Origin: Vibrio echinoideorum
GTDB lineage: Bacteria > Pseudomonadota > Gammaproteobacteria > Enterobacterales > Vibrionaceae
Reading direction: 5' to 3'
Assembly (NCBI RefSeq): GCF_024347455.1
Contig: NZ_AP025483.1
Coordinates: 1,612,001-1,676,000, forward strand
DNA length: 64,000 nucleotides
Shown here: one piece after another, positions 1-64,000 of the stretch
Layout of the letters: each line of letters starts with the position of its first letter
Numbering within the stretch: position 1 is the stretch's first letter
Notes under the pieces: model-generated
Databases searched by the model: none
The model's input: only the letters and a program-made list of their open reading frames with translations
Told to the model about the DNA's origin: nothing
Position numbers and translations under genes: made by a program

Positions 1-234
1 CGTTAGCTCATTGCCGGACACAAAGATATGGCCTTTTTGGTGCTCTTCTAATCGGTTAATACAACGAATCATCGTTGATTTCCCTGAACCTGAAGGGCCA
101 CAAATAACGATTTTTTCGCCTTTTTTAACTTCCAAGTTGATGTTTTTAAGAACGTGGAACTCACCGTACCACTTGTTCATGTCTTTTAACTCGATCATAA
201 GACCTTGAGAGTTGTTTTCTGTTTGCTGCGTCAT
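1..234 (-). CDS. aapP: Amino-acid ABC transporter ATPase, N-terminal part (runs off the window)
   Basis: This is the ATP-hydrolysing subunit of a general L-amino-acid importer, acting at the cytoplasmic face of the inner membrane. Only the first 78 codons are present and the gene continues beyond base 1. The visible part begins MTQQTENN, continues with the A-loop region (NKWYGEFHVL) typical of polar amino-acid ABC ATPases, and has a clean Walker A motif GPSGSGKST at about residues 48-56. It follows the permease gene aapM by 22 bases on the same strand, so it is the last gene of an aapJQMP operon. The symbol rests on the operon order (binding protein, two long permeases, ATPase), which fits the Aap/YhdWXYZ class. 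Confidence 0.9.
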   Translation of the reverse strand, partial: MTQQTENNSQGLMIELKDMNKWYGEFHVLKNINLEVKKGEKIVICGPSGSGKSTMIRCINRLEEHQKGHIFVSGNELT

Positions 235-256
235 AATACGTCCTTGATCTTGTTAA

Positions 257-1354
257 TTATCGTTTGTGACCGGTGTGAAGTTTGTTTTCTAGCCAGATCG
301 AATATCTCGACATGCCAAAACAAAACACCCAGAACACTAACGCGACAAATACATAACTTTCTGTGGAGAAACCAAGCCATTCAGGATCGGTATTCGCGGC
401 TTGGCCTATCCCTAGTACATCAAACATACCGATAATCAAAACAAGACTGGTATCTTTGAACAAGCCAATAAAGGTGTTCACAATTGAAGGAATCGTGATT
501 TTTAGAGCTTGAGGAAGAATGATAAGCCCGGTCTTTTTCCAGTAGCTCAACCCCAGCGCATCAGCTGCTTCGTATTGACCCTTTGGTATTGCTTGTAAAC
601 CACCACGAATTACTTCTGCCATGTAAGCCGCACTGAACAGCACAACACCGACAAGCGCCCTGATCAGTTTGTCAGTCTCCATTCCTTCAGACAAAAATAA
701 AGGTAGCATTACCGATGCCATGAATAGAACCGTGATAAGCGGAACACCACGCCAGATTTCAATGTAAACGGTACACATACTGCGGATTATCGGCATGTCT
801 GAACGTCGACCTAGCGCTAGCGCTACACCGATTGGTAGAGAAACAACAATACCGACGAGAGCAATGATTAATGTAACCAGTAATCCGCCCCATTTATGTG
901 TATCAACCACTTCCAACCCGAAGATACCGCCGTAAAGAAGACCAGCGATCAAGAAAGGGTAAATGTTTACAAAAAATAACCAGATCCACGTACGTTTAGG
1001 TGTTTTTTCGTAAGCTAATATAGCGACAAAAAAGGCTAAAGTTGCGTAAAAAAGGCGAGGTCGCCACAGCTCAGCTTCAGGGTAGAAGCCATACATGAAC
1101 TGGTCCCAACGAACGCTAATAAAAACCCAACAAGCGCCATCACTTGTACAAGCATCTCGAGTTGTTCCTATCCAATCAGCATTAATGAACGCCCAATCTG
1201 CTACTGCCCAAAGTAAAGTGAAAGCAAAGTAACCAAGAATAACGGTTACTACACTGTTTACTGGTCCATTAAATAGATTTTTTCGTAACCAACCGACAGG
1301 GCCAACGGTATTCGCTGGAGGCGGAAGGTCAGGTTGAAATTGATGTGTACTCAT
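257..1354 (-). CDS. aapM: Amino-acid ABC transporter permease, AapM type
   Basis: Inner-membrane permease of the Aap general L-amino-acid importer; with AapQ it forms the translocation channel. The protein has 365 residues, longer than ordinary His/Glu-type permeases, with an extended N-terminal membrane part (about residues 30-160) before the conserved BPD_transp_1 core. The EAA loop, which contacts the ATPase, is visible as GQYEAADALGLSYWKK near residues 275-290. The start codon follows the aapQ stop by one base, so translation is probably coupled. The assignment as M rather than Q rests on order after the binding protein and on length. Confidence 0.9.
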   Translation of the reverse strand: MSTHQFQPDLPPPANTVGPVGWLRKNLFNGPVNSVVTVILGYFAFTLLWAVADWAFINADWIGTTRDACTSDGACWVFISVRWDQFMYGFYPEAELWRPRLFYATLAFFVAILAYEKTPKRTWIWLFFVNIYPFLIAGLLYGGIFGLEVVDTHKWGGLLVTLIIALVGIVVSLPIGVALALGRRSDMPIIRSMCTVYIEIWRGVPLITVLFMASVMLPLFLSEGMETDKLIRALVGVVLFSAAYMAEVIRGGLQAIPKGQYEAADALGLSYWKKTGLIILPQALKITIPSIVNTFIGLFKDTSLVLIIGMFDVLGIGQAANTDPEWLGFSTESYVFVALVFWVFCFGMSRYSIWLENKLHTGHKR

Positions 1355-1355
1355 C

Positions 1356-2561
1356 TTATCTCTCCACCAACGCTACTTTGCGGTTGTATATGTTCATTAG
1401 AGCGGACGTTAATAGGCTTAAGGTCAGGTAGACGCCCATTGTCATCGCGATTACTTCGATAGCTTGCCCTGTTTGGTTCAATGTTGTGCCTGCAAATACA
1501 GAGACAAGATCGGGATAACCAATTGCCATCGCCAATGATGAGTTTTTGGTCAGGTTCAAATACTGACTGGTTAGTGGTGGGATAATAATTCTTAATGCCT
1601 GTGGAATAATCACAAGCTTAAGTGTTCTCGAACGTGGGATACCTAGAGACATCGCGGCCTCTGTTTGTCCATGGTTTACAGCATTTATACCTGAGCGAAC
1701 AATCTCCGCGATGAAAGCTGCTGTGTAGATACTTAAAGCAAGCATTAACGCGGCAAGCTCAGGAATGATGCTAATACCGCCTTTGAAGTTAAACCCTTTC
1801 AAAACAGGGTATTCAGCAGAGATAGGCATGCCCATAACAAAATAAGTGATTAGTGGTAAGCCAACAATCAATGCTGCTGCGATACGCACCATCGGTGTTT
1901 GCTGACCCGTTAATTTCTGCTTATTGTTGGCCCAAATGTTGATGAAAAATGTAGCGACGATTCCGGCAATTAATATCGCGATGACAATGCTGCTGCCTTG
2001 CTCCAATACTGGTGCAGGAAAATACAAACCACGAACGTTCAAGAAAATGGCTTCGCCAAGACTCATACTTTGACGAGCTGAAGGCAATGCTTGTAAAACG
2101 GCGAAATACCAGAAAAATATTTGTAGAAGAAGAGGGATATTTCGGAATATCTCAATGTAGACAGCTGCAAATCGGCTAACTAACCAATTTGAAGAGAGCC
2201 TAGCAATACCCATACTAAAACCCAGTACCGTGGCTAACATGATGCCCAGCACTGAAACCAGAGCGGTATTGAGAAGACCGATAAAGAAAGTACGACCGTA
2301 TGAGAACGTTTCGTCGTATTCGATGAGGGTTAAGCCGATACCAAAACCAGCTTCTTGGGATAGAAAATCAAAACCAGTGGCGATACCACGGGAATCTAAG
2401 TTAGTGAGTGCGTTATTTACAATCGTGTAAAAGAAAGCGCAGAGAGCTCCGACAGCGAGAATTTGGAAAACGATTGAGCGAAAAGTGGGGTTGTAAAATA
2501 GGTTGGCACTTTTGGGCTGTGGCTTTGCCTGAGCTGGAGAAATAGTTTCATTAGGTTTCAT
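1356..2561 (-). CDS. aapQ: Amino-acid ABC transporter permease, AapQ type
   Basis: First permease of the Aap amino-acid importer, 401 residues, inner membrane. The usual permease core is at the C-terminus, with the EAA loop GQTEAAMSLGIPRSRT around residues 300-315. The N-terminal half carries extra hydrophobic segments and a long soluble insert (residues about 85-110), as is usual for the AapQ branch. It lies 71 bases downstream of the binding-protein gene aapJ and is separated from it by a stem-loop (2592-2613), so the permeases are probably made at a lower level than the periplasmic protein. Confidence 0.9.
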   Translation of the reverse strand: MKPNETISPAQAKPQPKSANLFYNPTFRSIVFQILAVGALCAFFYTIVNNALTNLDSRGIATGFDFLSQEAGFGIGLTLIEYDETFSYGRTFFIGLLNTALVSVLGIMLATVLGFSMGIARLSSNWLVSRFAAVYIEIFRNIPLLLQIFFWYFAVLQALPSARQSMSLGEAIFLNVRGLYFPAPVLEQGSSIVIAILIAGIVATFFINIWANNKQKLTGQQTPMVRIAAALIVGLPLITYFVMGMPISAEYPVLKGFNFKGGISIIPELAALMLALSIYTAAFIAEIVRSGINAVNHGQTEAAMSLGIPRSRTLKLVIIPQALRIIIPPLTSQYLNLTKNSSLAMAIGYPDLVSVFAGTTLNQTGQAIEVIAMTMGVYLTLSLLTSALMNIYNRKVALVER

Positions 2562-2591
2562 ACTACTATAACCTCAAATCCATTTAATAAA

Positions 2592-2613
2592 TAGGGCGGA
2601 AAACTCCGCCCTA
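2592..2613 (-). terminator. Stem-loop between aapJ and aapQ, likely attenuator
   Basis: A perfect nine-base stem (TAGGGCGGA / TCCGCCCTA) with a four-base loop lies between aapJ and aapQ. Read on the minus strand it is followed by an AT-rich stretch rather than a strong T tract. It probably acts as a partial terminator or an mRNA-stabilising hairpin that keeps the binding protein in excess over the membrane subunits. This role is inferred. Confidence 0.6.
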
Positions 2614-2632
2614 ATTGATGCTTGAAAATTTA

Positions 2633-3661
2633 TTAACGGATTGGTGGAGCGTACATAAAGCCGCCCGCATTCCATAATGCATTTACACCACGAGAAATTT
2701 GAAGTGGAGAACCTGTACCAACAGTACGTTCAAAACTCTCACCATAGTTACCGACTTGTTTAATTACTTGGTAACCCCAGTCGTCACGAATGCCAAGGCC
2801 TTTACCTTTAGGACCGTCTACACCAAGAATACGTTTGATGTTTGGATCTTTTGACTTAAGCATTTCGTCAGCATTTTTAGAAGAGATGCCATATTCTTCA
2901 GCGTTAATCATTGCTGAAAGTGTCCATTTAGCTACGTTAAACCATTTGTCATCATCTTGGCGCACTACAGGGCCTAGTGGTTCTTTAGAGATGATTTCAG
3001 GAAGTACTTGTGCAGACTTTGGATCAGCAAGATTCAGGCGAAGTGCGTATAGACCAGATTGGTCAGTCGTTAGTACGTCACAACGACCAGCGTCGAAACC
3101 TTTAGATGTTTGCGCTGCTGTATCAAATACCACTGGCTTGTAAGTCATGCCACTGTTACGGAAGTAATCGGCTAAGTTAAGTTCAGTCGTTGTACCTGAT
3201 TGAACACATACTGAAGCGCCATCAAGCTCTTGAGCACTTGTAAGGCCTAGTTCTTTTTTAACCATGAAGCCTTGACCATCGTAGTAGTTTACACCTACGA
3301 AGTTGAGACCTAGGGCACTGTCACGATGTAATGTCCATGTTGTGTTACGAGATAGTACGTCGATTTCACCAGATTGAAGCGCGGTAAAACGCTCTTTTGC
3401 TGTTAGAGGTACATACTTAACTTTAGTTTTGTCACCGAGTACAGCCGCTGCAAGCGCTTGACAATACTCAACATCGATTCCTTCCCATTCACCTTTTGAG
3501 TTAGGGTTAGAGAACCCTGGAAGACCGGTACTTACACCACAAGTTAAAAAGCCTTGAGATGTGACTTTGTCCAGAGTGCTTTCTGCCGCTGATGCTGATG
3601 TTGCCATCATCGCAGTTGATGCAGCTACTACTGAAGCAAGAAGTGTTAGTTTATTTGTCAT
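2633..3661 (-). CDS. aapJ: Periplasmic general amino-acid-binding protein
   Basis: Substrate-binding protein that captures amino acids in the periplasm and hands them to AapQMP. The 342 residues start with a signal peptide (MTNKLTLLASVVAAS..., cleavage probably after ATSASA near residue 25). The mature part has the SBP_bac_3 pattern: LDKVTSQGFLTCGVSTGLPGFS, then GEWEGIDVEYCQALAAAVLGD, and a C-terminal GDDWGY-like segment. It is the first gene of the operon and has a long upstream region (3662-4142), where the operon promoter must lie. Substrate range cannot be read from the sequence. Confidence 0.92.
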   Translation of the reverse strand: MTNKLTLLASVVAASTAMMATSASAAESTLDKVTSQGFLTCGVSTGLPGFSNPNSKGEWEGIDVEYCQALAAAVLGDKTKVKYVPLTAKERFTALQSGEIDVLSRNTTWTLHRDSALGLNFVGVNYYDGQGFMVKKELGLTSAQELDGASVCVQSGTTTELNLADYFRNSGMTYKPVVFDTAAQTSKGFDAGRCDVLTTDQSGLYALRLNLADPKSAQVLPEIISKEPLGPVVRQDDDKWFNVAKWTLSAMINAEEYGISSKNADEMLKSKDPNIKRILGVDGPKGKGLGIRDDWGYQVIKQVGNYGESFERTVGTGSPLQISRGVNALWNAGGFMYAPPIR

Positions 3662-4142
3662 TTGTATCCTTCCTTGTTAACCAGGTGACACCTGATACTC
3701 GTGCTCATTTGAGTTTTTCTATATGTGTTACGTTTTCTATGACCTTGTTACTCAAATCAAACGGGTTGCATTTTGCAAATGAAACTGTGTGCGATTTAAA
3801 CAACTATTTATAAGGTTAGGAAAGGATCCGTACTTTCACAAATGTATAATTTAAAAAGAATTTTGAATGAAATCACAAATCCGAACACAATTAGAATGAC
3901 CAAATGTTAACTTAATGTAAATAGTGCAGCGGCTCACACTGTTGGTGCAACAAGATTTAGATTTTTATATTGATAATTGACTAGGTAAATATTCTGAATC
4001 AACATCACAATACTGAAACATTAAACTTCAGAAAGATTGAAATTTGGTGGATAAATATTTTTATTACACTTGGGTAGTTATTAATATGCTCCAAATTTGG
4101 TAGCATGGTTGAATAGTTATTGAAGTCGTCTCAAGGAAGAAC
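3662..4142. other. Divergent intergenic region upstream of aapJ and the siroheme-like gene
   Basis: This 481-base AT-rich gap separates two divergent genes and must hold both promoters. No credible coding frame, repeat or structured RNA was seen. Several TTGACT/TAAATA-like pairs are present but none is convincing enough to name as a promoter. Confidence 0.5.
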
Positions 4143-5084
4143 ATGCGTTATTTCCCAATGTTTTTAGATGTAGAGAATAAGCCAGTTCTAGTGGTTGGTG
4201 GGGGTGAGGTTGCTTGCCGAAAAGTCGACAGTTTGTTAAGAGCAGGGGCGAATGTAACGGTAGTGTCTCCCAAGGTTGCGCCTTACTTAAAGCAGTTAGT
4301 TGACGAGAGTAAACTTCATTGGGTTCAAAACTTTTACTCGTCACAAATTATCTCGGAAAATTATTTGCAGGTATGGGCTACAACAGACAACCCGAACTTG
4401 AACCATCAAGTACATAATGATGCGAAAAAACTGGGTATTTTAGTCAATGTAGTGGATGACTTGCCTTACTGTGACTTCATCACTCCATCTATAATAAATC
4501 GCGGAAGAATCCAAATTGCGATCTCTAGCGGTGGTGCATCGCCTGTTTTGGTAAGAAATATTAGAGAAAAACTCGAAACTGTGCTTCCGCAAAATATAGG
4601 TTTGATTGCAGACTTTGGTGCATCAAAACGCAATTCAATCAAAGAGTCGTTTCCTACTGTCGATGAGCGTCGCAAGTTTTGGGAGCGATTCTTGTCATCA
4701 AGCTTTATCGAACAGGTCGTAGATAGAGAGCAATTAGAAGCGTTTTACCAACAAGCGTTGACCGAAGGTGTAGACAATGAAGGGCGGGTAACCTGGATTG
4801 AATTCGATCAAGATGTCGAGCTTTTATCTATGAAAGCGTTGCGCTTGATGCAAGAGGCAGAGCTGGTATTGTCACCGAGTGATTGCCCATTCGAATTCGT
4901 TGATCTGTGCCGCCGTGACGCAGAAAGGGAGAGTTATGATAACAGTGGTGAGCTCTCTACCAAGCTAGAACATGCAAGAACTCAGAACTTACGAGTGTGT
5001 GTGTTCATTCCACCAGCGAGCGTAGAGTTTAATTTACTGGCAGGTAAAGACCTGAAACTGTCTGTTGCTAAAGTACTTAGTTGA
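4143..5084 (+). CDS. Siroheme synthase-like protein (CysG N-terminal half plus degenerate C-terminal half)
   Basis: The N-terminal 150 residues match precorrin-2 dehydrogenase/sirohydrochlorin ferrochelatase: an NAD-binding Rossmann start (VLVVGGGEVACRKVDSLL, residues 15-32), the NVVDD segment that carries the catalytic Asp region (about residue 107), and the SSGGASPVLVR motif near residue 130. The C-terminal part from about residue 215 still resembles the start of the CysG uroporphyrinogen methyltransferase domain (LLSMKALRLMQEAELVLSP, then CRRDAERESY). The glycine-rich SAM-binding loop is not recognisable there and the domain stops after about 100 residues. Full CysG has about 460 residues; this protein has 313. 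It is probably still a dehydrogenase/chelatase, with the methylation step supplied elsewhere. Confidence 0.8.
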   Translation: MRYFPMFLDVENKPVLVVGGGEVACRKVDSLLRAGANVTVVSPKVAPYLKQLVDESKLHWVQNFYSSQIISENYLQVWATTDNPNLNHQVHNDAKKLGILVNVVDDLPYCDFITPSIINRGRIQIAISSGGASPVLVRNIREKLETVLPQNIGLIADFGASKRNSIKESFPTVDERRKFWERFLSSSFIEQVVDREQLEAFYQQALTEGVDNEGRVTWIEFDQDVELLSMKALRLMQEAELVLSPSDCPFEFVDLCRRDAERESYDNSGELSTKLEHARTQNLRVCVFIPPASVEFNLLAGKDLKLSVAKVLS

Positions 5085-5166
5085 GTTGACAGATTTTAGC
5101 TGAAGCGAGCGTTTTCTAGTTGTTTGAAATCGGCTAGAGGCCCTGAATAAGACTGAGCTGATAAAT

Positions 5167-5197
5167 AAAAAGCCACTTCCCAAAAGAAGTGGCTTTT
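5167..5197. terminator. Bidirectional terminator between the siroheme-like gene and yajQ
   Basis: An 11-base stem AAAAGCCACTT / AAGTGGCTTTT flanks an eight-base loop, giving a T tract on both strands. It lies between the convergent genes 4143-5084 (+) and yajQ (-) and can end transcription from both sides. Confidence 0.85.
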
Positions 5198-5266
5198 TGC
5201 TATTTCGAACACGACATTGTGCTGATGAATGAGCAACCTAAATAAGTGGTCGCTCAAACTCAAAAA

Positions 5267-5749
5267 TTAGTCGCGGAAGTTGTCAAATTGGAAAGGTTGA
5301 CCAAGCTCGCCGCTACGAACTAAAGCCATAACAGCTTGTAGATCGTCGCGCTTCTTACCCGTTACACGAACTTTTTCGCCTTGGATAGCAACTTGAACTT
5401 TCACTTTGTTATCTTTGATTAGCTTAACGATTTTCTTAGCAACATCCGCTTCGATGCCTTGCTTGAAAACAACCGTTTGGTGCCAAGTACGACCTGTTTG
5501 GTCAGCCGCTTTCGCTTCCATCGCATTCGGATCAACATTACGCTTTGTTAGGTTGCTACGAAGGATGTCGCGCATCTGCTTCAGTTGGAAATCGTCTTGA
5601 GCACTCAGCTTTACGGATTCATCTTTGTAATCAAAGCTAGCGTCTACACCACGAAAATCGAAACGAGTCGAAAGCTCACGGTTAGCGTTGTCTACAGCGT
5701 TACGCAGTTCTACTGATTCTACTTCAGAGATAATGTCAAATGATGGCAT
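5267..5749 (-). CDS. yajQ: YajQ family nucleotide-binding protein
   Basis: A 160-residue member of the YajQ family, made of two ferredoxin-like folds that bind nucleotides; in other bacteria relatives bind cyclic di-GMP or act with transcription factors. The N-terminus [22 protein letters not shown] and the segment [12 protein letters not shown] are diagnostic, and the length is typical. It lies 12 bases downstream of the DAHP synthase gene on the same strand and is probably cotranscribed with it. The cellular role in this organism is not shown by the sequence. Confidence 0.95.
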
Positions 5750-5761
5750 TGTGTTAGGTCC

Positions 5762-6820
5762 TTAAGCTAAATTTCTATCTTTAATTGCCGTTGCAAGCAT
5801 GTCTAGCATTGTTGCAGTATCTTCCCAGCTTAAGCATGGGTCAGTGATAGACTTGCCGTACTCTAGGTTATTGATGTCTGTCATTGGCTGGTTACCTTCA
5901 ACAATGAAGCTTTCCGCCATGATACCTGCAATTTGATTTTTGTTAGATTTGATCTGTTCACAAATATCTTGTGCAACGTCTAGCTGCTTACGGTGTTGTT
6001 TCTGACAGTTAGCGTGGCTAAAGTCGACAACTAAGCGCTCAGGAAGGTTAACTTCTGCCAGTTGCTTACATGCGTTTTCAACAGATTCAGCGTCGAAGTT
6101 AGGACCTTTATCACCACCACGCAGAATTACGTGACCGTATGGGTTACCAGAAGTACGGTAAACCGTCATGCGACCGTTCTTATCTGGAGAGTAGAAGTAG
6201 TGTGAAGCATGTGCAGCACGAATCGCATCGATAGCAATTTTGATGTTGCCGTTAGTTGCGTTCTTGAAGCCAACTGGGCAAGACAATGCTGACGCCATTT
6301 CACGGTGAATCTGAGATTCAGTTGTACGAGCACCAATTGCGCCCCAAGTGATCAGGTCTGCAATGTATTGGCCCGTGATCATATCAAGGAATTCAGTTGC
6401 AGTAGCAAGACCAAGCTTATTGATATCCAATAGAAGCTTACGAGCTTTGTTTAAGCCTGTTTCAAGTGCATATGAGCCATCAAGGTTAGGATCGGTAATC
6501 AAACCTTTCCAACCTACAACGGTACGAGGTTTCTCGAAGTAGGTTCTCATTACTACGAACAGCTCATCTTTGTACTGTTCTTGAATTTGGCTTAGACGCT
6601 CAGCGTAATCAAGAGCCGCATCTGTGTCATGAACAGAGCAAGGGCCAACGATAACTAATAGGCGGTTATCACGACCTGTTAAGATATCTTCGATTTGGCG
6701 GCGAGAATTTTTAATGCGCTCAGCAACGTCGTCAGTAATAGGATGTGCATTGCCTAATTCGGCAGGAGTTGGCATAGGACCCAGAGCTTGGGTTCTCAAC
6801 TCATCAGTTTTTAATGGCAT
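5762..6820 (-). CDS. 3-deoxy-7-phosphoheptulonate (DAHP) synthase, AroG/F/H class
   Basis: Catalyses condensation of phosphoenolpyruvate and erythrose 4-phosphate, the first step of the shikimate pathway, in the cytoplasm. The 352-residue length and the motifs VGPCSVHD (residues about 58-65), MRTYFEKPRT, GARTTESQ, and DFSHANCQKQH are those of class I-alpha DAHP synthases; Cys61 and the His in SHAN belong to the metal site. Which aromatic amino acid inhibits it cannot be settled by eye, so no symbol is given. In enteric bacteria aroH sits beside ppsA/ppsR, and here the next divergent gene is a PEP-synthase-like fragment, which favours an aroH-like context. Confidence 0.93.
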   Translation of the reverse strand: MPLKTDELRTQALGPMPTPAELGNAHPITDDVAERIKNSRRQIEDILTGRDNRLLVIVGPCSVHDTDAALDYAERLSQIQEQYKDELFVVMRTYFEKPRTVVGWKGLITDPNLDGSYALETGLNKARKLLLDINKLGLATATEFLDMITGQYIADLITWGAIGARTTESQIHREMASALSCPVGFKNATNGNIKIAIDAIRAAHASHYFYSPDKNGRMTVYRTSGNPYGHVILRGGDKGPNFDAESVENACKQLAEVNLPERLVVDFSHANCQKQHRKQLDVAQDICEQIKSNKNQIAGIMAESFIVEGNQPMTDINNLEYGKSITDPCLSWEDTATMLDMLATAIKDRNLA

Positions 6821-7027
6821 GTGATAGCTTTTTTATTCTATTGCGAAGTGGTTAAGATAACGGAATTGAACAGAGGAATAAACTCTCTTAAGTCAAAGTT
6901 ATCTCTGTTATTGCTAATATTCTTATTTTTATCAGCAGCCCAGCGTCAAATAAGGGATTTTCACTTGTATTAACAGGCAGCTATCGGTATTTTCGTTTGA
7001 ACACAACATAAAAATGCTGGAGCAGCA

Positions 7028-7915
7028 ATGACTCAAGAAAATCAAAGCACTTTGCACCCAGAACTGGTCTTAGGTGATGTGCTGCCTTCTTATAACGATA
7101 ATAATAATTCCAACCACTTATACGTTTCACTATCTGAGTTGATAATGGATCGTGTCTTCTACCATCCAAGTATAGAAAGCCATTTAGAAACTCTTTCTGA
7201 TATAGAAAAAACCTCGTTGAATGCCATTCTTGGCGATAAAAGTGTCGATGAACATTTTGTTTCTACACTTGTTGTTGCAATTCAAGCGGCAATTCAACCT
7301 AGTCATACTAAAATACGAATTGCTTTGAGCAGCGCAGACAGCTTTGGCTTTCGTTCATTGCTAGGCGGTAGCTGTGAAGTAGAAGAAGTTAACCCGGCGC
7401 TTGGCGTTCGTGGTGTGGCTCGCTACGCGACACAGGAATACAGCAAGGCGTTCGCGCTAGAGTGTCAGGTAATCAAGACACTGCGAGAGCATGGTATCAA
7501 CGTTGAAGTGGTTGTTCCTTACGTTCGCGCACTAAGTGATGCCGCTAAGATTATCGATTTGCTCGCAGAGCAAGGTTTACCGCGTGGGCTGAATGGTTTG
7601 AAAGTTCTGTTCTCTTGCGACGTGCCATCAGCGGTATTGCTGAGTGAACGATTACTGCATTACTTTGATGGTGTTGTCGTTAATGTTGATAGCTTAGCGT
7701 CTTTCACATTAGGTGTAGATAAGCAAAATGAAAGTCAGCAACATGCTTTTGACCCTCAAAACGAGGCTGTAATTACCTTATTGGATATGATCGTTAAAGC
7801 AACGCTTCATGCGAAGAAACCAGTATTATTGGTAACTCAAGGGTTGATTGACTATCCTCGCTTACAAGGTTACATCGCTGACCTTGAAGGTGTTGAAACG
7901 GTGGTTACCGCGTAA
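7028..7915 (+). CDS. Orphan PEP-synthase C-terminal-domain protein, probably not catalytic
   Basis: The 295-residue protein aligns with the C-terminal TIM-barrel (PEP-utilising) domain of phosphoenolpyruvate synthase and lacks the N-terminal ATP and phospho-histidine domains. Recognisable parts are SFGFRSLLGGSCEVEEVNPALGVRG (substrate arginines), YSKAFALECQVIKTLREHG, VVPYVR and GLPRGLNGLKVLFSCDVPSAVLLSE. The usual SIGSNDLTQLTLG strand reads VVNVDSLASFTLG. The usual GICGQ(A/G)PSD, with its catalytic Cys, reads LLVTQGLIDYP, so the Cys is missing. It probably binds PEP or a partner rather than making it. It is divergent from the DAHP synthase gene, whose substrate is PEP. Confidence 0.75.
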   Translation: MTQENQSTLHPELVLGDVLPSYNDNNNSNHLYVSLSELIMDRVFYHPSIESHLETLSDIEKTSLNAILGDKSVDEHFVSTLVVAIQAAIQPSHTKIRIALSSADSFGFRSLLGGSCEVEEVNPALGVRGVARYATQEYSKAFALECQVIKTLREHGINVEVVVPYVRALSDAAKIIDLLAEQGLPRGLNGLKVLFSCDVPSAVLLSERLLHYFDGVVVNVDSLASFTLGVDKQNESQQHAFDPQNEAVITLLDMIVKATLHAKKPVLLVTQGLIDYPRLQGYIADLEGVETVVTA

Positions 7916-7964
7916 ACAATTAGCCAGTTGCACAATTTCTTGAAGCTCTAATGCTTTGAGAATG

Positions 7965-8002
7965 AAAGAGATATCATTGTTCGATGGTATCTCTTTTTTG
8001 TA
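7965..8002 (+). terminator. Terminator after the PEP-synthase-like gene
   Basis: A 13-base stem with one wobble (AAAGAGATATCAT / ATGGTATCTCTTT) followed by a T run lies 50 bases after the stop codon. Confidence 0.8.
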
Positions 8003-8071
8003 ACATTTTTTTGACATTTCGATCTTGAATCTATTAACTGGTCAGAGGACTAATTATGCTAGGTGACTCGG

Positions 8072-8557
8072 ATGTTAACCCCTTTACAAAAAGCTAATCT
8101 CTACTTAACTATGTTTGGTATGTTCAAAGTACCGTTAATTTGGTTATGTCGGCCGAAGTTACTTGCCCTTGATGATAAGCATGTCGAACTTAAGATCCCT
8201 CTTAAAAGAAGAACTAAGAATCACTTAAATAGTATGTATTTTGGTGTATTAGCTGTGGGAGCTGATGTTGCAGGGGGCTTTCTTGCGATGAGCAAATCTC
8301 AACAGCAAGGAGAAAAAATATCGTTGGCATTTAAAGAGGTCACCGGCAATTTCTTGAAGCGCCCTGAAGCCGATGTGCATTTTACATGTAACGATGGTGA
8401 ACTCATTAATACTATGCTGGCTGAAACAATGTCGACGGGTGAACGTGTTAATCAAGCCGTAACGATTATCGCGACTTGTCCTTCTTTACATGGTGATGAG
8501 CCAATGGCAGAGTTTCAGCTGACACTGTCTATTAAGAAAGTCCCTTCCAGACGTTAA
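8072..8557 (+). CDS. DUF4442 hot-dog-fold protein (thioesterase-like)
   Basis: A 161-residue protein resembling DUF4442/PaaI-like hot-dog proteins. A central helix region (NSMYFGVLAVGADVAGGFLAM, residues 55-75) is followed by beta strands typical of that fold. Members are presumed acyl-CoA thioesterases, but no activity can be read here. A GTG start nine bases upstream (8063) is possible. The ATG at 8072 is preferred because AGGTGA sits five bases before it. It is monocistronic, between two terminators. Confidence 0.7.
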   Translation: MLTPLQKANLYLTMFGMFKVPLIWLCRPKLLALDDKHVELKIPLKRRTKNHLNSMYFGVLAVGADVAGGFLAMSKSQQQGEKISLAFKEVTGNFLKRPEADVHFTCNDGELINTMLAETMSTGERVNQAVTIIATCPSLHGDEPMAEFQLTLSIKKVPSRR

Positions 8558-8587
8558 TCTTCATTTCGAGCAATGATAAACCAAAAC

Positions 8588-8627
8588 TGCAGTATGCGAT
8601 TTAGTAGCTACATACTGCAATTCTTTT
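8588..8627 (+). terminator. Terminator-like stem-loop
   Basis: TGCAGTATG and CATACTGCA form a nine-base stem with a 14-base loop, followed by ATTCTTTT. It lies between the convergent DUF4442 gene and the large unknown gene 8626-9981. Confidence 0.65.
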
Positions 8628-9981
8628 AAGATTCTTGAGTAATCTGTTCGATATCTACGATTTTTGAGCGGTTCATTACGATTTTCCAACGGTAATATGT
8701 CGGTTCATTATCGTGATTATTTTCTTTGATGATTAAATTAAGAAGGTGGCGCTTTTCTACTGACTCACGGCTCACTTGTCCCTCATTCAGGCGATAAACG
8801 TTATTCGACCCTTTGTCCATCAAACGCGTCAGAGCTCTCAAACTGATAGAAAGCGTTTCGCGAGTCTCTTCGTAACCACTCATGAATGTTGATGTCGACA
8901 TTTCAGTGTGCGAACGATAATGCAAGATTTGTTCTTCACGCTGTACAACACGCTTCTTGCGGATCGATTGAATGCGATCGGCTAGCTTAGAAAAGTTAGC
9001 GTAATCCAACCATTCCAATTTATGGCCAACAGACTTATTGGTTGTCGGATCAAAGTAACGACGTTTCCATTTTGGTTTGCCTTTACGAAGCCAGCGCCAA
9101 AGGATATCTCTTAAGTCATCTTTGAATATTTCGCGCAACGCATAGATGAATGACATCGACACGATGAACGAGGCGGTAATTTCGCCTAAGAAGTCACGGG
9201 CTAATATGACCGTTGTCGTTACTACTACCATCACCAAACCCGTCGCGATACCTTTAACGGCTCGTTTTACGTTTTTACCCATTGATGTCGTCTTTTCTTT
9301 GAGGACGATAGGGTGCTCAATTAAACGGCGAAGCAATCGCATTTTGTTGCTAAGACGAGTAACGTCTTCTCGAACCCTTGCTGAGTTGTAGCGATTAAGC
9401 TTTCGGTGAGCCGTTTCTTTTTCGCATAGTATTAAAAGACGTTCTTTGATGGTCGAATATTCACTGCCTCGTGGCATGTGAGAAACCAACGATAAGAACT
9501 TTTGCTCAGTGTACCAAGAAAGGTAGTTATCAATGTTTGCGTAGTAGCGTTTGAGGTTTTCTTCGTAAGGAATACTTCGTCGGAGCTTTTTCAAGATATC
9601 TAACGCGAGCTCAATAACTTCGTCGACGTCATCAGCCGTTACGTCGTCACTATCTGTCTTATTTAAGCTGCTCACGGCTTTATCTAAGGCAATAACATAT
9701 TGATACGCGAACAAACTCAAACTCACACGATACTGTGTCGTTGATAAACGTCCACGCTTTGCCAAACGGCTGTGTACCAATGGCAGCAGTGTCTTATCAC
9801 TGTAGTAAGCACGTTTTTGAGTGATCGAGCTGTAAAAAAATGCACTTTCAGAAAGCACTTCAGGCGTCAGTCCGAGTTCACCGGGAATGAATAGATAAAC
9901 GTCCATGTCGAGCTTTTTTGTTTTCGCCATCGCATGGTTAATTTTAAGTGTTATCGCATCTTGTTTATCAACGGTGATCAA
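8626..9981 (-). CDS. Unknown 451-residue protein with a central membrane hairpin
   Basis: I do not recognise this family. The first 225 residues are charged and mainly helical, with an acidic run (DSDDVTADDVDEVIEL, about residues 108-123). Two hydrophobic segments around residues 240-280 (AVKGIATGLVMVVVTTTVIL and GEITASFIVSMSFIYAL) would form a membrane hairpin. A basic stretch follows (WRWLRKGKPKWKRRYF), then a soluble C-terminal domain of about 160 residues. Both ends therefore probably face the cytoplasm. Codon use resembles the neighbours and there is no sign of transfer. It is divergent from cvfB and has no operon partner. Confidence 0.85.
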   Translation of the reverse strand: MITVDKQDAITLKINHAMAKTKKLDMDVYLFIPGELGLTPEVLSESAFFYSSITQKRAYYSDKTLLPLVHSRLAKRGRLSTTQYRVSLSLFAYQYVIALDKAVSSLNKTDSDDVTADDVDEVIELALDILKKLRRSIPYEENLKRYYANIDNYLSWYTEQKFLSLVSHMPRGSEYSTIKERLLILCEKETAHRKLNRYNSARVREDVTRLSNKMRLLRRLIEHPIVLKEKTTSMGKNVKRAVKGIATGLVMVVVTTTVILARDFLGEITASFIVSMSFIYALREIFKDDLRDILWRWLRKGKPKWKRRYFDPTTNKSVGHKLEWLDYANFSKLADRIQSIRKKRVVQREEQILHYRSHTEMSTSTFMSGYEETRETLSISLRALTRLMDKGSNNVYRLNEGQVSRESVEKRHLLNLIIKENNHDNEPTYYRWKIVMNRSKIVDIEQITQES

Positions 9982-10078
9982 CGATGTCTCCTAGAATATA
10001 AAAATATGAATGAAACTAGCGAAAGCATATCAGAGATCACGTATAATCACCGCCAAATTTAAAGTAGAGACAATCTTG

Positions 10079-10918
10079 ATGATTAATATTGGTCAAATAA
10101 ACAATTTAGAAGTAGTAAAACAAGCAGACTTCGGTGTATTCCTTGACGCTAGCGACTATGGAACCGTGTTGCTTCCTAAACGGTTTACTCCTGAAGGTGT
10201 TGAAATTGGTCAAAAGTTAGATGTTTTCTTATACATTGATTCTGACAACCAGATCGCAGCGACCACTGAAAAACCAATTGCTCAAGTGGGGCAGTTTGGC
10301 TTGATGACGGTTGAAGGCGTAAACAGCATTGGTGCATTTATGAATTGGGGCGTGAAAGGTAAAGATCTTCTTGTTCCTTTCAGCGAGCAACGTGGCCGCC
10401 TAAATGAAGGTCAGTCAATTTTAGTCTATGTGTATATTGATAAAGCATCTAGCCGCATTGTAGGTACAACGAAGTTTAACAAGTGGTTAGATAACACGCC
10501 GGCGACATATGAACGCAATCAGCAAGTGGATCTTATCATCGCTGAGCGTAGTCAATTAGGCTACAAAGCGATTGTAAACGGTGAACACTGGGGAATGATC
10601 TTCCCATCAGACATCATTGGTAAGTTGTTCATCGGTAAATCGCTAAAAGGCTACATCAAAAACGTCCGTGAAGAAGATGGCAAAATTGATCTATCTCTTC
10701 AAAAAATCGGAGTGGCTAAGATGGATGATCTAAGCACTAAGATTCTAGACTTACTTGAGAAGAAAGGCGGCTTTTTACCTTTGAATGATAAGTCTTCACC
10801 TGAAGCGATTTTTTCTGCGTTCAGAACCAGTAAAGGTACATTCAAAAAGACCATTGGTGGTTTGTACAAATCTGGTAAGATTGCTATCGATAAAGAAGGC
10901 ATCCGTTTAGCTGAATAA
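10079..10918 (+). CDS. cvfB: CvfB/YitL family S1-domain RNA-binding protein
   Basis: A 279-residue RNA-binding protein of the CvfB (YitL) family, built of S1-like modules followed by a C-terminal winged helix. The N-terminal segment IGQINNLEVVKQADFGVFLDA..., the second module GVNSIGAFMNWGVKGKDLLVPFSEQ and the tail AIFSAFRTSKGTFKKTIGGLYKSGKI are characteristic. A longer frame starts at 10010, but the ATG at 10079 fits the family N-terminus (MINIGQINNL). In Gram-positive bacteria CvfB affects virulence gene expression; here the role is unknown. Confidence 0.88.
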   Translation: MINIGQINNLEVVKQADFGVFLDASDYGTVLLPKRFTPEGVEIGQKLDVFLYIDSDNQIAATTEKPIAQVGQFGLMTVEGVNSIGAFMNWGVKGKDLLVPFSEQRGRLNEGQSILVYVYIDKASSRIVGTTKFNKWLDNTPATYERNQQVDLIIAERSQLGYKAIVNGEHWGMIFPSDIIGKLFIGKSLKGYIKNVREEDGKIDLSLQKIGVAKMDDLSTKILDLLEKKGGFLPLNDKSSPEAIFSAFRTSKGTFKKTIGGLYKSGKIAIDKEGIRLAE

Positions 10919-11251
10919 GCGAGTCTGTCGGTCAAAAAAAAGCCCAAACCTTCCTGTTTGGGCTTAGGGGAAAGGGCTCCGAAGAGCCTACGCTAATCGT
11001 TGTAGTTCGTTTGCCTAATAGACAGAAGTTTAGTTTAAATTCACCAATATGCGATTTTTCATAGCGAAAGTAGTGACTTGAATTGATGTTTATGTAATTA
11101 AGCGTTGATTTGACGATGTTTTTATTTACGCTAATTGTGCTAAAAGCAGTTAAACGTCGTTAAAGCAGAATAGAAAAAGCCCAAGCAACTTACGTTGTTT
11201 GGGCTTTTTGTTTTTTGCTAGTAAAAGGCGGTGATGCTTTTAATCGAACGA
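10919..11251. other. Convergent intergenic region with two terminators
   Basis: This 333-base gap between cvfB (+) and rsmF (-) holds two strong stem-loops with nearly the same stem core. AGCCCAAAC / GTTTGGGCT lies at 10941-10964, with a T run when read on the minus strand. AAAAAGCCCAAGCAA / TTGTTTGGGCTTTTT lies at about 11176-11212 and is bidirectional. No coding frame was supported. Confidence 0.75.
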
Positions 11252-12673
11252 CTAGAAAAGGTTTTTATCGCGCACAAGTTCTCGCGGTAAACCGTTTTTT
11301 ACTCGGTTTCCTACCCACTTGCCAAGGCCAATGATTGCGCCGTTATACTTCACCAACACTTCCCCTTTGCCCGATAGGCCTTCAGGACGCACATCTCGTC
11401 CCATAAACCATTCGCGAGCATCTTCAATGCATAGCTCTACAATATTGACTTCATTGCCTGTAGCCAGTGTTGTGGCTACCTGGTGTTGCCAGCGATAGCC
11501 TTTTTTATGAGTCTCAGCGATTTTGATGCCCATACGAGAGAAGCGGAACTCACCGAGCATTGGCTCTAGCGCTTCAGGGAATAGCCAAACGTCTTTATCT
11601 CGGGTCCAAACTTGAGTATCAGTGGGTAGCTTGATGTCTAATGTACTAAACAGCTGTTCTGCGACTTCTTGTTGAGCTTTCTTTGTTGCCTTCTCGAATG
11701 GGAATTTCCCCAGGCGTTTTTTAACTTCTGGCGGTGTAACAGACGCTAATTTTCGGATACGTGCGACGAAGAAACCTTCCGAGTCATACACCTGTGGGAA
11801 GATGTGAAGAAAGCCTTCTTCCGTCGTGGTTGCTTTTGCGTTGTCGAACAGTGATTCAAGAGATTCAAATTCAACCGCATCACCAAAGGTTTCTTTTAGG
11901 TGATGACACACTTGTTGGTTTTCTTCTGTGCTTAATGTGCAAGTCGAGTAAACCAAAACGCCGTTAGGCTTTAACGCGTGGAATGCACTTTCAATGAGGT
12001 CTTTTTGCGTGTTGGCAATATCGACTACTGATTGATACGTCCAGTTTTTCATCGCATCGGCGTCTTTACGAATTGTGCCTTCACCAGAGCAGGGTGCGTC
12101 AAGCAATACGGCATCAAACTGTTCTGGTAACCAACCTCCGAACACACGCCCATCAAAATTGCTTAGTGCTGCATTACGAACACCACAACGTTCGATGTTT
12201 GCATGAAGTACTTTTACTCGGCTTGCCGCGTATTCATTGGCAACCAATACTCCACGGTTATTCATTAATGCTGCAATTTGGGTCGTTTTCGAACCTGGTG
12301 CTGCAGCTGTATCTAACACGGCTTGATAATCTTCTTCGCCTTGAAATAGCGCAGAAGGCGGCATCATAGAGCTGGCTTCTTGGATGTAAAAAAGCCCAGA
12401 CATGTGTTCTGCCGTATTGCCTAGAGGCGCTTCACTTTCATCGGCAGTGATCCAAAATCCCGTTTCACACCACGGTACAGGTTCCAGTTCCCACCCTTTA
12501 TCTTTTGCACGCACGAGGAAGTCTTCGACACTGATCTTCAGTGTGTTTACACGAATGCTTTTACGAAGTGGCTTTTGACAAGATGCGACAAAAGAAGCCA
12601 TATCTAAATGGCTTGGCATGATGCCTTCAATGTGAGTTAGAAATTCTTCAGGGATATATACGTTAGCGTGCAA
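11252..12673 (-). CDS. rsmF: 16S rRNA (cytosine(1407)-C(5))-methyltransferase
   Basis: RsmF (YebU) methylates C1407 of 16S rRNA in assembled small subunits, using SAM. The 473 residues contain the Nol1/Nop2/Sun fold with VLDTAAAPGSKTTQIAALM (SAM loop, about residues 117-135), LLDAPCSGEGTIRKD (motif IV, with the Cys that releases product) and VYSTCTLSTEENQ (motif VI, catalytic Cys). The C-terminal extension from residue 310 is the RsmF-specific PUA-like region. The order rsmF-letB-letA is the same as yebU-yebT-yebS in E. coli. Confidence 0.95.
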   Translation of the reverse strand: MHANVYIPEEFLTHIEGIMPSHLDMASFVASCQKPLRKSIRVNTLKISVEDFLVRAKDKGWELEPVPWCETGFWITADESEAPLGNTAEHMSGLFYIQEASSMMPPSALFQGEEDYQAVLDTAAAPGSKTTQIAALMNNRGVLVANEYAASRVKVLHANIERCGVRNAALSNFDGRVFGGWLPEQFDAVLLDAPCSGEGTIRKDADAMKNWTYQSVVDIANTQKDLIESAFHALKPNGVLVYSTCTLSTEENQQVCHHLKETFGDAVEFESLESLFDNAKATTTEEGFLHIFPQVYDSEGFFVARIRKLASVTPPEVKKRLGKFPFEKATKKAQQEVAEQLFSTLDIKLPTDTQVWTRDKDVWLFPEALEPMLGEFRFSRMGIKIAETHKKGYRWQHQVATTLATGNEVNIVELCIEDAREWFMGRDVRPEGLSGKGEVLVKYNGAIIGLGKWVGNRVKNGLPRELVRDKNLF

Positions 12674-12755
12674 AAGGGTATCTCGATTTATAGCGGTAAT
12701 GCGAGCAGTTTAAAGCAAAATCAGATTGTCCTAAACCATATTTGTTTCAAACAAT

Positions 12756-12783
12756 AAAAATGCAGCTCAATGGCTGCATTTTT
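12756..12783. terminator. Bidirectional terminator between letB and rsmF
   Basis: AAAAATGCAGC and GCTGCATTTTT form a perfect stem around a short loop. It ends transcription from letB (12822-15485, minus strand) before rsmF. Confidence 0.8.
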
Positions 12784-12821
12784 AAGAAGAATTCATCTTC
12801 CATAAAAGGTGCGGACTTAGC

Positions 12822-15485
12822 TTATGGCTTAGGAATAGCTGTTCGCCATGACTTCCATTCGTCTTCTGCTTGTGGATACAAATAGAAAGACTGATCTTCG
12901 CTTGCTACGGGTTGTAGCTCATTCGTTGGTGGCGTAGAGAAGGTAATACCCCCTCTGATTAGGCTATCGACTGTACCTGCTTTGATGTTTGCACCAGTGA
13001 GGCCGATAGAGACGTCTACGCCAGAGACATTCCAAAAGACACTGTTTGAACGAATCAAATACGCGAATTCAGGTTTTATTTGAATCGTTGAGATAATACG
13101 GTCTGCAAACTCGCCGAGCTGTACATCTATAACGGTGCCTATTTCCAACTCACGGAATAGGATAGGTGTCCCTTCCGATACTGAGCCGCGTGTTTCACTT
13201 TGCAGTTGGAATATTTTCCCTTCAGGTTGTATTGGCCCTTTGCTCAGTTTAAATTTCGTTGCTCTTTGACCTTTATTACCAGGTTCGACGTTGATGTACT
13301 TGGAGATCAGTGCTGAAACGTTCTTAATACCGTTCAGACCAATTTCCGGTTCGGCTAACCAGAAATGACTACCAGCGACCGCAATTTTCTCGACATATTC
13401 AGGTAAAACGCGAGCTGTAATCTCGATACCACCTTTATTGAAGTTAGGGATAACTAAGGTTACTTCACCCACCGTCACACCTTGATATTTGATCGCTGTG
13501 CCTTTACTGACTTCTTGATCTGCAGAGGACGTAGTGATGGTAATCGCTCGACCAAATTTACGAGCTGATTTCGAATCGTTGTACAACTTCCACACGTCAC
13601 CTAACTTATTGTCGATTCCGGGTAACGAATCAAAGGCGATACCACCTTGAATCAGTGTTTTTACGGGTGCGGCTTTAATGCTGATACCTGATAAAGATGC
13701 ATCAACCTCTATACCTGAACGGTTCCAGAAAACAGTGTGCTTATTGATCAAATGTGTATAGCGATTTTCAATCGTGACTTTGATTCTTACGCCACCATCA
13801 GCGAGTTGGAAATCTGAAATACTTCCTACTTGAAGGTTACGGTAGAGTAGTGGACTACCTTTAGAAATTGAAGGTAACTCACTGGCAAACAGTGACAACG
13901 TTTTTGAACCAGTCTGGTTGAACTTAGCGATCTCCGCTAATGATTTACTTTGGAAAAGTTGATAGTTAGTACGGGATTGATTTTTACCTTCACTCACAAA
14001 GCTTATAGAGCCTGACAGCAGTTGTTTCGCAGGTGGTACCGTTACACTTAATCCAGATTCCGTTAGCTCTGCAGTGGCACTACCCGTGACAAAGAATCGG
14101 TTATGGCTTTTGATGAGGTGCGAGTATTCGTTGTCGATCAAGGCGTCCATAAATACTTCATGCTTGTCGCTTCCTGTGCCGACACCATCGACTAAGCCAA
14201 CATCAATGATAGAACCAACAGCTATGCCTTTGTATAGCAATTGGGTTCCAACATCCAAACCAAATGAATTGTTAGACGTTAGACGAATCGCAACAGATTT
14301 CTCTTGCTCCTGACTGAACTCGTTCTTGCGAATCGCGGTAAACTGACGAGATTTTTCACCTTCGCCAGGTACTAATGTTAAGAAGTTCCCTGTTACCAAG
14401 TTAGCAATGTTTTTCATCCCTGTTAGAGATAGCTCTGCCTCTTCAAGTACAAATTTACTGCCGCTGTTTAAAAAGTCACTGAATGCAGGTTGGATAGCAG
14501 CGGAAGCAATCACGTGTTCGCGACCTTCGCTCAACGATAAGTTGGTGATTTGTCCGATTTCAATGCCTCGATACATGATCGGAGCGCCAGTTGCACTGAT
14601 CTTGTTGTCGTCTGGAACCGCGATTTTGATAGAAATACCACGACCTGCAGTTTTCAAATCAGGATAGAGTTTGAATTTGGTGTGCATTTCGACCGGTTGA
14701 CCTTCTCCCGGTGAATCAACCGCAATAGAGCCTCCTAACAGAGCACTTAAGCTTTCTAAACGAACATCAACGCCAGAGAAACCAATACTCGCACCCAAGC
14801 CACTGACGTTCCAGAAACGGCTTTGATCAGTAATGATATGACTGTATTCATCTTTAATTGCCGCTTGAATCGTCACTGATTTTGCGTTGTCGTTGAGTTG
14901 GTAATTATAAACCTCACCAATCGGAATCTTACGGTAAACGATTTGAGAACCTATAGACACGCCGCCTAGATCTTTAGTCGTTAACGAAATGTTGAGTCCT
15001 TCAGATGCTAATAAATCAGAAGGAGATGAGTCCAATGCATGAAACACAGTTTCAGGTTCTTCTTTAGTTTCACTAGGATGAATCGCAATATAGTTACCTG
15101 AAACGAGTGCGTCTAACCCTGATATGCCAGACAAGCTAGCGGTTGGTTTCACTAACCAAAAGCGTGTGCCTTTCGACAAAAGTTTTTGAGCCTCAGGATA
15201 GATATCAGCATCAACGTAAATATTGGAAAGGTCTTTAGATAACGTGATATCACGAACCATACCCACCTCTAAGCCTTGGTAGCGAATGGTTGTGCGTCCT
15301 GCGACTAGTCCCGCAGCATCTGAGAAGTAAATCTGCACACGTTGCCCAGCATCGTGTATCGATTTCATCACCAACCAACCGGCGAGAGCGACAGTTAGAA
15401 TGGGAAGAATCCACAAAGGTGAGATGCCTTTGTTTTTTCTTACATCTGGTGAATATGACGCTTGTGATTGGTTATTGTTGTTCAT
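12822..15485 (-). CDS. letB: Seven-MCE-domain intermembrane lipid transport protein LetB
   Basis: LetB (YebT) forms a tunnel across the periplasm that moves phospholipids between the inner and outer membranes. The 887-residue length is close to the E. coli protein. A single N-terminal membrane segment (ISPLWILPILTVALAGWLVM, residues 20-39) is followed by seven MCE repeats, each recognisable by the pattern G(T/S)xIxYxGxxVGxV or a close variant (RTTIRYQGLEVGMV, SQIVYRKIPIGEV, APIMYRGIEIGQI, TQLLYKGIAVGSI, SPLLYRNLQVGSI, TAIKYQGVTVGEV, TPILFRELEIGTV). It overlaps the letA stop by 14 bases, so translation is coupled. Confidence 0.95.
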   Translation of the reverse strand: MNNNNQSQASYSPDVRKNKGISPLWILPILTVALAGWLVMKSIHDAGQRVQIYFSDAAGLVAGRTTIRYQGLEVGMVRDITLSKDLSNIYVDADIYPEAQKLLSKGTRFWLVKPTASLSGISGLDALVSGNYIAIHPSETKEEPETVFHALDSSPSDLLASEGLNISLTTKDLGGVSIGSQIVYRKIPIGEVYNYQLNDNAKSVTIQAAIKDEYSHIITDQSRFWNVSGLGASIGFSGVDVRLESLSALLGGSIAVDSPGEGQPVEMHTKFKLYPDLKTAGRGISIKIAVPDDNKISATGAPIMYRGIEIGQITNLSLSEGREHVIASAAIQPAFSDFLNSGSKFVLEEAELSLTGMKNIANLVTGNFLTLVPGEGEKSRQFTAIRKNEFSQEQEKSVAIRLTSNNSFGLDVGTQLLYKGIAVGSIIDVGLVDGVGTGSDKHEVFMDALIDNEYSHLIKSHNRFFVTGSATAELTESGLSVTVPPAKQLLSGSISFVSEGKNQSRTNYQLFQSKSLAEIAKFNQTGSKTLSLFASELPSISKGSPLLYRNLQVGSISDFQLADGGVRIKVTIENRYTHLINKHTVFWNRSGIEVDASLSGISIKAAPVKTLIQGGIAFDSLPGIDNKLGDVWKLYNDSKSARKFGRAITITTSSADQEVSKGTAIKYQGVTVGEVTLVIPNFNKGGIEITARVLPEYVEKIAVAGSHFWLAEPEIGLNGIKNVSALISKYINVEPGNKGQRATKFKLSKGPIQPEGKIFQLQSETRGSVSEGTPILFRELEIGTVIDVQLGEFADRIISTIQIKPEFAYLIRSNSVFWNVSGVDVSIGLTGANIKAGTVDSLIRGGITFSTPPTNELQPVASEDQSFYLYPQAEDEWKSWRTAIPKP

Positions 15486-16860
15486 TCACTGACTCATCTT
15501 TAGAGGTGTAGTTATCCCAAATTAGCCTAGGATCTAAGCTTTCAGCCGCCAACATCGTAAGAACAACAACGACGCCAAAAGCGACTGCACCGTAACCTGG
15601 TGTAAAGTTTAAAATTTGTCCACGGTCGACCAAGGTCATCATGATCGAAATAACGAAGAGGTCCATAACCGACCATTTTCCAACCCATTTCACAATGAAA
15701 TAGATGGTCATGCGTTGCCTGTGGTAGACAGCACGCTTCATTTGAATACAAATTAGTATGTAACTAAGGCCAAGAATTTTCGCAACGGGTACGACAATAC
15801 TCGCGACAAAAATGATCACGGCAATACCATACATATCACTATTAATTAGAGAGGCAACACCCGAAAGAATCGTATCTTCTAACCTTTGCCCGTTGGTTAT
15901 AAGGATCGATATTGGAATCACATTAGCTGGCACTATGGCGACGGTAGCCGCAAACAATAACGCCCAAGTCTTTTGTATAGAGTAGGGCTTTCGGTGATAT
16001 AAATCATGGTGACAACGGACGCATGAATGTCCATCTGGTTGAGAAAGGTGGCAGTTGTGACAATGAACGTTCTTACTCTCGACGAACGCGTAGTCTGATT
16101 CCTTAGCCCAGGCCTCCCAATAGCGCCTTACACTAATGCGGCTTACCAGCAAAACACTACACAGTTGTAATAGAATCAGGCCTATCAAACCAGGGCCAAC
16201 AAAAATATCAGAGTAATCTTGGAGTTTGAAACAGGATATTGCGACGCTCACTAAGAATACATCTAACATCATCCAGTGTTTAAGGGTTTGAATAATCGCT
16301 AATGCGTAACGAAACGGTGTAAAAACCTTAAAACGCAGTGAGACATGAGTGATGAGTACAGAACTACAAACAAGCAACGGCGCTATAGAGCTACAGAATA
16401 AGATAAGTAAACCAAGTAGTGGGAAGCCTTCGCCCATCAAGGTAAATACACCGGATGGCAACGTGGCAGGTATCATCACCCCAATCAGGCGGATGCTAAT
16501 GAACTCAAAAAAGTGAGAAGGGATAAACAGCAACAGACAAGTGATTGCGATTGCTAAATTTCCGGAAAGGCTAGGTGTGCCACCTCGGTAAAGTTGGGTC
16601 CCACACCTAGGACAATAAGCTGACTTGCCGTGCGGGATATCCATTCTGTCGACCGGAAGTTCACAGCCCTGACAAAGGCGTACGGAGCTGCTGTCGCACT
16701 GGTGCTTGGTTGTTAACGACGAATCAGCTGTTAACGGAGACTTAGTTGACAACTGGTGTTGAGTTGACAAAGAGTTAGTTACTGATGGGGAGGTCACACG
16801 ACCTCCCAAGTTGAAACGTAAGTCTGGCTTGTTACCTGACTTAAATGCATAGAACAACAA
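15472..16860 (-). CDS. letA: Inner-membrane partner LetA (PqiA family)
   Basis: LetA (YebS) is the multi-pass inner-membrane component that works with LetB. The 462 residues carry two zinc-ribbon motifs, CQGC...CPRC near residues 64-86 and CHNC...CVRC near 268-284, each followed by a PqiA membrane block of four helices, exactly the family layout. It starts three bases after the stop of the upstream ABC exporter gene and overlaps letB. The three genes are thus one operon, an arrangement that suggests linked roles in envelope lipid handling. Confidence 0.93.
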   Translation of the reverse strand: MLFYAFKSGNKPDLRFNLGGRVTSPSVTNSLSTQHQLSTKSPLTADSSLTTKHQCDSSSVRLCQGCELPVDRMDIPHGKSAYCPRCGTQLYRGGTPSLSGNLAIAITCLLLFIPSHFFEFISIRLIGVMIPATLPSGVFTLMGEGFPLLGLLILFCSSIAPLLVCSSVLITHVSLRFKVFTPFRYALAIIQTLKHWMMLDVFLVSVAISCFKLQDYSDIFVGPGLIGLILLQLCSVLLVSRISVRRYWEAWAKESDYAFVESKNVHCHNCHLSQPDGHSCVRCHHDLYHRKPYSIQKTWALLFAATVAIVPANVIPISILITNGQRLEDTILSGVASLINSDMYGIAVIIFVASIVVPVAKILGLSYILICIQMKRAVYHRQRMTIYFIVKWVGKWSVMDLFVISIMMTLVDRGQILNFTPGYGAVAFGVVVVLTMLAAESLDPRLIWDNYTSKDESVNEQQ

Positions 16861-16863
16861 ACA

Positions 16864-18660
16864 TCAGGCGTGCGATTGCACACTGCCATAGAGTGTTTGA
16901 TATAGTCCTTGTTGTTCAACCAATTCACCATGTGTTCCCGTTTGTGTTACTTGCCCATCTTCTAAAACATAGATTAGATCGGCTTGTTTCACCGCTGATA
17001 ATCGATGAGCCACAATCAAAGTTGTGCGATCTTTCAAAAACTCACTCAAAGCTTTATGCAATGCTGACTCAGTTGCAGTATCTAATGCCGATGTCGCCTC
17101 ATCAAGAATAACAAATTTCGGATTGCTCAACACCATACGGGCAATGGCCAAACGTTGCCTTTGACCACCAGACAGTCGAACACCATTTCTGCCAATTTGA
17201 GTATCCAAACCATTACTCAGTTGCTTGATCACATCTTGCATTTGAGCAACTTCGAGGGCGCGCCACAACGACATTTCATCGTATTCAGCACCAAGAGTCA
17301 GATTATGCCTTAATGTATCGTTAAAGAGTATAGGTTGTTGTAAAACAACGGCAATTTGATTGCGTATGACATCAAAGCTTATGTCGTCGGTAGTTTCACC
17401 GTTGTAGCGTATACAACCAGAGTCTGCTTGATAAACCCCAATGAGTAGCTGGATCAATGTTGATTTACCACCGCCACTTGCTCCCACCAAGGCGACTTTC
17501 TTACCTGCCGGTATATGTAAAGATAATCTATTTAGAACAGTGTTTTCTAATGTGTAAGCGAATGTAACGTCGTCGATGTCCACCGTCACTTCTTTATCTT
17601 CGCTGAATGGATTGACCTTGCTTATCGGACGTTTTTCTTCTTCTAGCAGAAGCAGGTCGTTGATGCGTTGCAGTGCCGCTTTAGCGCTATACCAAGAAAA
17701 TTGAATCCCAAGTAACTCTTGAACTGGCCCCAACATGAACCACAAGTAACCGAATACTGCGAATATTTGACCAATAGTTAGGTCACTGAAAAGTACCATC
17801 AGCATCGCGACCGCACGGAAAAGTTCAAAACCTAATAGAAACAACAAAAATGATACGCGACCCGCAGCTTCAGATTGCCATGCATATTTATCGGCATCGA
17901 TTCTGACTTGGTTTGCTTGAACCTTAAGTTCATCTAAGAAAATTCGTTCTTTATTGGCCGCTCTTAGTTGATAAATACCGTCTAAGGTTTCTACCAAGCG
18001 GTTTTGAAAGCGCTCAAAAGACTGGTTCTCATATTTTTTAAGGTGTTTAACCTTGCTGCCTAGTTTACGAGAAAAGTAAATAACAACAGGATTGACCAGT
18101 AGGATGAACAACCCTAGTCGCCACTCAAGCCAAAGTAGGACGATAGCCGTTCCGAGCACAGTTAAAAAGCTGATGATAAATTTGGATAGAGTCGAACCAA
18201 TGAACTTATCAATGGTCTCTATGTCTGTAATTAGATGGGCGTTGATACCGCCGCTGCCTTTAGTCTCGTATTGCCTAATACTGATTCGACCAAGCTTATC
18301 GATCATCTTGCTGCGCATTTGATAGGTGATCGTTTTGGATACAAGCGTAAACTGACGCCCTTGTAGAATATTTAACGCTTGGCTCGCGGTACGCATGAGG
18401 ATGACTAACAACAAAGTTAGTGCAATATAGCCAGTTGGTGTTTGTAATGATGATGGAAGTAGGTGGTTCATCATATCTAGACCAGAAGCTGGCTTATCAA
18501 GTAATACTTCATCAACCATTAGTGGCATAAGCAACGGGATAGGGACACTAATAAGAGTTGCAAAAATGGCAATAATGTTAGCAAACAGTAATTTGGACTT
18601 GTGTTTTTTTACTTGAGTTATTAACCAAGAACGGCTAATAGTGTCTTCTGAATTGTTCAT
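16864..18660 (-). CDS. ABC exporter (fused membrane and ATPase domains)
   Basis: A 598-residue type I ABC exporter half-transporter that would work as a homodimer in the inner membrane. The membrane domain (residues about 25-310, six helices) precedes an ATPase with Walker A GASGGGKST (about residue 392), Q-loop VVLQQPIL, signature LSGGQRQRLA and Walker B VILDEATSALD, then the H-loop VAHRLS. It resembles MsbA/multidrug exporters, but the substrate is unknown. Its position directly upstream of letA, four bases apart, suggests a lipid or envelope compound, which is inference only. Confidence 0.88.
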   Translation of the reverse strand: MNNSEDTISRSWLITQVKKHKSKLLFANIIAIFATLISVPIPLLMPLMVDEVLLDKPASGLDMMNHLLPSSLQTPTGYIALTLLLVILMRTASQALNILQGRQFTLVSKTITYQMRSKMIDKLGRISIRQYETKGSGGINAHLITDIETIDKFIGSTLSKFIISFLTVLGTAIVLLWLEWRLGLFILLVNPVVIYFSRKLGSKVKHLKKYENQSFERFQNRLVETLDGIYQLRAANKERIFLDELKVQANQVRIDADKYAWQSEAAGRVSFLLFLLGFELFRAVAMLMVLFSDLTIGQIFAVFGYLWFMLGPVQELLGIQFSWYSAKAALQRINDLLLLEEEKRPISKVNPFSEDKEVTVDIDDVTFAYTLENTVLNRLSLHIPAGKKVALVGASGGGKSTLIQLLIGVYQADSGCIRYNGETTDDISFDVIRNQIAVVLQQPILFNDTLRHNLTLGAEYDEMSLWRALEVAQMQDVIKQLSNGLDTQIGRNGVRLSGGQRQRLAIARMVLSNPKFVILDEATSALDTATESALHKALSEFLKDRTTLIVAHRLSAVKQADLIYVLEDGQVTQTGTHGELVEQQGLYQTLYGSVQSHA

Positions 18661-18749
18661 TGTAATGAGAATAAGTCCTATTTAGTTTGATGGCCGCATT
18701 TTACTGCGTTCTCTTGATAATGGAAGTCTCAATTTAATTGGAAGTTAAT

Positions 18750-19241
18750 ATGAAAATAGAACATTACCAACGCTTAACCAAACAAGCCGTTGCATTAATT
18801 GAATCAGAAACCGATCTAACTGCTAATCTAGCTAATATCAGCTCATTATTATTCATGGAATTGGATGAACTGAATTGGGCGGGTTTCTACTTAATGAAGC
18901 AAGACCAAGCAAAGGAAAAAGACGAACTGGTACTTGGTCCTTTCCAAGGTCAACCTGCTTGTGTGCGAATCCCGGTAGGGCGTGGTGTGTGCGGAACTGC
19001 GGTTGCGACGAATACAGTTCAACGCATTCATGATGTTCATGAGTTTGAAGGTCACATCGCTTGTGACGCTGCAAGTAACTCAGAAATCGTTATTCCGTTC
19101 TCTATCGGCGGTAAAGTCGTGGGTGTTCTTGACATCGATAGTCCAAATATTGGTCGTTTTTCTCAAATTGATGAAGACGGATTGACATTTTTTATGGCTG
19201 AAGTGGAAAAGGTGCTTAATTCGCACGCGAACAAGGCATAA
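18750..19241 (+). CDS. msrC: Free methionine-(R)-sulfoxide reductase (GAF domain)
   Basis: MsrC (YebR) reduces free methionine-R-sulfoxide with thioredoxin as donor, protecting the cytoplasm from oxidation. The single GAF domain shows NWAGFYL, LVLGPFQGQPACVRIPVGRGVCGTA and HIACDAASNSEIVIPF, with the family cysteines at QPAC, GVCG and HIACD. A TTG start 12 bases upstream is possible, but ATG 18750 is preceded by GGAAG at good spacing. It is divergent from the ABC exporter and upstream of proQ, as yebR is in enteric bacteria. Confidence 0.92.
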   Translation: MKIEHYQRLTKQAVALIESETDLTANLANISSLLFMELDELNWAGFYLMKQDQAKEKDELVLGPFQGQPACVRIPVGRGVCGTAVATNTVQRIHDVHEFEGHIACDAASNSEIVIPFSIGGKVVGVLDIDSPNIGRFSQIDEDGLTFFMAEVEKVLNSHANKA

Positions 19242-19338
19242 ATTATTCTCTTACTGTGGTTTTTCCCAAGCATCTCTCTATAATACGTAAAAATATTTTC
19301 TTAATGCTCGCGGAAAACCGCAAAAACCAGGAACCCAC

Positions 19339-19962
19339 ATGGAAAACACTGAAAAGTTAAAAAACAGCAAAGAAGTTATCGCATATGTTGCTGAATGTTT
19401 CCCTAAATGCTTTACTCTAGAAGGTGAAGCAAAACCACTTAAAATTGGTATTTTTCAAGATCTTGCTGAACGTCTAGATGAAGACGAAAAAGTAAGTAAG
19501 ACTCAGCTTCGTGCAGCGTTAAGACAGTACACATCATCATGGCGTTACCTGCACGGCGTAAAAGCTGGCGCAGATCGTGTTGACCTAGACGGCAACGCGT
19601 GTGGCACACTAGAAGAAGAGCACGTTGAGCATGCTAAAGCTACACTTGCAGAAAGCAAAGCTAAAGTGCAAGCTCGTCGTAAAGAACAAGCACAAAAAGC
19701 TCGTGAAGAAGGCAAAGCGAAACCTAAGGCGAAGAAAGCTCAACAGCCTCGTCGTCAAGCGCCTAAAGCTCCAAAAGTAGAAAAGCCTGTTGAAACACGC
19801 GCTTTGAACGCTGACGAATTTATCGCTGGTAACGAAGTAAATGTGAATATGGGTAAAGGAAACATGGCTGCGACCATTGTTGAAATCAATAAGGAAGATG
19901 TGCGTGTTCAGTTAGCAAACGGCCTACAAATGGTTGTTAAAGCGGAGCACTTGCGCGCTTAA
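19339..19962 (+). CDS. proQ: RNA chaperone ProQ
   Basis: ProQ is a global small-RNA-binding protein in the cytoplasm. The N-terminal FinO/ProQ domain (residues 1-115) shows [28 protein letters not shown] and [20 protein letters not shown] basic low-complexity linker (residues about 115-155, rich in K, A, Q, R) follows, then the C-terminal Tudor-like domain ([16 protein letters not shown]). It lies 17 bases upstream of prc, the conserved proQ-prc operon. Confidence 0.96.
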
Positions 19963-19979
19963 AGGAGATACTCCTACGC

Positions 19980-21974
19980 ATGAAATGCCGTTCAAAATTG
20001 ACACTGATTGCTGCTAGCTTTTGGCTAGCAGCTTCAGCTCAGGCTCTCGAAGCCAAATTAGATCAGGACGATTTACCTCTACTCGTTCCTGAAGTCCAAC
20101 ACGAAACTGCTAGTAAACGTGTTACTTCTCGATTTACTCGTTCTCACTATAAACACTTCAATCTCAACGATGATTTCTCTCAAGCTATCTTTAATCGTTA
20201 TTTAGAGATGCTGGATTATAATCGTAATATCTTCACTCAAGCTGATATTGACTCTTTCGCTTCGTTATCCGTACAAGTTGACGACCAGCTGAAGGTAGGC
20301 AATAACCAGATTGCTTTCGATGTTTATAATTTGTCTATGCAGAAGCGTTTTGAGCGTTTTCAATACGCATTATCTTTACTCGATACCGAGATTAAGTTTG
20401 ATACCGATGAAAGTATTGAGCTCAATCGTAGTGAAGCTGAGTGGCCAAAAGATATTGCTGAAGTGAATGAGCTTTGGAGAAAACGCGTTAAATACGATGC
20501 GTTGAACCTAAAACTCACTGGTAAAGAATGGCCAGAGATTCAAGAAGTCTTGGAAAAGCGTTATAACAATGCGATGAAGCGTATTACACAATCGCATAAC
20601 GAAGATGCTTTCCAGATCTACATGAACGCATTTGCGCGAGAGGTTGATCCGCACACCAGTTACCTTTCTCCAAGAAATGCAGAGCAATTCCAATCTGAGA
20701 TGAACCTATCTTTAGAAGGCATTGGTGCTGTACTTCAGATGACCGACGATTACACCGTTATTCGCTCTTTAGTTGCTGGTGGCCCTGCGTCAAATAGCAA
20801 ACAACTAAGTGATGGCGACCGGATTGTTGGCGTTGGTCAAGACGGTGAAGAAATTGTTGATGTTATCGGCTGGCGTTTAGATGACGTAGTACAACTGATT
20901 AAAGGCCCGAAAGGGACTAAAGTTAAGCTACAGATCTTACCAGACGGTAAAGATGCAAAAAGTAACGTTGTCACAATTGTACGCGATAAGATTCGTTTAG
21001 AAGACCGCGCTGTTAAATCAGAAGTTATCGAGAAAGATGGCAAAAAAATTGGTGTACTCGAAGTACCAAGTTTTTATGTTGGTCTATCTAAAGATACCGA
21101 TAAACTGATCGCTGAGCTTAAGCAGCAAGGTGTTGATGGCATAATTGTCGATCTTCGAAATAACGGCGGTGGTGCATTAACTGAAGCAACTGAGCTCTCT
21201 GGTTTGTTTATCAAAGAGGGACCTGTTGTTCAGGTTCGTGATAGCTACGGTCGCGTCAAAGTGAACAGCGATACTGATGGCGAAATTAGTTACCAAGGAC
21301 CGTTAACGGTGTTGGTCAATCGCTACAGTGCATCAGCTTCAGAAATCTTTGCGGCAGCGATGCAAGACTATGGTCGTGCAATCATCCTTGGTGAAAACTC
21401 TTTCGGTAAAGGAACGGTGCAACAACATCGCTCTTTGAATCATATTTATGATTTGTTCGACAAAGAGTTGGGTTATGTTCAATACACAATCCAGAAATTC
21501 TATCGAATCAATGGTGGCAGTACGCAAAATAAAGGTGTAATACCTGACATTGCTTACCCAACACCAATTGATCCTGCAGATACTGGTGAAAGTGTAGAAG
21601 ACAATGCTCTGCCTTGGGATAGCATTGATAAAGCGAATTACTCAGTGTTACAACGTAACGATGAGAAAATTACTGCTTTAACGGCTCAACACCAAGCTCG
21701 CATCGCGACTGACATGGAATTTGGTTTTATCGCGCAAGATATTGAAAAATATAAGGCAGATAAAGACGATAACGACCTTTCTCTTAATGAAAAGGTACGT
21801 CAGCAAGAAAGTGATGATGCAGATGTACTTCGTTTAGAGCGTATTAATCAACGTCAAAAAGCCGCTAAACAAGAGGCCTTTAAAACGTTGGATGATATTC
21901 CTAAAGATTACGAAGCCCCAGATGCTTATCTTGATGAGTCAGTTGCTATCATGCTGGATATGATCAAGAAGTAA
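19980..21974 (+). CDS. prc: Tail-specific periplasmic protease Prc
   Basis: Prc (Tsp) degrades periplasmic proteins from their C-termini and matures or removes lipoproteins and cell-wall hydrolases. The 664 residues begin with a signal peptide (MKCRSKLTLIAASFWLAASAQA, cut near residue 22). A PDZ domain (LEGIGAVLQMTDDYTVIRSL..., about residues 240-320) comes before the S41 core. The catalytic Ser lies in YSASASEIFAAAMQDYGRA and the general-base Lys in FGKGTVQQ. The length is typical. It is the second gene of proQ-prc and is followed by a terminator. Confidence 0.96.
   Translation: MKCRSKLTLIAASFWLAASAQALEAKLDQDDLPLLVPEVQHETASKRVTSRFTRSHYKHFNLNDDFSQAIFNRYLEMLDYNRNIFTQADIDSFASLSVQVDDQLKVGNNQIAFDVYNLSMQKRFERFQYALSLLDTEIKFDTDESIELNRSEAEWPKDIAEVNELWRKRVKYDALNLKLTGKEWPEIQEVLEKRYNNAMKRITQSHNEDAFQIYMNAFAREVDPHTSYLSPRNAEQFQSEMNLSLEGIGAVLQMTDDYTVIRSLVAGGPASNSKQLSDGDRIVGVGQDGEEIVDVIGWRLDDVVQLIKGPKGTKVKLQILPDGKDAKSNVVTIVRDKIRLEDRAVKSEVIEKDGKKIGVLEVPSFYVGLSKDTDKLIAELKQQGVDGIIVDLRNNGGGALTEATELSGLFIKEGPVVQVRDSYGRVKVNSDTDGEISYQGPLTVLVNRYSASASEIFAAAMQDYGRAIILGENSFGKGTVQQHRSLNHIYDLFDKELGYVQYTIQKFYRINGGSTQNKGVIPDIAYPTPIDPADTGESVEDNALPWDSIDKANYSVLQRNDEKITALTAQHQARIATDMEFGFIAQDIEKYKADKDDNDLSLNEKVRQQESDDADVLRLERINQRQKAAKQEAFKTLDDIPKDYEAPDAYLDESVAIMLDMIKK
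20962..20974 (+). promoter_or_regulatory. Possible matS-like site inside prc
   Basis: The 13-mer GTAACGTTGTCAC matches the E. coli matS consensus GTGACRNYGTCAC at 12 of 13 positions, differing only at the third base. It is a candidate binding site for the MatP encoded at 43143-43598. One near-match in 64 kb may be chance, so confidence is low. Confidence 0.3.
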
Positions 21975-22033
21975 ACTAAACGCCTGTTGAAATGTGCTTG
22001 TTCAAACATGCACAATTCAAAGACGAATTATCT

Positions 22034-22060
22034 AAAAAGCGAGCTTAGGCTCGCTTTTTT
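22034..22060. terminator. Terminator after prc
   Basis: AAAAAGCGAGC and GCTCGCTTTTTT form a perfect stem with a four-base loop and a long T tract, 60 bases after the prc stop. Confidence 0.9.
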
Positions 22061-22252
22061 AGTGCCTTCAATTTGACAAAAAATTTGTATTTCAACTGCT
22101 ATTTCTACCTTTAAATGCTCAAAATTTAATCTATTTATGCGAGTAACATTGTCATCTAAGTTACTTCGCATTTAAAATTTAGTGACTTAGATCATATTTC
22201 TTCGCTTTCTATTCATTACGTGCCTAAGCTTAAAGAAAACAAGGGGACGCTT

Positions 22253-22936
22253 ATGAAATGGATTCTATTATTTTTATCTTGTGTAAGTTTTGTTGCTTTT
22301 GGTAGCGAGGTAGCATCGAGCGCACAACAATCAAAAAGCGACAGTAATCTATCTCATTTTGATCTTCCTTTGTTGCTTGGTGATTGGTATTTGATGAACC
22401 CAGAACCGGAACAAGAGACTGAAAACTTTAGAGCTATTAAGTTGACACTAGATTCAAATTATTCGTTCACGATAGATATTCAAAAGAAAGACTACAGTGT
22501 CGATCATTGGGAAGGTTTGTATAACGCTAATGAAGATACCCTTATTTTGGGTTTGAATACTTCGGAACCTCAGATTTACGCCTACAGTAGCAATCATAAT
22601 ATGTTGAATCTTAACGGTGTTTTGTTTACTAAAGCTCTTCCAAATGCATTGGCGGGTATCTGGTCGAGTGCCGAACTTTCTGGTAGTGACTTAAGCGCCA
22701 GCAACATCCAAAAAATGGATTTAGTCTTACAACCAGATTTCGTGTTTATGTTTCGAGTATCTGATGAAGTCGGCAGTGAGGTAGTTCGTCGCGGTGTTTA
22801 TTATACAGAAGGCGATCAACTGGTGCTCTTGTATGAAAATGGCGAGCACGGAACTCGTTATACTCTGAACAGTGATGTTTTGACTCTTCAAGGTGAAGAG
22901 GGAGACATGTTTGCGGTGCTTAATCGGATTCGATAA
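22253..22936 (+). CDS. Unknown secreted protein with internal repeat
   Basis: I do not recognise the family. The protein of 227 residues has a signal peptide (MKWILLFLSCVSFVAFGSEV). The mature part looks like two copies of a beta-rich unit. Copy one is LLGDWYLMNPEPE...LTLDSNYSFTIDI...GLYNANEDTLILG; copy two is LAGIWSSAELSGS...LVLQPDFVFMFRV...GVYYTEGDQLVLL. This is the pattern of lipocalin-like or copper-resistance-like small domains in which each unit begins with a (G/A)xW motif. The start at 22253 is chosen because AAGGGGA precedes it and the signal peptide begins there; a frame from 22220 is longer. It stands alone and is followed by a terminator. Confidence 0.8.
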   Translation: MKWILLFLSCVSFVAFGSEVASSAQQSKSDSNLSHFDLPLLLGDWYLMNPEPEQETENFRAIKLTLDSNYSFTIDIQKKDYSVDHWEGLYNANEDTLILGLNTSEPQIYAYSSNHNMLNLNGVLFTKALPNALAGIWSSAELSGSDLSASNIQKMDLVLQPDFVFMFRVSDEVGSEVVRRGVYYTEGDQLVLLYENGEHGTRYTLNSDVLTLQGEEGDMFAVLNRIR

Positions 22937-23036
22937 GCATGAGATTTAGCCGGAAACTCGGTTCGTTGATAATATGGTTTACTGGTCGTTTCTTAGACAC
23001 TCCTGTCTGATTTGATTGATAAAATAGCAAAACATG

Positions 23037-23067
23037 GAGGCATTTTCCTACAATGCCTCCTTTTTTT
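23037..23067 (+). terminator. Terminator
   Basis: GGAGGCATT and AATGCCTCC form a nine-base stem followed by seven T residues, about 100 bases after the stop of the secreted protein gene. Confidence 0.88.
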
Positions 23068-23153
23068 AATTTTCCCCTTGTGTTCTCGGCGCTCAACCTT
23101 TAGATATATACAGTTAAATTATAATTACGTATAACGATCAAAAGGAACCCGTC

Positions 23154-25760
23154 ATGGCGCACACACCTCAAGCCAAGTATCGTAAAGATTATCAATCACC
23201 ATCTCATACTATTTCTGAAATCGATCTCACTTTCGATTTGTACGACGCTGCTTCCATCATTACAGCGGTTTCGAAGGTTAAACAAGAGAGAGAATGCTCA
23301 ACGTTAATACTTGATGGTGAAGGCTTGAAGCTTGTTTCTGTTTTGGTTGAAGGCAAAGAGTGGACGCAGTACGAGCAGTCAGAAACTCTGCTTACTCTGA
23401 ATGACCTTCCGAAAGATTTTACACTAACGATCGTGACGGAAGTGAACCCTGAAGGGAACAGCGCTCTTGAAGGCCTGTATAAGTCGGGTGGTGCATTCTG
23501 TACTCAATGTGAAGCTGAAGGTTTCCGACGCATTACTTACTACATGGATCGCCCAGATGTATTGGCGAAGTTCACGACAACGGTCATCGCAGACAAAGCC
23601 GAAAATCCATTCCTACTCAGTAATGGTAACCGTGTAGATGAAGGCGAAGCTGAAAACGGTCGTCACTGGGTGAAATGGCAAGACCCACATCCAAAACCAG
23701 CGTACTTGTTTGCTTTAGTTGCGGGTGATTTCGATGTACTTCGTGACGCATACACCACAAAATCTGGTCGCAATGTTGATCTAGAAATCTTTGTCGACAA
23801 AGGCAATCTAGACCGCGCAAACCACGCGATGGTTTCTTTGATTAACTCAATGAAGTGGGACGAAGAGCGTTTCAACCTAGAGTACGACTTAGACATCTAC
23901 ATGATCGTGGCCGTTGATTTCTTCAACATGGGCGCGATGGAAAATAAAGGCCTGAACGTATTCAACTCTAAGTTTGTTCTAGCAAACGATCAAACAGCAA
24001 CTGATACAGATTACCTAGGTATAGAAGCGGTTATCGGTCACGAATATTTCCATAACTGGACTGGCAACCGAGTAACGTGTCGCGATTGGTTCCAGTTAAG
24101 CTTGAAAGAAGGTTTAACGGTATTCCGTGACCAAGAGTTCTCTTCTGATCTTGGTTCTCGTGCAGTAAACCGAATCAACAATGTTCGTATTATTCGCGGG
24201 CCACAATTCGCTGAAGATGCGAGCCCAATGTCTCACCCAATTCGCCCAGAAAAAGTGATAGAAATGAACAACTTCTACACATTGACGGTATATGAAAAGG
24301 GCAGTGAAGTGATCCGAATGATCCACACATTGTTGGGTGAGGAAGGTTTCCAAAAAGGCATGAAGCTGTACTTTGAACGTCATGATGGTACGGCGGCAAC
24401 ATGTGAAGACTTCGTAGCGGCAATGGAAGATGCATCGGGTGTTGATCTGTCTCAGTTCCGTTTATGGTACAGCCAGTCTGGTACCCCGACGCTTTCTGTT
24501 GAAAGCCACTACGACGTAGAGAAAAAAGAGTACACGTTAACGACTCGTCAAGTGACAGCGCCAACTCATGAGCAAACGGAAAAGCAGGCTCTACATATTC
24601 CGTTGGACATTGAGTTATACACGACAACAGGCGAAATAATTGAGTTACAATGTAACGGAAAGCCTGTTCATAACGTACTTGACGTTAAACAAACGGAACA
24701 AACCTTTGTGTTTGAAAACGTTTCAGAAAAACCAATCCCATCGTTACTTCGCGAATTCTCTGCACCAGTGAAACTTGAATACGACTACTCAGACGAAGAG
24801 CTGATCTTCTTGATGGTCAACGCTCGCAATGAGTTCTCTCGCTGGGATGCAGGTCAAATGCTATTGGCTAAGTACATCCGCAGTAACGTTGAAAAAGTTC
24901 AACAAGGTCAAGAGTTCGAAATTTCAGCTTCTGTTGTTGATGCATTCCGTGGTGTACTACTCAGTGATTCACTAGAACCTGCATTTATTGCAGAGATGCT
25001 TTCTCTACCAAGCCATAATGAAGTGTCTGGTTGGTACAAGCGTGTCGATATCGATGCGGTTGCATTTGTATTGAATTCGATGAAAGTTACGTTAGCGGAA
25101 AAACTTGAAGATGAATTATCGGCCGTTTATCACAGCAATGTATTAACCGATTACACGATCGATCATGATTCAATTGGTAAGCGAACTCTGCGTAAAGTTT
25201 GTCTAAGTTACTTAGCTCATACTGAGCAGGGCAATGACTTAGTTGTTGCTATGTATCAGCAAGCAAACAATATGACGGATACCATGGCAGCAATGGGTGC
25301 AGCAAACAGTGCACAACTGCCATGTCGCGAAGAGTTGATGGCCGACTACAGTGATAAGTGGAAGCACGATGGTTTGGTTATGGATAAGTGGTTTGCATTG
25401 CAAGGCACCAACCCAAGTTCAAATGCTCTTGAAGTGATTAAGGCATCAATGTCTCACCAAGCATTTAGCCTGAAGAACCCGAACCGTACTCGTAACTTAG
25501 TGGGTTCGTTCTTGAATATGAACCCAGTTCAATTCCATGATAAATCTGGTCAAGGTTATGCGTTTGCTGGTGAAATTTTACGTGAGCTAAACAGCAGTAA
25601 CCCTCAAGTGGCTTCGCGTTTAATCGACCCGCTGCTTAAGTTCCGTAAGTACGATGATGCACGTCAAGCGCTGATCAAAAAGGAACTTGAGACACTTAAG
25701 AACATGGATAACTTAGCTAAAGATCTGTTTGAAAAAGTGAATAAAGCACTAGAGGCTTAA
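23154..25760 (+). CDS. pepN: Aminopeptidase N
   Basis: PepN is the major cytosolic broad-specificity aminopeptidase, an M1 zinc enzyme. The 868 residues include the exopeptidase motif GAMENKGLN (about residues 260-268) and the zinc site HEYFHNWTGNRVT (HEXXH, about 296-308) with the third ligand Glu in LKEGLTVFRDQEF. The start MAHTPQAKYRKDYQSP and overall length match E. coli PepN closely. AAGGA precedes the ATG. It is monocistronic with a terminator downstream. Confidence 0.97.
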   Translation: MAHTPQAKYRKDYQSPSHTISEIDLTFDLYDAASIITAVSKVKQERECSTLILDGEGLKLVSVLVEGKEWTQYEQSETLLTLNDLPKDFTLTIVTEVNPEGNSALEGLYKSGGAFCTQCEAEGFRRITYYMDRPDVLAKFTTTVIADKAENPFLLSNGNRVDEGEAENGRHWVKWQDPHPKPAYLFALVAGDFDVLRDAYTTKSGRNVDLEIFVDKGNLDRANHAMVSLINSMKWDEERFNLEYDLDIYMIVAVDFFNMGAMENKGLNVFNSKFVLANDQTATDTDYLGIEAVIGHEYFHNWTGNRVTCRDWFQLSLKEGLTVFRDQEFSSDLGSRAVNRINNVRIIRGPQFAEDASPMSHPIRPEKVIEMNNFYTLTVYEKGSEVIRMIHTLLGEEGFQKGMKLYFERHDGTAATCEDFVAAMEDASGVDLSQFRLWYSQSGTPTLSVESHYDVEKKEYTLTTRQVTAPTHEQTEKQALHIPLDIELYTTTGEIIELQCNGKPVHNVLDVKQTEQTFVFENVSEKPIPSLLREFSAPVKLEYDYSDEELIFLMVNARNEFSRWDAGQMLLAKYIRSNVEKVQQGQEFEISASVVDAFRGVLLSDSLEPAFIAEMLSLPSHNEVSGWYKRVDIDAVAFVLNSMKVTLAEKLEDELSAVYHSNVLTDYTIDHDSIGKRTLRKVCLSYLAHTEQGNDLVVAMYQQANNMTDTMAAMGAANSAQLPCREELMADYSDKWKHDGLVMDKWFALQGTNPSSNALEVIKASMSHQAFSLKNPNRTRNLVGSFLNMNPVQFHDKSGQGYAFAGEILRELNSSNPQVASRLIDPLLKFRKYDDARQALIKKELETLKNMDNLAKDLFEKVNKALEA

Positions 25761-25785
25761 GTTAAGCTCTAAAACAGGTAAACTA

Positions 25786-25821
25786 AATCAGTGGCAGAAG
25801 TATCTGTCACTGATTTTTTGC
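25786..25821 (+). terminator. Terminator after pepN
   Basis: AATCAGTGGCAGA and TCTGTCACTGATT form a 13-base stem with one mismatch, followed by TTTT. It lies 25 bases after the pepN stop. Confidence 0.85.
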
Positions 25822-25902
25822 TTTTGAGGCGGATCAACTTGTAAGAGTCGTCAGCTCGTTAGTAACTTCAATTTGTTAACCGTCTCAATTTACTAGAATC
25901 AT

Positions 25903-26018
25903 TTTTTAGACGTAGATTTAAATCTTAGACGAGATTTTAAGTCTTAAGCGCGGCTTTAAGTCTTAGACGTATTTTGAATCTTAAACATAGCTTTGATTCT
26001 TAAACATAGCTATAAGCG
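25903..26018. repeat. Degenerate tandem repeat, six units of about 19-20 bases
   Basis: Between pepN and the DUF2835 gene the DNA reads as six head-to-tail units of the type CTTAGACGTAGATTTTAAGT. Successive units drift (TTTAGACGTAGATTTAAATC, TTAGACGAGATTTTAAGTC, TTAAGCGCGGCTTTAAGTC, TTAGACGTATTTTGAATC, TTAAACATAGCTTTGATTC, TTAAACATAGCTATAAGC). It does not encode a supported protein. It looks like a minisatellite that grew by slippage. Confidence 0.75.
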
Positions 26019-26088
26019 CTAACACCTTGTTAATTTTAACCCGTTTGTGCCAAAAAACTCCGGTACTGTATGTTTATACAGGTATCGT

Positions 26089-26307
26089 ATGAATCACTAT
26101 ATTTTCCAACTTAACATCTCGTATCAACAATTTTTGGCGAGTTATTCTGGGGCGGCAAGCAAAGTTCAAGTGATAACAATGACAGGCTTACGTTTACAGT
26201 TACCTGCAACTCGATTCAGACCATTTCTTACACAAATAGGGGTTAGAGGGCGGTTTAGACTGACAACTGACCAAAAAAATAAGTTTATTAAGTTAGAAGC
26301 TCTGTAA
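26089..26307 (+). CDS. DUF2835 family small protein
   Basis: A 72-residue protein matching the DUF2835 family seen in Vibrio and related bacteria. The core LSYQQFLASYSGAASKVQVI (read here as ISYQQF...), then TGLRLQLPATRFRPFLTQIGVRGRF, is the family pattern. An upstream in-frame ATG at 26047 would add 14 residues, but the family starts at MNHYIF. Function is unknown. It lies alone between pepN and gdhB. Confidence 0.8.
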   Translation: MNHYIFQLNISYQQFLASYSGAASKVQVITMTGLRLQLPATRFRPFLTQIGVRGRFRLTTDQKNKFIKLEAL

Positions 26308-26536
26308 AGCTTGGCGTGCCTAGTGAGTTAAAAGGAATCTTAATCACATAATCAAACATTTCACCTCCTACCACCTCCAAAACAATTAACTATTTATCAA
26401 TAATGCTTTTACAATAAATGAATGCATTACCTTTGCTTAACTCGTTATTAGAAATGTGCTTAATAGCACCCATTCAAACAACAGATTAAGTGATCCCCCT
26501 AATAATAAAATATAATTCTAATTGTGGAGTGTGACT

Positions 26537-29500
26537 ATGACCGCACGTGAAACTGTGGTTCCAGTTTTACTTGAAAAAGTTTACAAACTGATTCAAGACA
26601 AACTTGACCTTGCTCATCGACCTCTCGTAACTCAACTTGCTCAACACTTGTTTAGTAATGTTTCTCATGACGATTTAATTCAGAGAAACGAATCCGATTT
26701 ATATGGTGCTGTAGTTAGCTTATGGCATCACATCAATGAAAAGAAAGCTGACGAAATTTCTGTTCGAGTCTTTAACCCAACAGTAAGCCGTCAAGGCTGG
26801 CAATCTACTCACACTATCGTTGAGATTGTGGTACCAGACAGCCCATTCCTCGTTGATTCAGTAAAAATGGCATTAACTCGCCTCGATCTTTCTTCTCACC
26901 TTATGCTTCATAACCCGACGCAAATCTCACGTTCTGATAAGGGAAGTGTGGTTGGCATGAGCAACAACGAAGGTGCGTTCCAATCGCTTTTCCATATCGA
27001 GGTTGATCGTCTTAGCAGCAAAGCTGAAATGACGGCACTTAAAACGGAACTACTGGATATATTTACCGATACTGGTTTAGTCGTGAACGACTGGCTGAAA
27101 ATGGTAGAAAGACTTGGAGAAGTAACCAACCAAGTTGAAGAGCAAAAAGACACAATTCCAGTCGATGGTCAGCGCTTTGATGAAACGTTGGCTTTCCTTC
27201 GTTGGTTAGGTGAGCACAACTTTACGTTTATGGGTTACAAGGAATATGACCTTGTTTCTGTAAATGGTGATACTGAATTGCAACCGACCAAGGGGCAAGG
27301 TCTTGGTTTGTTCGCGAATTCAGATCGTGTTCGTAATGTTAAGTTGTCTGAGTTTTCTGACTCGGCACGCCTAGAAGCAAAAAAACCTTATGTACTTATC
27401 GTAACCAAGGGCAACACGGCTTCACGCATTCACCGCCCAGCTTACAATGATTACATTGGTATTAAGAAATTCGATAAGAACGGTAAAGTGATTGGCGAAC
27501 ACCGCTTTACGGGTCTTTACACTTCTGCTGTTTATAACCAAACCGTTGAAACAATTCCTCTAGTTCGCGAGAAAGTAGAGCGTATCTTAGATGCGAGTGG
27601 TTACCGTAAGGGATCATACTCTTACAAAGCATTGCACAATATTCTAGAAAATTACCCTCGTGACGAATTGCTTCAAGCGCGTGAAGAAGAGTTGTTAGAA
27701 GTGGGTACTGGTGTTGTACAAATGCAAGATCGCGATCTTCTCCGTTTGTTCGTTCGCAAAGACCCGTTTGGCCGTTTCTTCAGCTGTATGGTTTACGTAA
27801 CAAAAGATCGTTACAACACCGAGCTTCGTCGTCAAACCCAACGTATTTTAAAGCAATACTTCGGTTGCGAAGAAGAAGTCGAATTTACGACATACTTCTC
27901 TGAAAGCCCACTGGCAAGAACGCACTATATTGTTCGTGTTGATAACAACAACATGGATGTGGACGTGAAAACAATTGAGCAAAATTTAATGGAAGTATCG
28001 TCTACGTGGGATGACCGCCTGTCTGAATCAATCGTTGCTAACTTTGGTGAGAGCAAAGGTCTTCCGTTATCGAAAGAGTACATGCGTGCATTCCCACGTT
28101 CGTACAAAGAAGACATGATGCCTGGTTCTGCGGTTGCAGATATCGAACGTTTAGAAGCGCTAAGTGAAGACAACAAACTTGGTATGCTGTTCTACCGTCC
28201 ACAAGAAGAAGCGGCGGATTCTAAAGCGGTTCGTTTGAAACTTTTCTACCATAGTGATGAGCCAATTCACCTTTCTGATGTGATGCCAATGCTTGAAAAC
28301 TTTGGTTTACGCGTAATTGGTGAATCACCTTACGAAGTGCGAAAGAGCAATGGGGTGACTTATTGGATCCTAGATTTCTCTATGTTGCACAAGAGTGACA
28401 AGACAATTGATCTGCGTGAAGCTCGCGATCTTTTCCAACAAGCATTTGCGGCTATTTGGGCGGGTGAGTTAGACAGCGATGGTTTCAACCGCTTGGTACT
28501 GGGTGCTGGTCTTTCTGGCCGTGAAGTGTCAATTTTACGTGCTTATGCTCGCTACATGCGTCAAGTTGGTTTCCCATTCAGTCAACAATACATTGAAGAC
28601 ACACTGTCTCATTACCCAGATTTGGCGAAAGGGTTAGTGAATTTGTTCGGCAAGCGTTTCGATCCTAAATTGAAAGGCAGCGCGAAGGGTCAACAAGATC
28701 TGATTAAGAAAATTACTGAGCAACTTGATCACGTGGAAAGCTTGGATGATGATCGTATCATTCGCCGCTACATGGAAATGATCTCTGCTACGATTCGCAC
28801 AAACTATTATCAAGTCGATGAGAATAAGCAGTCTAAACCTTGGTTGGCTCTGAAAATGAGACCAAGCGAGATCCCTGACATCCCGGCACCAGTTCCTGTG
28901 TTTGAGATCTTCGTTTACGCACCTGATATTGAAGGTGTTCATCTACGAGGCGGTAAAGTAGCTCGTGGTGGCTTACGTTGGTCTGACCGTCAAGAGGATT
29001 TCCGTACTGAGATTCTAGGCCTGGTTAAAGCACAACAAGTTAAGAACACGGTAATTGTACCAGTAGGTGCAAAAGGTGGTTTCGTTTGTAAGCGTCAGCA
29101 CACGATGTCTGGTCGTGACGAAATCTTCGCTGAAGGTCAACGTTGTTACCAACGCTTCATTCGTGCACTACTAGACGTATCGGACAACATTATTGAAGGT
29201 GAGGTTATCCCACCTAAAAGCGTCGTTCGTCACGATGAAGATGACCCATATTTGGTTGTTGCTGCCGATAAAGGTACTGCAACATTCTCAGACCTCGCAA
29301 ACTCAGTAGCTGAAGAGTACAACTTTTGGTTAGGTGATGCGTTTGCATCAGGTGGTTCAAACGGTTACGACCATAAAGCCATGGGTATCACGGCGAAAGG
29401 TGGCTGGGAATCTGTTAAGCGCCACTTCCGTGAAATGGGCATCAACTGTCAAACCACGGATTTCACCGCTATTGGTGTTGGTGATATGGCGGGCGATGTG

Positions 29501-31378
29501 TTTGGTAACGGCATGTTGTTGTCTAAGCATATTCGTATGCAAGCTGCGTTTAACCACATGCATATCTTCATTGACCCGAACCCAGAATCAGCATCAAGCT
29601 GGGTAGAGCGTGAGCGTTTGTTTAATCTACCTCGTTCAAGCTGGGAAGATTACAACAAAGACCTTATCTCTCAAGGTGGTGGCATCTTCTCTCGTCGAGC
29701 TAAGTCTATCTCTTTGACGCCTGAAATTCAGAAAATGCTAGGAACCAAGAAAGCATCAATGGCACCGAACGATTTGATCAAAGCGATCTTGTCTATGCAG
29801 GTTGATCTTCTATGGAACGGCGGTATTGGTACTTACGTTAAGTCTTCAAACGAAACTCATACTGATGTGGGTGACCGTGCGAATGACGTATTGCGTATCG
29901 ATGGCCGTGACTTGAAAGCTAAGGTTGTTGGTGAAGGCGGTAACTTGGGTATGACTCAGTTGGGTCGTATTGAATACGCACTAACTGGCGGTCGAGTTAA
30001 TACTGACTTCGTTGATAACGTTGGTGGTGTGGATTGTTCGGATAATGAAGTAAACATTAAGATCTTCTTGAACGGATTAGTGTCTAACGGTGATCTAACC
30101 GTTAAGCAGCGTAACCAAGTTCTTGAATCGATGGAAGATGAAGTTGGTGAAATCGTACTAGACGATGCTTACTGCCAAGCCGAATCTATTTCCGTTACTG
30201 AGCATCAAGGTGTTGGTTTAGTTAAAGAGCAGATTCGCTTTATTCATACAATGGAAAAAGCAGGGTACTTGGATCGTGGTTTGGAATACATCCCAGATGA
30301 CGAAACACTGCTAGAGCGAGAAAAGCAGGGCCAAGGTCTAACAAGACCAGAGCTTTCTGTTCTTGTGGCTTACGGGAAAATGGTTCTTAAAGAAGATCTT
30401 GTTAGTGATGATATCGCTAATGATGAATTCCATGCTCAACAGCTTATGCAATACTTCCCAACAGCGTTACGTCGTAACTACTCTGAACATATGGATAACC
30501 ATCCACTTCGTTCAGAGATCATTGCGACGGCACTGGCTAACCAAATGGTTAATGAGATGGGATGTAATTTCGTGACTCGCTTGCAAGAAGAGACGGGGGC
30601 AAACATTGTTGATATTGCTAATGCTTACGCTGCATCTCGTGAAATCTACGGTTTAGGTCAGGTTCTTAAGAGTATTCGTGAGCTCGATAATATCTCAAGT
30701 TCTGAAGCTCAATACGAGTTGCTTTACCACGTACGTCGTACACTTCGTCGTATCGCTCGTTGGTTGTTAAGAAACCGTACCGGTAAACAATCAGTGAATG
30801 GCTTGATCGAGTTGTACCAAGGTGATGTGGCAACGATTACTGAAAAGCTGGATGAAAACCTAGTGGCTTCAGAAGTAGAAGAGCACCAAGCAATGGCACA
30901 GGTATGGATTGATCAGGGTGTGAATTCAGAACTTGCGAATTCAGTTGCGCGTTTATCTAGCTTATACTCAGCACTGGATATATCCACAGTAGCTCGTGAA
31001 ACGGGTAAAACAGTACAACAAGCGTCTAAACTTTACTTCAATCTTGGTGACCGTTTGTCTCTGCACTGGTTCTTGAAACAAATCAATGGTCAAGCAGTAG
31101 ACAACAACTGGCAAGCATTGGCACGCGCGGCATTCAGAGAAGATCTAGATTGGCAGCAACGTCAGTTAACTGGCCAAGTACTTAACTGTGGTTGTGCTTC
31201 AGATATTGACGTGATTAAGGCGCTTGATGATTGGATGGAAAGTAACTCGGTTTCATTACATCGTTGGGAAAGCATCTTGAACGAATTCAAAGTAGGTTCG
31301 GTTCATGAATTTGCTAAGTTCTCAGTGGCGTTACGTGAGTTGATGTTATTGAATCTAAATTGCATGTCTAAAGACTAG
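26537..31378 (+). CDS. gdhB: NAD-specific glutamate dehydrogenase, large (180 kDa) class
   Basis: A 1613-residue L-180-class glutamate dehydrogenase (GDH_N / Bac_GDH) that converts glutamate to 2-oxoglutarate and ammonium with NAD, mainly for catabolism. The long N-terminal ACT-like region runs to about residue 700. The catalytic region includes [46 protein letters not shown] (substrate-binding Lys residues, about 805-850) and the NAD fold around [17 protein letters not shown]. ATG 26537 is preferred over TTG 26522 because GGAG precedes it. The end [12 protein letters not shown] is complete. It is a single-gene unit. Confidence 0.95.
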   Translation: [1613 protein letters not shown]

Positions 31379-31402
31379 TAATTAGGTAAAGACGAAAAAT
31401 AC

Positions 31403-31432
31403 AAAGGCAGACCATAAGGTCTGCCTTTTTCG
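31403..31432 (+). terminator. Terminator after gdhB
   Basis: AAAGGCAGACC and GGTCTGCCTTT form an 11-base stem followed by further T residues, 24 bases after the gdhB stop. Confidence 0.88.
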
Positions 31433-31434
31433 TT

Positions 31435-31748
31435 TGGCTGAACAGTGTTATTCAGCAGAACAGTGTCATTTGACCGAATAGTGAATGACGAATCCAATTA
31501 TTTCGTTGAGTCACTTATGGTTGTTCAAGTTAGCTTTTAATTGGCCGAGTTGACTGATGCTCGTTACATGAATGATAGTCAAATGGGCGATTCGCGGGAG
31601 GATACGGTAACGTTTGCTTAATAATAAACCTCAATCGTTAGCAAACTCGATTATCTTACCCTTACAGACAGTAATAGATTGAATAGTTGGGTAAATAAGT
31701 AAATAATATCGCCCCGTTTACACGGCGCTTTTTTCTATCGGAGGCACA
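31435..31748. other. Intergenic region upstream of pyrD with short direct repeats
   Basis: This 314-base gap begins with three imperfect units containing (A/C)(A)CAGTGTTATT or AATAGTGAATGA (31439-31495). The rest is AT-rich and should hold the pyrD promoter. The stretch TTGAATAGTTGGGTAAATAAGTAAATAATAT near 31679-31709 is a plausible promoter area, but boxes cannot be fixed by eye. Confidence 0.4.
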
Positions 31749-32759
31749 ATGCTTTACCGTCTAGCCAGAACTGGCTTTTTCCAACTTGATGCCGAAAAGG
31801 CTCATGATCTTGCAATTCAAAATTTCAAACGCTTCACCGGCACACCTATTGATCTTTTGTATCGCCAACAATTACCTCACCGACCTGTCGAATGCATGGG
31901 TCTTACTTTTAAAAATCCAGTTGGCCTTGCTGCCGGCCTAGACAAAAACGGCGAATGTATTGATGCATTTGGCGCAATGGGTTTTGGTTTTGTAGAAGTA
32001 GGGACTGTTACTCCTCGTCCACAAGCCGGTAATGACAAACCACGTTTGTTCCGTCTTGTTGAAGCTGAAGGTATTATCAATCGCATGGGTTTTAACAACC
32101 TAGGCGTAGATAACCTAATTGAGAATGTTAAGAAGTCGAACTATGACGGCATCTTAGGTATCAATATTGGTAAGAACAAAGACACGCCAATTGAAAAGGG
32201 CGCAGAAGATTACATTATCTGTATGGAGAAGGTATACCAATACGCAGGTTACATTGCGGTAAATATCTCTTCACCAAATACACCAGGACTTCGTTCGCTA
32301 CAATACGGCGAAGCACTTGATGATCTGTTGTCTGAACTAAAAACCAAGCAATCTGAGTTAGAAGCGAAGCATGGCAAATATGTCCCGCTTGCTCTTAAGA
32401 TCGCTCCGGATCTAAGTGACGATGAAATTCGCCAAATTTGCGAATCATTGATCAAAAATAAGATCGATGGTGTGATCGCAACAAACACAACATTGGATCG
32501 TAGCATTGTTGAAGGTATGAAGCATTGCAATGAAGCAGGTGGTCTAAGTGGGCGTCCTGTTCAATCTCGCAGTACTGAAGTTGTTCGTAAACTTCATGAA
32601 GAGCTTGGTGACCTAGTGCCGATCATTGGGGTAGGTGGCGTTGACTCGTATGTTGCTGCAAAAGAGAAAATGATGGCAGGCGCTAAGCTTGTACAAGTTT
32701 ACTCTGGTTTCATTTACAAAGGTCCAGGCCTTGTAGGCGATATCGTTAAAAACCTGTAG
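31749..32759 (+). CDS. pyrD: Dihydroorotate dehydrogenase (quinone), class 2
   Basis: PyrD oxidises dihydroorotate to orotate in pyrimidine synthesis, passing electrons to quinones at the inner membrane. The 336 residues include the N-terminal membrane-binding helix region ([23 protein letters not shown]), [31 protein letters not shown] (FMN site), and [11 protein letters not shown] with the catalytic Ser of class 2 enzymes (about residue 175). GGAGG is five bases before the ATG. It is followed by zapC, as in E. coli. Confidence 0.97.
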
Positions 32760-32952
32760 CCCTAAATAGCGATAGGTTGTATTCGATATAGTTCGTAAAT
32801 ATCTGAAGTTTTTGAAAAGCTACAGTCCGCGAAGAGTGAATGTGATTAATAAGCTGCTGTTCGTAAAATAGCAGTGCTTATAAAAACCGTAATCCGGCAT
32901 CGTCTCATCAAAAGAGACACTGTAACTCACTGAGTTGTAGATAAAAGCGATA

Positions 32953-32983
32953 AGAAAGAGGAATTCATTTCCTCTTTTTTTTT
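32953..32983 (+). terminator. Terminator between pyrD and zapC
   Basis: AAAGAGGAA and TTTCCTCTTT pair over a four-base loop and are followed by a run of nine T residues. Confidence 0.8.
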
Positions 32984-33064
32984 GCCTATTGCTCAGTAAA
33001 ATTACTGTAATTGAAGGTAATTTTGCGTTTTACCTAATGGAATGGTTCAACAGTGTGAGACGAA

Positions 33065-33613
33065 ATGATGCTTAAACCTAGCGATACATGGAGTTGGTAT
33101 TACGATGAGCAGCAATGTTCATTAATGCTAAACCTCGGAGAGGATATGATTTTCAAAACGAATCTGGTCCGCAATAAGCTGGTGGACTGCGCGTTTAAAG
33201 ATAATGAATTCACCGTTGATGACGCATCTTCATACCAAACCTTCAAAGAACAAATTTCTGGCTTAGAGTTGTCTGAGCCTCGCCAAGCTGAACTCGCACT
33301 TTATTGTGTCGCAGCAAAGCGCTTTCACAAGCCTGTACAGCCTAAGAGTTGGTTCTTCGACTCACAAAGCGTAGGACATGAGTACCCTCAGGAAGGGGAC
33401 ATTGTACAAATGAGTAACGAGCATAGCTTAGGTTACTTCATCGTACTAGAAGTGGGAGAGTGCGCAAGCCTATGTGCTTTTGTCGACCTAGAAGAGTTTC
33501 TGCTGACTCCATCAAAAGGGTTGCGATTCGGAGACTCGATTAAGGTTATGCACGATAGAATGGTTAACGCGAACGCTATCCTTCATCACGGCCATATCGC
33601 TATGGTAGGTTAA
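33065..33613 (+). CDS. zapC: Cell division protein ZapC
   Basis: ZapC binds FtsZ and stabilises the Z ring. The 182-residue protein matches the family by LKPSDTWSWYYD at the start and QPKSWFFDSQ in the middle, and by its place between pyrD and rlmL, the same as ycbW in E. coli. The ATG at 33068 directly after the first is an equally possible start. A terminator separates it from the 508-base gap that follows. Confidence 0.9.
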   Translation: MMLKPSDTWSWYYDEQQCSLMLNLGEDMIFKTNLVRNKLVDCAFKDNEFTVDDASSYQTFKEQISGLELSEPRQAELALYCVAAKRFHKPVQPKSWFFDSQSVGHEYPQEGDIVQMSNEHSLGYFIVLEVGECASLCAFVDLEEFLLTPSKGLRFGDSIKVMHDRMVNANAILHHGHIAMVG

Positions 33614-34121
33614 TCTCCAACCTAAAGCATCATTTCTAACACGTGTAACAACTCATAAACCTGTAAAACCTTCCCATAATCGGCTCAATAGCCGATTTTT
33701 TTGTGCCTAAAAAACCTCATCTTGATAAATGCATCACTGCTCATTCATTTAAATAGTGAACATTCGACTATTTTTTCACCTTAATTTCTCCCCATTTTCT
33801 TAACCAAAAGTGCAAACTCCCCATGTTTATTCCCTGTTTTGGTTCGTTTGTAACCCAATTACATCATTAATTTTAGTCTGGTATATACCAGTTAGGAGGT
33901 GAATAACAATTCACTTTGGTTTTTTTAAGGTTGGTATGACGGTTATTCTCGTGGGTTAGATAGGTATTGTGTTGTAAGGGCGTGTGGGTAAGCGATCGCT
34001 CTGCGGTTGCGCATTTGCTAAACAATTAGTGGAAAGATTCAATGAAAAGACGAGTTTAGTGTGATGCTCTCATAGTAAATTCAGGTATAATCGAGCTAAT
34101 TTTTATCAATAAAAGAACACT
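33614..34121. other. 508-base non-coding gap between zapC and rlmL
   Basis: It contains a terminator at 33678-33702 (AATCGGCT / AGCCGATTTTTTT) and a perfect 14-base palindrome CTGGTATATACCAG at 33878-33891. A strong ribosome-binding-like GGAGGTGA follows at 33896 with no ATG behind it. The rest is AT-rich. No supported coding frame was found. A small RNA or a regulator-binding site is possible. Confidence 0.5.
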
Positions 34122-36242
34122 ATGAATCAATATCTAGCGGTGACCTCAAATGGCCTTGAGAATTTATTAGTTGAAGAACTAACCCAACTAGGGATTACAA
34201 ACGCAAAACCTGTTCAAGCAGGTGTTAAATTCAAAGCCACAAATGAGCAAATTTATCGTTGTTGTTTGTGGAGCCGTTTGGCTTCTCGATTTGTACGTGT
34301 GCTTTCTGAATTCACTTGTCTGGACGACATGGATCTTTACCTTTCAGCGACAGCGGTTAATTGGGTAAATCAATTCCATAGTTCAAAACGTTTTGTTGTT
34401 GACTTTAACGGTACGAATAACGAAATTCGTAACAGCCAATACGGTGCGATGAAAGTAAAAGATGCGGTTGTAGATTGCTTCGAGAAGAAGTCTTTACCGC
34501 GTCCTTCAATCAGTAAAGAAAACCCAGATATTCGCATTCACGTTCGTCTTCACCGTGATAAAGCGATTCTTGGTGTTGATATGGTAGGTAGTGGTCTTCA
34601 TCAACGTGGTTACCGTCCTGAATCAGGTCGTGCGCCATTGCGTGAAACGCTAGCTGCTGCGGTTCTTCTTCGAAGTGGCTGGGATGCAACAAAACCTTTC
34701 TTAGATCCTATGTGTGGTTCTGGTACTTTGGTTATTGAAGCGGCAATGATGGCTGCAAACCTAGCTCCGGGTGTTAAGCGTCAGAAATGGTGTTTTGAAT
34801 CACTAGAAGATTTTGAACCAGAGCTTTGGGCTGAAGTGAAAGCTGAAGCGAACGTTCAAGGCCGTCGTGGCGTTAAGAAAGTAGAATGTAAGTTCTACGG
34901 CTACGATAATGATGAACGCATGATCAAAACGGCGCGTGACAATGCACGTCGTGCTGGCGTTGAAGAGTTGATTGAATTCGAAGTAGGTGACGCTGCAAAG
35001 CTTAAGCGTCCAACAGAGTTTGCTGACGGTGTGATTGTTTCTAACCCACCATATGGTGAGCGTTTAGGGACAGAACCCGGTCTTATTGCACTTTACACTG
35101 CTTTTGGTGCACAACTGAAAGCGGAATTTGGTGGCTGTAACGCTTCAATCTTCTCTAGCTCAGACGAACTGTTAAGTTGTCTGCGTATGCGTGCTGACAA
35201 ACAATTTAAATTGAACAATGGTGCGTTACCGTGTCACCAGAAGAACTATTCAATTTCAGATCGCCCTATGTCAGAGCGTCCTACAGAGCAGCAACAACAA
35301 TTGGTTGCTCCTGATTTCGCGAACCGTCTTAAAAAGAACATCGGTAAAATCGGTAAGTGGGCTAAGAAAGAGAAATTAGATTGCTACCGCATCTATGATG
35401 CAGACCTGCCTGAATATAATGTAGCAATTGATGTCTACCCAGGTCACCTGGTTATTCAAGAATACGCAGCACCTAAAGATGTGCCTGAAGATAAAGCAAA
35501 ACGCCGCCTAACCGACATTATCCGAGCTTCTATCCAAGTGACCGGCGTTGAAGCAAACAACGTCGTGCTTAAGGTTCGTCAGAAGCAGAAGGGCCGTTCT
35601 CAATACCAGAAGATGGCTCAAGACTCTTCTAACCTAGAAGTAAACGAATACGGCGCTAAGCTGATTGTTAACCTTCATGACTACCTAGATACTGGCTTGT
35701 TCTTAGATCATAAGATCACTCGTCGTCGTATCGGTGAGATGGCTGCTGGCAAAGATTTCCTCAACCTGTTTGCTTATACAGGTAGTGCATCTGTTCATGC
35801 TGCAGTAGGTGGCGCACGTTCAACGACAACCGTTGATATGTCTAATACCTACCTCGAGTGGGCAAAACAGAACATGGACCTTAATGGTCGTGTTGGTCGT
35901 CAGCATCAATTCGTTCAAGCAGACTGTTTACAATGGCTAGCTAAAGAACAAGGATCTTATGACTTGATCTTTATTGATCCACCAACGTTCTCAAACTCTA
36001 AGCGCATGGATCAATCTTTTGATGTTCAACGCGATCACATCCAGTTGATGGAAGACTTGAAACGTATTCTCCGTGAAGAAGGCACTATTGTGTTCTCTAA
36101 CAACAAGCGCCACTTCAAAATGGATGTTGAAGGTCTAGAAGAACTAGGTCTCACGGCTCAGAATATCTCAGCAAAAACGCTTCCATTGGATTTTTCCCGC
36201 AACAAGCACATTCATAACTGCTGGTTGATTACGCACAAGTAG
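34122..36242 (+). CDS. rlmL: Bifunctional 23S rRNA methyltransferase RlmKL
   Basis: RlmKL makes m2G2445 (RlmL half) and m7G2069 (RlmK half) in 23S rRNA during large-subunit assembly. The 706 residues have an N-terminal THUMP domain (about 45-155), then the first methyltransferase with [18 protein letters not shown] (about 197-214) and NPPYGERLG. The second has [20 protein letters not shown] (about 545-564) and [13 protein letters not shown]. The length matches E. coli. Start [20 protein letters not shown] is the family start. Confidence 0.96.
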
Positions 36243-36268
36243 TCAAAGAGATTGTATAAGGATATATA

Positions 36269-36529
36269 GTGCTGACTCTCTACAGTACAGAAGGGTGCCA
36301 TCTATGTGAGATGGCATTTAAACTTACGGAACAGTTAAATATTAGCCATAAAGTCAATGTAGTCGATATCGCATTGGATGATGAGCTCTTTTCCCGTTAC
36401 GGGGTCACTATTCCGGTACTCAAATTTGAAAGCTCTGACCTTTCTCAAAGCTCAGAGCTTAACTGGCCATTTGGCTTGTTAGAACTTAATGATTGGTTAA
36501 AGAAGAATGGCATTACTTACAATTCATAA
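36269..36529 (+). CDS. Glutaredoxin-like (DUF836) protein
   Basis: An 86-residue thioredoxin-fold protein of the glutaredoxin-like DUF836 family. The redox motif is CHLC (STEGCHLCEMA, residues 6-16), and the cis-proline lies in GVTIPVLKF (about residue 49). The start is GTG at 36269 with AAGGA upstream. Its 3' end overlaps the uup start by 23 bases in another frame, so the two are translationally linked. In E. coli a similar small gene is found at the 5' side of uup in some lineages. Substrate unknown. Confidence 0.85.
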   Translation: MLTLYSTEGCHLCEMAFKLTEQLNISHKVNVVDIALDDELFSRYGVTIPVLKFESSDLSQSSELNWPFGLLELNDWLKKNGITYNS

Positions 36530-38423
36530 TGGGCAATTAGCCTTTGGCGATCACCCATTATTAGATCGTGCGGACTTCGCGCTGCAAGAAAATGAACGTG
36601 TGTGTTTGGTAGGGCGCAATGGCGCTGGTAAGTCTACGTTGATGAAGATCTTGTCTGGCAACATCATCATGGACGACGGCAAGATGCAGATCACACAAGA
36701 TGTGGTTGTATCTCGTCTAGAGCAAGATCCACCGCGTAATGAGCAAGGTTCTGTTTACGAATACGTATCAGGCGGGTTGGCTGAGGTAGGTGAGTTGCTT
36801 AAGGAATACCACAACTTACTTGATGTGATTGCAGAAGATCCTAGCGAAAAGAATTTAAACCGCCTCACTCGCGTTCAAGAGAAATTGGATCACGCGAACG
36901 CTTGGCGTTTTGAAGATCGTGTAAGCAATGTTCTTGATGCACTTAAACTAACCGCAAACACGAAACTAACGGAATTGTCAGGTGGCTGGCAACGTAAAGC
37001 AGCACTTGCACGTGCGCTTGTATGCGATCCTGACGTATTACTGCTTGATGAACCTACTAACCACTTAGATGTTGCAACGATCGAATGGCTTGAAGGTTTT
37101 TTAAAGGACTTCCGCGGTTCAATCATCTTTATCTCGCATGACCGTGCTTTCATTAAATCAATGGCAACACGCATTGTTGATCTTGACCGTGGCAAGCTAA
37201 GTTCTTTCCCTGGCGATTATGAAAACTACTTACTAGATAAAGAAGAAGCGCTACGTGTTGAAGAGATGCAAAATGCAGAATTCGATAAAAAGCTAGCGCA
37301 AGAAGAGGTCTGGATCCGTCAAGGTATCAAAGCTCGTCGTACACGTAATGAAGGCCGCGTACGCGCTCTTAAAAAGTTACGTGAAGAGCGTCAAGATCGT
37401 CGTGAAGTTCAAGGAAAAGCGAATATTCAGATCGATACGTCTGGACGTTCAGGAAAAATTGTATTTGAAGCAGAGAACCTTAACTTTGCGTTTGAAGGCA
37501 AAGAGATCGTTACAGACTTTAGTTTCAACATCATGCGCGGCGATCGTATTGCGCTTATCGGGCCAAATGGCTGTGGTAAGAGTACGGTTCTTAAACTGCT
37601 TCTTGATCAACTTAAACCTGATTCAGGTCGTTTGCATTGTGGTACTAAGCTGGAAGTGGCTTACTTCGACCAATACCGTGAAATTCTAGACCCTGAGAAG
37701 TCGGTGATTGACAACCTTGCTGATGGTAAGCAAGAAGTAACAGTAGGTGGACGTGAGCGTCATGCTCTAAGTTACTTACAAGATTTCTTGTTCTCACCTA
37801 AACGTGCTCGTACGCCTGTTAAAGCGCTCTCTGGTGGTGAGAAAAACCGCCTGTTATTGGCTCGTATTTTCCTTAAATCGAATAACTTGCTGATTCTTGA
37901 TGAACCTACCAATGATTTAGATATCGAAACATTGGAACTTTTGGAAGATTTGCTTGCCAACTATGAGGGTACGTTGCTCCTTGTGAGTCACGATCGTCAA
38001 TTTGTTGATAACACGGTAATGACGAGCTGGATTTTTGAAGGCAACGGTGTAGTGGAAGAGTTTGTTGGTGGTTACCACGATGCTCAGAAACAAAGAGCAC
38101 AAGCACTTGAGTACCGTCAGGTTGAAAAGCCAGCAAAGACGGACAAAGTTGTTGAGGAAACTCCCAAAACTGCGCCAGTTAAAACTAAAACCAAGAAGTT
38201 ATCGTATAAGCTACAACGAGAATTAGAAACGCTACCAATGCGTTTAGAAGAATTGGAAACCGAGATTGAAACTCTGCAGCAAGAAGTTAATAATCCAGAC
38301 TTCTTCTCAAAACCTGTAGAGCAGACACAGCCAGTTTTAGATAAGCTATCTGCAGCAGAGCAGGAGCTTGAAGTTGCATTTGAGCGCTGGGAAGAGCTCG
38401 AAGCACTACAACAGGAAAGTTAA
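36507..38423 (+). CDS. uup: ABC-F family ATPase Uup
   Basis: Uup is a soluble ABC-F ATPase that acts on ribosomes and affects precise excision of transposons. The 638 residues contain two ATPase domains: Walker A GRNGAGKST (about 36-44), signature LSGGWQRKAA and Walker B LLLDEPTNHLD; then GPNGCGKST (about 353), LSGGEKNRLL and LILDEPTNDLD. The basic C-terminal coiled coil (residues about 555-638, LSYKLQRELETLPMRLEEL...) is the Uup-specific DNA-binding tail. The start overlaps the upstream glutaredoxin-like gene. Confidence 0.95.
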   Translation: MALLTIHNGQLAFGDHPLLDRADFALQENERVCLVGRNGAGKSTLMKILSGNIIMDDGKMQITQDVVVSRLEQDPPRNEQGSVYEYVSGGLAEVGELLKEYHNLLDVIAEDPSEKNLNRLTRVQEKLDHANAWRFEDRVSNVLDALKLTANTKLTELSGGWQRKAALARALVCDPDVLLLDEPTNHLDVATIEWLEGFLKDFRGSIIFISHDRAFIKSMATRIVDLDRGKLSSFPGDYENYLLDKEEALRVEEMQNAEFDKKLAQEEVWIRQGIKARRTRNEGRVRALKKLREERQDRREVQGKANIQIDTSGRSGKIVFEAENLNFAFEGKEIVTDFSFNIMRGDRIALIGPNGCGKSTVLKLLLDQLKPDSGRLHCGTKLEVAYFDQYREILDPEKSVIDNLADGKQEVTVGGRERHALSYLQDFLFSPKRARTPVKALSGGEKNRLLLARIFLKSNNLLILDEPTNDLDIETLELLEDLLANYEGTLLLVSHDRQFVDNTVMTSWIFEGNGVVEEFVGGYHDAQKQRAQALEYRQVEKPAKTDKVVEETPKTAPVKTKTKKLSYKLQRELETLPMRLEELETEIETLQQEVNNPDFFSKPVEQTQPVLDKLSAAEQELEVAFERWEELEALQQES

Positions 38424-38432
38424 GAAGTAATA

Positions 38433-40136
38433 ATGACTTGTACTAAATTTAAATTAACCACAGTTGCAGCCCTAGTTTTGGCTGCAACTAATGCGAATGC
38501 TGCGCTTTACAAGGTCGTTGAAGTTACGCCTTCTATTACAGATGCATCTGAAATCTATGGTGTTGCGATTCAACCAGCGACTGTTTCTGGAACAGAGAGT
38601 TGTTTTACTACTGGTACGGTCGGTGGAGTCGCGTGTGATAGCTTTAAATTAGCTGGAGAAACTCGTAATGCTGTTGACGGTATAGGTTATCGAGAGGAAG
38701 TCCCTTTCGCTATGGACGCACCGTTCCAATATATTCAAGAACGCGATGATTTTGAAAACTATTGTTATCGTGAGCTTAGATACTCTACATGCGAAAGCTG
38801 GGCGGACAACCGTTGGAGTACTTGGAGTAAGGAGAGCAACCTTAGTTATGTAAACGCGAAAGCATTTGTTGAAAACGGTAGCTCAATTAGTTCTTATAAC
38901 GTAGCTATTACGTCGCTAGATGATTCAGGTGTGCCAGTAGGTATTGAGTCAAACGGCAGTGATATTCGTTATAATGCAGTGACAACGGTGCCTCTAACTG
39001 CTTCATCTGAATCACGTGCTTTTGGTGCTTTAACTGTTGATAATGCTGGTACTGACATCATTTATAACTTTGGCAGTATTTCTGTTAAAGGACCAGTAAC
39101 CGATACTTCAAACACAACGTTCAGTTCGAAAGCTGCTATCTGGAAGGATGGAGAGGTTCATCAGTTTATATGGACACAAGGGGATATTCCCCAAACTGGT
39201 GACTATTTTGCTCAAGGAAGTATGCGCGGCCTCACGGAAAACTCCGGAAAATTATATGGCGTCGGTTTCGATACGGTGAATGGTAATGGTGACCTGCAAG
39301 ACATGAATGCAAGTGTTTTTGTTAGTGATTCACTGGATATTTCCGGAGCTAATTGGACAACGAAAATAATCAGCGGCGCTGAGGTCAAATCTGGTTCTTC
39401 AAACGATGATGCTAGATACAGTAACTCTGTCGCTACCGACATCAATGAGAACTTGTTTGCTGTTGGTTATTCTAAGCGTAACGGCTATGTGCCAGAGAGT
39501 GGTAGTGCCGGTAACAAGATTTTCGTTGTAACGGATGCTAAGAACCCGACAGCAACGTACTTGTCTGGTGGTATCTTCTTTGGTGGTTCGAGCGGTGAAG
39601 CTAAAGCAGTTAACAACTTCAATGAGTTTGTTGGCCAGATTGACGCTGAGACGACTCGTGAAGTCGATGGTAGTGAACGTAGACACCGTGGTTTTATCTA
39701 CCCGTATCAAGCGACCGGCACTGATGCATCAAGAATTGCGCTGTTTGAGAGTAAAGCTTGGTGGTTAGATGATCTAACAAATGGTGTAAATGCTGATGGA
39801 CAAGATTATTCTGATGCCAATAACCGTTTCCGAATTATTGACGCTTCAGGAATTAACGATGCAGGTGTGATTTCAGCAACCGCTATTAAGTGTACAGTCG
39901 GTGGAACGACACAAGCATACGATACAACGTCACATAACTCTTACTGTGGTGCAGCGGCATCTAATGCGGTAGAAGAAGTGGTAGCCGTTAAGTTGGTTCC
40001 GATCTCTGGTGCAACCAAAGCTGACATCCAAACTCGTAGTGCAGACACTGAAAAAGTTGATCGCCAAGGCGGCAGTTTAGGTTGGTTTGCTTTGACTGTT
40101 CTTGGTCTGTTAGGGTTCCGTAGAAAATTTAAATAA
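38433..40136 (+). CDS. DUF3466 family surface protein with GlyGly-CTERM tail
   Basis: A 567-residue secreted protein of the DUF3466 family of Vibrio-type bacteria. The signal peptide MTCTKFKLTTVAALVLAATNANA is cut near residue 23. The body is rich in small, polar residues with repeated GVxxxN-type beta motifs. The tail GGSLGWFALTVLGLLGFRRK (about residues 548-567) is a GlyGly-CTERM signal: a glycine pair, a hydrophobic helix and basic residues, the mark of rhombosortase substrates exported by type II secretion. It starts nine bases after uup, probably in the same operon. Function unknown. Confidence 0.85.
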   Translation: MTCTKFKLTTVAALVLAATNANAALYKVVEVTPSITDASEIYGVAIQPATVSGTESCFTTGTVGGVACDSFKLAGETRNAVDGIGYREEVPFAMDAPFQYIQERDDFENYCYRELRYSTCESWADNRWSTWSKESNLSYVNAKAFVENGSSISSYNVAITSLDDSGVPVGIESNGSDIRYNAVTTVPLTASSESRAFGALTVDNAGTDIIYNFGSISVKGPVTDTSNTTFSSKAAIWKDGEVHQFIWTQGDIPQTGDYFAQGSMRGLTENSGKLYGVGFDTVNGNGDLQDMNASVFVSDSLDISGANWTTKIISGAEVKSGSSNDDARYSNSVATDINENLFAVGYSKRNGYVPESGSAGNKIFVVTDAKNPTATYLSGGIFFGGSSGEAKAVNNFNEFVGQIDAETTREVDGSERRHRGFIYPYQATGTDASRIALFESKAWWLDDLTNGVNADGQDYSDANNRFRIIDASGINDAGVISATAIKCTVGGTTQAYDTTSHNSYCGAAASNAVEEVVAVKLVPISGATKADIQTRSADTEKVDRQGGSLGWFALTVLGLLGFRRKFK

Positions 40137-40148
40137 TTTTATCTCTTG

Positions 40149-40184
40149 AGCCCGAGTTCACAATTTTGAACTCGGGCTTTTTTT
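40149..40184 (+). terminator. Terminator after the DUF3466 gene
   Basis: AGCCCGAGTTCA and TGAACTCGGGCT form a perfect 12-base stem with a six-base loop and a T tract, 12 bases after the stop. Confidence 0.93.
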
Positions 40185-40296
40185 CACCTTGAGAAAAGTG
40201 AAAAGTTGGTCGATTCTTAAAGTTGGAGTCACAAAAACTCCGCTAAGTTGTAATCATTGTATGTTAGTAAATTAACACCCGTATGAGGACTGCACT

Positions 40297-40470
40297 ATGA
40301 AGAGACAAAAGCGTGATCGCCTAGAACGAGCACAATCTCAAGGTTACAAAGCTGGTTTAAATGGCAGGTCACAAGAAGCTTGCCCATATAGCCAAATGGA
40401 TTCCAAATCGTATTGGTTAGGTGGTTGGCGTGATGCCAAAGATGATAAGCATTCAGGTCTCTATAAGTAG
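40297..40470 (+). CDS. rmf: Ribosome modulation factor
   Basis: RMF binds the 30S subunit in stationary phase and pairs ribosomes into inactive 100S dimers. The 57-residue protein begins MKRQKRDRLERAQSQGYKAG and contains GRSQEACPYSQ and WLGGWRDA, all strongly conserved in RMF. The position directly before fabA (opposite strand) matches E. coli. GAGGA lies ten bases upstream of the ATG. Growth-phase regulation is expected from the family, but no element was identified. Confidence 0.95.
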   Translation: MKRQKRDRLERAQSQGYKAGLNGRSQEACPYSQMDSKSYWLGGWRDAKDDKHSGLYK

Positions 40471-40494
40471 ATAGGGCAAACATATTCAAAAGTT

Positions 40495-40531
40495 AAGGCT
40501 CCATGCTATTTACAATGGCTGGAGCCTTGTT
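40495..40531 (+). terminator. Terminator-like stem-loop after rmf
   Basis: AAGGCTCCA and TGGAGCCTT form a nine-base stem around a 16-base loop, followed by GTTAGTTT. It lies 25 bases after the rmf stop. Confidence 0.65.
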
Positions 40532-40638
40532 AGTTTCTGAGATACATACAAGGCCTTATAAACCGTGGATTAGCCACAGTGATTTAAGGTTGTTTCGCTG
40601 GTGGACATAGAATTGATCAATTTAACTAGCTATACCCT

Positions 40639-40666
40639 AATGCACTATAACTAAATATGTTAAGAT
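40639..40666 (+). other. Degenerate dif-like site 1
   Basis: AATGCACTATAACTAAATATGTTAAGAT resembles a Xer site: a XerC-like arm (compare AGTGCGCATTA) and a XerD-like arm with the core TATGTTAA, with a central region one base shorter than usual. The 16-mer TGCACTATAACTAAAT at 40641-40656 is exactly repeated at 44353-44368. It lies between rmf and fabA, in non-coding DNA. Function as a recombination site is inferred. Confidence 0.4.
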
Positions 40667-40671
40667 AAAAA

Positions 40672-40702
40672 TAAAGCAACCATTAGCTGCTTTATTAAAA
40701 AT
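40672..40702 (-). terminator. Terminator after fabA
   Basis: On the minus strand, after the fabA stop, TAAAGCA and TGCTTTA pair over a nine-base loop and are followed by T-rich DNA. Confidence 0.6.
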
Positions 40703-40714
40703 CTAACTATTAGA

Positions 40715-41230
40715 TTAGAATGCTGACGTATCTTGGAAAAGGCCAACTTTCAAATCTTTAGCAACATAGATCTCTTTGCCATCAACAAGTACGCGACCAT
40801 CTGCAAGACCCATAACTAGGCGACGGTTAACAACACGTTTCATGTGGATTTCGTAAGTTACTTTTTTCGCAGTAGGTAGAATTTGACCAGTGAATTTCAC
40901 TTCGCCTACACCTAAAGCACGGCCTTTACCTTTGCCGCCAATCCAACCAAGGTAGAAGCCAACAAGCTGCCACATTGCATCAAGTCCTAGACAACCAGGC
41001 ATTACTGGGTCACCAGGGAAGTGACAGTCGAAGAACCATAGGTCAGGAGTAATATCCAGTTCAGCAAGAATCAAACCTTTACCGAAATCACCTTCAGTCT
41101 CAGACATTTTAGTGATGCGATCCATCATCAACATGTTCGGTGCTGGTAGTTGAGGACCTTCTGGCCATAGTTCGCCTTGGCTTGATGCTAGAAGATCTTC
41201 GCGAGTGTAAGAATCACGTTTGTTTTGCAT
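40715..41230 (-). CDS. fabA: 3-hydroxydecanoyl-ACP dehydratase/isomerase
   Basis: FabA dehydrates 3-hydroxydecanoyl-ACP and isomerises the product to cis-3-decenoyl-ACP, the branch point to unsaturated fatty acids. The 171 residues include [24 protein letters not shown] with the catalytic His (about residue 70) and Asp (about 84), and end in LFQDTSAF like the E. coli protein. A TTG start six bases upstream is in frame, but the ATG at 41230 fits the family ([12 protein letters not shown]) and has GGAG upstream. A terminator-like hairpin lies downstream. Confidence 0.97.
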
Positions 41231-41300
41231 TATCAATTACTCCGATTTTTGATAGGTGCATTTTAGTGAACAGGTGTACGCTAAACAAGTCCGATCAGTA

Positions 41301-42953
41301 CTAGACAAACCAGTTTTTAATGCGTGCAACAATTCCAATAGGGTGCTCATGTCTTTCAAAGTTTTCAATACGTTCTGCGATTTTGCTCAGAACGCTTTCT
41401 TGTTCATCGTCTCTAAATGGTTTGTTCATAATTAGAGGAATTGCTTCATCTACATTAGACACAGACCAAATATGGAATTCTTCATTTTTTATGCTTTCAA
41501 TAAGGTCAGGCTTGAGCGCAAGGTGTCTTAAGTTAGATCTTGGAAGAATCACACCTTGTTCACCAGTTAAACCATTGTGTTTGCATACATGGTAGAAACC
41601 TTCGATTTTTTCGTTAAGTCCACCGACTGCTTGTACACGACCAAACTGGTCAACAGCACCTGTTACAGCAATTTGTTGATTGATAGGGTATTCAGATAGA
41701 GCACTTACCAAAGAGCACAGCTCTGCAAGAGAAGCGCTATCGCCATCGACTTCGCAATATGATTGTTCAAATACTACAGACGCGGCGTATGGCAGGGGAT
41801 CTTCAAGGTTTAATGCACTGCTAACAAACGCTTGCATGATCATCATGCCCTTCGCGTGCAGGTTACCACCAAGTTCAGCTTTACGTTCAACGTCGGTAAT
41901 GTCTCCATCACCAAAGTGAATGACACATGAAATTCGAGCCGGTTCACCATAAGATACAGGGTGTCCAGGAACATCGATAACGGTTAGACCGTTAACTTGA
42001 CCCACTTGCTCACCCTCGGTCTCGATAATGACTTGGCCATCTCGAATATCATCAAGAGCGCGTTCTGGTAGGTACGACTCTCGGTGGTATTTATGTTGTT
42101 GAGCTTGTTGAATATGGTGAACATCAATCTCGCCATTGTCCGCTTCAATTAAAGCTTCATTCAAAAGCGCATTATGCCAAATCGGGCATAAGGGGATGTA
42201 ACTTTGATCTTCGGTCTCTCTTGCTCCAGCGGTAAGAACCCCAATTAGCGCCTGTTGCGTGATGTTTGGGAGGTTATAACGTTGCTGAAGCCACTTTAGA
42301 TATCCAAGATACTGAGTCAAAGTGTCGTGTGAGATCTTAATGTCTTGCTCTATTTCACTGAATAGACAAAAACCAGTTTGAATATCGCTATCCAGATAAT
42401 CAAGGTCACCCAATTGAGCTCTGTCTCCAACTATAACCAGCTTAATGTTGTAGGTAAGAGGTAAAGTTGGGGATTGATTCAAGTGTTCAGGGTTGCTACT
42501 GATTGGCTCTACTGCTTCACCAAGAAGCGCAGACTTTAATAACAACCAGCTTCCCGGGTTTGCCAAGATCAGGTTTGCTGAAACGATCAGGTAGCCGTTG
42601 TTTGCCCTTGATAGCAAGCCGGGTTTTGTAGCAATAATCTTACCGTCTTTTGATTGGACTTGGTCAAACAGAGAAACAGCGTTTAAAGATTCGGTTTTTA
42701 TTACCGGAAGAGTCTGGTCGTCTAATGCAGTAACTAAAGACTCAACAATCATTTGACGATAGATCGAGTTGTCCTGGGCGTTTACAAGTAATACACGCGA
42801 AAGGTTGGACAAGCGGACAAAGCGGGTTAACGCGTCTCTGAATCTATGTTGAATGTCTGAAAACGGGAAAGGCGAGATGTCAGGGAATTGCTCTAATTGA
42901 GCGCTATATTCGTCGTACTGAGGCGTAACATGTCGCCAATCTACTTGAGTCAT
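41301..42953 (-). CDS. Lon-like protease (LonH/YcbZ family)
   Basis: A 550-residue protein of the YcbZ group of Lon-related proteases. The C-terminal S16 protease domain shows the catalytic Ser in EVDGDSASLAEL and the catalytic Lys in GLNEKIEGFYHV, the Ser-Lys dyad of Lon. The N-terminal half is a divergent AAA-like region; its usual Walker A lysine is not clear, so ATP dependence is doubtful. It lies 70 bases upstream of fabA on the same strand and divergent from matP, exactly as in E. coli. Substrates unknown. Confidence 0.88.
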   Translation of the reverse strand: MTQVDWRHVTPQYDEYSAQLEQFPDISPFPFSDIQHRFRDALTRFVRLSNLSRVLLVNAQDNSIYRQMIVESLVTALDDQTLPVIKTESLNAVSLFDQVQSKDGKIIATKPGLLSRANNGYLIVSANLILANPGSWLLLKSALLGEAVEPISSNPEHLNQSPTLPLTYNIKLVIVGDRAQLGDLDYLDSDIQTGFCLFSEIEQDIKISHDTLTQYLGYLKWLQQRYNLPNITQQALIGVLTAGARETEDQSYIPLCPIWHNALLNEALIEADNGEIDVHHIQQAQQHKYHRESYLPERALDDIRDGQVIIETEGEQVGQVNGLTVIDVPGHPVSYGEPARISCVIHFGDGDITDVERKAELGGNLHAKGMMIMQAFVSSALNLEDPLPYAASVVFEQSYCEVDGDSASLAELCSLVSALSEYPINQQIAVTGAVDQFGRVQAVGGLNEKIEGFYHVCKHNGLTGEQGVILPRSNLRHLALKPDLIESIKNEEFHIWSVSNVDEAIPLIMNKPFRDDEQESVLSKIAERIENFERHEHPIGIVARIKNWFV

Positions 42954-43142
42954 TTAAGTTTCTGATTATGATAATAAGGTAGGGAGTATATAGAAAAACC
43001 GATCTGGCTTGTAGCTCTATGTTGTAGTTACTAATCACTAAGCTAATATAAGTATGATCTTGGTCTATTCTTTCAAGACAATAATTGTTAAGTAGCCCGT
43101 TCTGGGTTACGCTGTCACTAGAATCAACTCTCGAGATTAGAC

Positions 43143-43598
43143 ATGAAATATCAGCAACTTGAAAACTTAGAATGTGGTTGGAAATGGAACTATCTGGTCA
43201 AAAAATGGAAAGAAGGTGAATCGATTACCTGTCACATTGATTCAAGTGAAGCTGATGTCGCATTACAAGCTTTATTGAAGCTAGAGCACCAACCTACAGG
43301 CGTGCTTGAGTGGATATCTAGCAATATGTCTCCAGAGCTCGATAACAAGCTTAAACAAGCGATCCGAGCTAAGCGAAAACGCCATTTCAATGCTGAACAA
43401 GTTCATACCAAGAAGAAATCTATAGACCTTGATTATCGCGTATGGGAAAAGCTGTCTCAACGAGCGAATGAATTGGGTTGTACGTTATCAGACGCAATTG
43501 AATACTTAGTGAGTGAAGCCTCTCGTAGTGAACAGGCAAGTAAGACGGTAACCAGCCTTAAAGAAGACTTGAGCAAACTCCTTTCTGACGACAAATAA
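43143..43598 (+). CDS. matP: Macrodomain Ter protein MatP
   Basis: MatP binds matS sites, organises the Ter macrodomain and ties it to the division machinery. The 151-residue protein matches MatP throughout (MKYQQLENLECGWKWNYLVKKWKEGE, then LDYRVWEKLSQRANELGCTLSDAIEYLV). The second segment is the ribbon-helix-helix DNA-binding region, and the C-terminal helix supplies the tetramer coiled coil. Its presence agrees with this window being at the chromosome terminus. It is followed by two small genes. Confidence 0.96.
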   Translation: MKYQQLENLECGWKWNYLVKKWKEGESITCHIDSSEADVALQALLKLEHQPTGVLEWISSNMSPELDNKLKQAIRAKRKRHFNAEQVHTKKKSIDLDYRVWEKLSQRANELGCTLSDAIEYLVSEASRSEQASKTVTSLKEDLSKLLSDDK

Positions 43599-43617
43599 TC
43601 ATCAAAGTGGTGGCATT

Positions 43618-43926
43618 ATGATGTACGTAATTTTAATCGGTGCGGTGTTGGTTTTTTGGTTAGTTGCAATTGATAGACCCGTGTTGAAAATCAAATTCAA
43701 TAACGGATCTATTGAGCAAGTTAAAGGGCATCTTCCGCCGAGCTTTAAACATAACCTTCAAGAAATTGGTCACAATAATGCGTTTAAAGGTGAACTTAAA
43801 GTGTATGCGAAACGCGCTGGCTACAACCTCAAGTTCACTAAAGATATACCTAAAAGCGTACAGCAACGTATTCGTAACGTATTCCCGCATAATGGCTTTA
43901 AGTCTAAAGGTTCGAAGAAGGCATAA
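43618..43926 (+). CDS. DUF3634 family membrane-anchored protein
   Basis: A 102-residue protein of the DUF3634 family, common downstream of matP in Vibrio. An N-terminal membrane helix (MMYVILIGAVLVFWLVAI) is followed by a basic soluble domain (LKIKFNNGSIEQVKGHLPPSFKHNLQEI...) that would face the cytoplasm or periplasm. It starts 20 bases after matP, probably in the same transcript. The ATG at 43621 is an equal alternative start. Function unknown. Confidence 0.75.
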   Translation: MMYVILIGAVLVFWLVAIDRPVLKIKFNNGSIEQVKGHLPPSFKHNLQEIGHNNAFKGELKVYAKRAGYNLKFTKDIPKSVQQRIRNVFPHNGFKSKGSKKA

Positions 43927-44031
43927 TTGTCAAAAATTTCGTCCGAGTTAGTAATTAGTCATACTTAATTAATCCTCAGTTTCTCTCAATTGTCTGCATA
44001 CTGTTCTCAACTTTCATAATGGAGAACAGAT

Positions 44032-44352
44032 ATGAGATATCTAGTATTCTTTTTTTATTTCTTACCTTTGCATGCACTCACTGATGATGCATTAGTTAAT
44101 CCAGTAGCAAAAAAGATCAAAGCGACAGTTATCAAAGGATTCAACAAGAGCAATGTTGAAGTCGAGGGGTATTGTGATCTTATGATCGAAATGAAGCATT
44201 CTAAAGGCTACGCCAGAATCAAAAAGGTTAGGGCGTCTGGCGATAGTACGGCATGCAAACACGCTAAAATGTATTTGCCGAAGAAGAAAAAGTTCAAATA
44301 CAGTTTCCCTGAGAAGTTTATTCGATTACACATCACAGAATTAGCACCTTAG
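44032..44352 (+). CDS. Small exported protein resembling the TolA C-terminal domain
   Basis: A 106-residue protein with a signal peptide (MRYLVFFFYFLPLHALT). Its mature part looks like TolA domain III: NPVAKKIKATVIKGFNKS, then a Cys-containing strand GYCDLMIEM, then RASGDSTACKHA (compare TolA SGDxxxC), and an ending FIRLHITELAP like the TolA end. The two cysteines fit the disulfide of that domain. The similarity is read by eye and is not certain. It lacks the membrane anchor and long helix of TolA. Its stop codon overlaps a dif-like site. GGAGAA lies well placed before the ATG. Confidence 0.6.
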   Translation: MRYLVFFFYFLPLHALTDDALVNPVAKKIKATVIKGFNKSNVEVEGYCDLMIEMKHSKGYARIKKVRASGDSTACKHAKMYLPKKKKFKYSFPEKFIRLHITELAP

Positions 44353-44378
44353 TGCACTATAACTAAATTATCTTAATT
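44351..44378 (+). other. Degenerate dif-like site 2
   Basis: AGTGCACTATA, six bases ACTAAA, then TTATCTTAATT. Compared with AGTGCGCATTA and TTATGTTAAAT the XerC arm matches 8 of 11 and the XerD arm 9 of 11. The layout (11-6-11) is that of a true dif site. It begins inside the stop codon of the TolA-like gene and marks the left border of the accessory region. It shares a 16-mer with site 1 at 40641. Confidence 0.5.
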
Positions 44379-44394
44379 CTTTTGAAACAATTTC

Positions 44395-45705
44395 GTGAAC
44401 CAATCTCTAATTTCTATTAATATTAGTTTTATTATAAAGACAGAATATGTCGGCAAAAGAAACTTAGGGCAAAGGAAAGCACGGTTGTTGTTAGCAAATA
44501 AAAATTACCCCCCTGAAGTGATTGAGATCTCTAGAAAGGTCTCAATCAATGTTGAGGCTCGCTTTAATCGATGGTTGATCTCACCAGAGTATAATCTTGA
44601 GCAAGGTACAGTAGACACATTACTGAGTTTGGAAAATAGATACTGTGATAGTGTGATATTTGATGAGTCTGACCGCATATCCCACAATCAACGTATTTTA
44701 CTACGTTGTGAGCAGGATCGAGTCAATGTGCATCGCGAGAAAGTCGTCGCGAAGCAACAAACACTGCGATACGTTATCGATGATGTGAGTAATGCAGCCT
44801 CGGCTCTGATGCTTGAGAAGCTTCAAGGTACCTTAATAAGTTCGTTGTTCTCAGACCTACCAGATTACAACCAGTTCGCTAGCGTTGCCTATTCGCCGTC
44901 CTTAAATTTTTCTAAACTTCATGAAATATCAGCTAAAAGTAGACCATTAAGTTCAAGTTTAATCGAGTTTGTTTCCAATCATGAGTTTACCGAGAAGTAT
45001 GGAAAGAAATCCAAGGTGATTCTTGACCCTAAAGTTGCAGCGCGACAGCTCGGTATCGAGAACTGTCGCTTGTTGTTTCCATTGCTCATGAGCCAACAAT
45101 TGATTAAATGGAATGACGGTAACATCAAACATATCGTTCCCAAGGTTTGGCAACACTTAGTGGTGACTTCAAACGTTACGCGACTTCGACTTCAAGAAAC
45201 GTCTGTGAAGGAGCCCAAGGCTGGGATACTTCTTGGTGTGCTACGAGTTTTACCTTTATTTTTGATTTGTAACCATTTCTCATCAACATTTGAAGATGCG
45301 CTGGTGAAAACGATGCTTGGGTACAGAGACGCGAGCGACAAACATGATGAGTATTACGCTTGCACGGAAGTTCTCCCAAACACCCAGTTTCTAGAAACGA
45401 TGGTTGAAAAATTAGAGCTTAAGCTACTAAAAAATCTTGTTGATTTTATTGATTGGAGCCCGGGTAACCAGTTTATAAAGAGGGCACTTCTTGAAGAAGT
45501 GAATGAAACCCCAGCACTTGAGCGCACCGTCTATGGTGCTGCATTGGCTCAGGGTAGAAAATTCTCCATATTTGAAGCTTTGGATAATAGTGACTTATTC
45601 AATGCAAAGCATCGTCCTTATTGGTTCTCTACGGTACAAATGGCATCTTCGACGGTTGAACAAGTGCAAGGTAGAATACCAGGGAAACTGACCACGAATA
45701 TGTAG
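44395..45705 (+). CDS. HDOD-like signalling protein (degenerate)
   Basis: A 436-residue protein. The segment around residues 145-230 resembles an HDOD domain: LISSLFSDLPDYNQFASVA, then HEISAKSRPLSSSLIEFVSN, then VAARQLGIENCRLLFPLLM, which is the pattern of a helix pair followed by the (A/V)xxxLGxxxxRxL motif. HDOD proteins act in signalling without enzyme activity. The only in-frame start after the upstream stop is GTG 44395, with no good ribosome site. The true start may be later, or the 5' end may have been changed by the recombination site just upstream. Confidence 0.6.
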   Translation: MNQSLISINISFIIKTEYVGKRNLGQRKARLLLANKNYPPEVIEISRKVSINVEARFNRWLISPEYNLEQGTVDTLLSLENRYCDSVIFDESDRISHNQRILLRCEQDRVNVHREKVVAKQQTLRYVIDDVSNAASALMLEKLQGTLISSLFSDLPDYNQFASVAYSPSLNFSKLHEISAKSRPLSSSLIEFVSNHEFTEKYGKKSKVILDPKVAARQLGIENCRLLFPLLMSQQLIKWNDGNIKHIVPKVWQHLVVTSNVTRLRLQETSVKEPKAGILLGVLRVLPLFLICNHFSSTFEDALVKTMLGYRDASDKHDEYYACTEVLPNTQFLETMVEKLELKLLKNLVDFIDWSPGNQFIKRALLEEVNETPALERTVYGAALAQGRKFSIFEALDNSDLFNAKHRPYWFSTVQMASSTVEQVQGRIPGKLTTNM

Positions 45706-45813
45706 ACACAGGTTGAGAATAAAATTAAGAGATCCATATCTAATTGGACTTTTAATTACACTGTAAAATTTCATAACCACTTCACTTAGCTGGTTTTTTT
45801 GTTCGTAACTAGT

Positions 45814-46437
45814 TTAGCTTACCGCTTCAAACGTAAATGAATCATGTTTTACCATAGCGTGTTTAACGGGAATACCAAGGCTTTGACAAGTCATCAAGAC
45901 TTTCAGTTTTCGGTCAACAGGAGCGTGCTCTGAGAGGATCACTGCTCTTAAGCATTCTTTGTTCAGATACAATTTATTCCCGACAATTTCTTCATCAGGT
46001 AACACCCATCGATATTCTTGTTCGTGACGCCAGTTAGAATGCTTAGTTTTAAATAACTCCGACCCCAACTTAGTTTCTTTCAACTTAACTTCTAACCCTG
46101 TTAACGACGATAAATTAAATATGGCGGGGTTATCTTCATATTGGACTTCAAAGCAGTTGAGATTAGCCTTGCCGTTGTAAAAGTTAAGATCATACTCGAT
46201 ACACATACCTTTAAAATTATCGCCATATTGAGACCACAGTATGGGGTGACTACTCGATTGAGAAAAGCACATTAATTTAAAGTTGTTTTGAAGGTTCTCG
46301 TTGAACTCGTGATTCGATTCAAAAGGATTATTAAAGGTTTTTGCGTAATCAAACCATAACGAACATTCAGATATTGACTGTATGTTTCGATCGTGAAGGG
46401 ATCTGAACTTATAAAGCTTAGGCAACATATCAAACAC
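45814..46437 (-). CDS. DUF2971 family protein
   Basis: A 207-residue protein with the DUF2971 pattern: LYKFRSLHDRNIQSI at the start, FNNPFESNHEF, CFSQ, then LWSQYGDNFKGMCIEYDLNF, and HEQEYRWVLPDEE near the end. The family is scattered in bacteria and phage islands, often next to defence genes; no biochemical role is established here. It is monocistronic and lies in the accessory region left of the phage remnants. The strand is opposite to its HDOD-like neighbour. Confidence 0.8.
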   Translation of the reverse strand: MFDMLPKLYKFRSLHDRNIQSISECSLWFDYAKTFNNPFESNHEFNENLQNNFKLMCFSQSSSHPILWSQYGDNFKGMCIEYDLNFYNGKANLNCFEVQYEDNPAIFNLSSLTGLEVKLKETKLGSELFKTKHSNWRHEQEYRWVLPDEEIVGNKLYLNKECLRAVILSEHAPVDRKLKVLMTCQSLGIPVKHAMVKHDSFTFEAVS

Positions 46438-46696
46438 CTATTTTACAAAACTGCCTGATGTTAACACTTAAAATCACAACGGAAGTGCGAATGCATTGCA
46501 TTTGATTGCTTAATCACCTTATTTGTTCATATAACTGATTGATAGATCAAAATTTAAACACGAAATAGTAGCCTGTTTAGGCGGTTTGTTTCGTGTGAAC
46601 CTAATTGGTAAGGCAAGTATCATTACAGATAAGAGACAACGTAACGTTTTGTTGGGGTGAGTTGTCTAGAGAGCTTATGTGTACAGGGGAGAAAAG

Positions 46697-46741
46697 TATC
46701 ACAATTAAGCCGAACTCAAAGAGTTCGGCTTAATTGTGATA
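46697..46741. terminator. Perfect 21-base inverted repeat, bidirectional terminator
   Basis: TATCACAATTAAGCCGAACTC, a three-base loop AAA, and its exact complement. The stem is uninterrupted for 21 bases. It lies just downstream of the outer-membrane protein gene (minus strand). Its core AAGCCGAACT resembles the stems at 50671 and 51893 of the phage remnants, so it may have come with a phage element. Confidence 0.8.
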
Positions 46742-46762
46742 GAACGTTCTATTGGAGATAGT

Positions 46763-47362
46763 TTAGAAGTGGTACCTTGCTCCAAAGTAAGCTGTTTGTG
46801 ATGAAACATCTATGGAGTCTATTTCAACGCGTGCATTTCGGTAACCAAGGTGAATGTCTATATTGTCTGTAACGATTGCACCAAGCTCACCACCAACTTG
46901 GTAACCAGTCTCAGACTTAGAGTCAGAAACCCCAAAAGCTTTCGCCTCCATATCCATAGAGCCAACCCCAGCTAATAGTGATACATATAAATCGACTACG
47001 TCACCTTTAACAATGAACTTCGGTTTGATATTTACGAAGAAAGCTTGGCCTTCAATGTTCATTGTATCGCTAAAGTTAACTTTTCCAATTTGTCGGTACT
47101 CAGCCTCTAATCCTAACTTGACTACATCGTGAGTATTGAACTCATAACCCCCAACTAAGTTGTAACTCAGGTCGGATAGGTCAGATGAATCTTCAATTGC
47201 ACTGCCGCGGTATTCTAATTCAGTTTCATTATAAAAGCCGACATCAACTCCAGCATAAAAATTACCGAGTTCTTTAGAGGAGGCTTCGTTGTCACTAGCT
47301 TGTGCGTATGAGCTCATACCAAAAGCGGTCAATAGTGATAGGGCGATCATGCTGATTTTCAT
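46763..47362 (-). CDS. Small outer-membrane beta-barrel protein
   Basis: A 199-residue protein with signal peptide MKISMIALSLLTAFGMSSYAQA and an eight-strand barrel pattern of the OmpA/OmpX/OmpW type: NFYAGVDVGFYNETELEYRG, YNLVGGYEFN, VKLGLEAEYRQIG, and the ending TAYFGARYHF with a C-terminal Phe, the signal for outer-membrane assembly. The exact family is not clear; porin-like or adhesin-like roles are possible. It lies between DUF2971 and a broken phage gene. Confidence 0.8.
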   Translation of the reverse strand: MKISMIALSLLTAFGMSSYAQASDNEASSKELGNFYAGVDVGFYNETELEYRGSAIEDSSDLSDLSYNLVGGYEFNTHDVVKLGLEAEYRQIGKVNFSDTMNIEGQAFFVNIKPKFIVKGDVVDLYVSLLAGVGSMDMEAKAFGVSDSKSETGYQVGGELGAIVTDNIDIHLGYRNARVEIDSIDVSSQTAYFGARYHF

Positions 47363-47587
47363 ATTAAGCCTTTTATATAATAAGTTATTGATTTCGAAAA
47401 TATGTTAACAAATAAAAGATATACCAACGAATGTAAAAACTGTCTAAGGATATGATTTTAAAGACTTATTAGTGATAGAAATACCAGTATCTCAGTTGTA
47501 AGACAAAGTGTTACGATCTAGGAGATAGTGTTGCGTTGTAACTTATTATTAACCAAGCTGTACATTGGAGGGCAAATTTTAGTGGAA

Positions 47588-47800
47588 ATGCAGTTTGAAA
47601 TAATGACTATGGAGCTCCCAACAAATTTACCAGGCAAAGATGGTAAACAAGCCAGAACGATAAGAGAACAAATAGGATATGTATATCTAGGTGGCAAGTT
47701 CCCAGTCGAAATGAAGCTATCATTACAAGACGACCGATCTGCATATAAATCAGGAAATTACGAACTTGATAGCTCAAGCTTTACCGTGAATAGAGGCTGA
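47588..47800 (+). pseudogene. Truncated filamentous-phage ssDNA-binding protein (gene V/RstB-like)
   Basis: The frame begins MQFEIMTMELPTN and shows LPGKDGKQARTIREQ..., close to the intact protein at 63056-63337 (MPGKDGKPPRTIYEQDAYAHLQGRFP). It matches for about 67 residues to SSSFTVN and then runs directly into transposase DNA at about 47793, where it ends after two foreign codons. GGAGGG lies upstream. It is the stump of an earlier inovirus, broken by the adjacent insertion sequence fragment. A GTG at 47582 is an alternative start. Confidence 0.8.
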
Positions 47801-48242
47801 TAGATCCGAGGTTTACGTTGTGAATGTGGAAGCCATAATCCGTCGGCGATCATCCATTGACGGAGTGTTTCTTTAGAGACTGATAGATTATGTAGTTCAG
47901 TCAGTTTTTCCAGAGCGAACGTTGGTGAGAAGCCAGAGTAATGCTCACGAATAAGTTTCAGTATTTCAATTCTGAAATGTTCTGAATAGCGTCGATTACT
48001 TGGGCGTCCACGCGCTGCGCGTGTAAGACTTTGAGCTCCAAGAGAGACAAGTTTGTTCACCAAACGTCGGATATGACGCGCAGACAGATTCAAAATGATA
48101 GCAGCGTCAACTTGGCGTAGTCGTTTTTCACGTACGTCAGTAAGCACCTTGAATCGATGATCGTAATAAGCATCCGGATAACTCCTAAGCAGACCAATAT
48201 AGGTAAGCTTAGGAGGACATTTTAAAATGGCTCAAACCGGAC
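47793..48242 (-). mobile_element. Truncated insertion sequence, 5' part of the transposase
   Basis: The minus-strand frame 47758-48147 encodes the first 110 or so residues of a transposase (DAAIILNLSARHIRRLVNKL..., ending WLPHSQRKPRIYQP) nearly parallel to the complete copy at 48322-49680, so its 3' half is missing. The outer end GGACATTTTAA...GGACATTAC at about 48212-48245 matches the right end of the complete element (49738-49770). It was cut off at 47793, where it joins the broken phage gene. Confidence 0.8.
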
Positions 48243-48267
48243 ATTACTAAATTGCTCTGGCAAGCTC

Positions 48268-49767
48268 TGTCAATCCCGTTTTAAAATGTCCTCATTTGTC
48301 CCAAATAGAAATGTCCCGTTGTTAGGTCTTTCGACTGGAGGTTTTGAATGGTTCGGTGAGCACTGGGTTGATGGCTCGAGGGGCTGTTTGAAGGGCTCTT
48401 TGTTGTGCACGGCGCTTGGGCGCTTTCTTACTGCGGGTTCGTTGCTGTTGTTGTTCGAATTCTTCTTGTTGTTGCTGAGCAAATTTTAAAACTTGGCCGA
48501 GGCGTTTGTTGTCGACGATTTGGGTTTGTTGAACGTGCTCGAGTTTGTCGAAGGTTTTGAATTCGAGTTTTCGATGCCCGTATTGGATGGCGATTTCACC
48601 GTTTGGGTAGTCGAGTACCTTGACATGTTCGTGCGCTAGTCGGCTGTTTTCTTCAGTAGGTTCAATGAGATAAATCACTTTATCGTATTGAAATGTCAGC
48701 GACTTTGAGAGCTTGCGGGTTTCTTGCCAACTGAAAATATCGTCGAGTTCTTGCTTGGACTCTCGAACCGGACGATGCATGTTTTTTGGGTATTGAGCGG
48801 GCTTAGCAAAGCGATGGTTAAAATCGGCGATGAAGTAGGGAAGCCAGGCGTTGGCTTGTTCGATGGTGTCGATACCTTGTAAGCGCATCTCTTTAACCAG
48901 TCGGTCTTGCAGCGTGAGGTTGGCTCGCTCAACGCGGCCTTTGGCTTGGGAGCTGTTGGCACAGATGAGTTCTATCGCCAGTTCTTTCAACACGCGCCCG
49001 TATTGAGTTTGGCCAACTTGTTTGTGTTTCTCCTGATTCACTCGAAAAATAGAGTGCTTGTCACTGTAAAATGCGATGGGCTTACCGTGCTCATTGAGGT
49101 ATTCACGCGTGGTCATCATGTAGTCAAACGCGGATTCTGTCTCGCTGAATCTTAGGTTCATCAGACGGCTAGTCGCATCATCAATGAACACCAATAGGCA
49201 GCATTTGTCACAGCGGCCTTCAAACCAGTCATGATGGGAGCCGTCAATTTGGATAAGTTCACCCAAGCAATCACGACGGTAACGAGGCTGATAGACCCGA
49301 GGTTTGCGTTGTGAATGTGGAAGCCACAGTCCGTCGGCGATCATCCATTGACGTAAAGTTTCGTTTGATATGGGCAAGTTGTGCAGCTCAGATAACTTTT
49401 CTTGAGCGAGTGTTGGTGAGAAGTCGCTGTAGTTTTCACGGACAAGGCTTAGCACCGAGTTTCGATAACCACTTGAATAACGATGATTGCTAGGCTTACC
49501 GCGAGCGCGATGAGCCAATCCGTTCGCACCGTATTTACGAAGTCGGTTCATCAGGCGTTGGATGTGACGGACACTCAAGCTGAGGATCTCGGCAGCATCG
49601 GCCCGACGTATCCGTCGCTGACACACATCTTCAATTACTTTAAAACGATTGATCTCTGAATCACTCATAGTCACCAGCATGTTGTTATGTCCATAGCGTT
49701 TACCAATATCAATTAAGCCTAGTGGTGATGAGCTAAAGGGACATTTTAACTTTGGAAAATAGTGACA
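48268..49767 (-). mobile_element. Complete insertion sequence, ISNCY/IS1202-like
   Basis: About 1.5 kb with terminal zones made of repeated (G)GGACATTT-like motifs in opposite orientation: CCCGTTTTAAAATGTCC...AAATGTCCC on the left and GGGACATTTTAA...AGTGACATT on the right. Tips were placed at TGTCA (48268) and TGACA (49763). No target duplication was seen. The boundaries are good to perhaps 20 bases. It holds one transposase gene and lies 25 bases from the dif-like site at 49792. Confidence 0.7.
48322..49680 (-). CDS. Transposase of an ISNCY (IS1202-like) element
   Basis: A 452-residue DDE transposase. An N-terminal helix-turn-helix region (RRADAAEILSLSVRHIQRLMNRLRKYG, residues about 22-48) precedes the rve-type catalytic core: first Asp in LIQIDGSHHDWFEG (about 168), second Asp in LLVFIDDATSRLM (about 188) and Glu in KGRVERANLTLQDRLVKE. 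The C-terminal tail is a Gln- and Arg-rich low-complexity stretch (residues about 405-435). The gene appears intact, so the element may still be active. ATG 49668 is an alternative start. Confidence 0.85.
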   Translation of the reverse strand: MLVTMSDSEINRFKVIEDVCQRRIRRADAAEILSLSVRHIQRLMNRLRKYGANGLAHRARGKPSNHRYSSGYRNSVLSLVRENYSDFSPTLAQEKLSELHNLPISNETLRQWMIADGLWLPHSQRKPRVYQPRYRRDCLGELIQIDGSHHDWFEGRCDKCCLLVFIDDATSRLMNLRFSETESAFDYMMTTREYLNEHGKPIAFYSDKHSIFRVNQEKHKQVGQTQYGRVLKELAIELICANSSQAKGRVERANLTLQDRLVKEMRLQGIDTIEQANAWLPYFIADFNHRFAKPAQYPKNMHRPVRESKQELDDIFSWQETRKLSKSLTFQYDKVIYLIEPTEENSRLAHEHVKVLDYPNGEIAIQYGHRKLEFKTFDKLEHVQQTQIVDNKRLGQVLKFAQQQQEEFEQQQQRTRSKKAPKRRAQQRALQTAPRAINPVLTEPFKTSSRKT

Positions 49768-49791
49768 TTACAACTTTGCGCTTACAATCTC

Positions 49792-49820
49792 GGTGCGTAT
49801 TATGTCTGATTATGTTTAAT
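49792..49820 (+). other. dif-like Xer site 3 (best match; chromosomal dif or att junction)
   Basis: GGTGCGTATTA, seven bases TGTCTGA, then TTATGTTTAAT. The XerC arm matches AGTGCGCATTA at 9 of 11 and the XerD arm matches TTATGTTAAAT at 10 of 11. It shares GTGCGTATTATG with the sites at 60681 and 63848. It is the left junction of the prophage array. Whether it is the native dif1 or a hybrid attL cannot be told without an uninfected relative. Confidence 0.75.
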
Positions 49821-49872
49821 GGTGCATATATTATAAATTCAGTGCAACCTCTTGTATTTAGAGGTTTTATAA

Positions 49873-50241
49873 TTGAAGTATCGCGAAATGAGTAAGAATT
49901 ACATTTTTCGAGAGTTAGAGTGCCAAATGACGAAGGAAGAGGTAGCTGAACTGTGTTTCAAAACTGTGAGAACTGTCACGGGTTGGGACGAGGGAAAACC
50001 AATACCACCCGAGTGTAAAAGGCTGATGCGAATGGCAAAAGGTCGAGAATTAAGCATTAGTGAAGATTGGGAACAATTCAAAATGTTATATGACACTATG
50101 GAGCTACCGACGGGCCAAGTGGTTAGGCCACAACAAATACTAGCAGGTATTGCGCTTTTAGGGATTCAATCGGAGTTAGAGATTAAGACTTCAACACACC
50201 TACTAAGACTTGCTAGAAGCATTGCAAAGATAAGGCCATAG
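49873..50241 (+). CDS. DUF3653 phage regulatory protein
   Basis: A 122-residue protein of the DUF3653 family, found in Vibrio filamentous phages and islands. A helix-turn-helix-like segment CQMTKEEVAELCFKTVRTVTGWDEGKPIPPECKRLMRM (residues 16-53) suggests DNA binding. The second half is helical (GQVVRPQQILAGIALLGIQSELEI). The start is TTG 49873, preceded by TAGAGG at good spacing; ATG 49888 is the alternative. It lies next to a dif-like site. A decayed copy lies at 51560-51717. A repressor role is likely but unproven. Confidence 0.8.
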   Translation: MKYREMSKNYIFRELECQMTKEEVAELCFKTVRTVTGWDEGKPIPPECKRLMRMAKGRELSISEDWEQFKMLYDTMELPTGQVVRPQQILAGIALLGIQSELEIKTSTHLLRLARSIAKIRP

Positions 50242-50339
50242 AATACGTATATTATTGACCAATTGGTAAATGATCTAAGTCGCAGTTTATGCCATATGAA
50301 AGTGATAGATTATCTCCTTATAAAGAGATGAGGACTATT

Positions 50340-50642
50340 ATGAAAAAATTACTATTACTCGTTGGTTTAACTATTTCTACAGTTTCAATGCCGACATTGA
50401 GTCATCCCGGTCGTACAGCTTCTGACGGTTGCCATTATTGTAGAACAAACTGTTCAGCTTGGGGAGTTCCTGAGGGGTCGAGACATTGTCACGTTCATGC
50501 TGAACCTACTAATAAAGATCTGGAAAGTTCCGAGGTAGTGAAAAGGCATAGCGACGAGGATGGACAGTTTGTAACTATAAAGCATGATGATGTATGGACA
50601 ACATTCATATCAACATCAGCAAAAACTGACGATAAGTCGTAA
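50340..50642 (+). CDS. Small secreted Cys/His-rich protein
   Basis: A 100-residue protein with a signal peptide MKKLLLLVGLTISTVSMPTLS. The mature part begins HPGRTASDGCHYCRTNCSAWG and continues PEGSRHCHVH; this GCHxCRTNC...RHCH motif occurs at the ends of several secreted nucleases and small periplasmic proteins and probably binds a metal. The longer frame from 50289 lacks a signal peptide; ATG 50340 is chosen because the leader starts there, with GAGGA just before. It follows the DUF3653 gene and ends before a terminator. Role unknown. Confidence 0.75.
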   Translation: MKKLLLLVGLTISTVSMPTLSHPGRTASDGCHYCRTNCSAWGVPEGSRHCHVHAEPTNKDLESSEVVKRHSDEDGQFVTIKHDDVWTTFISTSAKTDDKS

Positions 50643-50670
50643 AGAACTTCCACGTACTGTTGGCCTAAAT

Positions 50671-50697
50671 AAGCCGGACTCATTGAGTTCGGCTTTT
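50671..50697. terminator. Terminator A, shared with terminator B
   Basis: AAGCCGGACT, CATTG, AGTTCGGCTT plus a T run. The same 28 bases recur at 51893-51920, also just before an opposite-strand cargo gene, which points to a duplicated phage end. Confidence 0.85.
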
Positions 50698-50708
50698 TTA
50701 TGACTTAC

Positions 50709-51419
50709 TTAGACTACATCGAGAGCTTCAGGCCAAATAAAGTAAGGACCAAATCTTTTGCTGTATTTGAACTCAGCACCTTGTTCTTTACCTGATTCAG
50801 TTAAAGTATGTTTCCCATCTTCTAACGAGAGGTACCCCTTAGTCACACAGGCTTGAAGAAAATCGTCAGTTTTTAGTTTATGTTTCTTTGCGAGTTTAGA
50901 AGACGTAACTTTAGCTTCTTGATCAGCTGCATTTGATTCATCACTAGTTGTAGGCTCAGCTACATCAGACGAAACCTTTTCTAATGAAATTCTTACTTCA
51001 TCACTAATACGAATAATACGTTGAGCTTCTTCATAAGAGTCTTTGTAAATCTCTGAGTCGTCATCTCTGTCGATAAAGATACCCATTTCATTATTATTCA
51101 CTTGGCTGAACTCATACAGGTTTAAGCTAGTGATGATGCAAGAACTTTCATTCATATAGCACTTAGCATGAAGGTTCTTACAGAAACTAGTACGAACGAA
51201 AGATAGCCCTTTAAGCCAATTAATCTCATCTGGCTGTAGCTCACTTTTTCCATAAACGATTCTGATGTCGATTTTCAATCGATCTTTGTCTTCTAGTAGC
51301 TCTCTGATTCGGTCATTAAGTTTCAAAAAAGGGCTAATAAGTATCAACCTTTCAGATGCATTCTTAATCAACTCTTCTAGATAGTAGTTTGTAGCACTTG
51401 TGTTTAAAAACTTAGCCAT
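50709..51419 (-). CDS. Phospholipase D-like protein with C-terminal winged-helix-like region
   Basis: A 236-residue cytoplasmic protein of the PLD superfamily. The half-site NLHAKCYMNES (H84, K86) and ITSLNLYEFSQVNNNEMGI (S98, N100) form a single HKD-type centre, although the usual Asp is replaced; such single-centre proteins dimerise and act as nucleases or lipases. After an acidic linker (residues about 140-165) comes KLAKKHKLKTDDFLQACVTKGYLSLEDGKHTL, resembling the helical domain of phage antirepressors. ATG 51419 is preferred over the longer frame because AAGGAT precedes it. It occupies the cargo slot of the phage remnant. A nuclease-type defence role is a guess. Confidence 0.75.
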   Translation of the reverse strand: MAKFLNTSATNYYLEELIKNASERLILISPFLKLNDRIRELLEDKDRLKIDIRIVYGKSELQPDEINWLKGLSFVRTSFCKNLHAKCYMNESSCIITSLNLYEFSQVNNNEMGIFIDRDDDSEIYKDSYEEAQRIIRISDEVRISLEKVSSDVAEPTTSDESNAADQEAKVTSSKLAKKHKLKTDDFLQACVTKGYLSLEDGKHTLTESGKEQGAEFKYSKRFGPYFIWPEALDVV

Positions 51420-51506
51420 TTCATATCCTTGACATATAAAATTTAACGCATACAAATTACGACGAGAACAACGCTAATGCAAGTTGGTAATTTGATACAT
51501 CAAACA

Positions 51507-51534
51507 TGACGCACATTATCTGATTATGTGATAG
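51507..51534 (+). other. Degenerate dif-like site 4
   Basis: TGACGCACATTAT then CTGATTATGTGATAGG parallels the site at 49792 (TGCGTATTATGTCTGATTATGTTTAATGG) with two bases lost in the centre and several changes. It is followed at about the same distance by a DUF3653 copy. It looks like an old att junction that has decayed. Confidence 0.55.
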
Positions 51535-51559
51535 GTGAATGGCAAGTGATTGTTTATTA

Positions 51560-51717
51560 AGGTTTTGACAATGTATACGACAGTATGGGGCTGCCCACTG
51601 GCCAAGTGGTGAGGCCACAACAAATATTAGCAGTGGGGATTCAATCAGAGTTAGAGATAAAGACATCAACCCATCTACTTGGGTTAGCTAGGGCGATAGC
51701 TAATATCAAGAAATAGG
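51560..51717 (+). pseudogene. Decayed copy of the DUF3653 gene
   Basis: The frame YDSMGLPTGQVVRPQQILA, then VGIQSELEIKTSTHLL...ARAIANIKK, followed by a stop, matches the C-terminal half of the intact gene at 49873-50241, with a 12-base in-frame deletion in the middle. The first half and start codon are gone. It follows the degenerate att site at 51507, as the intact gene follows the site at 49792. Confidence 0.8.
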
Positions 51718-51892
51718 ATTAGAAAAGTATGGTTCTATCAAGGCGAATTCAAAGTCTAGGCCATCTCTGCTAACTAAATGGATTTTTGCTGATATGGTTA
51801 ACTCGACTGGCGAAAGATAGACCCTGTTTAGTGGAATTAACCTTGTTTAGTGGATTAGCCAGTCCTCCTTTTTGGTCATATCAAGGAGAAAG

Positions 51893-51921
51893 AAGCCGGA
51901 CTCATTGAGTTCGGCTTTTTT
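51893..51921. terminator. Terminator B, copy of terminator A
   Basis: AAGCCGGACT, CATTG, AGTTCGGCTT and T run, identical to 50671-50697. It lies at the 3' end of the HEPN-like gene and after the DUF3653 remnant. Confidence 0.85.
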
Positions 51922-51940
51922 GCACATTAATACTTTCTAC

Positions 51941-52660
51941 TCATTTGATATCGATAAGTGTCGTAGCCAAATAGCTCAATAAAGAAATACACTTAAGCGA
52001 ATTAATTTCTGTTCCATAATCAAGGTACTTTCTAGAACCATGTAGAATACCGTTGCGATTTGGAGCTTTATCCTTATCTACTTGCTTACCTTTCCCAATT
52101 CTTGCACCAAATTCAGTATCTTGTAGTAAAGGCGACAAAATAATTGCTCTTTCGGGCTTCTTTTCTATCAGAACTTTAATTCGATCAATTCTCTTGTTTC
52201 GTTCAGCAAAAAGGTAACTACCTACCGTCTGCGCACACAAACCATCAGTTTGAGCTAAAAATAGTGGGATGCTCGCGATGTAATTACCGTCATTATGTAG
52301 GGAGAACGCGACATCCAGTATGTCTTTTCTTAACGGGTATAAGTCAACTAACTGCTTATGGATATCTTCAATTGACTCACTTATTTGTACGGTCATATAG
52401 CTATCTAAACTATCTTGACCTTCCAAAACAAAGTCTTGAAAGTCACAAGGAGTAAAGTCATTTGGAAACCATCCACTTTCTGCGGCACTTTGCCATATGC
52501 TGCTATTTATTTCTTCGAAGTTTTCAAGGTATTTAACAAAATCTTGAATTTCTTGTTGGTTTTCATTTATAAAATCAGTCATGCCTTTGGCTGCTAGACT
52601 TAATATTTCATCAACTTGAGCAACCCCTTTCGATAAACTAGTATTGTGAGTATTATCCAT
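51941..52660 (-). CDS. HEPN-like protein, candidate abortive-infection ribonuclease
   Basis: A 239-residue helical protein. Near the C-terminus the segment NRNGILHGSRKYLDYGTE contains R202-N-G-I-L-H207, the RX4H form of the HEPN ribonuclease signature (RX4-6H), followed by NSLKCISLLSYLATTL, a helix common in HEPN proteins. The N-terminal 110 residues are acidic and of no known family. HEPN proteins include many phage-defence and toxin RNases. GGAG precedes the ATG. It occupies the cargo position of prophage 1, beside a terminator. Toxicity is not shown, and no antitoxin gene is evident next to it. Confidence 0.7.
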   Translation of the reverse strand: MDNTHNTSLSKGVAQVDEILSLAAKGMTDFINENQQEIQDFVKYLENFEEINSSIWQSAAESGWFPNDFTPCDFQDFVLEGQDSLDSYMTVQISESIEDIHKQLVDLYPLRKDILDVAFSLHNDGNYIASIPLFLAQTDGLCAQTVGSYLFAERNKRIDRIKVLIEKKPERAIILSPLLQDTEFGARIGKGKQVDKDKAPNRNGILHGSRKYLDYGTEINSLKCISLLSYLATTLIDIK

Positions 52661-53202
52661 TTGAACTCCTAAGCTCAGCAGTTATTAGATAGGAAGTTTA
52701 TTTACTTCTTGCCTAGTTTTTAGTCAATGCAATTCTACTAAAAACACCCATTTATTAACAATGACTTATCGAAAAAATCAGATACTTGAAAACAAAAATT
52801 ATCGTTCAAAGCAATGAACTAGCGCGCAAGCTTGCAACTAGAGCAGGGTTGTGTGTGTGCTGATAGTTAGGTCGAATTTACCCCCGTGATACAACACGGG
52901 GGTTGGCTTCCTCCCGCCGCGCTCGTCCTCCTCAGTCTTCGTCGTTCTCACTTGTTGTCCGTCAGCACTGGAAAGAGATCCTTTTCGACACTCAAATGAT
53001 CTTAAAGAAAGCTAGTGAACACAAAAAAGCCTTACCGATGTGGCAAGGCCTTAAAGAGCTATTCTGGCAGGATGAGGGAGGGTGCTACATAGATGAGCAT
53101 GGGCAGTTAGAAACACTCACCAGTTGAGACCTACGGACTAATAACCTCTACAGTGTGGCTCGGTGCCTCGTTCGCGCTTCGCTCTCTCTTATCCCTGCGG
53201 GG
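52661..53202 (-). other. Intergenic replication/packaging region of prophage 1
   Basis: The region between the HEPN-like gene and the RHH gene. It contains the hairpin ACCCCCGTG / CACGGGGGT (52880-52903). A stretch whose minus strand reads like GAACGACGAAGACTGAGGAGGACG (about 52917-52945) parallels CGGCGAAGACTGAGCAAGGACGG at 61106-61128 in prophage 2. The 16-mer GCCCCGCAGGGATAAG, here on the minus strand near 53184-53205, also recurs at 60912-60927. The shared blocks suggest the plus-strand origin and packaging signal. A weak plus-strand frame (52996-53127, 43 codons) lies here but overlaps the operon terminator. Confidence 0.5.
53018..53053 (-). terminator. Terminator of the prophage 1 late operon
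   Basis: On the minus strand AAGGCCTTGCC, CACATC, GGTAAGGC is followed by TTTTTTG. One mismatch in the stem. It lies about 150 bases after the RHH gene, the last gene of the phage operon. Confidence 0.7.
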
Positions 53203-53448
53203 CTACTCAACGACAGACTGTAATCCTTTCAAAGCATCAAGGTAGTCATTTACTGCAAGCTCATTATCGTAGAGCTTCCGCTTTAGCTTCTCATTTAGCA
53301 TTCGTTCTTTTTGATACAACTCTTGATACTTAAGTGCGTCATAGCCACCTTGAACTAGAGCTTTAGACATGGTTGATGTCTTCGTCAATTCTTTTAGCTT
53401 GGATAGCATTTCTTCATGCTTTTCAGTATCTCGAATAGTAATAGCCAT
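53203..53448 (-). CDS. Small ribbon-helix-helix-like DNA-binding protein
   Basis: An 81-residue protein whose first 40 residues (MAITIRDTEKHEEMLSKLKELTKTSTMSKALVQGGYDAL) fit a ribbon-helix-helix fold: a beta strand and two helices. A coiled-coil region (YQKERMLNEKLKRKLYDNEL) follows. Such proteins dimerise and bind DNA operators. It is separated from zot by 142 bases that contain perfect inverted repeats, which are likely its operator or a processing site. Its first six residues MAITIR are the same as those of Zot. ATG 53451 is the alternative start. Confidence 0.75.
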   Translation of the reverse strand: MAITIRDTEKHEEMLSKLKELTKTSTMSKALVQGGYDALKYQELYQKERMLNEKLKRKLYDNELAVNDYLDALKGLQSVVE

Positions 53449-53467
53449 CATTTTTCCTCAATGCCGG

Positions 53468-53577
53468 TTTATCCTGGTTTGATTATGATAGCATTTTTGA
53501 CAATTCGTTCCAGGATAAAAACCTTGGTTTGATAGCATTCCACGGTTCTCGATCAAAACACCGGTTCGTGTTTTGAT
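53468..53577. promoter_or_regulatory. Inverted repeats between zot and the RHH gene
   Basis: Two perfect 10-base inverted repeats: TTTATCCTGG / CCAGGATAAA (53468-53477 and 53510-53519) and ATCAAAACAC / GTGTTTTGAT (53552-53561 and 53568-53577). The phrase TTGATAGCATT or a close variant recurs three times in the same gap. They may be the operator of the RHH protein or a terminator plus promoter that lets the last gene be controlled on its own. Confidence 0.55.
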
Positions 53578-53593
53578 AGCATTACCCAACGAG

Positions 53594-54961
53594 TTAAAAC
53601 AAACTGACATCAGCTCGACTCACTTCTGGCAAAGTGGCCGAGGCAGCTGCGTAAGGCTTACATGTTATCAACTTCGACAGCTGGCCTCTGTTCAACTTCA
53701 ACAAGCAATCATCAATCCGGTCAAACGTAATGTCATAAGCTTTTAGAAAGTGTTCGTTTACCGAGTAGAAACCATCGAGCGCTTCCACCTCGATGCTAAC
53801 GTGACGTTCGATAGAGCCATTTTTAATAGCGAAATTCACACCCGTTACAAACGCTTTCTTAATTCCCTCAAAAGGAAGTACCTCAGCTATAGGAACATGA
53901 GAAAGGCTATCTTTGTCAGAGCCTTTACTGCTATCCCCACTAGAAGATACATCCCCAGAAGCTTCATTATTTTTGCTAGGTAGTGTTTCACTTTGCTTAG
54001 GAACGGCAGTTGAAGACGTTGTTTGTCCCGCTTCCTCCACCGTCTCAGTAGTTTCAAAATAACGATTGGATAAGTCATAGATTATGTACCCGAAACAGAA
54101 TATGGATAATAGAAAAATCAAAATAGCTTTAGGACTACGAAAAAGCGTATTCATAGCGAGTTGTTGTTTAGCGCTGCCTGTCCCCGTAGATTTGTAGAGT
54201 AGGAAAGAGTCTAAAGGGATTTTTTGATTGGTTAGGTTGACGTCTTTCTTTTTGGGTATGACTGGAGTCGATACCGATTTGTCATGCTTCAAGATATAGG
54301 GATTTCGTTTCGTCCAGAAAAACTGATCGCGTCCCTTGTGAAAGAAGTTCTGATTCGCACAGGCCTTAATGCCAGAATCGATTTGCTTCCAATCTGGTGA
54401 AAGCAACTCGATATCCCAGTCATATTTTCGGTGTCTCATGAACCCCTCATTGAAGCTATGAGGATAGATGATTCTGCCTTCTGAATCGTACTCAGCAATC
54501 CCTCTATCATCTATTTCTGAGTCTTCTAGTTCGTCCATGTTCGCAGGGGTGTAACGAGAATTGAAAAAGCGTTCGTAATCTTTAGGTAGTAAACCGTCAC
54601 GAGGTGATTGAGTGATGAAGTCAGATAGCGGCTTGTATTTCACTTTACGAATATCAAAGCCGACGTTTTTAGAGAATATATCCTGACATTCATCAATAAC
54701 GATAAGCGCACCAATAGGGCACCAACAGAAAAAATGAGTCCAAAGGTGAACGCCAGATTCATCCCTAGAGCTAATACGAAAGAGTTTAGCGGTACTAGGG
54801 AATTGGATATTGAATCGCTCTTCAATGACGGCTAAGGGCTGCATACCCTCGATGTTAGTTACAACTGTTCTACCTGCCTTTAAAGCTTGGTAGATAGAAA
54901 AGTAAGCCGTGTATGCCGACTTGTAAGAGCCATTAGCGCCCGTTCTTATGGTAATAGCCAT
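53594..54961 (-). CDS. zot: Zot-like assembly ATPase (pI)
   Basis: Zot/pI is the inner-membrane ATPase that threads filamentous phage out of the cell. The 455 residues start MAITIRTGANGSYKSAYTAY with the Walker A GANGSYKS (residues 8-15), a Walker B ALIVIDECQDIF (about 95-105), and one membrane helix (AILIFLLSIFCFGYIIYDL, about 282-300). The periplasmic tail has a Ser-rich stretch (GDVSSSGDSSKGS) before a C-terminal domain. The start overlaps the stop of the upstream pVI-like gene by one base. Confidence 0.9.
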   Translation of the reverse strand: MAITIRTGANGSYKSAYTAYFSIYQALKAGRTVVTNIEGMQPLAVIEERFNIQFPSTAKLFRISSRDESGVHLWTHFFCWCPIGALIVIDECQDIFSKNVGFDIRKVKYKPLSDFITQSPRDGLLPKDYERFFNSRYTPANMDELEDSEIDDRGIAEYDSEGRIIYPHSFNEGFMRHRKYDWDIELLSPDWKQIDSGIKACANQNFFHKGRDQFFWTKRNPYILKHDKSVSTPVIPKKKDVNLTNQKIPLDSFLLYKSTGTGSAKQQLAMNTLFRSPKAILIFLLSIFCFGYIIYDLSNRYFETTETVEEAGQTTSSTAVPKQSETLPSKNNEASGDVSSSGDSSKGSDKDSLSHVPIAEVLPFEGIKKAFVTGVNFAIKNGSIERHVSIEVEALDGFYSVNEHFLKAYDITFDRIDDCLLKLNRGQLSKLITCKPYAAASATLPEVSRADVSLF

Positions 54962-55302
54962 TATCTAGATAACCTCATCACTAAAGCGGTAGTGAAGAAG
55001 TTAGCCCAGACAGCAAGGCCTTGAGGGACGCCAAACTTAAACGCATAAAATCGCAACTCGTCAGGCAAAGCATTAAAAGCTTTGGACAAAATGTCGTTAA
55101 AGCCGATCTCTTTTAAGAGGATTTGAGCCGAGTTATAAGAGAGCTTAATAAACTCCAATTCAGCTTTTAATTTCATCTTAATCATGAAAATCTGGATGTA
55201 TGAAAAGAGGTCTAGCGTCATTTGGGGAATAGCTTTAAAGAAGTCAGTGATGAATGACATCTGTAAGCTAATCCAATCAATAAAAGAGTAGATGTAATCC
55301 AT
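54961..55302 (-). CDS. pVI-like minor coat/assembly protein
   Basis: A 113-residue hydrophobic protein between the adhesin and zot, the position of gene VI in Ff phages. It has hydrophobic helices at both ends (IYSFIDWISLQMSFITDFFKAIP and GVPQGLAVWANFFTTALVMRL). Sequence is divergent from Ff gene VI. It overlaps zot by one base and follows the adhesin gene by two. Confidence 0.75.
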   Translation of the reverse strand: MDYIYSFIDWISLQMSFITDFFKAIPQMTLDLFSYIQIFMIKMKLKAELEFIKLSYNSAQILLKEIGFNDILSKAFNALPDELRFYAFKFGVPQGLAVWANFFTTALVMRLSR

Positions 55303-55304
55303 AA

Positions 55305-57050
55305 CTAATCCTTACCTAACATTCTGATTCCAGACAAAACAAACAAGAACATCACAACGGCTGAAATGAGCGTGGCGTTATCGAGTAGGGCAGAGAGCAC
55401 GCCCGATTTGAAAGAGCGTTCAGCATGGTTAACATTGAGATTTAAGGAGTGCTCTTTATAAGTACCGTTGTTGAAAGAGCTGGTATCGATAGAGAATAAC
55501 GCTTTGAACTTTTCAAATTCATCGCTCATTTCTTGTTTGATTTCTAAGACTTCATTTTGAACCTCAGCAATTTGATTTTGATTAACAATGAAGCCCTCAC
55601 CATCAAACCCAGAACTAGGTTCAACAAAATTATTGTTATTAGTAATACCATCAATCAGGTCGGTTAGTTTGCTTTCTACACCCGACATATCAGAACCATC
55701 TAGGCCGTCTATTTTATCTGATAAAGCATCAATGCTTGATTCAACACTAGACAAATCAACCGTTGAAGTACCGCCAGAAATAGCCGCTATTTGTTCACTT
55801 AGTTGATTAAATTTTGGATCTAAAGCAGCCAAAGAATCAGTCACATCTGAATAAAGAACTCCGAACCCCTCCGAAACAAATTGAAGCCCACCATCAAGGT
55901 TATTCATCTGAGAAGTCAAAGATTGCTGATTACTATTAATATCAGAAGATAAAGTTTTTAATAACTTTTGGTTAGCATTAGCTTTTGCTGCATTTTTTAA
56001 TTGATTCTTTTGAGTAGAGGTTAAACCAGAACCAGAACCATCTAAAAGCAAGTTTGTTAAAGTCTGAATTTGACGCTGAGTATCTAAAATATTAGTGTCA
56101 ACTTCATCAAATTGAGTGGCAAAATTAGTTACATTATCACGAACATCATCAATATCATTTCTAGCCCAGTTTACAGAGCGTTGAACATCATCAATCTTAT
56201 TATTTGATACTGATGCATTGTCATGAATCCTATCTCTCAAAAAAGCTTCTGTGGCAAATATCTGTGAGTTAATACTTGATGCTGTATTACCAGATGCTTG
56301 AGCTAAAGAATCTAGTTTCTGTTTAAAATAATCATTGGTAACGCTGATATTCGAAGTTAAAGCACCGATGGATTGATTAAAGTCAGTACGACGAACAGAA
56401 CGAAGAGAAAGATCGCTAATGCCTCTCGCTAGAGTTCCAATATTTCTACTTTGTTCAGCAGCTACCGAACGATAAGACCAGCAATCAGGATCATCAGTCG
56501 AACAATTACCAACGGCAGGAATATCGTTTAGACGGTCATAGAAATCATCTATAGAGTCAGGAACGCCATTATCATTGTTATCAACTAATTCATTATTATT
56601 CTTGTAAGGGTCAGGGTCTTCATGATTGTCAATACCATCACCATCCCAATCTTCATACTTGTCATCAACTCCATTTTGGTTGACATCATTCTCATAGGGA
56701 AAGGGCTCAGGAGTATCACCAGAAAAACGGTTAATCTCATCAAAAGCACAAGTGCTACCCGTATAAGTGAATTTATTCGTCCACTTATTACCCTCAACAG
56801 ATATAGAAACCGAACCCGCCGTCATTCTACAAGCGGCACCAGTCGAACGATCACCAATACAATAAGAGCGAGGATTATCACCCCAGATATAAGCGTCCCA
56901 GGTTAAGTTTTTTCCCGTTCCCTCAAGTATCTTACAAGAACTAACACAAACGCCATCAACCTCAACTTTACCCGCGCCGCACTGCAAAGCGTTGGAATTG
57001 AAAGCAACAAGGACGAGAAGAAGAGAGAGGTATTTTTGATATCGTTTCAC
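55305..57050 (-). CDS. pIII-like adsorption protein with calcium-binding-type repeats
   Basis: Minor coat protein at the phage tip that binds the host receptor. The 581 residues have a signal peptide (MKRYQKYLSLLLVLVAFNSNALQ), a Cys-containing N-terminal domain, and an Asp-rich segment (NDVNQNGVDDKYEDWDGDGID, near residues 119-140, then DNNDNGVPDSIDD) like thrombospondin type 3 calcium-binding repeats. A long coiled-coil region (about residues 190-450) follows, then a C-terminal membrane anchor (LISAVVMFLFVLSGIRMLGKD). Receptor unknown. The N-terminal domain likely sets host range. Confidence 0.85.
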   Translation of the reverse strand: MKRYQKYLSLLLVLVAFNSNALQCGAGKVEVDGVCVSSCKILEGTGKNLTWDAYIWGDNPRSYCIGDRSTGAACRMTAGSVSISVEGNKWTNKFTYTGSTCAFDEINRFSGDTPEPFPYENDVNQNGVDDKYEDWDGDGIDNHEDPDPYKNNNELVDNNDNGVPDSIDDFYDRLNDIPAVGNCSTDDPDCWSYRSVAAEQSRNIGTLARGISDLSLRSVRRTDFNQSIGALTSNISVTNDYFKQKLDSLAQASGNTASSINSQIFATEAFLRDRIHDNASVSNNKIDDVQRSVNWARNDIDDVRDNVTNFATQFDEVDTNILDTQRQIQTLTNLLLDGSGSGLTSTQKNQLKNAAKANANQKLLKTLSSDINSNQQSLTSQMNNLDGGLQFVSEGFGVLYSDVTDSLAALDPKFNQLSEQIAAISGGTSTVDLSSVESSIDALSDKIDGLDGSDMSGVESKLTDLIDGITNNNNFVEPSSGFDGEGFIVNQNQIAEVQNEVLEIKQEMSDEFEKFKALFSIDTSSFNNGTYKEHSLNLNVNHAERSFKSGVLSALLDNATLISAVVMFLFVLSGIRMLGKD

Positions 57051-57067
57051 TGTAAAACCCCAGATAA

Positions 57068-57091
57068 GAAAACGCCCCCAAACTAGGAGGC
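57068..57091 (-). terminator. Terminator between coat genes and adhesin gene
   Basis: On the minus strand GCCTCC, TAGTTT, GGGGGC is followed by GTTTTCTT. The short stem with one wobble is a weak terminator, like the one after gene VIII in Ff phages, which would keep coat-protein mRNA in excess. The stop codon of the 32-residue gene lies within it. Confidence 0.6.
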
Positions 57092-57181
57092 ATTGATACC
57101 CGTATATACGCCATATACGAATGACATAGCCATAACCACCCCAAACAGGACGGTTACGACTTGAGAGACAATGTCTCCCAT
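57083..57181 (-). CDS. Minor coat protein, pVII/pIX type, 32 residues
   Basis: A tiny gene translating as MGDIVSQVVTVLFGVVMAMS followed by FVYGVYTGINAS. It is almost one membrane helix, the size and character of pVII/pIX. Its ATG overlaps the stop of the major coat gene by one base (TAATG), so it is translationally coupled. It was below the usual length cut for automatic gene finding. Confidence 0.75.
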   Translation of the reverse strand: MGDIVSQVVTVLFGVVMAMSFVYGVYTGINAS

Positions 57182-57381
57182 TAGTTCCCCATAGAGTTCA
57201 TGATAGCGCGAAGACCAAAGCCAATCGCAGCAAGACCGATAAGACCAACCACAACCAAACCATAGTTAGATTGACCAGTCGTTACAGCTTCGTTGATAGC
57301 CGTTGTGATTGCAGTATTATCAGCAAATGAAGAAGCAGATACAAATGCAGTAGAACCTAGAACCAATAGACGTTTTTTCAT
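57181..57381 (-). CDS. Major coat protein (pVIII-like)
   Basis: A 66-residue precursor with signal peptide MKKRLLVLGSTAFVSASSFA (cut near residue 20) and a mature part of about 46 residues: an acidic, polar start DNTAITTAINEAVTTGQ, a membrane helix YGLVVVGLIGLAAIGFGL and a basic end LRAIMNSMGN. This is the standard architecture of inovirus major coat proteins. A good AAGGAAA lies before the start. Confidence 0.88.
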   Translation of the reverse strand: MKKRLLVLGSTAFVSASSFADNTAITTAINEAVTTGQSNYGLVVVGLIGLAAIGFGLRAIMNSMGN

Positions 57382-57422
57382 GATATTTCCTTTTTTAAGA
57401 GTGTGTTACTAAAAGTTGACCC

Positions 57423-57647
57423 TTAGCCTTTGCCAAGAGTTTTTAAGATTCGTCCTAGCACATGGCCAGAAACGAAAGATAATAAAATCCAACCTGAAAC
57501 AGCGGTGTAAAGTTCACTGTCGATGTTCAAAGATTGAGACGCAGAGACTAAATTGTTGTATTCAGAATCTGTGAGCATTACGAGCTGACAATCAAAGTCG
57601 GTTGACGTTCTTAAGTAACCTTGCTGAGTGGTCGTAATGCAGTTCAT
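57423..57647 (-). CDS. Small phage membrane protein
   Basis: A 74-residue protein with a polar N-terminal half containing two Cys and a C-terminal hydrophobic helix (AVSGWILLSFVSGHVLGRIL). Probably a minor coat or assembly protein. It starts two bases after the stop of the 77-residue gene. No closer match recognised. Confidence 0.65.
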   Translation of the reverse strand: MNCITTTQQGYLRTSTDFDCQLVMLTDSEYNNLVSASQSLNIDSELYTAVSGWILLSFVSGHVLGRILKTLGKG

Positions 57648-57649
57648 TG

Positions 57650-57883
57650 TTAAGCCTTACTTGAAGCACTTTTTTGACGATTGAGAGAGCCAATTTCAGA
57701 CAAAAGAAAGTCTCTTTTAAGCTCTAAATCTCGAATCGTTCTCGTTAGAAGCAAGCGGTCAATCCAATCAATTACAAACGAGCAAACACGACCAAATAGT
57801 GAGAACACGACCATGGTAATAATTAGGGCTTCAATCAGTACATCCAAATCATCGCCAGTTAATTGATAAACGACCGTTTCCAT
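57650..57883 (-). CDS. Small phage membrane protein with basic tail
   Basis: A 77-residue protein with a hydrophobic helix (LIEALIITMVVFSLFGRVC, residues 16-34) and a charged C-terminal helix (LLLTRTIRDLELKRDFLLSEI). Probably an inner-membrane assembly factor. It starts two bases after the DUF1293 gene. No known family recognised. Confidence 0.65.
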   Translation of the reverse strand: METVVYQLTGDDLDVLIEALIITMVVFSLFGRVCSFVIDWIDRLLLTRTIRDLELKRDFLLSEIGSLNRQKSASSKA

Positions 57884-57885
57884 AA

Positions 57886-58233
57886 TTAAGCCTTGTTAGC
57901 TTTCAAAAAGTTATCGAAGTGCTTTTTAATTTCTTCATCGACTGGAACAAGATTGGTCACCAAGATATCAAGTGGATCATTTGGGTTAGCACCAAAGCTC
58001 AGTTCGTAGTCACGGTTAGCAACAAAAGCGCGAGATTGGATAAGCTGACGAGCGTAGGCCACATCAATTTTCAACGCTTGTTTGTTGTAAGGGATGTCAG
58101 TCGAGTAACCGATACCCGTTTGCTGAAACTTCTCGTTATCGACTTCTTCAACAGCACGTAGGACAGACAATTCCGCAAATTCCATATTAGATTTAGGGAA
58201 ACGCTTGATAGCAATACCAGTTATTGTAGGCAT
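57886..58233 (-). CDS. DUF1293 family phage protein, probable ssDNA-binding protein
   Basis: A 115-residue protein of the DUF1293 family, carried by Vibrio filamentous phages at the place of gene V. The sequence MPTITGIAIKRFPKSNMEFAELSVLRAVEE, then DIPYNKQALKIDVAYARQLIQS, fits a small beta-rich protein. By position, directly after the initiator gene (overlap of 13 bases), it should coat the single-stranded genome. That role is inferred. Confidence 0.8.
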   Translation of the reverse strand: MPTITGIAIKRFPKSNMEFAELSVLRAVEEVDNEKFQQTGIGYSTDIPYNKQALKIDVAYARQLIQSRAFVANRDYELSFGANPNDPLDILVTNLVPVDEEIKKHFDNFLKANKA

Positions 58234-59333
58234 ATTCTTGACTCCAAAATTTCGATTTTCTGTTTAGTGTATTCGTCAGGAATACCCAACGAGGTTTCAA
58301 AGTTTGCGCGTCTATGATGCGTAGGAATGAGCATTCCGAATGCTTCACCCAAGTCACCCTCAGTCATTGCAACAACTTCAGATAGAGCTTTGCCACATTG
58401 GCGACGAACCCAAGCAATACGAGCGAAGAACTCAAGACCCGCTTTTTTCTTGTTAAGCTCAATCTTCATTGGTTCAGCAGGGTCGATACTGGCCGAGAAG
58501 TCACACAGACCAGCAAAGGCCGAAGCGGGCGAGGCGAGTAGTGCCAAATCGCACTTCTTCAATTCCACTTCATTGCGGTACCAAATTACTTCAGGGTCAG
58601 CGATGTTTTGCTCGAACTTCTTGTTGTACACACGCCAGTAGATTGCAGAGGTACGAGAGCCAACAAGAACGGCTTCCTCTGATAATTCACCGGATTGTGA
58701 AACGCGCTTATGAGGAACCATTGTCGGACCACGACCACGAGAAGCAGTGCGAAATGCTCCCTCATAAAAACATTTCTCAGCATACTTACAGTCAAAGATT
58801 CCGGTGTAGTCATCCACGCAGAGATCCAAACGGGCTAGGCGAGTGATACCCAAAAGTGACAACCACCAATGCACCTTTTTGTGAGTGGTGAAGTCGAACA
58901 ACTTAGCGCAACCCGTACCATTGATTTGCACGTAGACCGTGTCATTGTTACCACCAACACCGACCAAGCCACATTCAACCGTTCCTGTAGAGTCGTAAAT
59001 CACCATCGAATCTTCATAGCCATGTAAGCCACGGCCACGCATCGGAGAGATACGGAAGTTAAAGACTTTAGACATGAACTCATCAAATCTATCGGCCAAA
59101 ACCTTGCGACATTTGTTACGGTGTGACTCAATTGATTTCTCTATCGCTTCTGGTGAGTTAAGGCGACCGTTGACGCTTCTCTTTTTAAACTCAGGAAACT
59201 GCATGTTGATAAAGTCTTGTTCGTTCGAGCTGTCCAAGTGTCTAAGCGAACCGTACGAAAACGAAAAGGCTAGGTGATCCACTTGAACCGGACGAATCTC
59301 ATCATGGAACTTATGAGGCTTTTTAGATGGCAT
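58221..59333 (-). CDS. Phage replication initiation protein, Rep_trans type
   Basis: A 370-residue rolling-circle initiator that nicks the double-stranded replicative form at the plus origin. The pattern VDHLAFSFSYG, then LARLDLCVDDYTGIFDCKY, GRGPTM, and VGSRTSAIYWRVYNKKFEQ is the Rep_trans (PF02486) family signature; the Tyr of the RVYNK region and the DxD-like VDDY belong to the active site. It is of a different class from the gene II/X initiator of prophage 2. It overlaps DUF1293 by 13 bases and the upstream 66-residue gene by 11. Confidence 0.88.
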   Translation of the reverse strand: MPSKKPHKFHDEIRPVQVDHLAFSFSYGSLRHLDSSNEQDFINMQFPEFKKRSVNGRLNSPEAIEKSIESHRNKCRKVLADRFDEFMSKVFNFRISPMRGRGLHGYEDSMVIYDSTGTVECGLVGVGGNNDTVYVQINGTGCAKLFDFTTHKKVHWWLSLLGITRLARLDLCVDDYTGIFDCKYAEKCFYEGAFRTASRGRGPTMVPHKRVSQSGELSEEAVLVGSRTSAIYWRVYNKKFEQNIADPEVIWYRNEVELKKCDLALLASPASAFAGLCDFSASIDPAEPMKIELNKKKAGLEFFARIAWVRRQCGKALSEVVAMTEGDLGEAFGMLIPTHHRRANFETSLGIPDEYTKQKIEILESRICLQ

Positions 59334-59523
59334 GGAAAACCCCTTTGACTAACAGCTCTTGATAGTTGTCGTCAGTTATCGCAACAATCTGAAATGACAC
59401 CATGCCGTAGTGAGCTTCCATGAACTGGAAAAAATCACGCGGAGTCTTGAAGAAGTTATGGCCCCAAGGAAAATAGGCGTTGATGCCGTGATTGGGTTCG
59501 TTGTCGAAGTAGATTGAATCCAT
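59323..59523 (-). CDS. Small phage protein of unknown function
   Basis: A 66-residue acidic, aromatic-rich protein (YFDNEPNHGINAYFPWGHNF...). No family recognised. It overlaps the initiator start by 11 bases and sits two bases after its upstream neighbour, so it is part of the early operon. Confidence 0.65.
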   Translation of the reverse strand: MDSIYFDNEPNHGINAYFPWGHNFFKTPRDFFQFMEAHYGMVSFQIVAITDDNYQELLVKGVFHAI

Positions 59524-59525
59524 GA

Positions 59526-59837
59526 TTAAAGCATCCCCAACAATTTAGCTTTAGATGAAGTCAATTCGTCATAAGCACGTTGAAGTTCTGAAGCTTCACA
59601 AATATCAATTTGACCATCATGTGACATCAAAGTAGCTGTCAGAACTTTGATTTCATCAAACTCAAGAGAAGCGGAAACAATCTCGGAATAAGCTTCATTT
59701 GAAACCTCGAAACTACAAAATTTAGACTTGGCAAAATCAACAGAGACATCAAAGAGGAAAGTAAAATAAAGAAAAGCAGCTACGAAAATAGAAAGCTCAA
59801 CTTTACATTTAGACAAAAATGAAAGGACTGATTTCAT
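59526..59837 (-). CDS. Small membrane-anchored phage protein
   Basis: A 103-residue protein with an N-terminal membrane helix (LSIFVAAFLYFTFLFDVSV, residues 15-33) and an acidic helical soluble tail with two Cys (SKFCSFEVSN, DICEASE). Unknown family. It is the second gene of the early operon. Confidence 0.65.
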   Translation of the reverse strand: MKSVLSFLSKCKVELSIFVAAFLYFTFLFDVSVDFAKSKFCSFEVSNEAYSEIVSASLEFDEIKVLTATLMSHDGQIDICEASELQRAYDELTSSKAKLLGML

Positions 59838-59839
59838 GA

Positions 59840-60136
59840 TTAACGCTCCAAACCATAGAACGAGCAGAACTGTTCAAGCTCTTGGTCGTTATCAAACGTA
59901 AGCGTGAAAGAGTCTTCAGAGTTATAAAGCGGATTCTTATAGCTGACAGTGTGGAAAAGTTCTTCACCGATAGTGCGTTGGCCAAACTCAAGTTCGCTAA
60001 CAAGGAACTCAAAGCAGATTTCTAGTGGTGAGTTATGAAGAGACACGGACGCGTGTGTGAAATCTGGATAGTTAGAGAAGCTGACGTGTTCAGATTTGAG
60101 CACAGAGCCGTATTGAATCGATTCAACTGTAAACAT
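59840..60136 (-). CDS. First gene of the prophage 1 early operon, unknown
   Basis: A 98-residue soluble acidic protein starting MFTVESIQYGSVLKSEHVSF and ending QFCSFYGLER. No family recognised. AAGGTGG lies seven bases before the ATG at 60136; a GTG nine bases upstream is possible. It is divergent from the DUF3693 regulator with a palindromic operator between, so its promoter should be under that control. Confidence 0.7.
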   Translation of the reverse strand: MFTVESIQYGSVLKSEHVSFSNYPDFTHASVSLHNSPLEICFEFLVSELEFGQRTIGEELFHTVSYKNPLYNSEDSFTLTFDNDQELEQFCSFYGLER

Positions 60137-60242
60137 AACAACCACCTTGACTGATTATTGAGAATTGGGATTGACCGTCTAAGTTGAGCTATAAGCGTCA
60201 AGGGCAAACAGCCCAAACCTAGACAGCCAAATCAGGTTAGTC

Positions 60243-60276
60243 CCGATTTGTGTTAATCCTAATTAACGGAAATCGG
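60243..60276. promoter_or_regulatory. Nested palindrome, probable operator of the prophage 1 regulator
   Basis: CCGATTT-GT-GTTAAT-CCTA-ATTAAC-GG-AAATCGG: an inner 6-base and an outer 7-base inverted repeat share one centre at about 60259. It lies in the 200-base divergent region between the early operon (minus) and the DUF3693 gene (plus), the normal place for an operator that controls both. Confidence 0.65.
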
Positions 60277-60337
60277 AATTACAAGTAAACAAAAATCGCA
60301 ACTAATGGGCTAAAATGAACAAAATGGAGGTGTACTT

Positions 60338-60700
60338 ATGTACCAAGATAAAATCTTAAATGCCTATAAACAGGCTCAAAACTACGTACAAGATAAGCAA
60401 ATAGCGCATGACTTAGGGATTACACCTCAGAAGATTTGCAAAATTAGAAGCGGAGAACGCTATCTAACTGAAACTGAAGCACTTTTTATTGCTGAAAGGA
60501 TTGGTTTGTCAGAAGAAGAAGTCTTAGTGTACTTAGCCGCTGACCGCAGCAAAAATCATAAGGCTCAGGTAGCTTGGCAGAACATCGCAAAAAAGTTTAA
60601 CGGGCTTAATATGTCAGGTGTATCAATGGCTTGTGGTAGTTTGGCGTTACTGGCGACCACCCCAGTTGACCCCACGATTCAGTGCGTATTATGGGTCTAA
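60338..60700 (+). CDS. DUF3693 phage regulator with helix-turn-helix
   Basis: A 120-residue protein of the DUF3693 family of Vibrio filamentous phages. A Cro/CI-type helix-turn-helix lies at QIAHDLGITPQKICKIRSGERYLTETEALFIAERIGL (residues 22-58). After a linker the C-terminus is hydrophobic (SGVSMACGSLALLATTPV) and ends QCVLWV. GGAGGTG is seven bases before the ATG. It is divergent from the early operon. The last seven codons lie within the att site at 60681, so integration changes the end of the protein. Likely repressor or control protein. Confidence 0.8.
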   Translation: MYQDKILNAYKQAQNYVQDKQIAHDLGITPQKICKIRSGERYLTETEALFIAERIGLSEEEVLVYLAADRSKNHKAQVAWQNIAKKFNGLNMSGVSMACGSLALLATTPVDPTIQCVLWV

Positions 60701-60712
60701 ATTATGTTGAGT
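60681..60712 (+). other. dif-like Xer site 5, junction of prophage 1 and prophage 2
   Basis: AGTGCGTATTA, ten bases TGGGTCTAAA, then TTATGTTGAGT. The XerC arm matches the Vibrio dif1 arm at 10 of 11 and the XerD arm at 9 of 11; the central part is longer than the usual six bases, as in some phage att sites. It divides the two prophages, and the DUF3693 stop codon lies inside it. Confidence 0.75.
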
Positions 60713-60824
60713 GGTTTGCTGTGCTTAACTGAATAAGAACGTGGGTGAGTAACATGCTCAATGAGGAGGTCAGCTTGTCTGGCCTTTTTGATGCCCGTTA
60801 GGAAAATCGTTGTTAGAAGTTAAC

Positions 60825-60852
60825 CCGTAACATAATTTGCACAATGCGCATT
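60825..60852 (-). other. Inverted dif-like site (attP2-like) of prophage 2
   Basis: On the minus strand: AATGCGCATTG, six bases TGCAAA, then TTATGTTACGG. It matches the dif1 arms at 9 of 11 and 8 of 11, is opposite in direction to the site at 60681, and lies 112 bases after its end. The shared AAATTATGTT would pair in single-stranded DNA to make a folded XerC/XerD site, the CTXphi arrangement of attP1 and attP2. Confidence 0.65.
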
Positions 60853-61367
60853 GAATCGCCCCTGTATTCGCAAGCGTAGCGCGCCAGTGTTTGAGATTTA
60901 TCGAGTTCTTTTGCCCCGCAGGGATAAGGGCATTCGATACAGTTCTTGGACATGACTCTCCCAAATGCCCGAAAAGCAGCGAAGCGTTACTCCCTCCAAA
61001 GAAGATCACAAAACCTTCCTTTCATTTTGCCAGAATAGCTTTTTGGTACAGAGCACTCCCAATTTTCATTTCTATCGATTACTCGACGTTTGACGACGAA
61101 CAAGGACGGCGAAGACTGAGCAAGGACGGTGAGAAGGAGAAAAGGAGAAGAAAGCCACCGAACACCGAGGCAAGCGAAGCGCGGGGTCGGGGCTTTCCTT
61201 TTCGAATGTCCACTATCTTTAATAGTGGATTCTTGTACCATTTTGGTATTTTCAGCTCAAAAAAAATGACCTCAAAGGGTCATCTTCAAAATCTCAATCG
61301 GTCACCCGAAGGGTTGGGGTTCCTGTAACACCCCAACTAACTGCGGACATCCGCACAAACACCGGTT
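60853..61367 (+). other. Intergenic origin region of prophage 2
   Basis: This 515-base non-coding stretch holds several hairpins: TCCACTAT / ATAGTGGA (61209-61231), TGACC / GGTCA near 61268-61282, and GTTGGGGT / ACCCCAAC (about 61314-61340). It also holds the blocks GCCCCGCAGGGATAAG and GGCGAAGACTGAG shared with the intergenic region of prophage 1. The plus-strand origin and packaging signal probably lie here. Two long frames (60891-61328 and 60987-61241, minus) are judged chance. Confidence 0.55.
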
Positions 61368-61781
61368 TTATGCACTCTCATCTTCGATAGATTTTTTATC
61401 CATTTCTTCTGTTCTTCCATCAAAAATAGATATTCCAAAAATGGTGTTATGTTCGACCATATCTTGCATGCTTTTAGCTATGCAGTATTTATCTATGATG
61501 GCTAACAAGATGTTTTTATCCTTCTCTGGTAGCTTTTGCATTCTCTCCAAAGCAATTGCAAGTAAGGCATCCAAACTTGTTTGTGATACATCACTCAGCA
61601 AGGCATTTGGAGTGCATTCCAAGGCTTTGCTGATCGCATATATAGTGCTTAGTTTTGGGTCGGTATCATTTCTTTCTATTTTTGAAATCTGCCCCAATCG
61701 AATACCGCAATTTTTTGCTAACTCACCTTGAGTCCATCCTTTATCACGTCGCAAACGCTTTAAATTATCACCTATAGACAT
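61368..61781 (-). CDS. RstR-like phage repressor, XRE family
   Basis: A 137-residue repressor. The N-terminal helix-turn-helix MSIGDNLKRLRRDKGWTQGELAKNCGIRLGQISKIERND (residues 1-39) is a standard Cro/CI type domain; the C-terminal part is helical (LLAIALERMQKLPEKDKNILLAII) and may dimerise. It is divergent from the initiator gene and two operator-like repeats lie in between, the RstR arrangement of CTXphi. RstR proteins vary greatly between phages and set immunity; the exact type is unknown. Confidence 0.85.
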   Translation of the reverse strand: MSIGDNLKRLRRDKGWTQGELAKNCGIRLGQISKIERNDTDPKLSTIYAISKALECTPNALLSDVSQTSLDALLAIALERMQKLPEKDKNILLAIIDKYCIAKSMQDMVEHNTIFGISIFDGRTEEMDKKSIEDESA

Positions 61782-61796
61782 AAATTTACCCGCTCA

Positions 61797-61868
61797 TTAA
61801 TCTTGTAGGATTAATTATAACCCTATATATTACCCCTACCGACATAATTAATCCTGTAGGGTTAATTA
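61797..61868. promoter_or_regulatory. Paired operators of the RstR-like repressor
   Basis: TTAATCTTGTAGGATTAATTA (61797-61817) and TTAATCCTGTAGGGTTAATTA (61848-61868) are imperfect palindromes 51 bases apart, about five helical turns, so repressors bound to both would face the same side. Between them ACCCTATATATTACCCCTACC carries CCCTA half-sites, perhaps a weaker third operator. They cover the divergent promoters. Confidence 0.75.
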
Positions 61869-61903
61869 AATTCATCATGTAAGAGTATTGACAGGGTTTT
61901 CAT

Positions 61904-63046
61904 TTGTTCTTTATCGACCAACTATTCATGCAACAAGATCACCACGAGGGGAACCTTCCTCTTGTGGGACGTCATGTTATCGAAAGGGTTGAATTAGAAA
62001 CTGGTGAAAACCTTCCACCGACGGTTAATCAGAAAATTTTAGAAGGCTCATTCAGTACAAAGCTAACTATTCGATGTAACGGTACTCGGGTTCGAGTTGA
62101 AGGAAATCCGTCGCGCTGGCAGCGTATGGACAACCTCTTTGGTTTGCAGACGCTTGATGAGTGTGTGGCGATTTATAACCATATTTTAGCCTCATATGAC
62201 TTGCCTCCGTTTACAAAAAATACCCGTTTTGCTCATCGTCAATCTGCTGATGGTAAATCGTCTTCATTGATTGGTAATGGTGCTGAAATCACATCGATAG
62301 ATTGGACTCGAAATTTAGCTGTAGGGAAGGGTAAAGAACGTTCTTTTATTCGAGGTCTTTCTTCTATGCAGATTGGTCGAGGGCGAAAACCTAAACTTTA
62401 TCCTGATGGTAATACCTGTAACTGGGGTGAAGGGTCGACTTGGATAATGGACAAACTCTATGCAAAGGCGGTTGACTTACAGAGACATTTATTAAAAGAC
62501 CAACGAAAAAAAGAAGGGGTATCAAAAGAAGCATTAGATTACGTGAACAAGCTTATTGATTATTGCGAGTCATTCGGTGTTGTTCGAGAAGAGCACAGTT
62601 TGAGACAGGCATTATTAAAACGACACGACTTACAATTTTACGGCATCACAACAGAACAAGATTTTTATAATCACTTACAAGACATTGAGAATGCTATGAA
62701 AACAACACAAATATCATACGACGAACATCAATCCTTTGCAGACCAACTTTTATCTCTAGGCGTAGTGAAAAGTCGACAAGCAGCCAACGCAACGCAAAGT
62801 TACGCCATTATGTGGCAACACGGAACAAATTTAAGAAGTGTTTTAAAGGACCGTCAATTTTACGAACACAAAGCGCGCCTAAAAGCGATTGGTATCGATA
62901 TCGGTCAACAATTCGATGTTAGTCGGATGTGTCCAACGCTTAAACGTTCTGAGGTTATCGAGGTTCAGCCACTTAAGATTCCGCCTTGGTACAAGATGCC
63001 AGTTGTAGCCGAAACTAATATTCTACCTTTCAAAGCCTACGCATAG
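61904..63046 (+). CDS. Phage replication initiator, gene II/X family (RstA-like)
   Basis: A 380-residue rolling-circle initiator of the phage/plasmid gene II/X family. The start FFIDQLFMQQDHHEGNLPLVGRH, then CNGTRVRVEGNPSRWQRMDNLFGL, is the family pattern (TIGR01629). It would nick the plus origin in the upstream region. The start is taken as TTG 61904, with AGGG eight bases before, since the family begins close to FIDxL; the first ATG is at 61928. It is followed after nine bases by the ssDNA-binding gene. The class differs from that of prophage 1, so the two replicate independently. Confidence 0.85.
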   Translation: MFFIDQLFMQQDHHEGNLPLVGRHVIERVELETGENLPPTVNQKILEGSFSTKLTIRCNGTRVRVEGNPSRWQRMDNLFGLQTLDECVAIYNHILASYDLPPFTKNTRFAHRQSADGKSSSLIGNGAEITSIDWTRNLAVGKGKERSFIRGLSSMQIGRGRKPKLYPDGNTCNWGEGSTWIMDKLYAKAVDLQRHLLKDQRKKEGVSKEALDYVNKLIDYCESFGVVREEHSLRQALLKRHDLQFYGITTEQDFYNHLQDIENAMKTTQISYDEHQSFADQLLSLGVVKSRQAANATQSYAIMWQHGTNLRSVLKDRQFYEHKARLKAIGIDIGQQFDVSRMCPTLKRSEVIEVQPLKIPPWYKMPVVAETNILPFKAYA

Positions 63047-63055
63047 GAAAACACC

Positions 63056-63337
63056 ATGTTAAAAATCGAAGTATTCAAAGAAGACGTAAGAGTTACACCC
63101 AGAACCATGCCAGGGAAAGACGGCAAGCCACCACGTACTATTTACGAACAAGACGCTTATGCGCATTTACAAGGTCGTTTTCCAACGCTCACAAAGGTTC
63201 AACTGGAAGAAGGTCAACCACCTTATGAAGCCGGATTTTATACCTTTCATAGCTCTTCTTATATCGTTAATAACTTTGGCACTGTGGAGCTAAAGAAGTA
63301 CGGAAAAATCATCACACCTCTGGAGTTGGATTTATGA
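63056..63337 (+). CDS. Phage single-stranded DNA-binding protein (gene V/RstB-like)
   Basis: A 93-residue protein with the fold and position of gene V proteins: MLKIEVFKEDVRV, then MPGKDGKPPRTIYEQDAYAHLQGRFP, a beta-rich core, and SSSYIVNNFGTVELKK. It coats newly made plus strands. A truncated relative lies at 47588. Its stop overlaps the next start (ATGA). Confidence 0.85.
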   Translation: MLKIEVFKEDVRVTPRTMPGKDGKPPRTIYEQDAYAHLQGRFPTLTKVQLEEGQPPYEAGFYTFHSSSYIVNNFGTVELKKYGKIITPLELDL

Positions 63338-63549
63338 TTTGGAATTTACCTAAGCGTACCATTCACTACAAAGGTGGACTGACCATGGTGAGCCGTGAGG
63401 ATGACCCTAAATATCAGTGTACATCTTGCTACAAACCATTCTTTGAAGATGAGGTTTTCATTGGTGCATTTCTTTCAAAAATTGAGTGTCCTAATTGCCA
63501 ATCAGCATTGAGAGTTCTTACAGAATCAGAACCACTCATTACCAAATAA
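63334..63549 (+). CDS. Small zinc-ribbon phage protein
   Basis: A 71-residue protein with two CxxC pairs, CTSC and CPNC (YQCTSCYKPFFEDEVFIGAFLSKIECPNCQ), forming a probable zinc ribbon. It overlaps the ssDNA-binding gene by four bases. Role unknown; it may bind DNA or RNA and assist replication or regulation. Confidence 0.75.
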   Translation: MIWNLPKRTIHYKGGLTMVSREDDPKYQCTSCYKPFFEDEVFIGAFLSKIECPNCQSALRVLTESEPLITK

Positions 63550-63553
63550 AACA

Positions 63554-63588
63554 AAGCCCGTAACTGCTAGAACAGCTACGGGCTTCTA
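63554..63588 (+). terminator. Terminator after the replication genes of prophage 2
   Basis: AAGCCCGTAACTG and CAGCTACGGGCTT form a 13-base stem with one wobble and a six-base loop, followed by CTAT rather than a long T run. It separates early genes from the coat genes. Confidence 0.65.
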
Positions 63589-63615
63589 TCACAATCAACT
63601 ATACGAGAGTTAATT

Positions 63616-63849
63616 ATGAGTTTCCAAGAGTACACGCTAACGGATGTTTCCGACAAGGTTAATGATCTTCACGATATGTCTCTTTTCTTAAATTCAGGTT
63701 CTTACACCGAAGAAATAGGCGACAAATTAACATTTCATATGATGGAAGAAATTGAGACGTTACAGAGCATGCTTAGTTTTATTCGAATCTATCCACAGAT
63801 TCAGGCTCAAGAGCAGCTAGACAGCCCCCAGAAAGAACTTACGCCTTAG
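63616..63849 (+). CDS. Small acidic phage protein, unknown
   Basis: A 77-residue helical acidic protein (MSFQEYTLTDVSDKVNDLHDMSLFLNSG...). No family recognised. GAGAG lies before the start. Its stop codon TAG overlaps the dif-like site at 63848, a pattern also seen with the genes ending at 44352 and 60700. It may be a cargo or accessory gene at the end of a satellite unit. Confidence 0.65.
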   Translation: MSFQEYTLTDVSDKVNDLHDMSLFLNSGSYTEEIGDKLTFHMMEEIETLQSMLSFIRIYPQIQAQEQLDSPQKELTP

Positions 63850-63875
63850 TGCGTATTATGAAAGGAGTGTTAAAT
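63848..63875 (+). other. dif-like Xer site 6 inside prophage 2
   Basis: AGTGCGTATTA, six bases TGAAAG, then GAGTGTTAAAT. The XerC arm and next two bases (AGTGCGTATTATG) are identical to the site at 60681; the XerD arm keeps TGTTAAAT (8 of 11). The overlapping ribosome site of the next gene (AAAGGAG) limits how much of the right arm can be judged. Recombination with 60681 would release a 3.2 kb circle. Confidence 0.5.
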
Positions 63876-63996
63876 GCAAAGTTTTATTCAGGCATATGAT
63901 TTTGTTTGTTGGCATTTGCCATTGTGGGTGGCTGCTTATGGCTTGTGGTGGATGTTCTGGTCATGGCTTGGTGCTGATGTTCGTCATTCTCGTTAA
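63874..63996 (+). CDS. Minor coat-like membrane protein, 40 residues
   Basis: The frame MQSFIQAYDFVCWHLPLWVA continues AYGLWWMFWSWLGADVRHSR and stops at 63996. It is almost entirely one Trp-rich membrane helix with a basic tail, like inovirus pVII/pIX proteins. AAAGGAG lies nine bases before the ATG. It is the first structural gene of prophage 2; the rest lies beyond the window. Confidence 0.7.
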   Translation: MQSFIQAYDFVCWHLPLWVAAYGLWWMFWSWLGADVRHSR

Positions 63997-64000
63997 GTGC

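Follow-up and report, generated by a model that had tools for sequence, protein, structure and literature searches.

Architecture of the locus

The DNA that we analysed, a 64,000-nucleotide window from the Vibrio echinoideorum contig NZ_AP025483.1, contains a single filamentous (inovirus) prophage of ~10.9 kb (~49.79-60.71 kb), which lies at a dif-like site (Table 1). The dif-like site that an earlier note on this DNA had placed at the start of the region is indeed present, with one mismatch per arm relative to the Vibrio dif arms. The region delimited in that note comprises the accessory-gene slot at this end, whereas the rest of the prophage extends beyond it. In the backbone, the replication protein and the protein in the pIII position have profile matches, and the coat, minor coat and ssDNA-binding genes were assigned by their position and the annotation of relatives. 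The right-hand att-like site is weak in the dif scan (6 mismatches). To its left, the prophage adjoins an insertion sequence whose transposase matches HTH_28 above the cut-off and rve weakly, and whose 25-nt inverted ends (48296-48320 and 49735-49759) agree at 76%. IS1202-type, dif-hunting elements insert 5 bp from the XerC arm and have inverted ends of 24-26 bp (PMC10132070); the element found here is similar, yet ~32 bp separate it from that arm.

Table 1. Features of the prophage and its left-hand neighbour (positions within the window).
Feature	Position	Strand	Basis or remark
Insertion sequence adjoining the dif-like site	48296-49759	-	Transposase of 452 aa (48322-49680); ends are imperfect inverted repeats
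29-bp dif-like attachment site (XerC arm, 7-bp centre, XerD arm)	49792-49820	+	Arm scan
Left slot border: xafT-like gene of the f237 ORF9 family (HTH protein, 'regulator')	49873-50241	+	phrog_1668
Cargo: small protein, weak YHYH-domain match	50337-50642	+	27.9 bits, cut-off 30
Terminator hairpin, first copy	50667-50699	.	
Cargo: PLD-family nuclease-like protein, DrmC-like	50709-51419	-	PF13091, phrog_9329
Upstream DNA of PLD gene, common to PQ189366; holds supposed 'second dif'	51420-51529	-	
Relic of another xafT-like gene (3' end)	51570-51720	+	83% to closest intact copy
Terminator hairpin, second copy	51889-51921	.	
Cargo: HEPN RNase-like protein	51941-52660	-	R202-x4-H207 motif
Conserved right border block with perfect 9-bp hairpin	52818-52915	+	Near-invariant core 52860-52905
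Second, smaller variable spot with most of an 82-aa gene (53203-53451)	53206-53591	-	phrog_15613
First core gene past the slot: Zot/pI-like ATPase of phage assembly	53594-54961	-	Profile matches
Remaining inovirus backbone	54961-60145	-	Profile matches, position, relatives' annotation
Repressor-like gene at the opposite prophage end	60338-60700	+	phrog_638
Right-hand att-like site	60681-60712	+	XerC arm 1 mismatch, XerD-like arm further off

The slot extends from the end of the xafT-like gene to the conserved hairpin block and holds the YHYH-like gene, the PLD (DrmC-like) gene, the remnant of another xafT-like gene together with its terminator, and the HEPN RNase-like gene. The intact flank gene encodes a protein of 122 aa, whose family was found in 75 phage records. 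It had been taken for a DUF3653 gene, but the corresponding Pfam model (PF12375) matches neither this protein nor anything else in the whole genome. Its sole NCBIfam match is NF040522 (XafT/VC1465 Xer recombination activation factor), with a score of 41 bits (cut-off 70); of 226 Vibrio genomes, 99 have matches to this model, but none exceeds the cut-off. In 84 of 110 related elements, the flank gene is preceded by a dif-like site (median gap 52 bp), and 82 of these 84 sites have a 7-bp centre.

Both cargo assignments made from the initial reading stand. The PLD-like protein reaches 33 bits with PF13091 (cut-off 27) and 454 bits with phrog_9329, and shows a single HKD half-motif when read by eye. 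It is 93% identical to a protein of the V. cyclitrophicus phage PQ189366, labelled 'DISARM__drmC' in that record, and the gene together with its upstream DNA (50709-51529) matches this inovirus at 85%. The HEPN-like protein has a weak fold match to HEPN RNases, with R202 and H207 of its R-x4-H motif invariant in 65 aligned sequences. No known partner gene was found for either.

The region had further been interpreted as two parallel segments, each composed of a dif-like site, a DUF3653 gene, an identical terminator and a cargo gene. This arrangement is not borne out, because the prophage is a single one with a composite slot. The supposed second flank gene is a relic: its alignments to intact xafT copies start at 51570 and cover only the last ~53 codons, although a looser alignment extends further back. 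The second dif-like site, at ~51509, has 6 mismatches and falls within the PLD-gene upstream DNA that matches PQ189366; sites of this level occur 12 times in the window, compared with a mean of 14.4 in five base-shuffled windows. The terminator is indeed present in two copies, but these are alike at 32 of 33 bases rather than identical.

Of the borders, the hairpin block gave no sign of being a structured ssDNA element, as a 391-nt region folds no better than its shuffles (z 0.41), and Rfam returned no match at E<=0.1 in 49700-54000. Its presence tracks the phage lineage, so that a role as a replication origin or packaging element is only a guess. The terminator was rejected as a universal left border, since terminator-like hairpins occur within 350 nt past xafT in only 26 of 111 elements (versus 3 control windows, at about one window per element); under a strict rule, none of these 26 is of the type seen in the window. 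The second variable spot, next to the ATPase gene, is missing as a clean gap in four of the five relatives that share the same backbone.

Cargo turnover between conserved edges

We compared 112 related elements, 95 of them resolved, from a tally of 74 genomes that takes in the window and two phage records, counting slot genes of at least 100 aa. The 179 slot genes of the resolved elements fall into 143 families, 127 of which were seen once. The five same-backbone relatives carry five different cargos, all variable genes between two core genes, and homology breaks at the same two edges each time. Between both edges, cargo is thus replaced almost every time, whereas the edges and the backbone stay. 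This survey of slot neighbours across Vibrio, which the earlier note had proposed, substantiates its central idea that inoviruses have an exchangeable cargo slot at their dif end and contradicts the alternative that the neighbour is identical in every copy.

Taken together, these results make it quite probable that the locus represents a dif-integrated Vibrio inovirus with an accessory-gene slot between the xafT-like gene and the hairpin block that borders the assembly operon, in which cargo is exchanged while the edges are kept. The two edges may act as homology anchors, enabling co-resident inoviruses to swap the intervening DNA through ordinary recombination. Filamentous particles have no fixed genome length, so that inserts would be tolerated. 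In the window copy, the YHYH-PLD piece would now precede an older xafT end and the HEPN gene, with the 3' relic and the second terminator as a scar of this stacking.

The same scar would also be expected from two tandem dif prophages that suffered a single deletion, removing the first backbone together with the second xafT's att site and 5' end; the result would be a decayed locus that, on its own, is uninformative about the slot. The relic (from 51570) starts within ~40 bp of the end of the PLD upstream DNA (51529), as expected of a deletion junction, and dif sites occupied by tandem or multiple elements have been described for CTXphi, VGJphi and TLCphi (PMC4246890). We grant this scenario a considerable, if less than even, chance of being correct, but it does not account for how cargo changes among the other resolved elements and the five same-backbone relatives.

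Elements without phage core genes

A further possibility is suggested by 20 of the 95 resolved elements, in which the stretch between xafT and the following dif or xafT contains none of the genes of three tested core clusters. One of these otherwise ATPase-type clusters (c5) looks secretin-like on reading its sequence, and we use the term 'phage core gene' for all three. Three of the 20 elements have no gene at all between two xafT copies, and seven contain a recognisable dif before the next xafT (two of the seven are one module on two contigs, and one site has 4 mismatches). In addition, locus L148 comprises a solitary 2.3-kb unit of att site, xafT and three genes that is closed by a 28-bp dif of host type; beyond it lie the two gene families that are also found after a prophage at L128, which is probably degraded (zot pieces, pVI-like and repressor-like genes). 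Gene units between two Xer sites that are free of phage core genes are thus represented by L148 and the seven stacked units. Finally, a single genome carries a module of ~2.5 kb on two of its large contigs, at 97% identity and with different neighbours.

It is therefore conceivable that the att-xafT-cargo unit is a small mobile module that is integrated by XerC/XerD and stacks in arrays, corresponding on the chromosome to the dif modules of Acinetobacter; the YHYH-PLD piece would then be one such module that landed beside a HEPN-bearing prophage. We regard this reading as tentative. The window has no second dif, no excision was seen, and the 97% identical copy could have moved by homologous recombination via its xafT ends. 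Moreover, the locus pairs L114/L127 and L120/L122 (four loci in three genomes) hold old paralogue pairs (80-91%) in which outer copies match outer and inner match inner, indicating that the double xafT was inherited rather than freshly stacked. A search for repressor-gene tails at interior att sites, as a test for deletion derivatives, gave 22-bp matches in one of the 20 modules, and a plasmid search with one module returned two partial matches to GGDEF-type genes and nothing useful. It is doubtful that these units are self-contained mobile cassettes of ~0.8-2.6 kb, each with its own putative Xer-activating factor and no phage core genes, that are collected and swapped by Vibrio dif sites and inoviruses, correspond on chromosomes and in phages to the Acinetobacter modules, and allow defence genes to pass from one filamentous phage to another. 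If the modules do move by themselves, Xer recombination would give Vibrio chromosomes a gene-cassette system in addition to the integron.

Defence-family genes in the slot

The suggestion that the varied slot neighbours include genes of defence type is supported, with defence families in 8 of 20 random slot proteins versus 0 of 10 controls, albeit in small control samples. Specific systems (RexA, retron RT type I-A, HEC-01B, IetA, AbiLi, AriA, PtuA and Old) are commoner in slots than in controls. Judging from their families and motifs, the putative PLD nuclease and HEPN RNase may function in defence of the lysogen or in phage-phage exclusion. That the cargo instead serves the phage otherwise (toxin-antitoxin-like stabilisation, replication or host behaviour), with the defence matches reflecting common nuclease and ATPase folds, would fit the GGDEF, SBP_bac_3 and DUF2975 cargo and the 12 of 20 random slot proteins without a PADLOC match at E<=1e-5, but appears unlikely given the excess of specific systems over controls.

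We also considered a cargo repertoire common with chromosomal integrons as a possible source of cargo, as attC-like repeat arrays contain HEPN relatives in two genomes (G077 and G222), as well as a PLD in the first of these. Only 4 of 141 slot proteins match 241 kb of such arrays, compared with 1 of 139 chromosomal controls (141 drawn, 139 submitted) and 0 of 112 phage core proteins, and two of the four are window genes that had led to one array, so that a general link is not established.

In these small prophages, a slot with sharp bounds is a compact place to seek unknown defence genes, and the xafT-like stop, together with the hairpin block where present, allows automatic cargo extraction.

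Relation to known systems

The initial observation is thus partly confirmed and largely already known. The earlier note knew of no named system of this form in inoviruses, but an accessory gene hotspot of Vibrionaceae filamentous prophages has been described (Steensen et al. 2024, ISME J; PMC11630473). The slot shares its location near the prophage border at dif and its enrichment in defence genes, the latter as judged from small control samples. By contrast, the available text of that article does not describe the XafT-like flank, the hairpin border, the relic scars or the modules lacking core genes (PMC11630473). In the literature searched, we have not seen the XafT-like identity of the flank gene, the hairpin border or such modules in print. 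A 'distinctive region' is also on record for VGJphi, between the pI gene and a conserved block; as in the window, this region and the ORF8 position of VfO3K6/f237 harbour extra genes between the pI/Zot gene and an opposite-strand regulator, although the extra gene of VGJphi lies on the zot side of the block and not between block and regulator.

Among the cargo, the PLD protein shares a PLDc_2 domain with DISARM DrmC, but its score with the DrmC NCBIfam model (28 bits, cut-off 133) does not qualify it as a DISARM component, and no other drm genes are present among the neighbours tested (the xafT-like, YHYH-like and HEPN-like genes). The HEPN-like protein has the R-x4-H motif in common with HEPN RNases such as AbiV, with a weak fold match.

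Like XafT of TLCphi, the flank gene lies beside a dif-like att site (Midonet et al. 2019, as cited in the accessible part of PMC9765430), but its 41 bits are below the NCBIfam cut-off of 70. The att sites, with 29 bp and a 7-bp centre, have the form given for VGJphi rather than the 28-bp TLC form with XerD first, as far as the available text specifies these (PMC4246890). Finally, the Acinetobacter dif modules of plasmids and chromosomes, as presented in the available portion of their description, consist of genes between Xer sites (PMC10132070). The window copy differs from them in having no second site near 51509, whereas the units at L148, L077, L096, L155 and L156 share this organisation, with the distinction that every unit described here has its own xafT-like gene.

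The window prophage and its single slot

A single filamentous prophage extends from a dif-like site, found in a scan with what we take to be the Vibrio dif arm sequences, to a weaker att-like site at its other end (see table). Its ATPase shares 93-94% identity with the one encoded in seven V. cyclitrophicus phage records. The insertion sequence adjoining the dif-like site may be one that targets Vibrio dif: clusters similar to its transposase occur in 14/116 and 3/116 xafT elements, and transposase clusters of this type directly precede dif in three of the mapped elements (L067, L086 and L094).

Features in and around the window prophage (window coordinates)
Feature	Position	Strand	Remark
DUF2971 protein	45814-46437		PADLOC PDC-S31; outside prophage, close to dif
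Helix-destabilising-protein fragment	47528-47800		PF02303
Insertion sequence	48296-49759
dif-like site	49792-49820		29 bp; one mismatch per arm
xafT-like gene	49873-50241	+	first gene after dif-like site
Left slot edge	50204-50236		homology stops
YHYH-like gene	50337-50642	+	cargo
PLD (DrmC-like) gene	50709-51419	-	cargo
PLD gene with upstream DNA	50709-51529		85% to PQ189366
xafT-like relic	51570-51720		3' end; 83% to nearest intact copy
HEPN-like gene	51941-52660	-	cargo
Right slot edge	52818-52858		homology resumes
Hairpin block core	52860-52905
Second small variable spot	53206-53591		386 bp
Zot/pI-like ATPase, pIII-position protein, coat-type genes, replication protein		-	in this order after slot
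Repressor-like gene		+	last prophage gene, after replication protein
att-like site	60681-60712
Second replication gene (II/X family, filamentous-phage type)	within 61904-63337		after prophage
Protein resembling, by eye, the PF02303 fragment	63056-63337

The earlier note had described two parallel segments, each with a dif-like site, a DUF3653 gene, an identical terminator and a cargo gene. However, the supposed second DUF3653 gene is only a relic of another xafT-like gene, and the second dif candidate was rejected, as it falls inside the PLD gene and upstream DNA shared with PQ189366. There are indeed two terminators, although they agree at 32/33 bases rather than fully. Taken together, the relic, the position of the dif candidate and the near-identical terminators thus reveal one slot with a scar.

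The flank gene is XafT-like

The DUF3653 label also fell away for the intact flank gene, whose 122-aa product lacks a Pfam match to that family. It corresponds to phrog_1668, bears public names such as 'regulator', 'phage protein' and 'Bacteriophage f237 ORF9', and is encoded in 75 of 50,697 phage records and at least 91 of 227 Vibrio genomes. At E<=0.1, NCBIfam yields a single match, to the VC1465/XafT Xer activation factor (41 bits, cut-off 70). That family touches 99 of 226 Vibrio genomes, in none of them above its cut-off; we use the name XafT-like here without assigning the gene to XafT itself. The predicted structure (pLDDT 81, pTM 0.48) comprises N-terminal helices, interpreted here as a helix-turn-helix, followed by a short hairpin and two helices. 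The att sites adjacent to xafT-like genes have a 7-bp centre in 82/84 cases and hence measure 29 bp, the size reported in a review for VGJphi, which uses XerC (PMC4246890), arguing against a TLC-type role.

Cargo turnover and defence content

Starting from the flank-gene matches listed, we hand-picked 93 regions around nearly full-length matches for which no stops were listed; fragments, matches containing stops and some duplicates were excluded. Adding the window and two phage records yielded 116 elements (112 after duplicate removal), which covered 71 other genomes. Of the 110 elements with enough sequence, 84 have a dif-like site no more than 260 bp upstream of the xafT-like gene (median gap 52 bp; control, 10/1848 windows). 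Ninety-five elements were resolved: 75 run to one of three tested clusters of phage core genes, and 20 meet a further dif or xafT before that. In 16 others the end lay out of reach, and one lacked a gene call. The resolved slots hold 179 genes of at least 100 aa, 143 of them opposite in strand to xafT, as called by a simple longest-ORF script that leaves small genes uncertain. These genes form 143 families, 127 of which are confined to one element, bearing out the proposed swappable slot. The slot is real, but its details had been described wrongly.

One protein per family, leaving out two families next to the ATPase (n=141), matched 463 PADLOC models, including AbiLi, AriA, HEC-01A, PtuA and Old, compared with 89 for 139 chromosomal control proteins, both figures counting redundant models rather than proteins. 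Of 20 proteins drawn at random from the 138 slot proteins outside the window, eight had a match at E<=1e-5 (PDC-S31, PDC-S39, HEC-01B, RexA, PDC-S33, a weak HTH_VI, a retron reverse transcriptase and IetA), as did 0/10 random controls. The ten cargo proteins of the same-backbone relatives yielded no match apart from a PDC-M66A/B pair.

Several loci deserve separate mention. The candidate defence family PDC-S31 also occurs inside the slot of L084, a RexA homologue in that of L116 (6652-7593), and a type I-A retron reverse transcriptase beside a 553-aa slot protein in L142 (4721-7319). Relatives of the window's HEPN (25% identity) and PLD (72%) proteins are encoded in the same chromosomal integron-type array, separated by ~700 bp (L161:5648-7820, genome G077, C2). 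In genomes G196 and G027, xafT-like genes are followed ~1.6-6 kb downstream by integron attC-like sites (L104:3256-6368 and L136:6466-8181).

Slot edges and modules without phage core genes

Five of the 111 other elements (L072, L075, L071 and phages PQ189292 and PQ189351) match the window at >=80% nucleotide identity on both the xafT and zot sides. In all five, homology breaks off and resumes at the same two edges and the cargo differs; three also match along part of the relic or terminator, and four cleanly lack the second small variable spot. The close to invariant core of the right-edge block is present in 56/112 elements, always on the same strand. In 46/46 judgeable elements it separates xafT from the core genes, the other ten having no core gene in reach; cargo of at least 100 aa is present on its xafT side in 41 and genes of that size on the far side in 20. 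Among 50,697 phage records, 50 contain the core (48 with the name Vibrio phage, two Fibrovirus); VGJ, fs1, VSK and KSF1 are among them. Since the annotated 'distinctive region' of VGJphi lies on the zot side, accessory genes are acquired on either side of the block.

In the 20 stacked cases, a recognisable dif precedes the next xafT in seven, two being the same module, and no gene separates the two xafT genes in three. L148 holds a unit made up of att, xafT and three genes. This unit stops at a host-type dif of 28 bp, beyond which come the same two gene families as those behind a probably degraded prophage in L128. Genome G084 carries one dif-xafT-cargo unit on two large contigs (97% identity over a 2,886-column match) with different neighbours; its solute-binding-type cargo, and GGDEF in a neighbouring module, show that some modules concern functions other than defence. 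In the xafT pairs of L114/L127 and L120/L122, outer and inner copies are each 80-91% identical to their counterparts, whereas outer and inner differ (~50%). The pairs are thus old paralogues, and some of the double arrangements have accordingly been inherited. Across genomes, these four inovirus loci retain the order of the two diverged copies, but what lies between the copies varies.

Comparison with known systems

In the titles, opening lines of abstracts and selected passages covered, mostly from outside subscription journals, we found no mention of an XafT-like identity of the flank, no description of the hairpin border and no att-xafT-cargo modules without phage genes. The earlier note knew of no such system in inoviruses. 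However, Steensen et al. (2024; PMC11630473) describe a hotspot for accessory genes in the filamentous prophages that occupy Vibrio dif sites. This hotspot is flanked by a regulator and enriched in defence genes, so that the general claim is already published. The window slot is a member of this known kind of system, to which the most useful additions are the pair of sharply defined edges and the modules that lack phage core genes.
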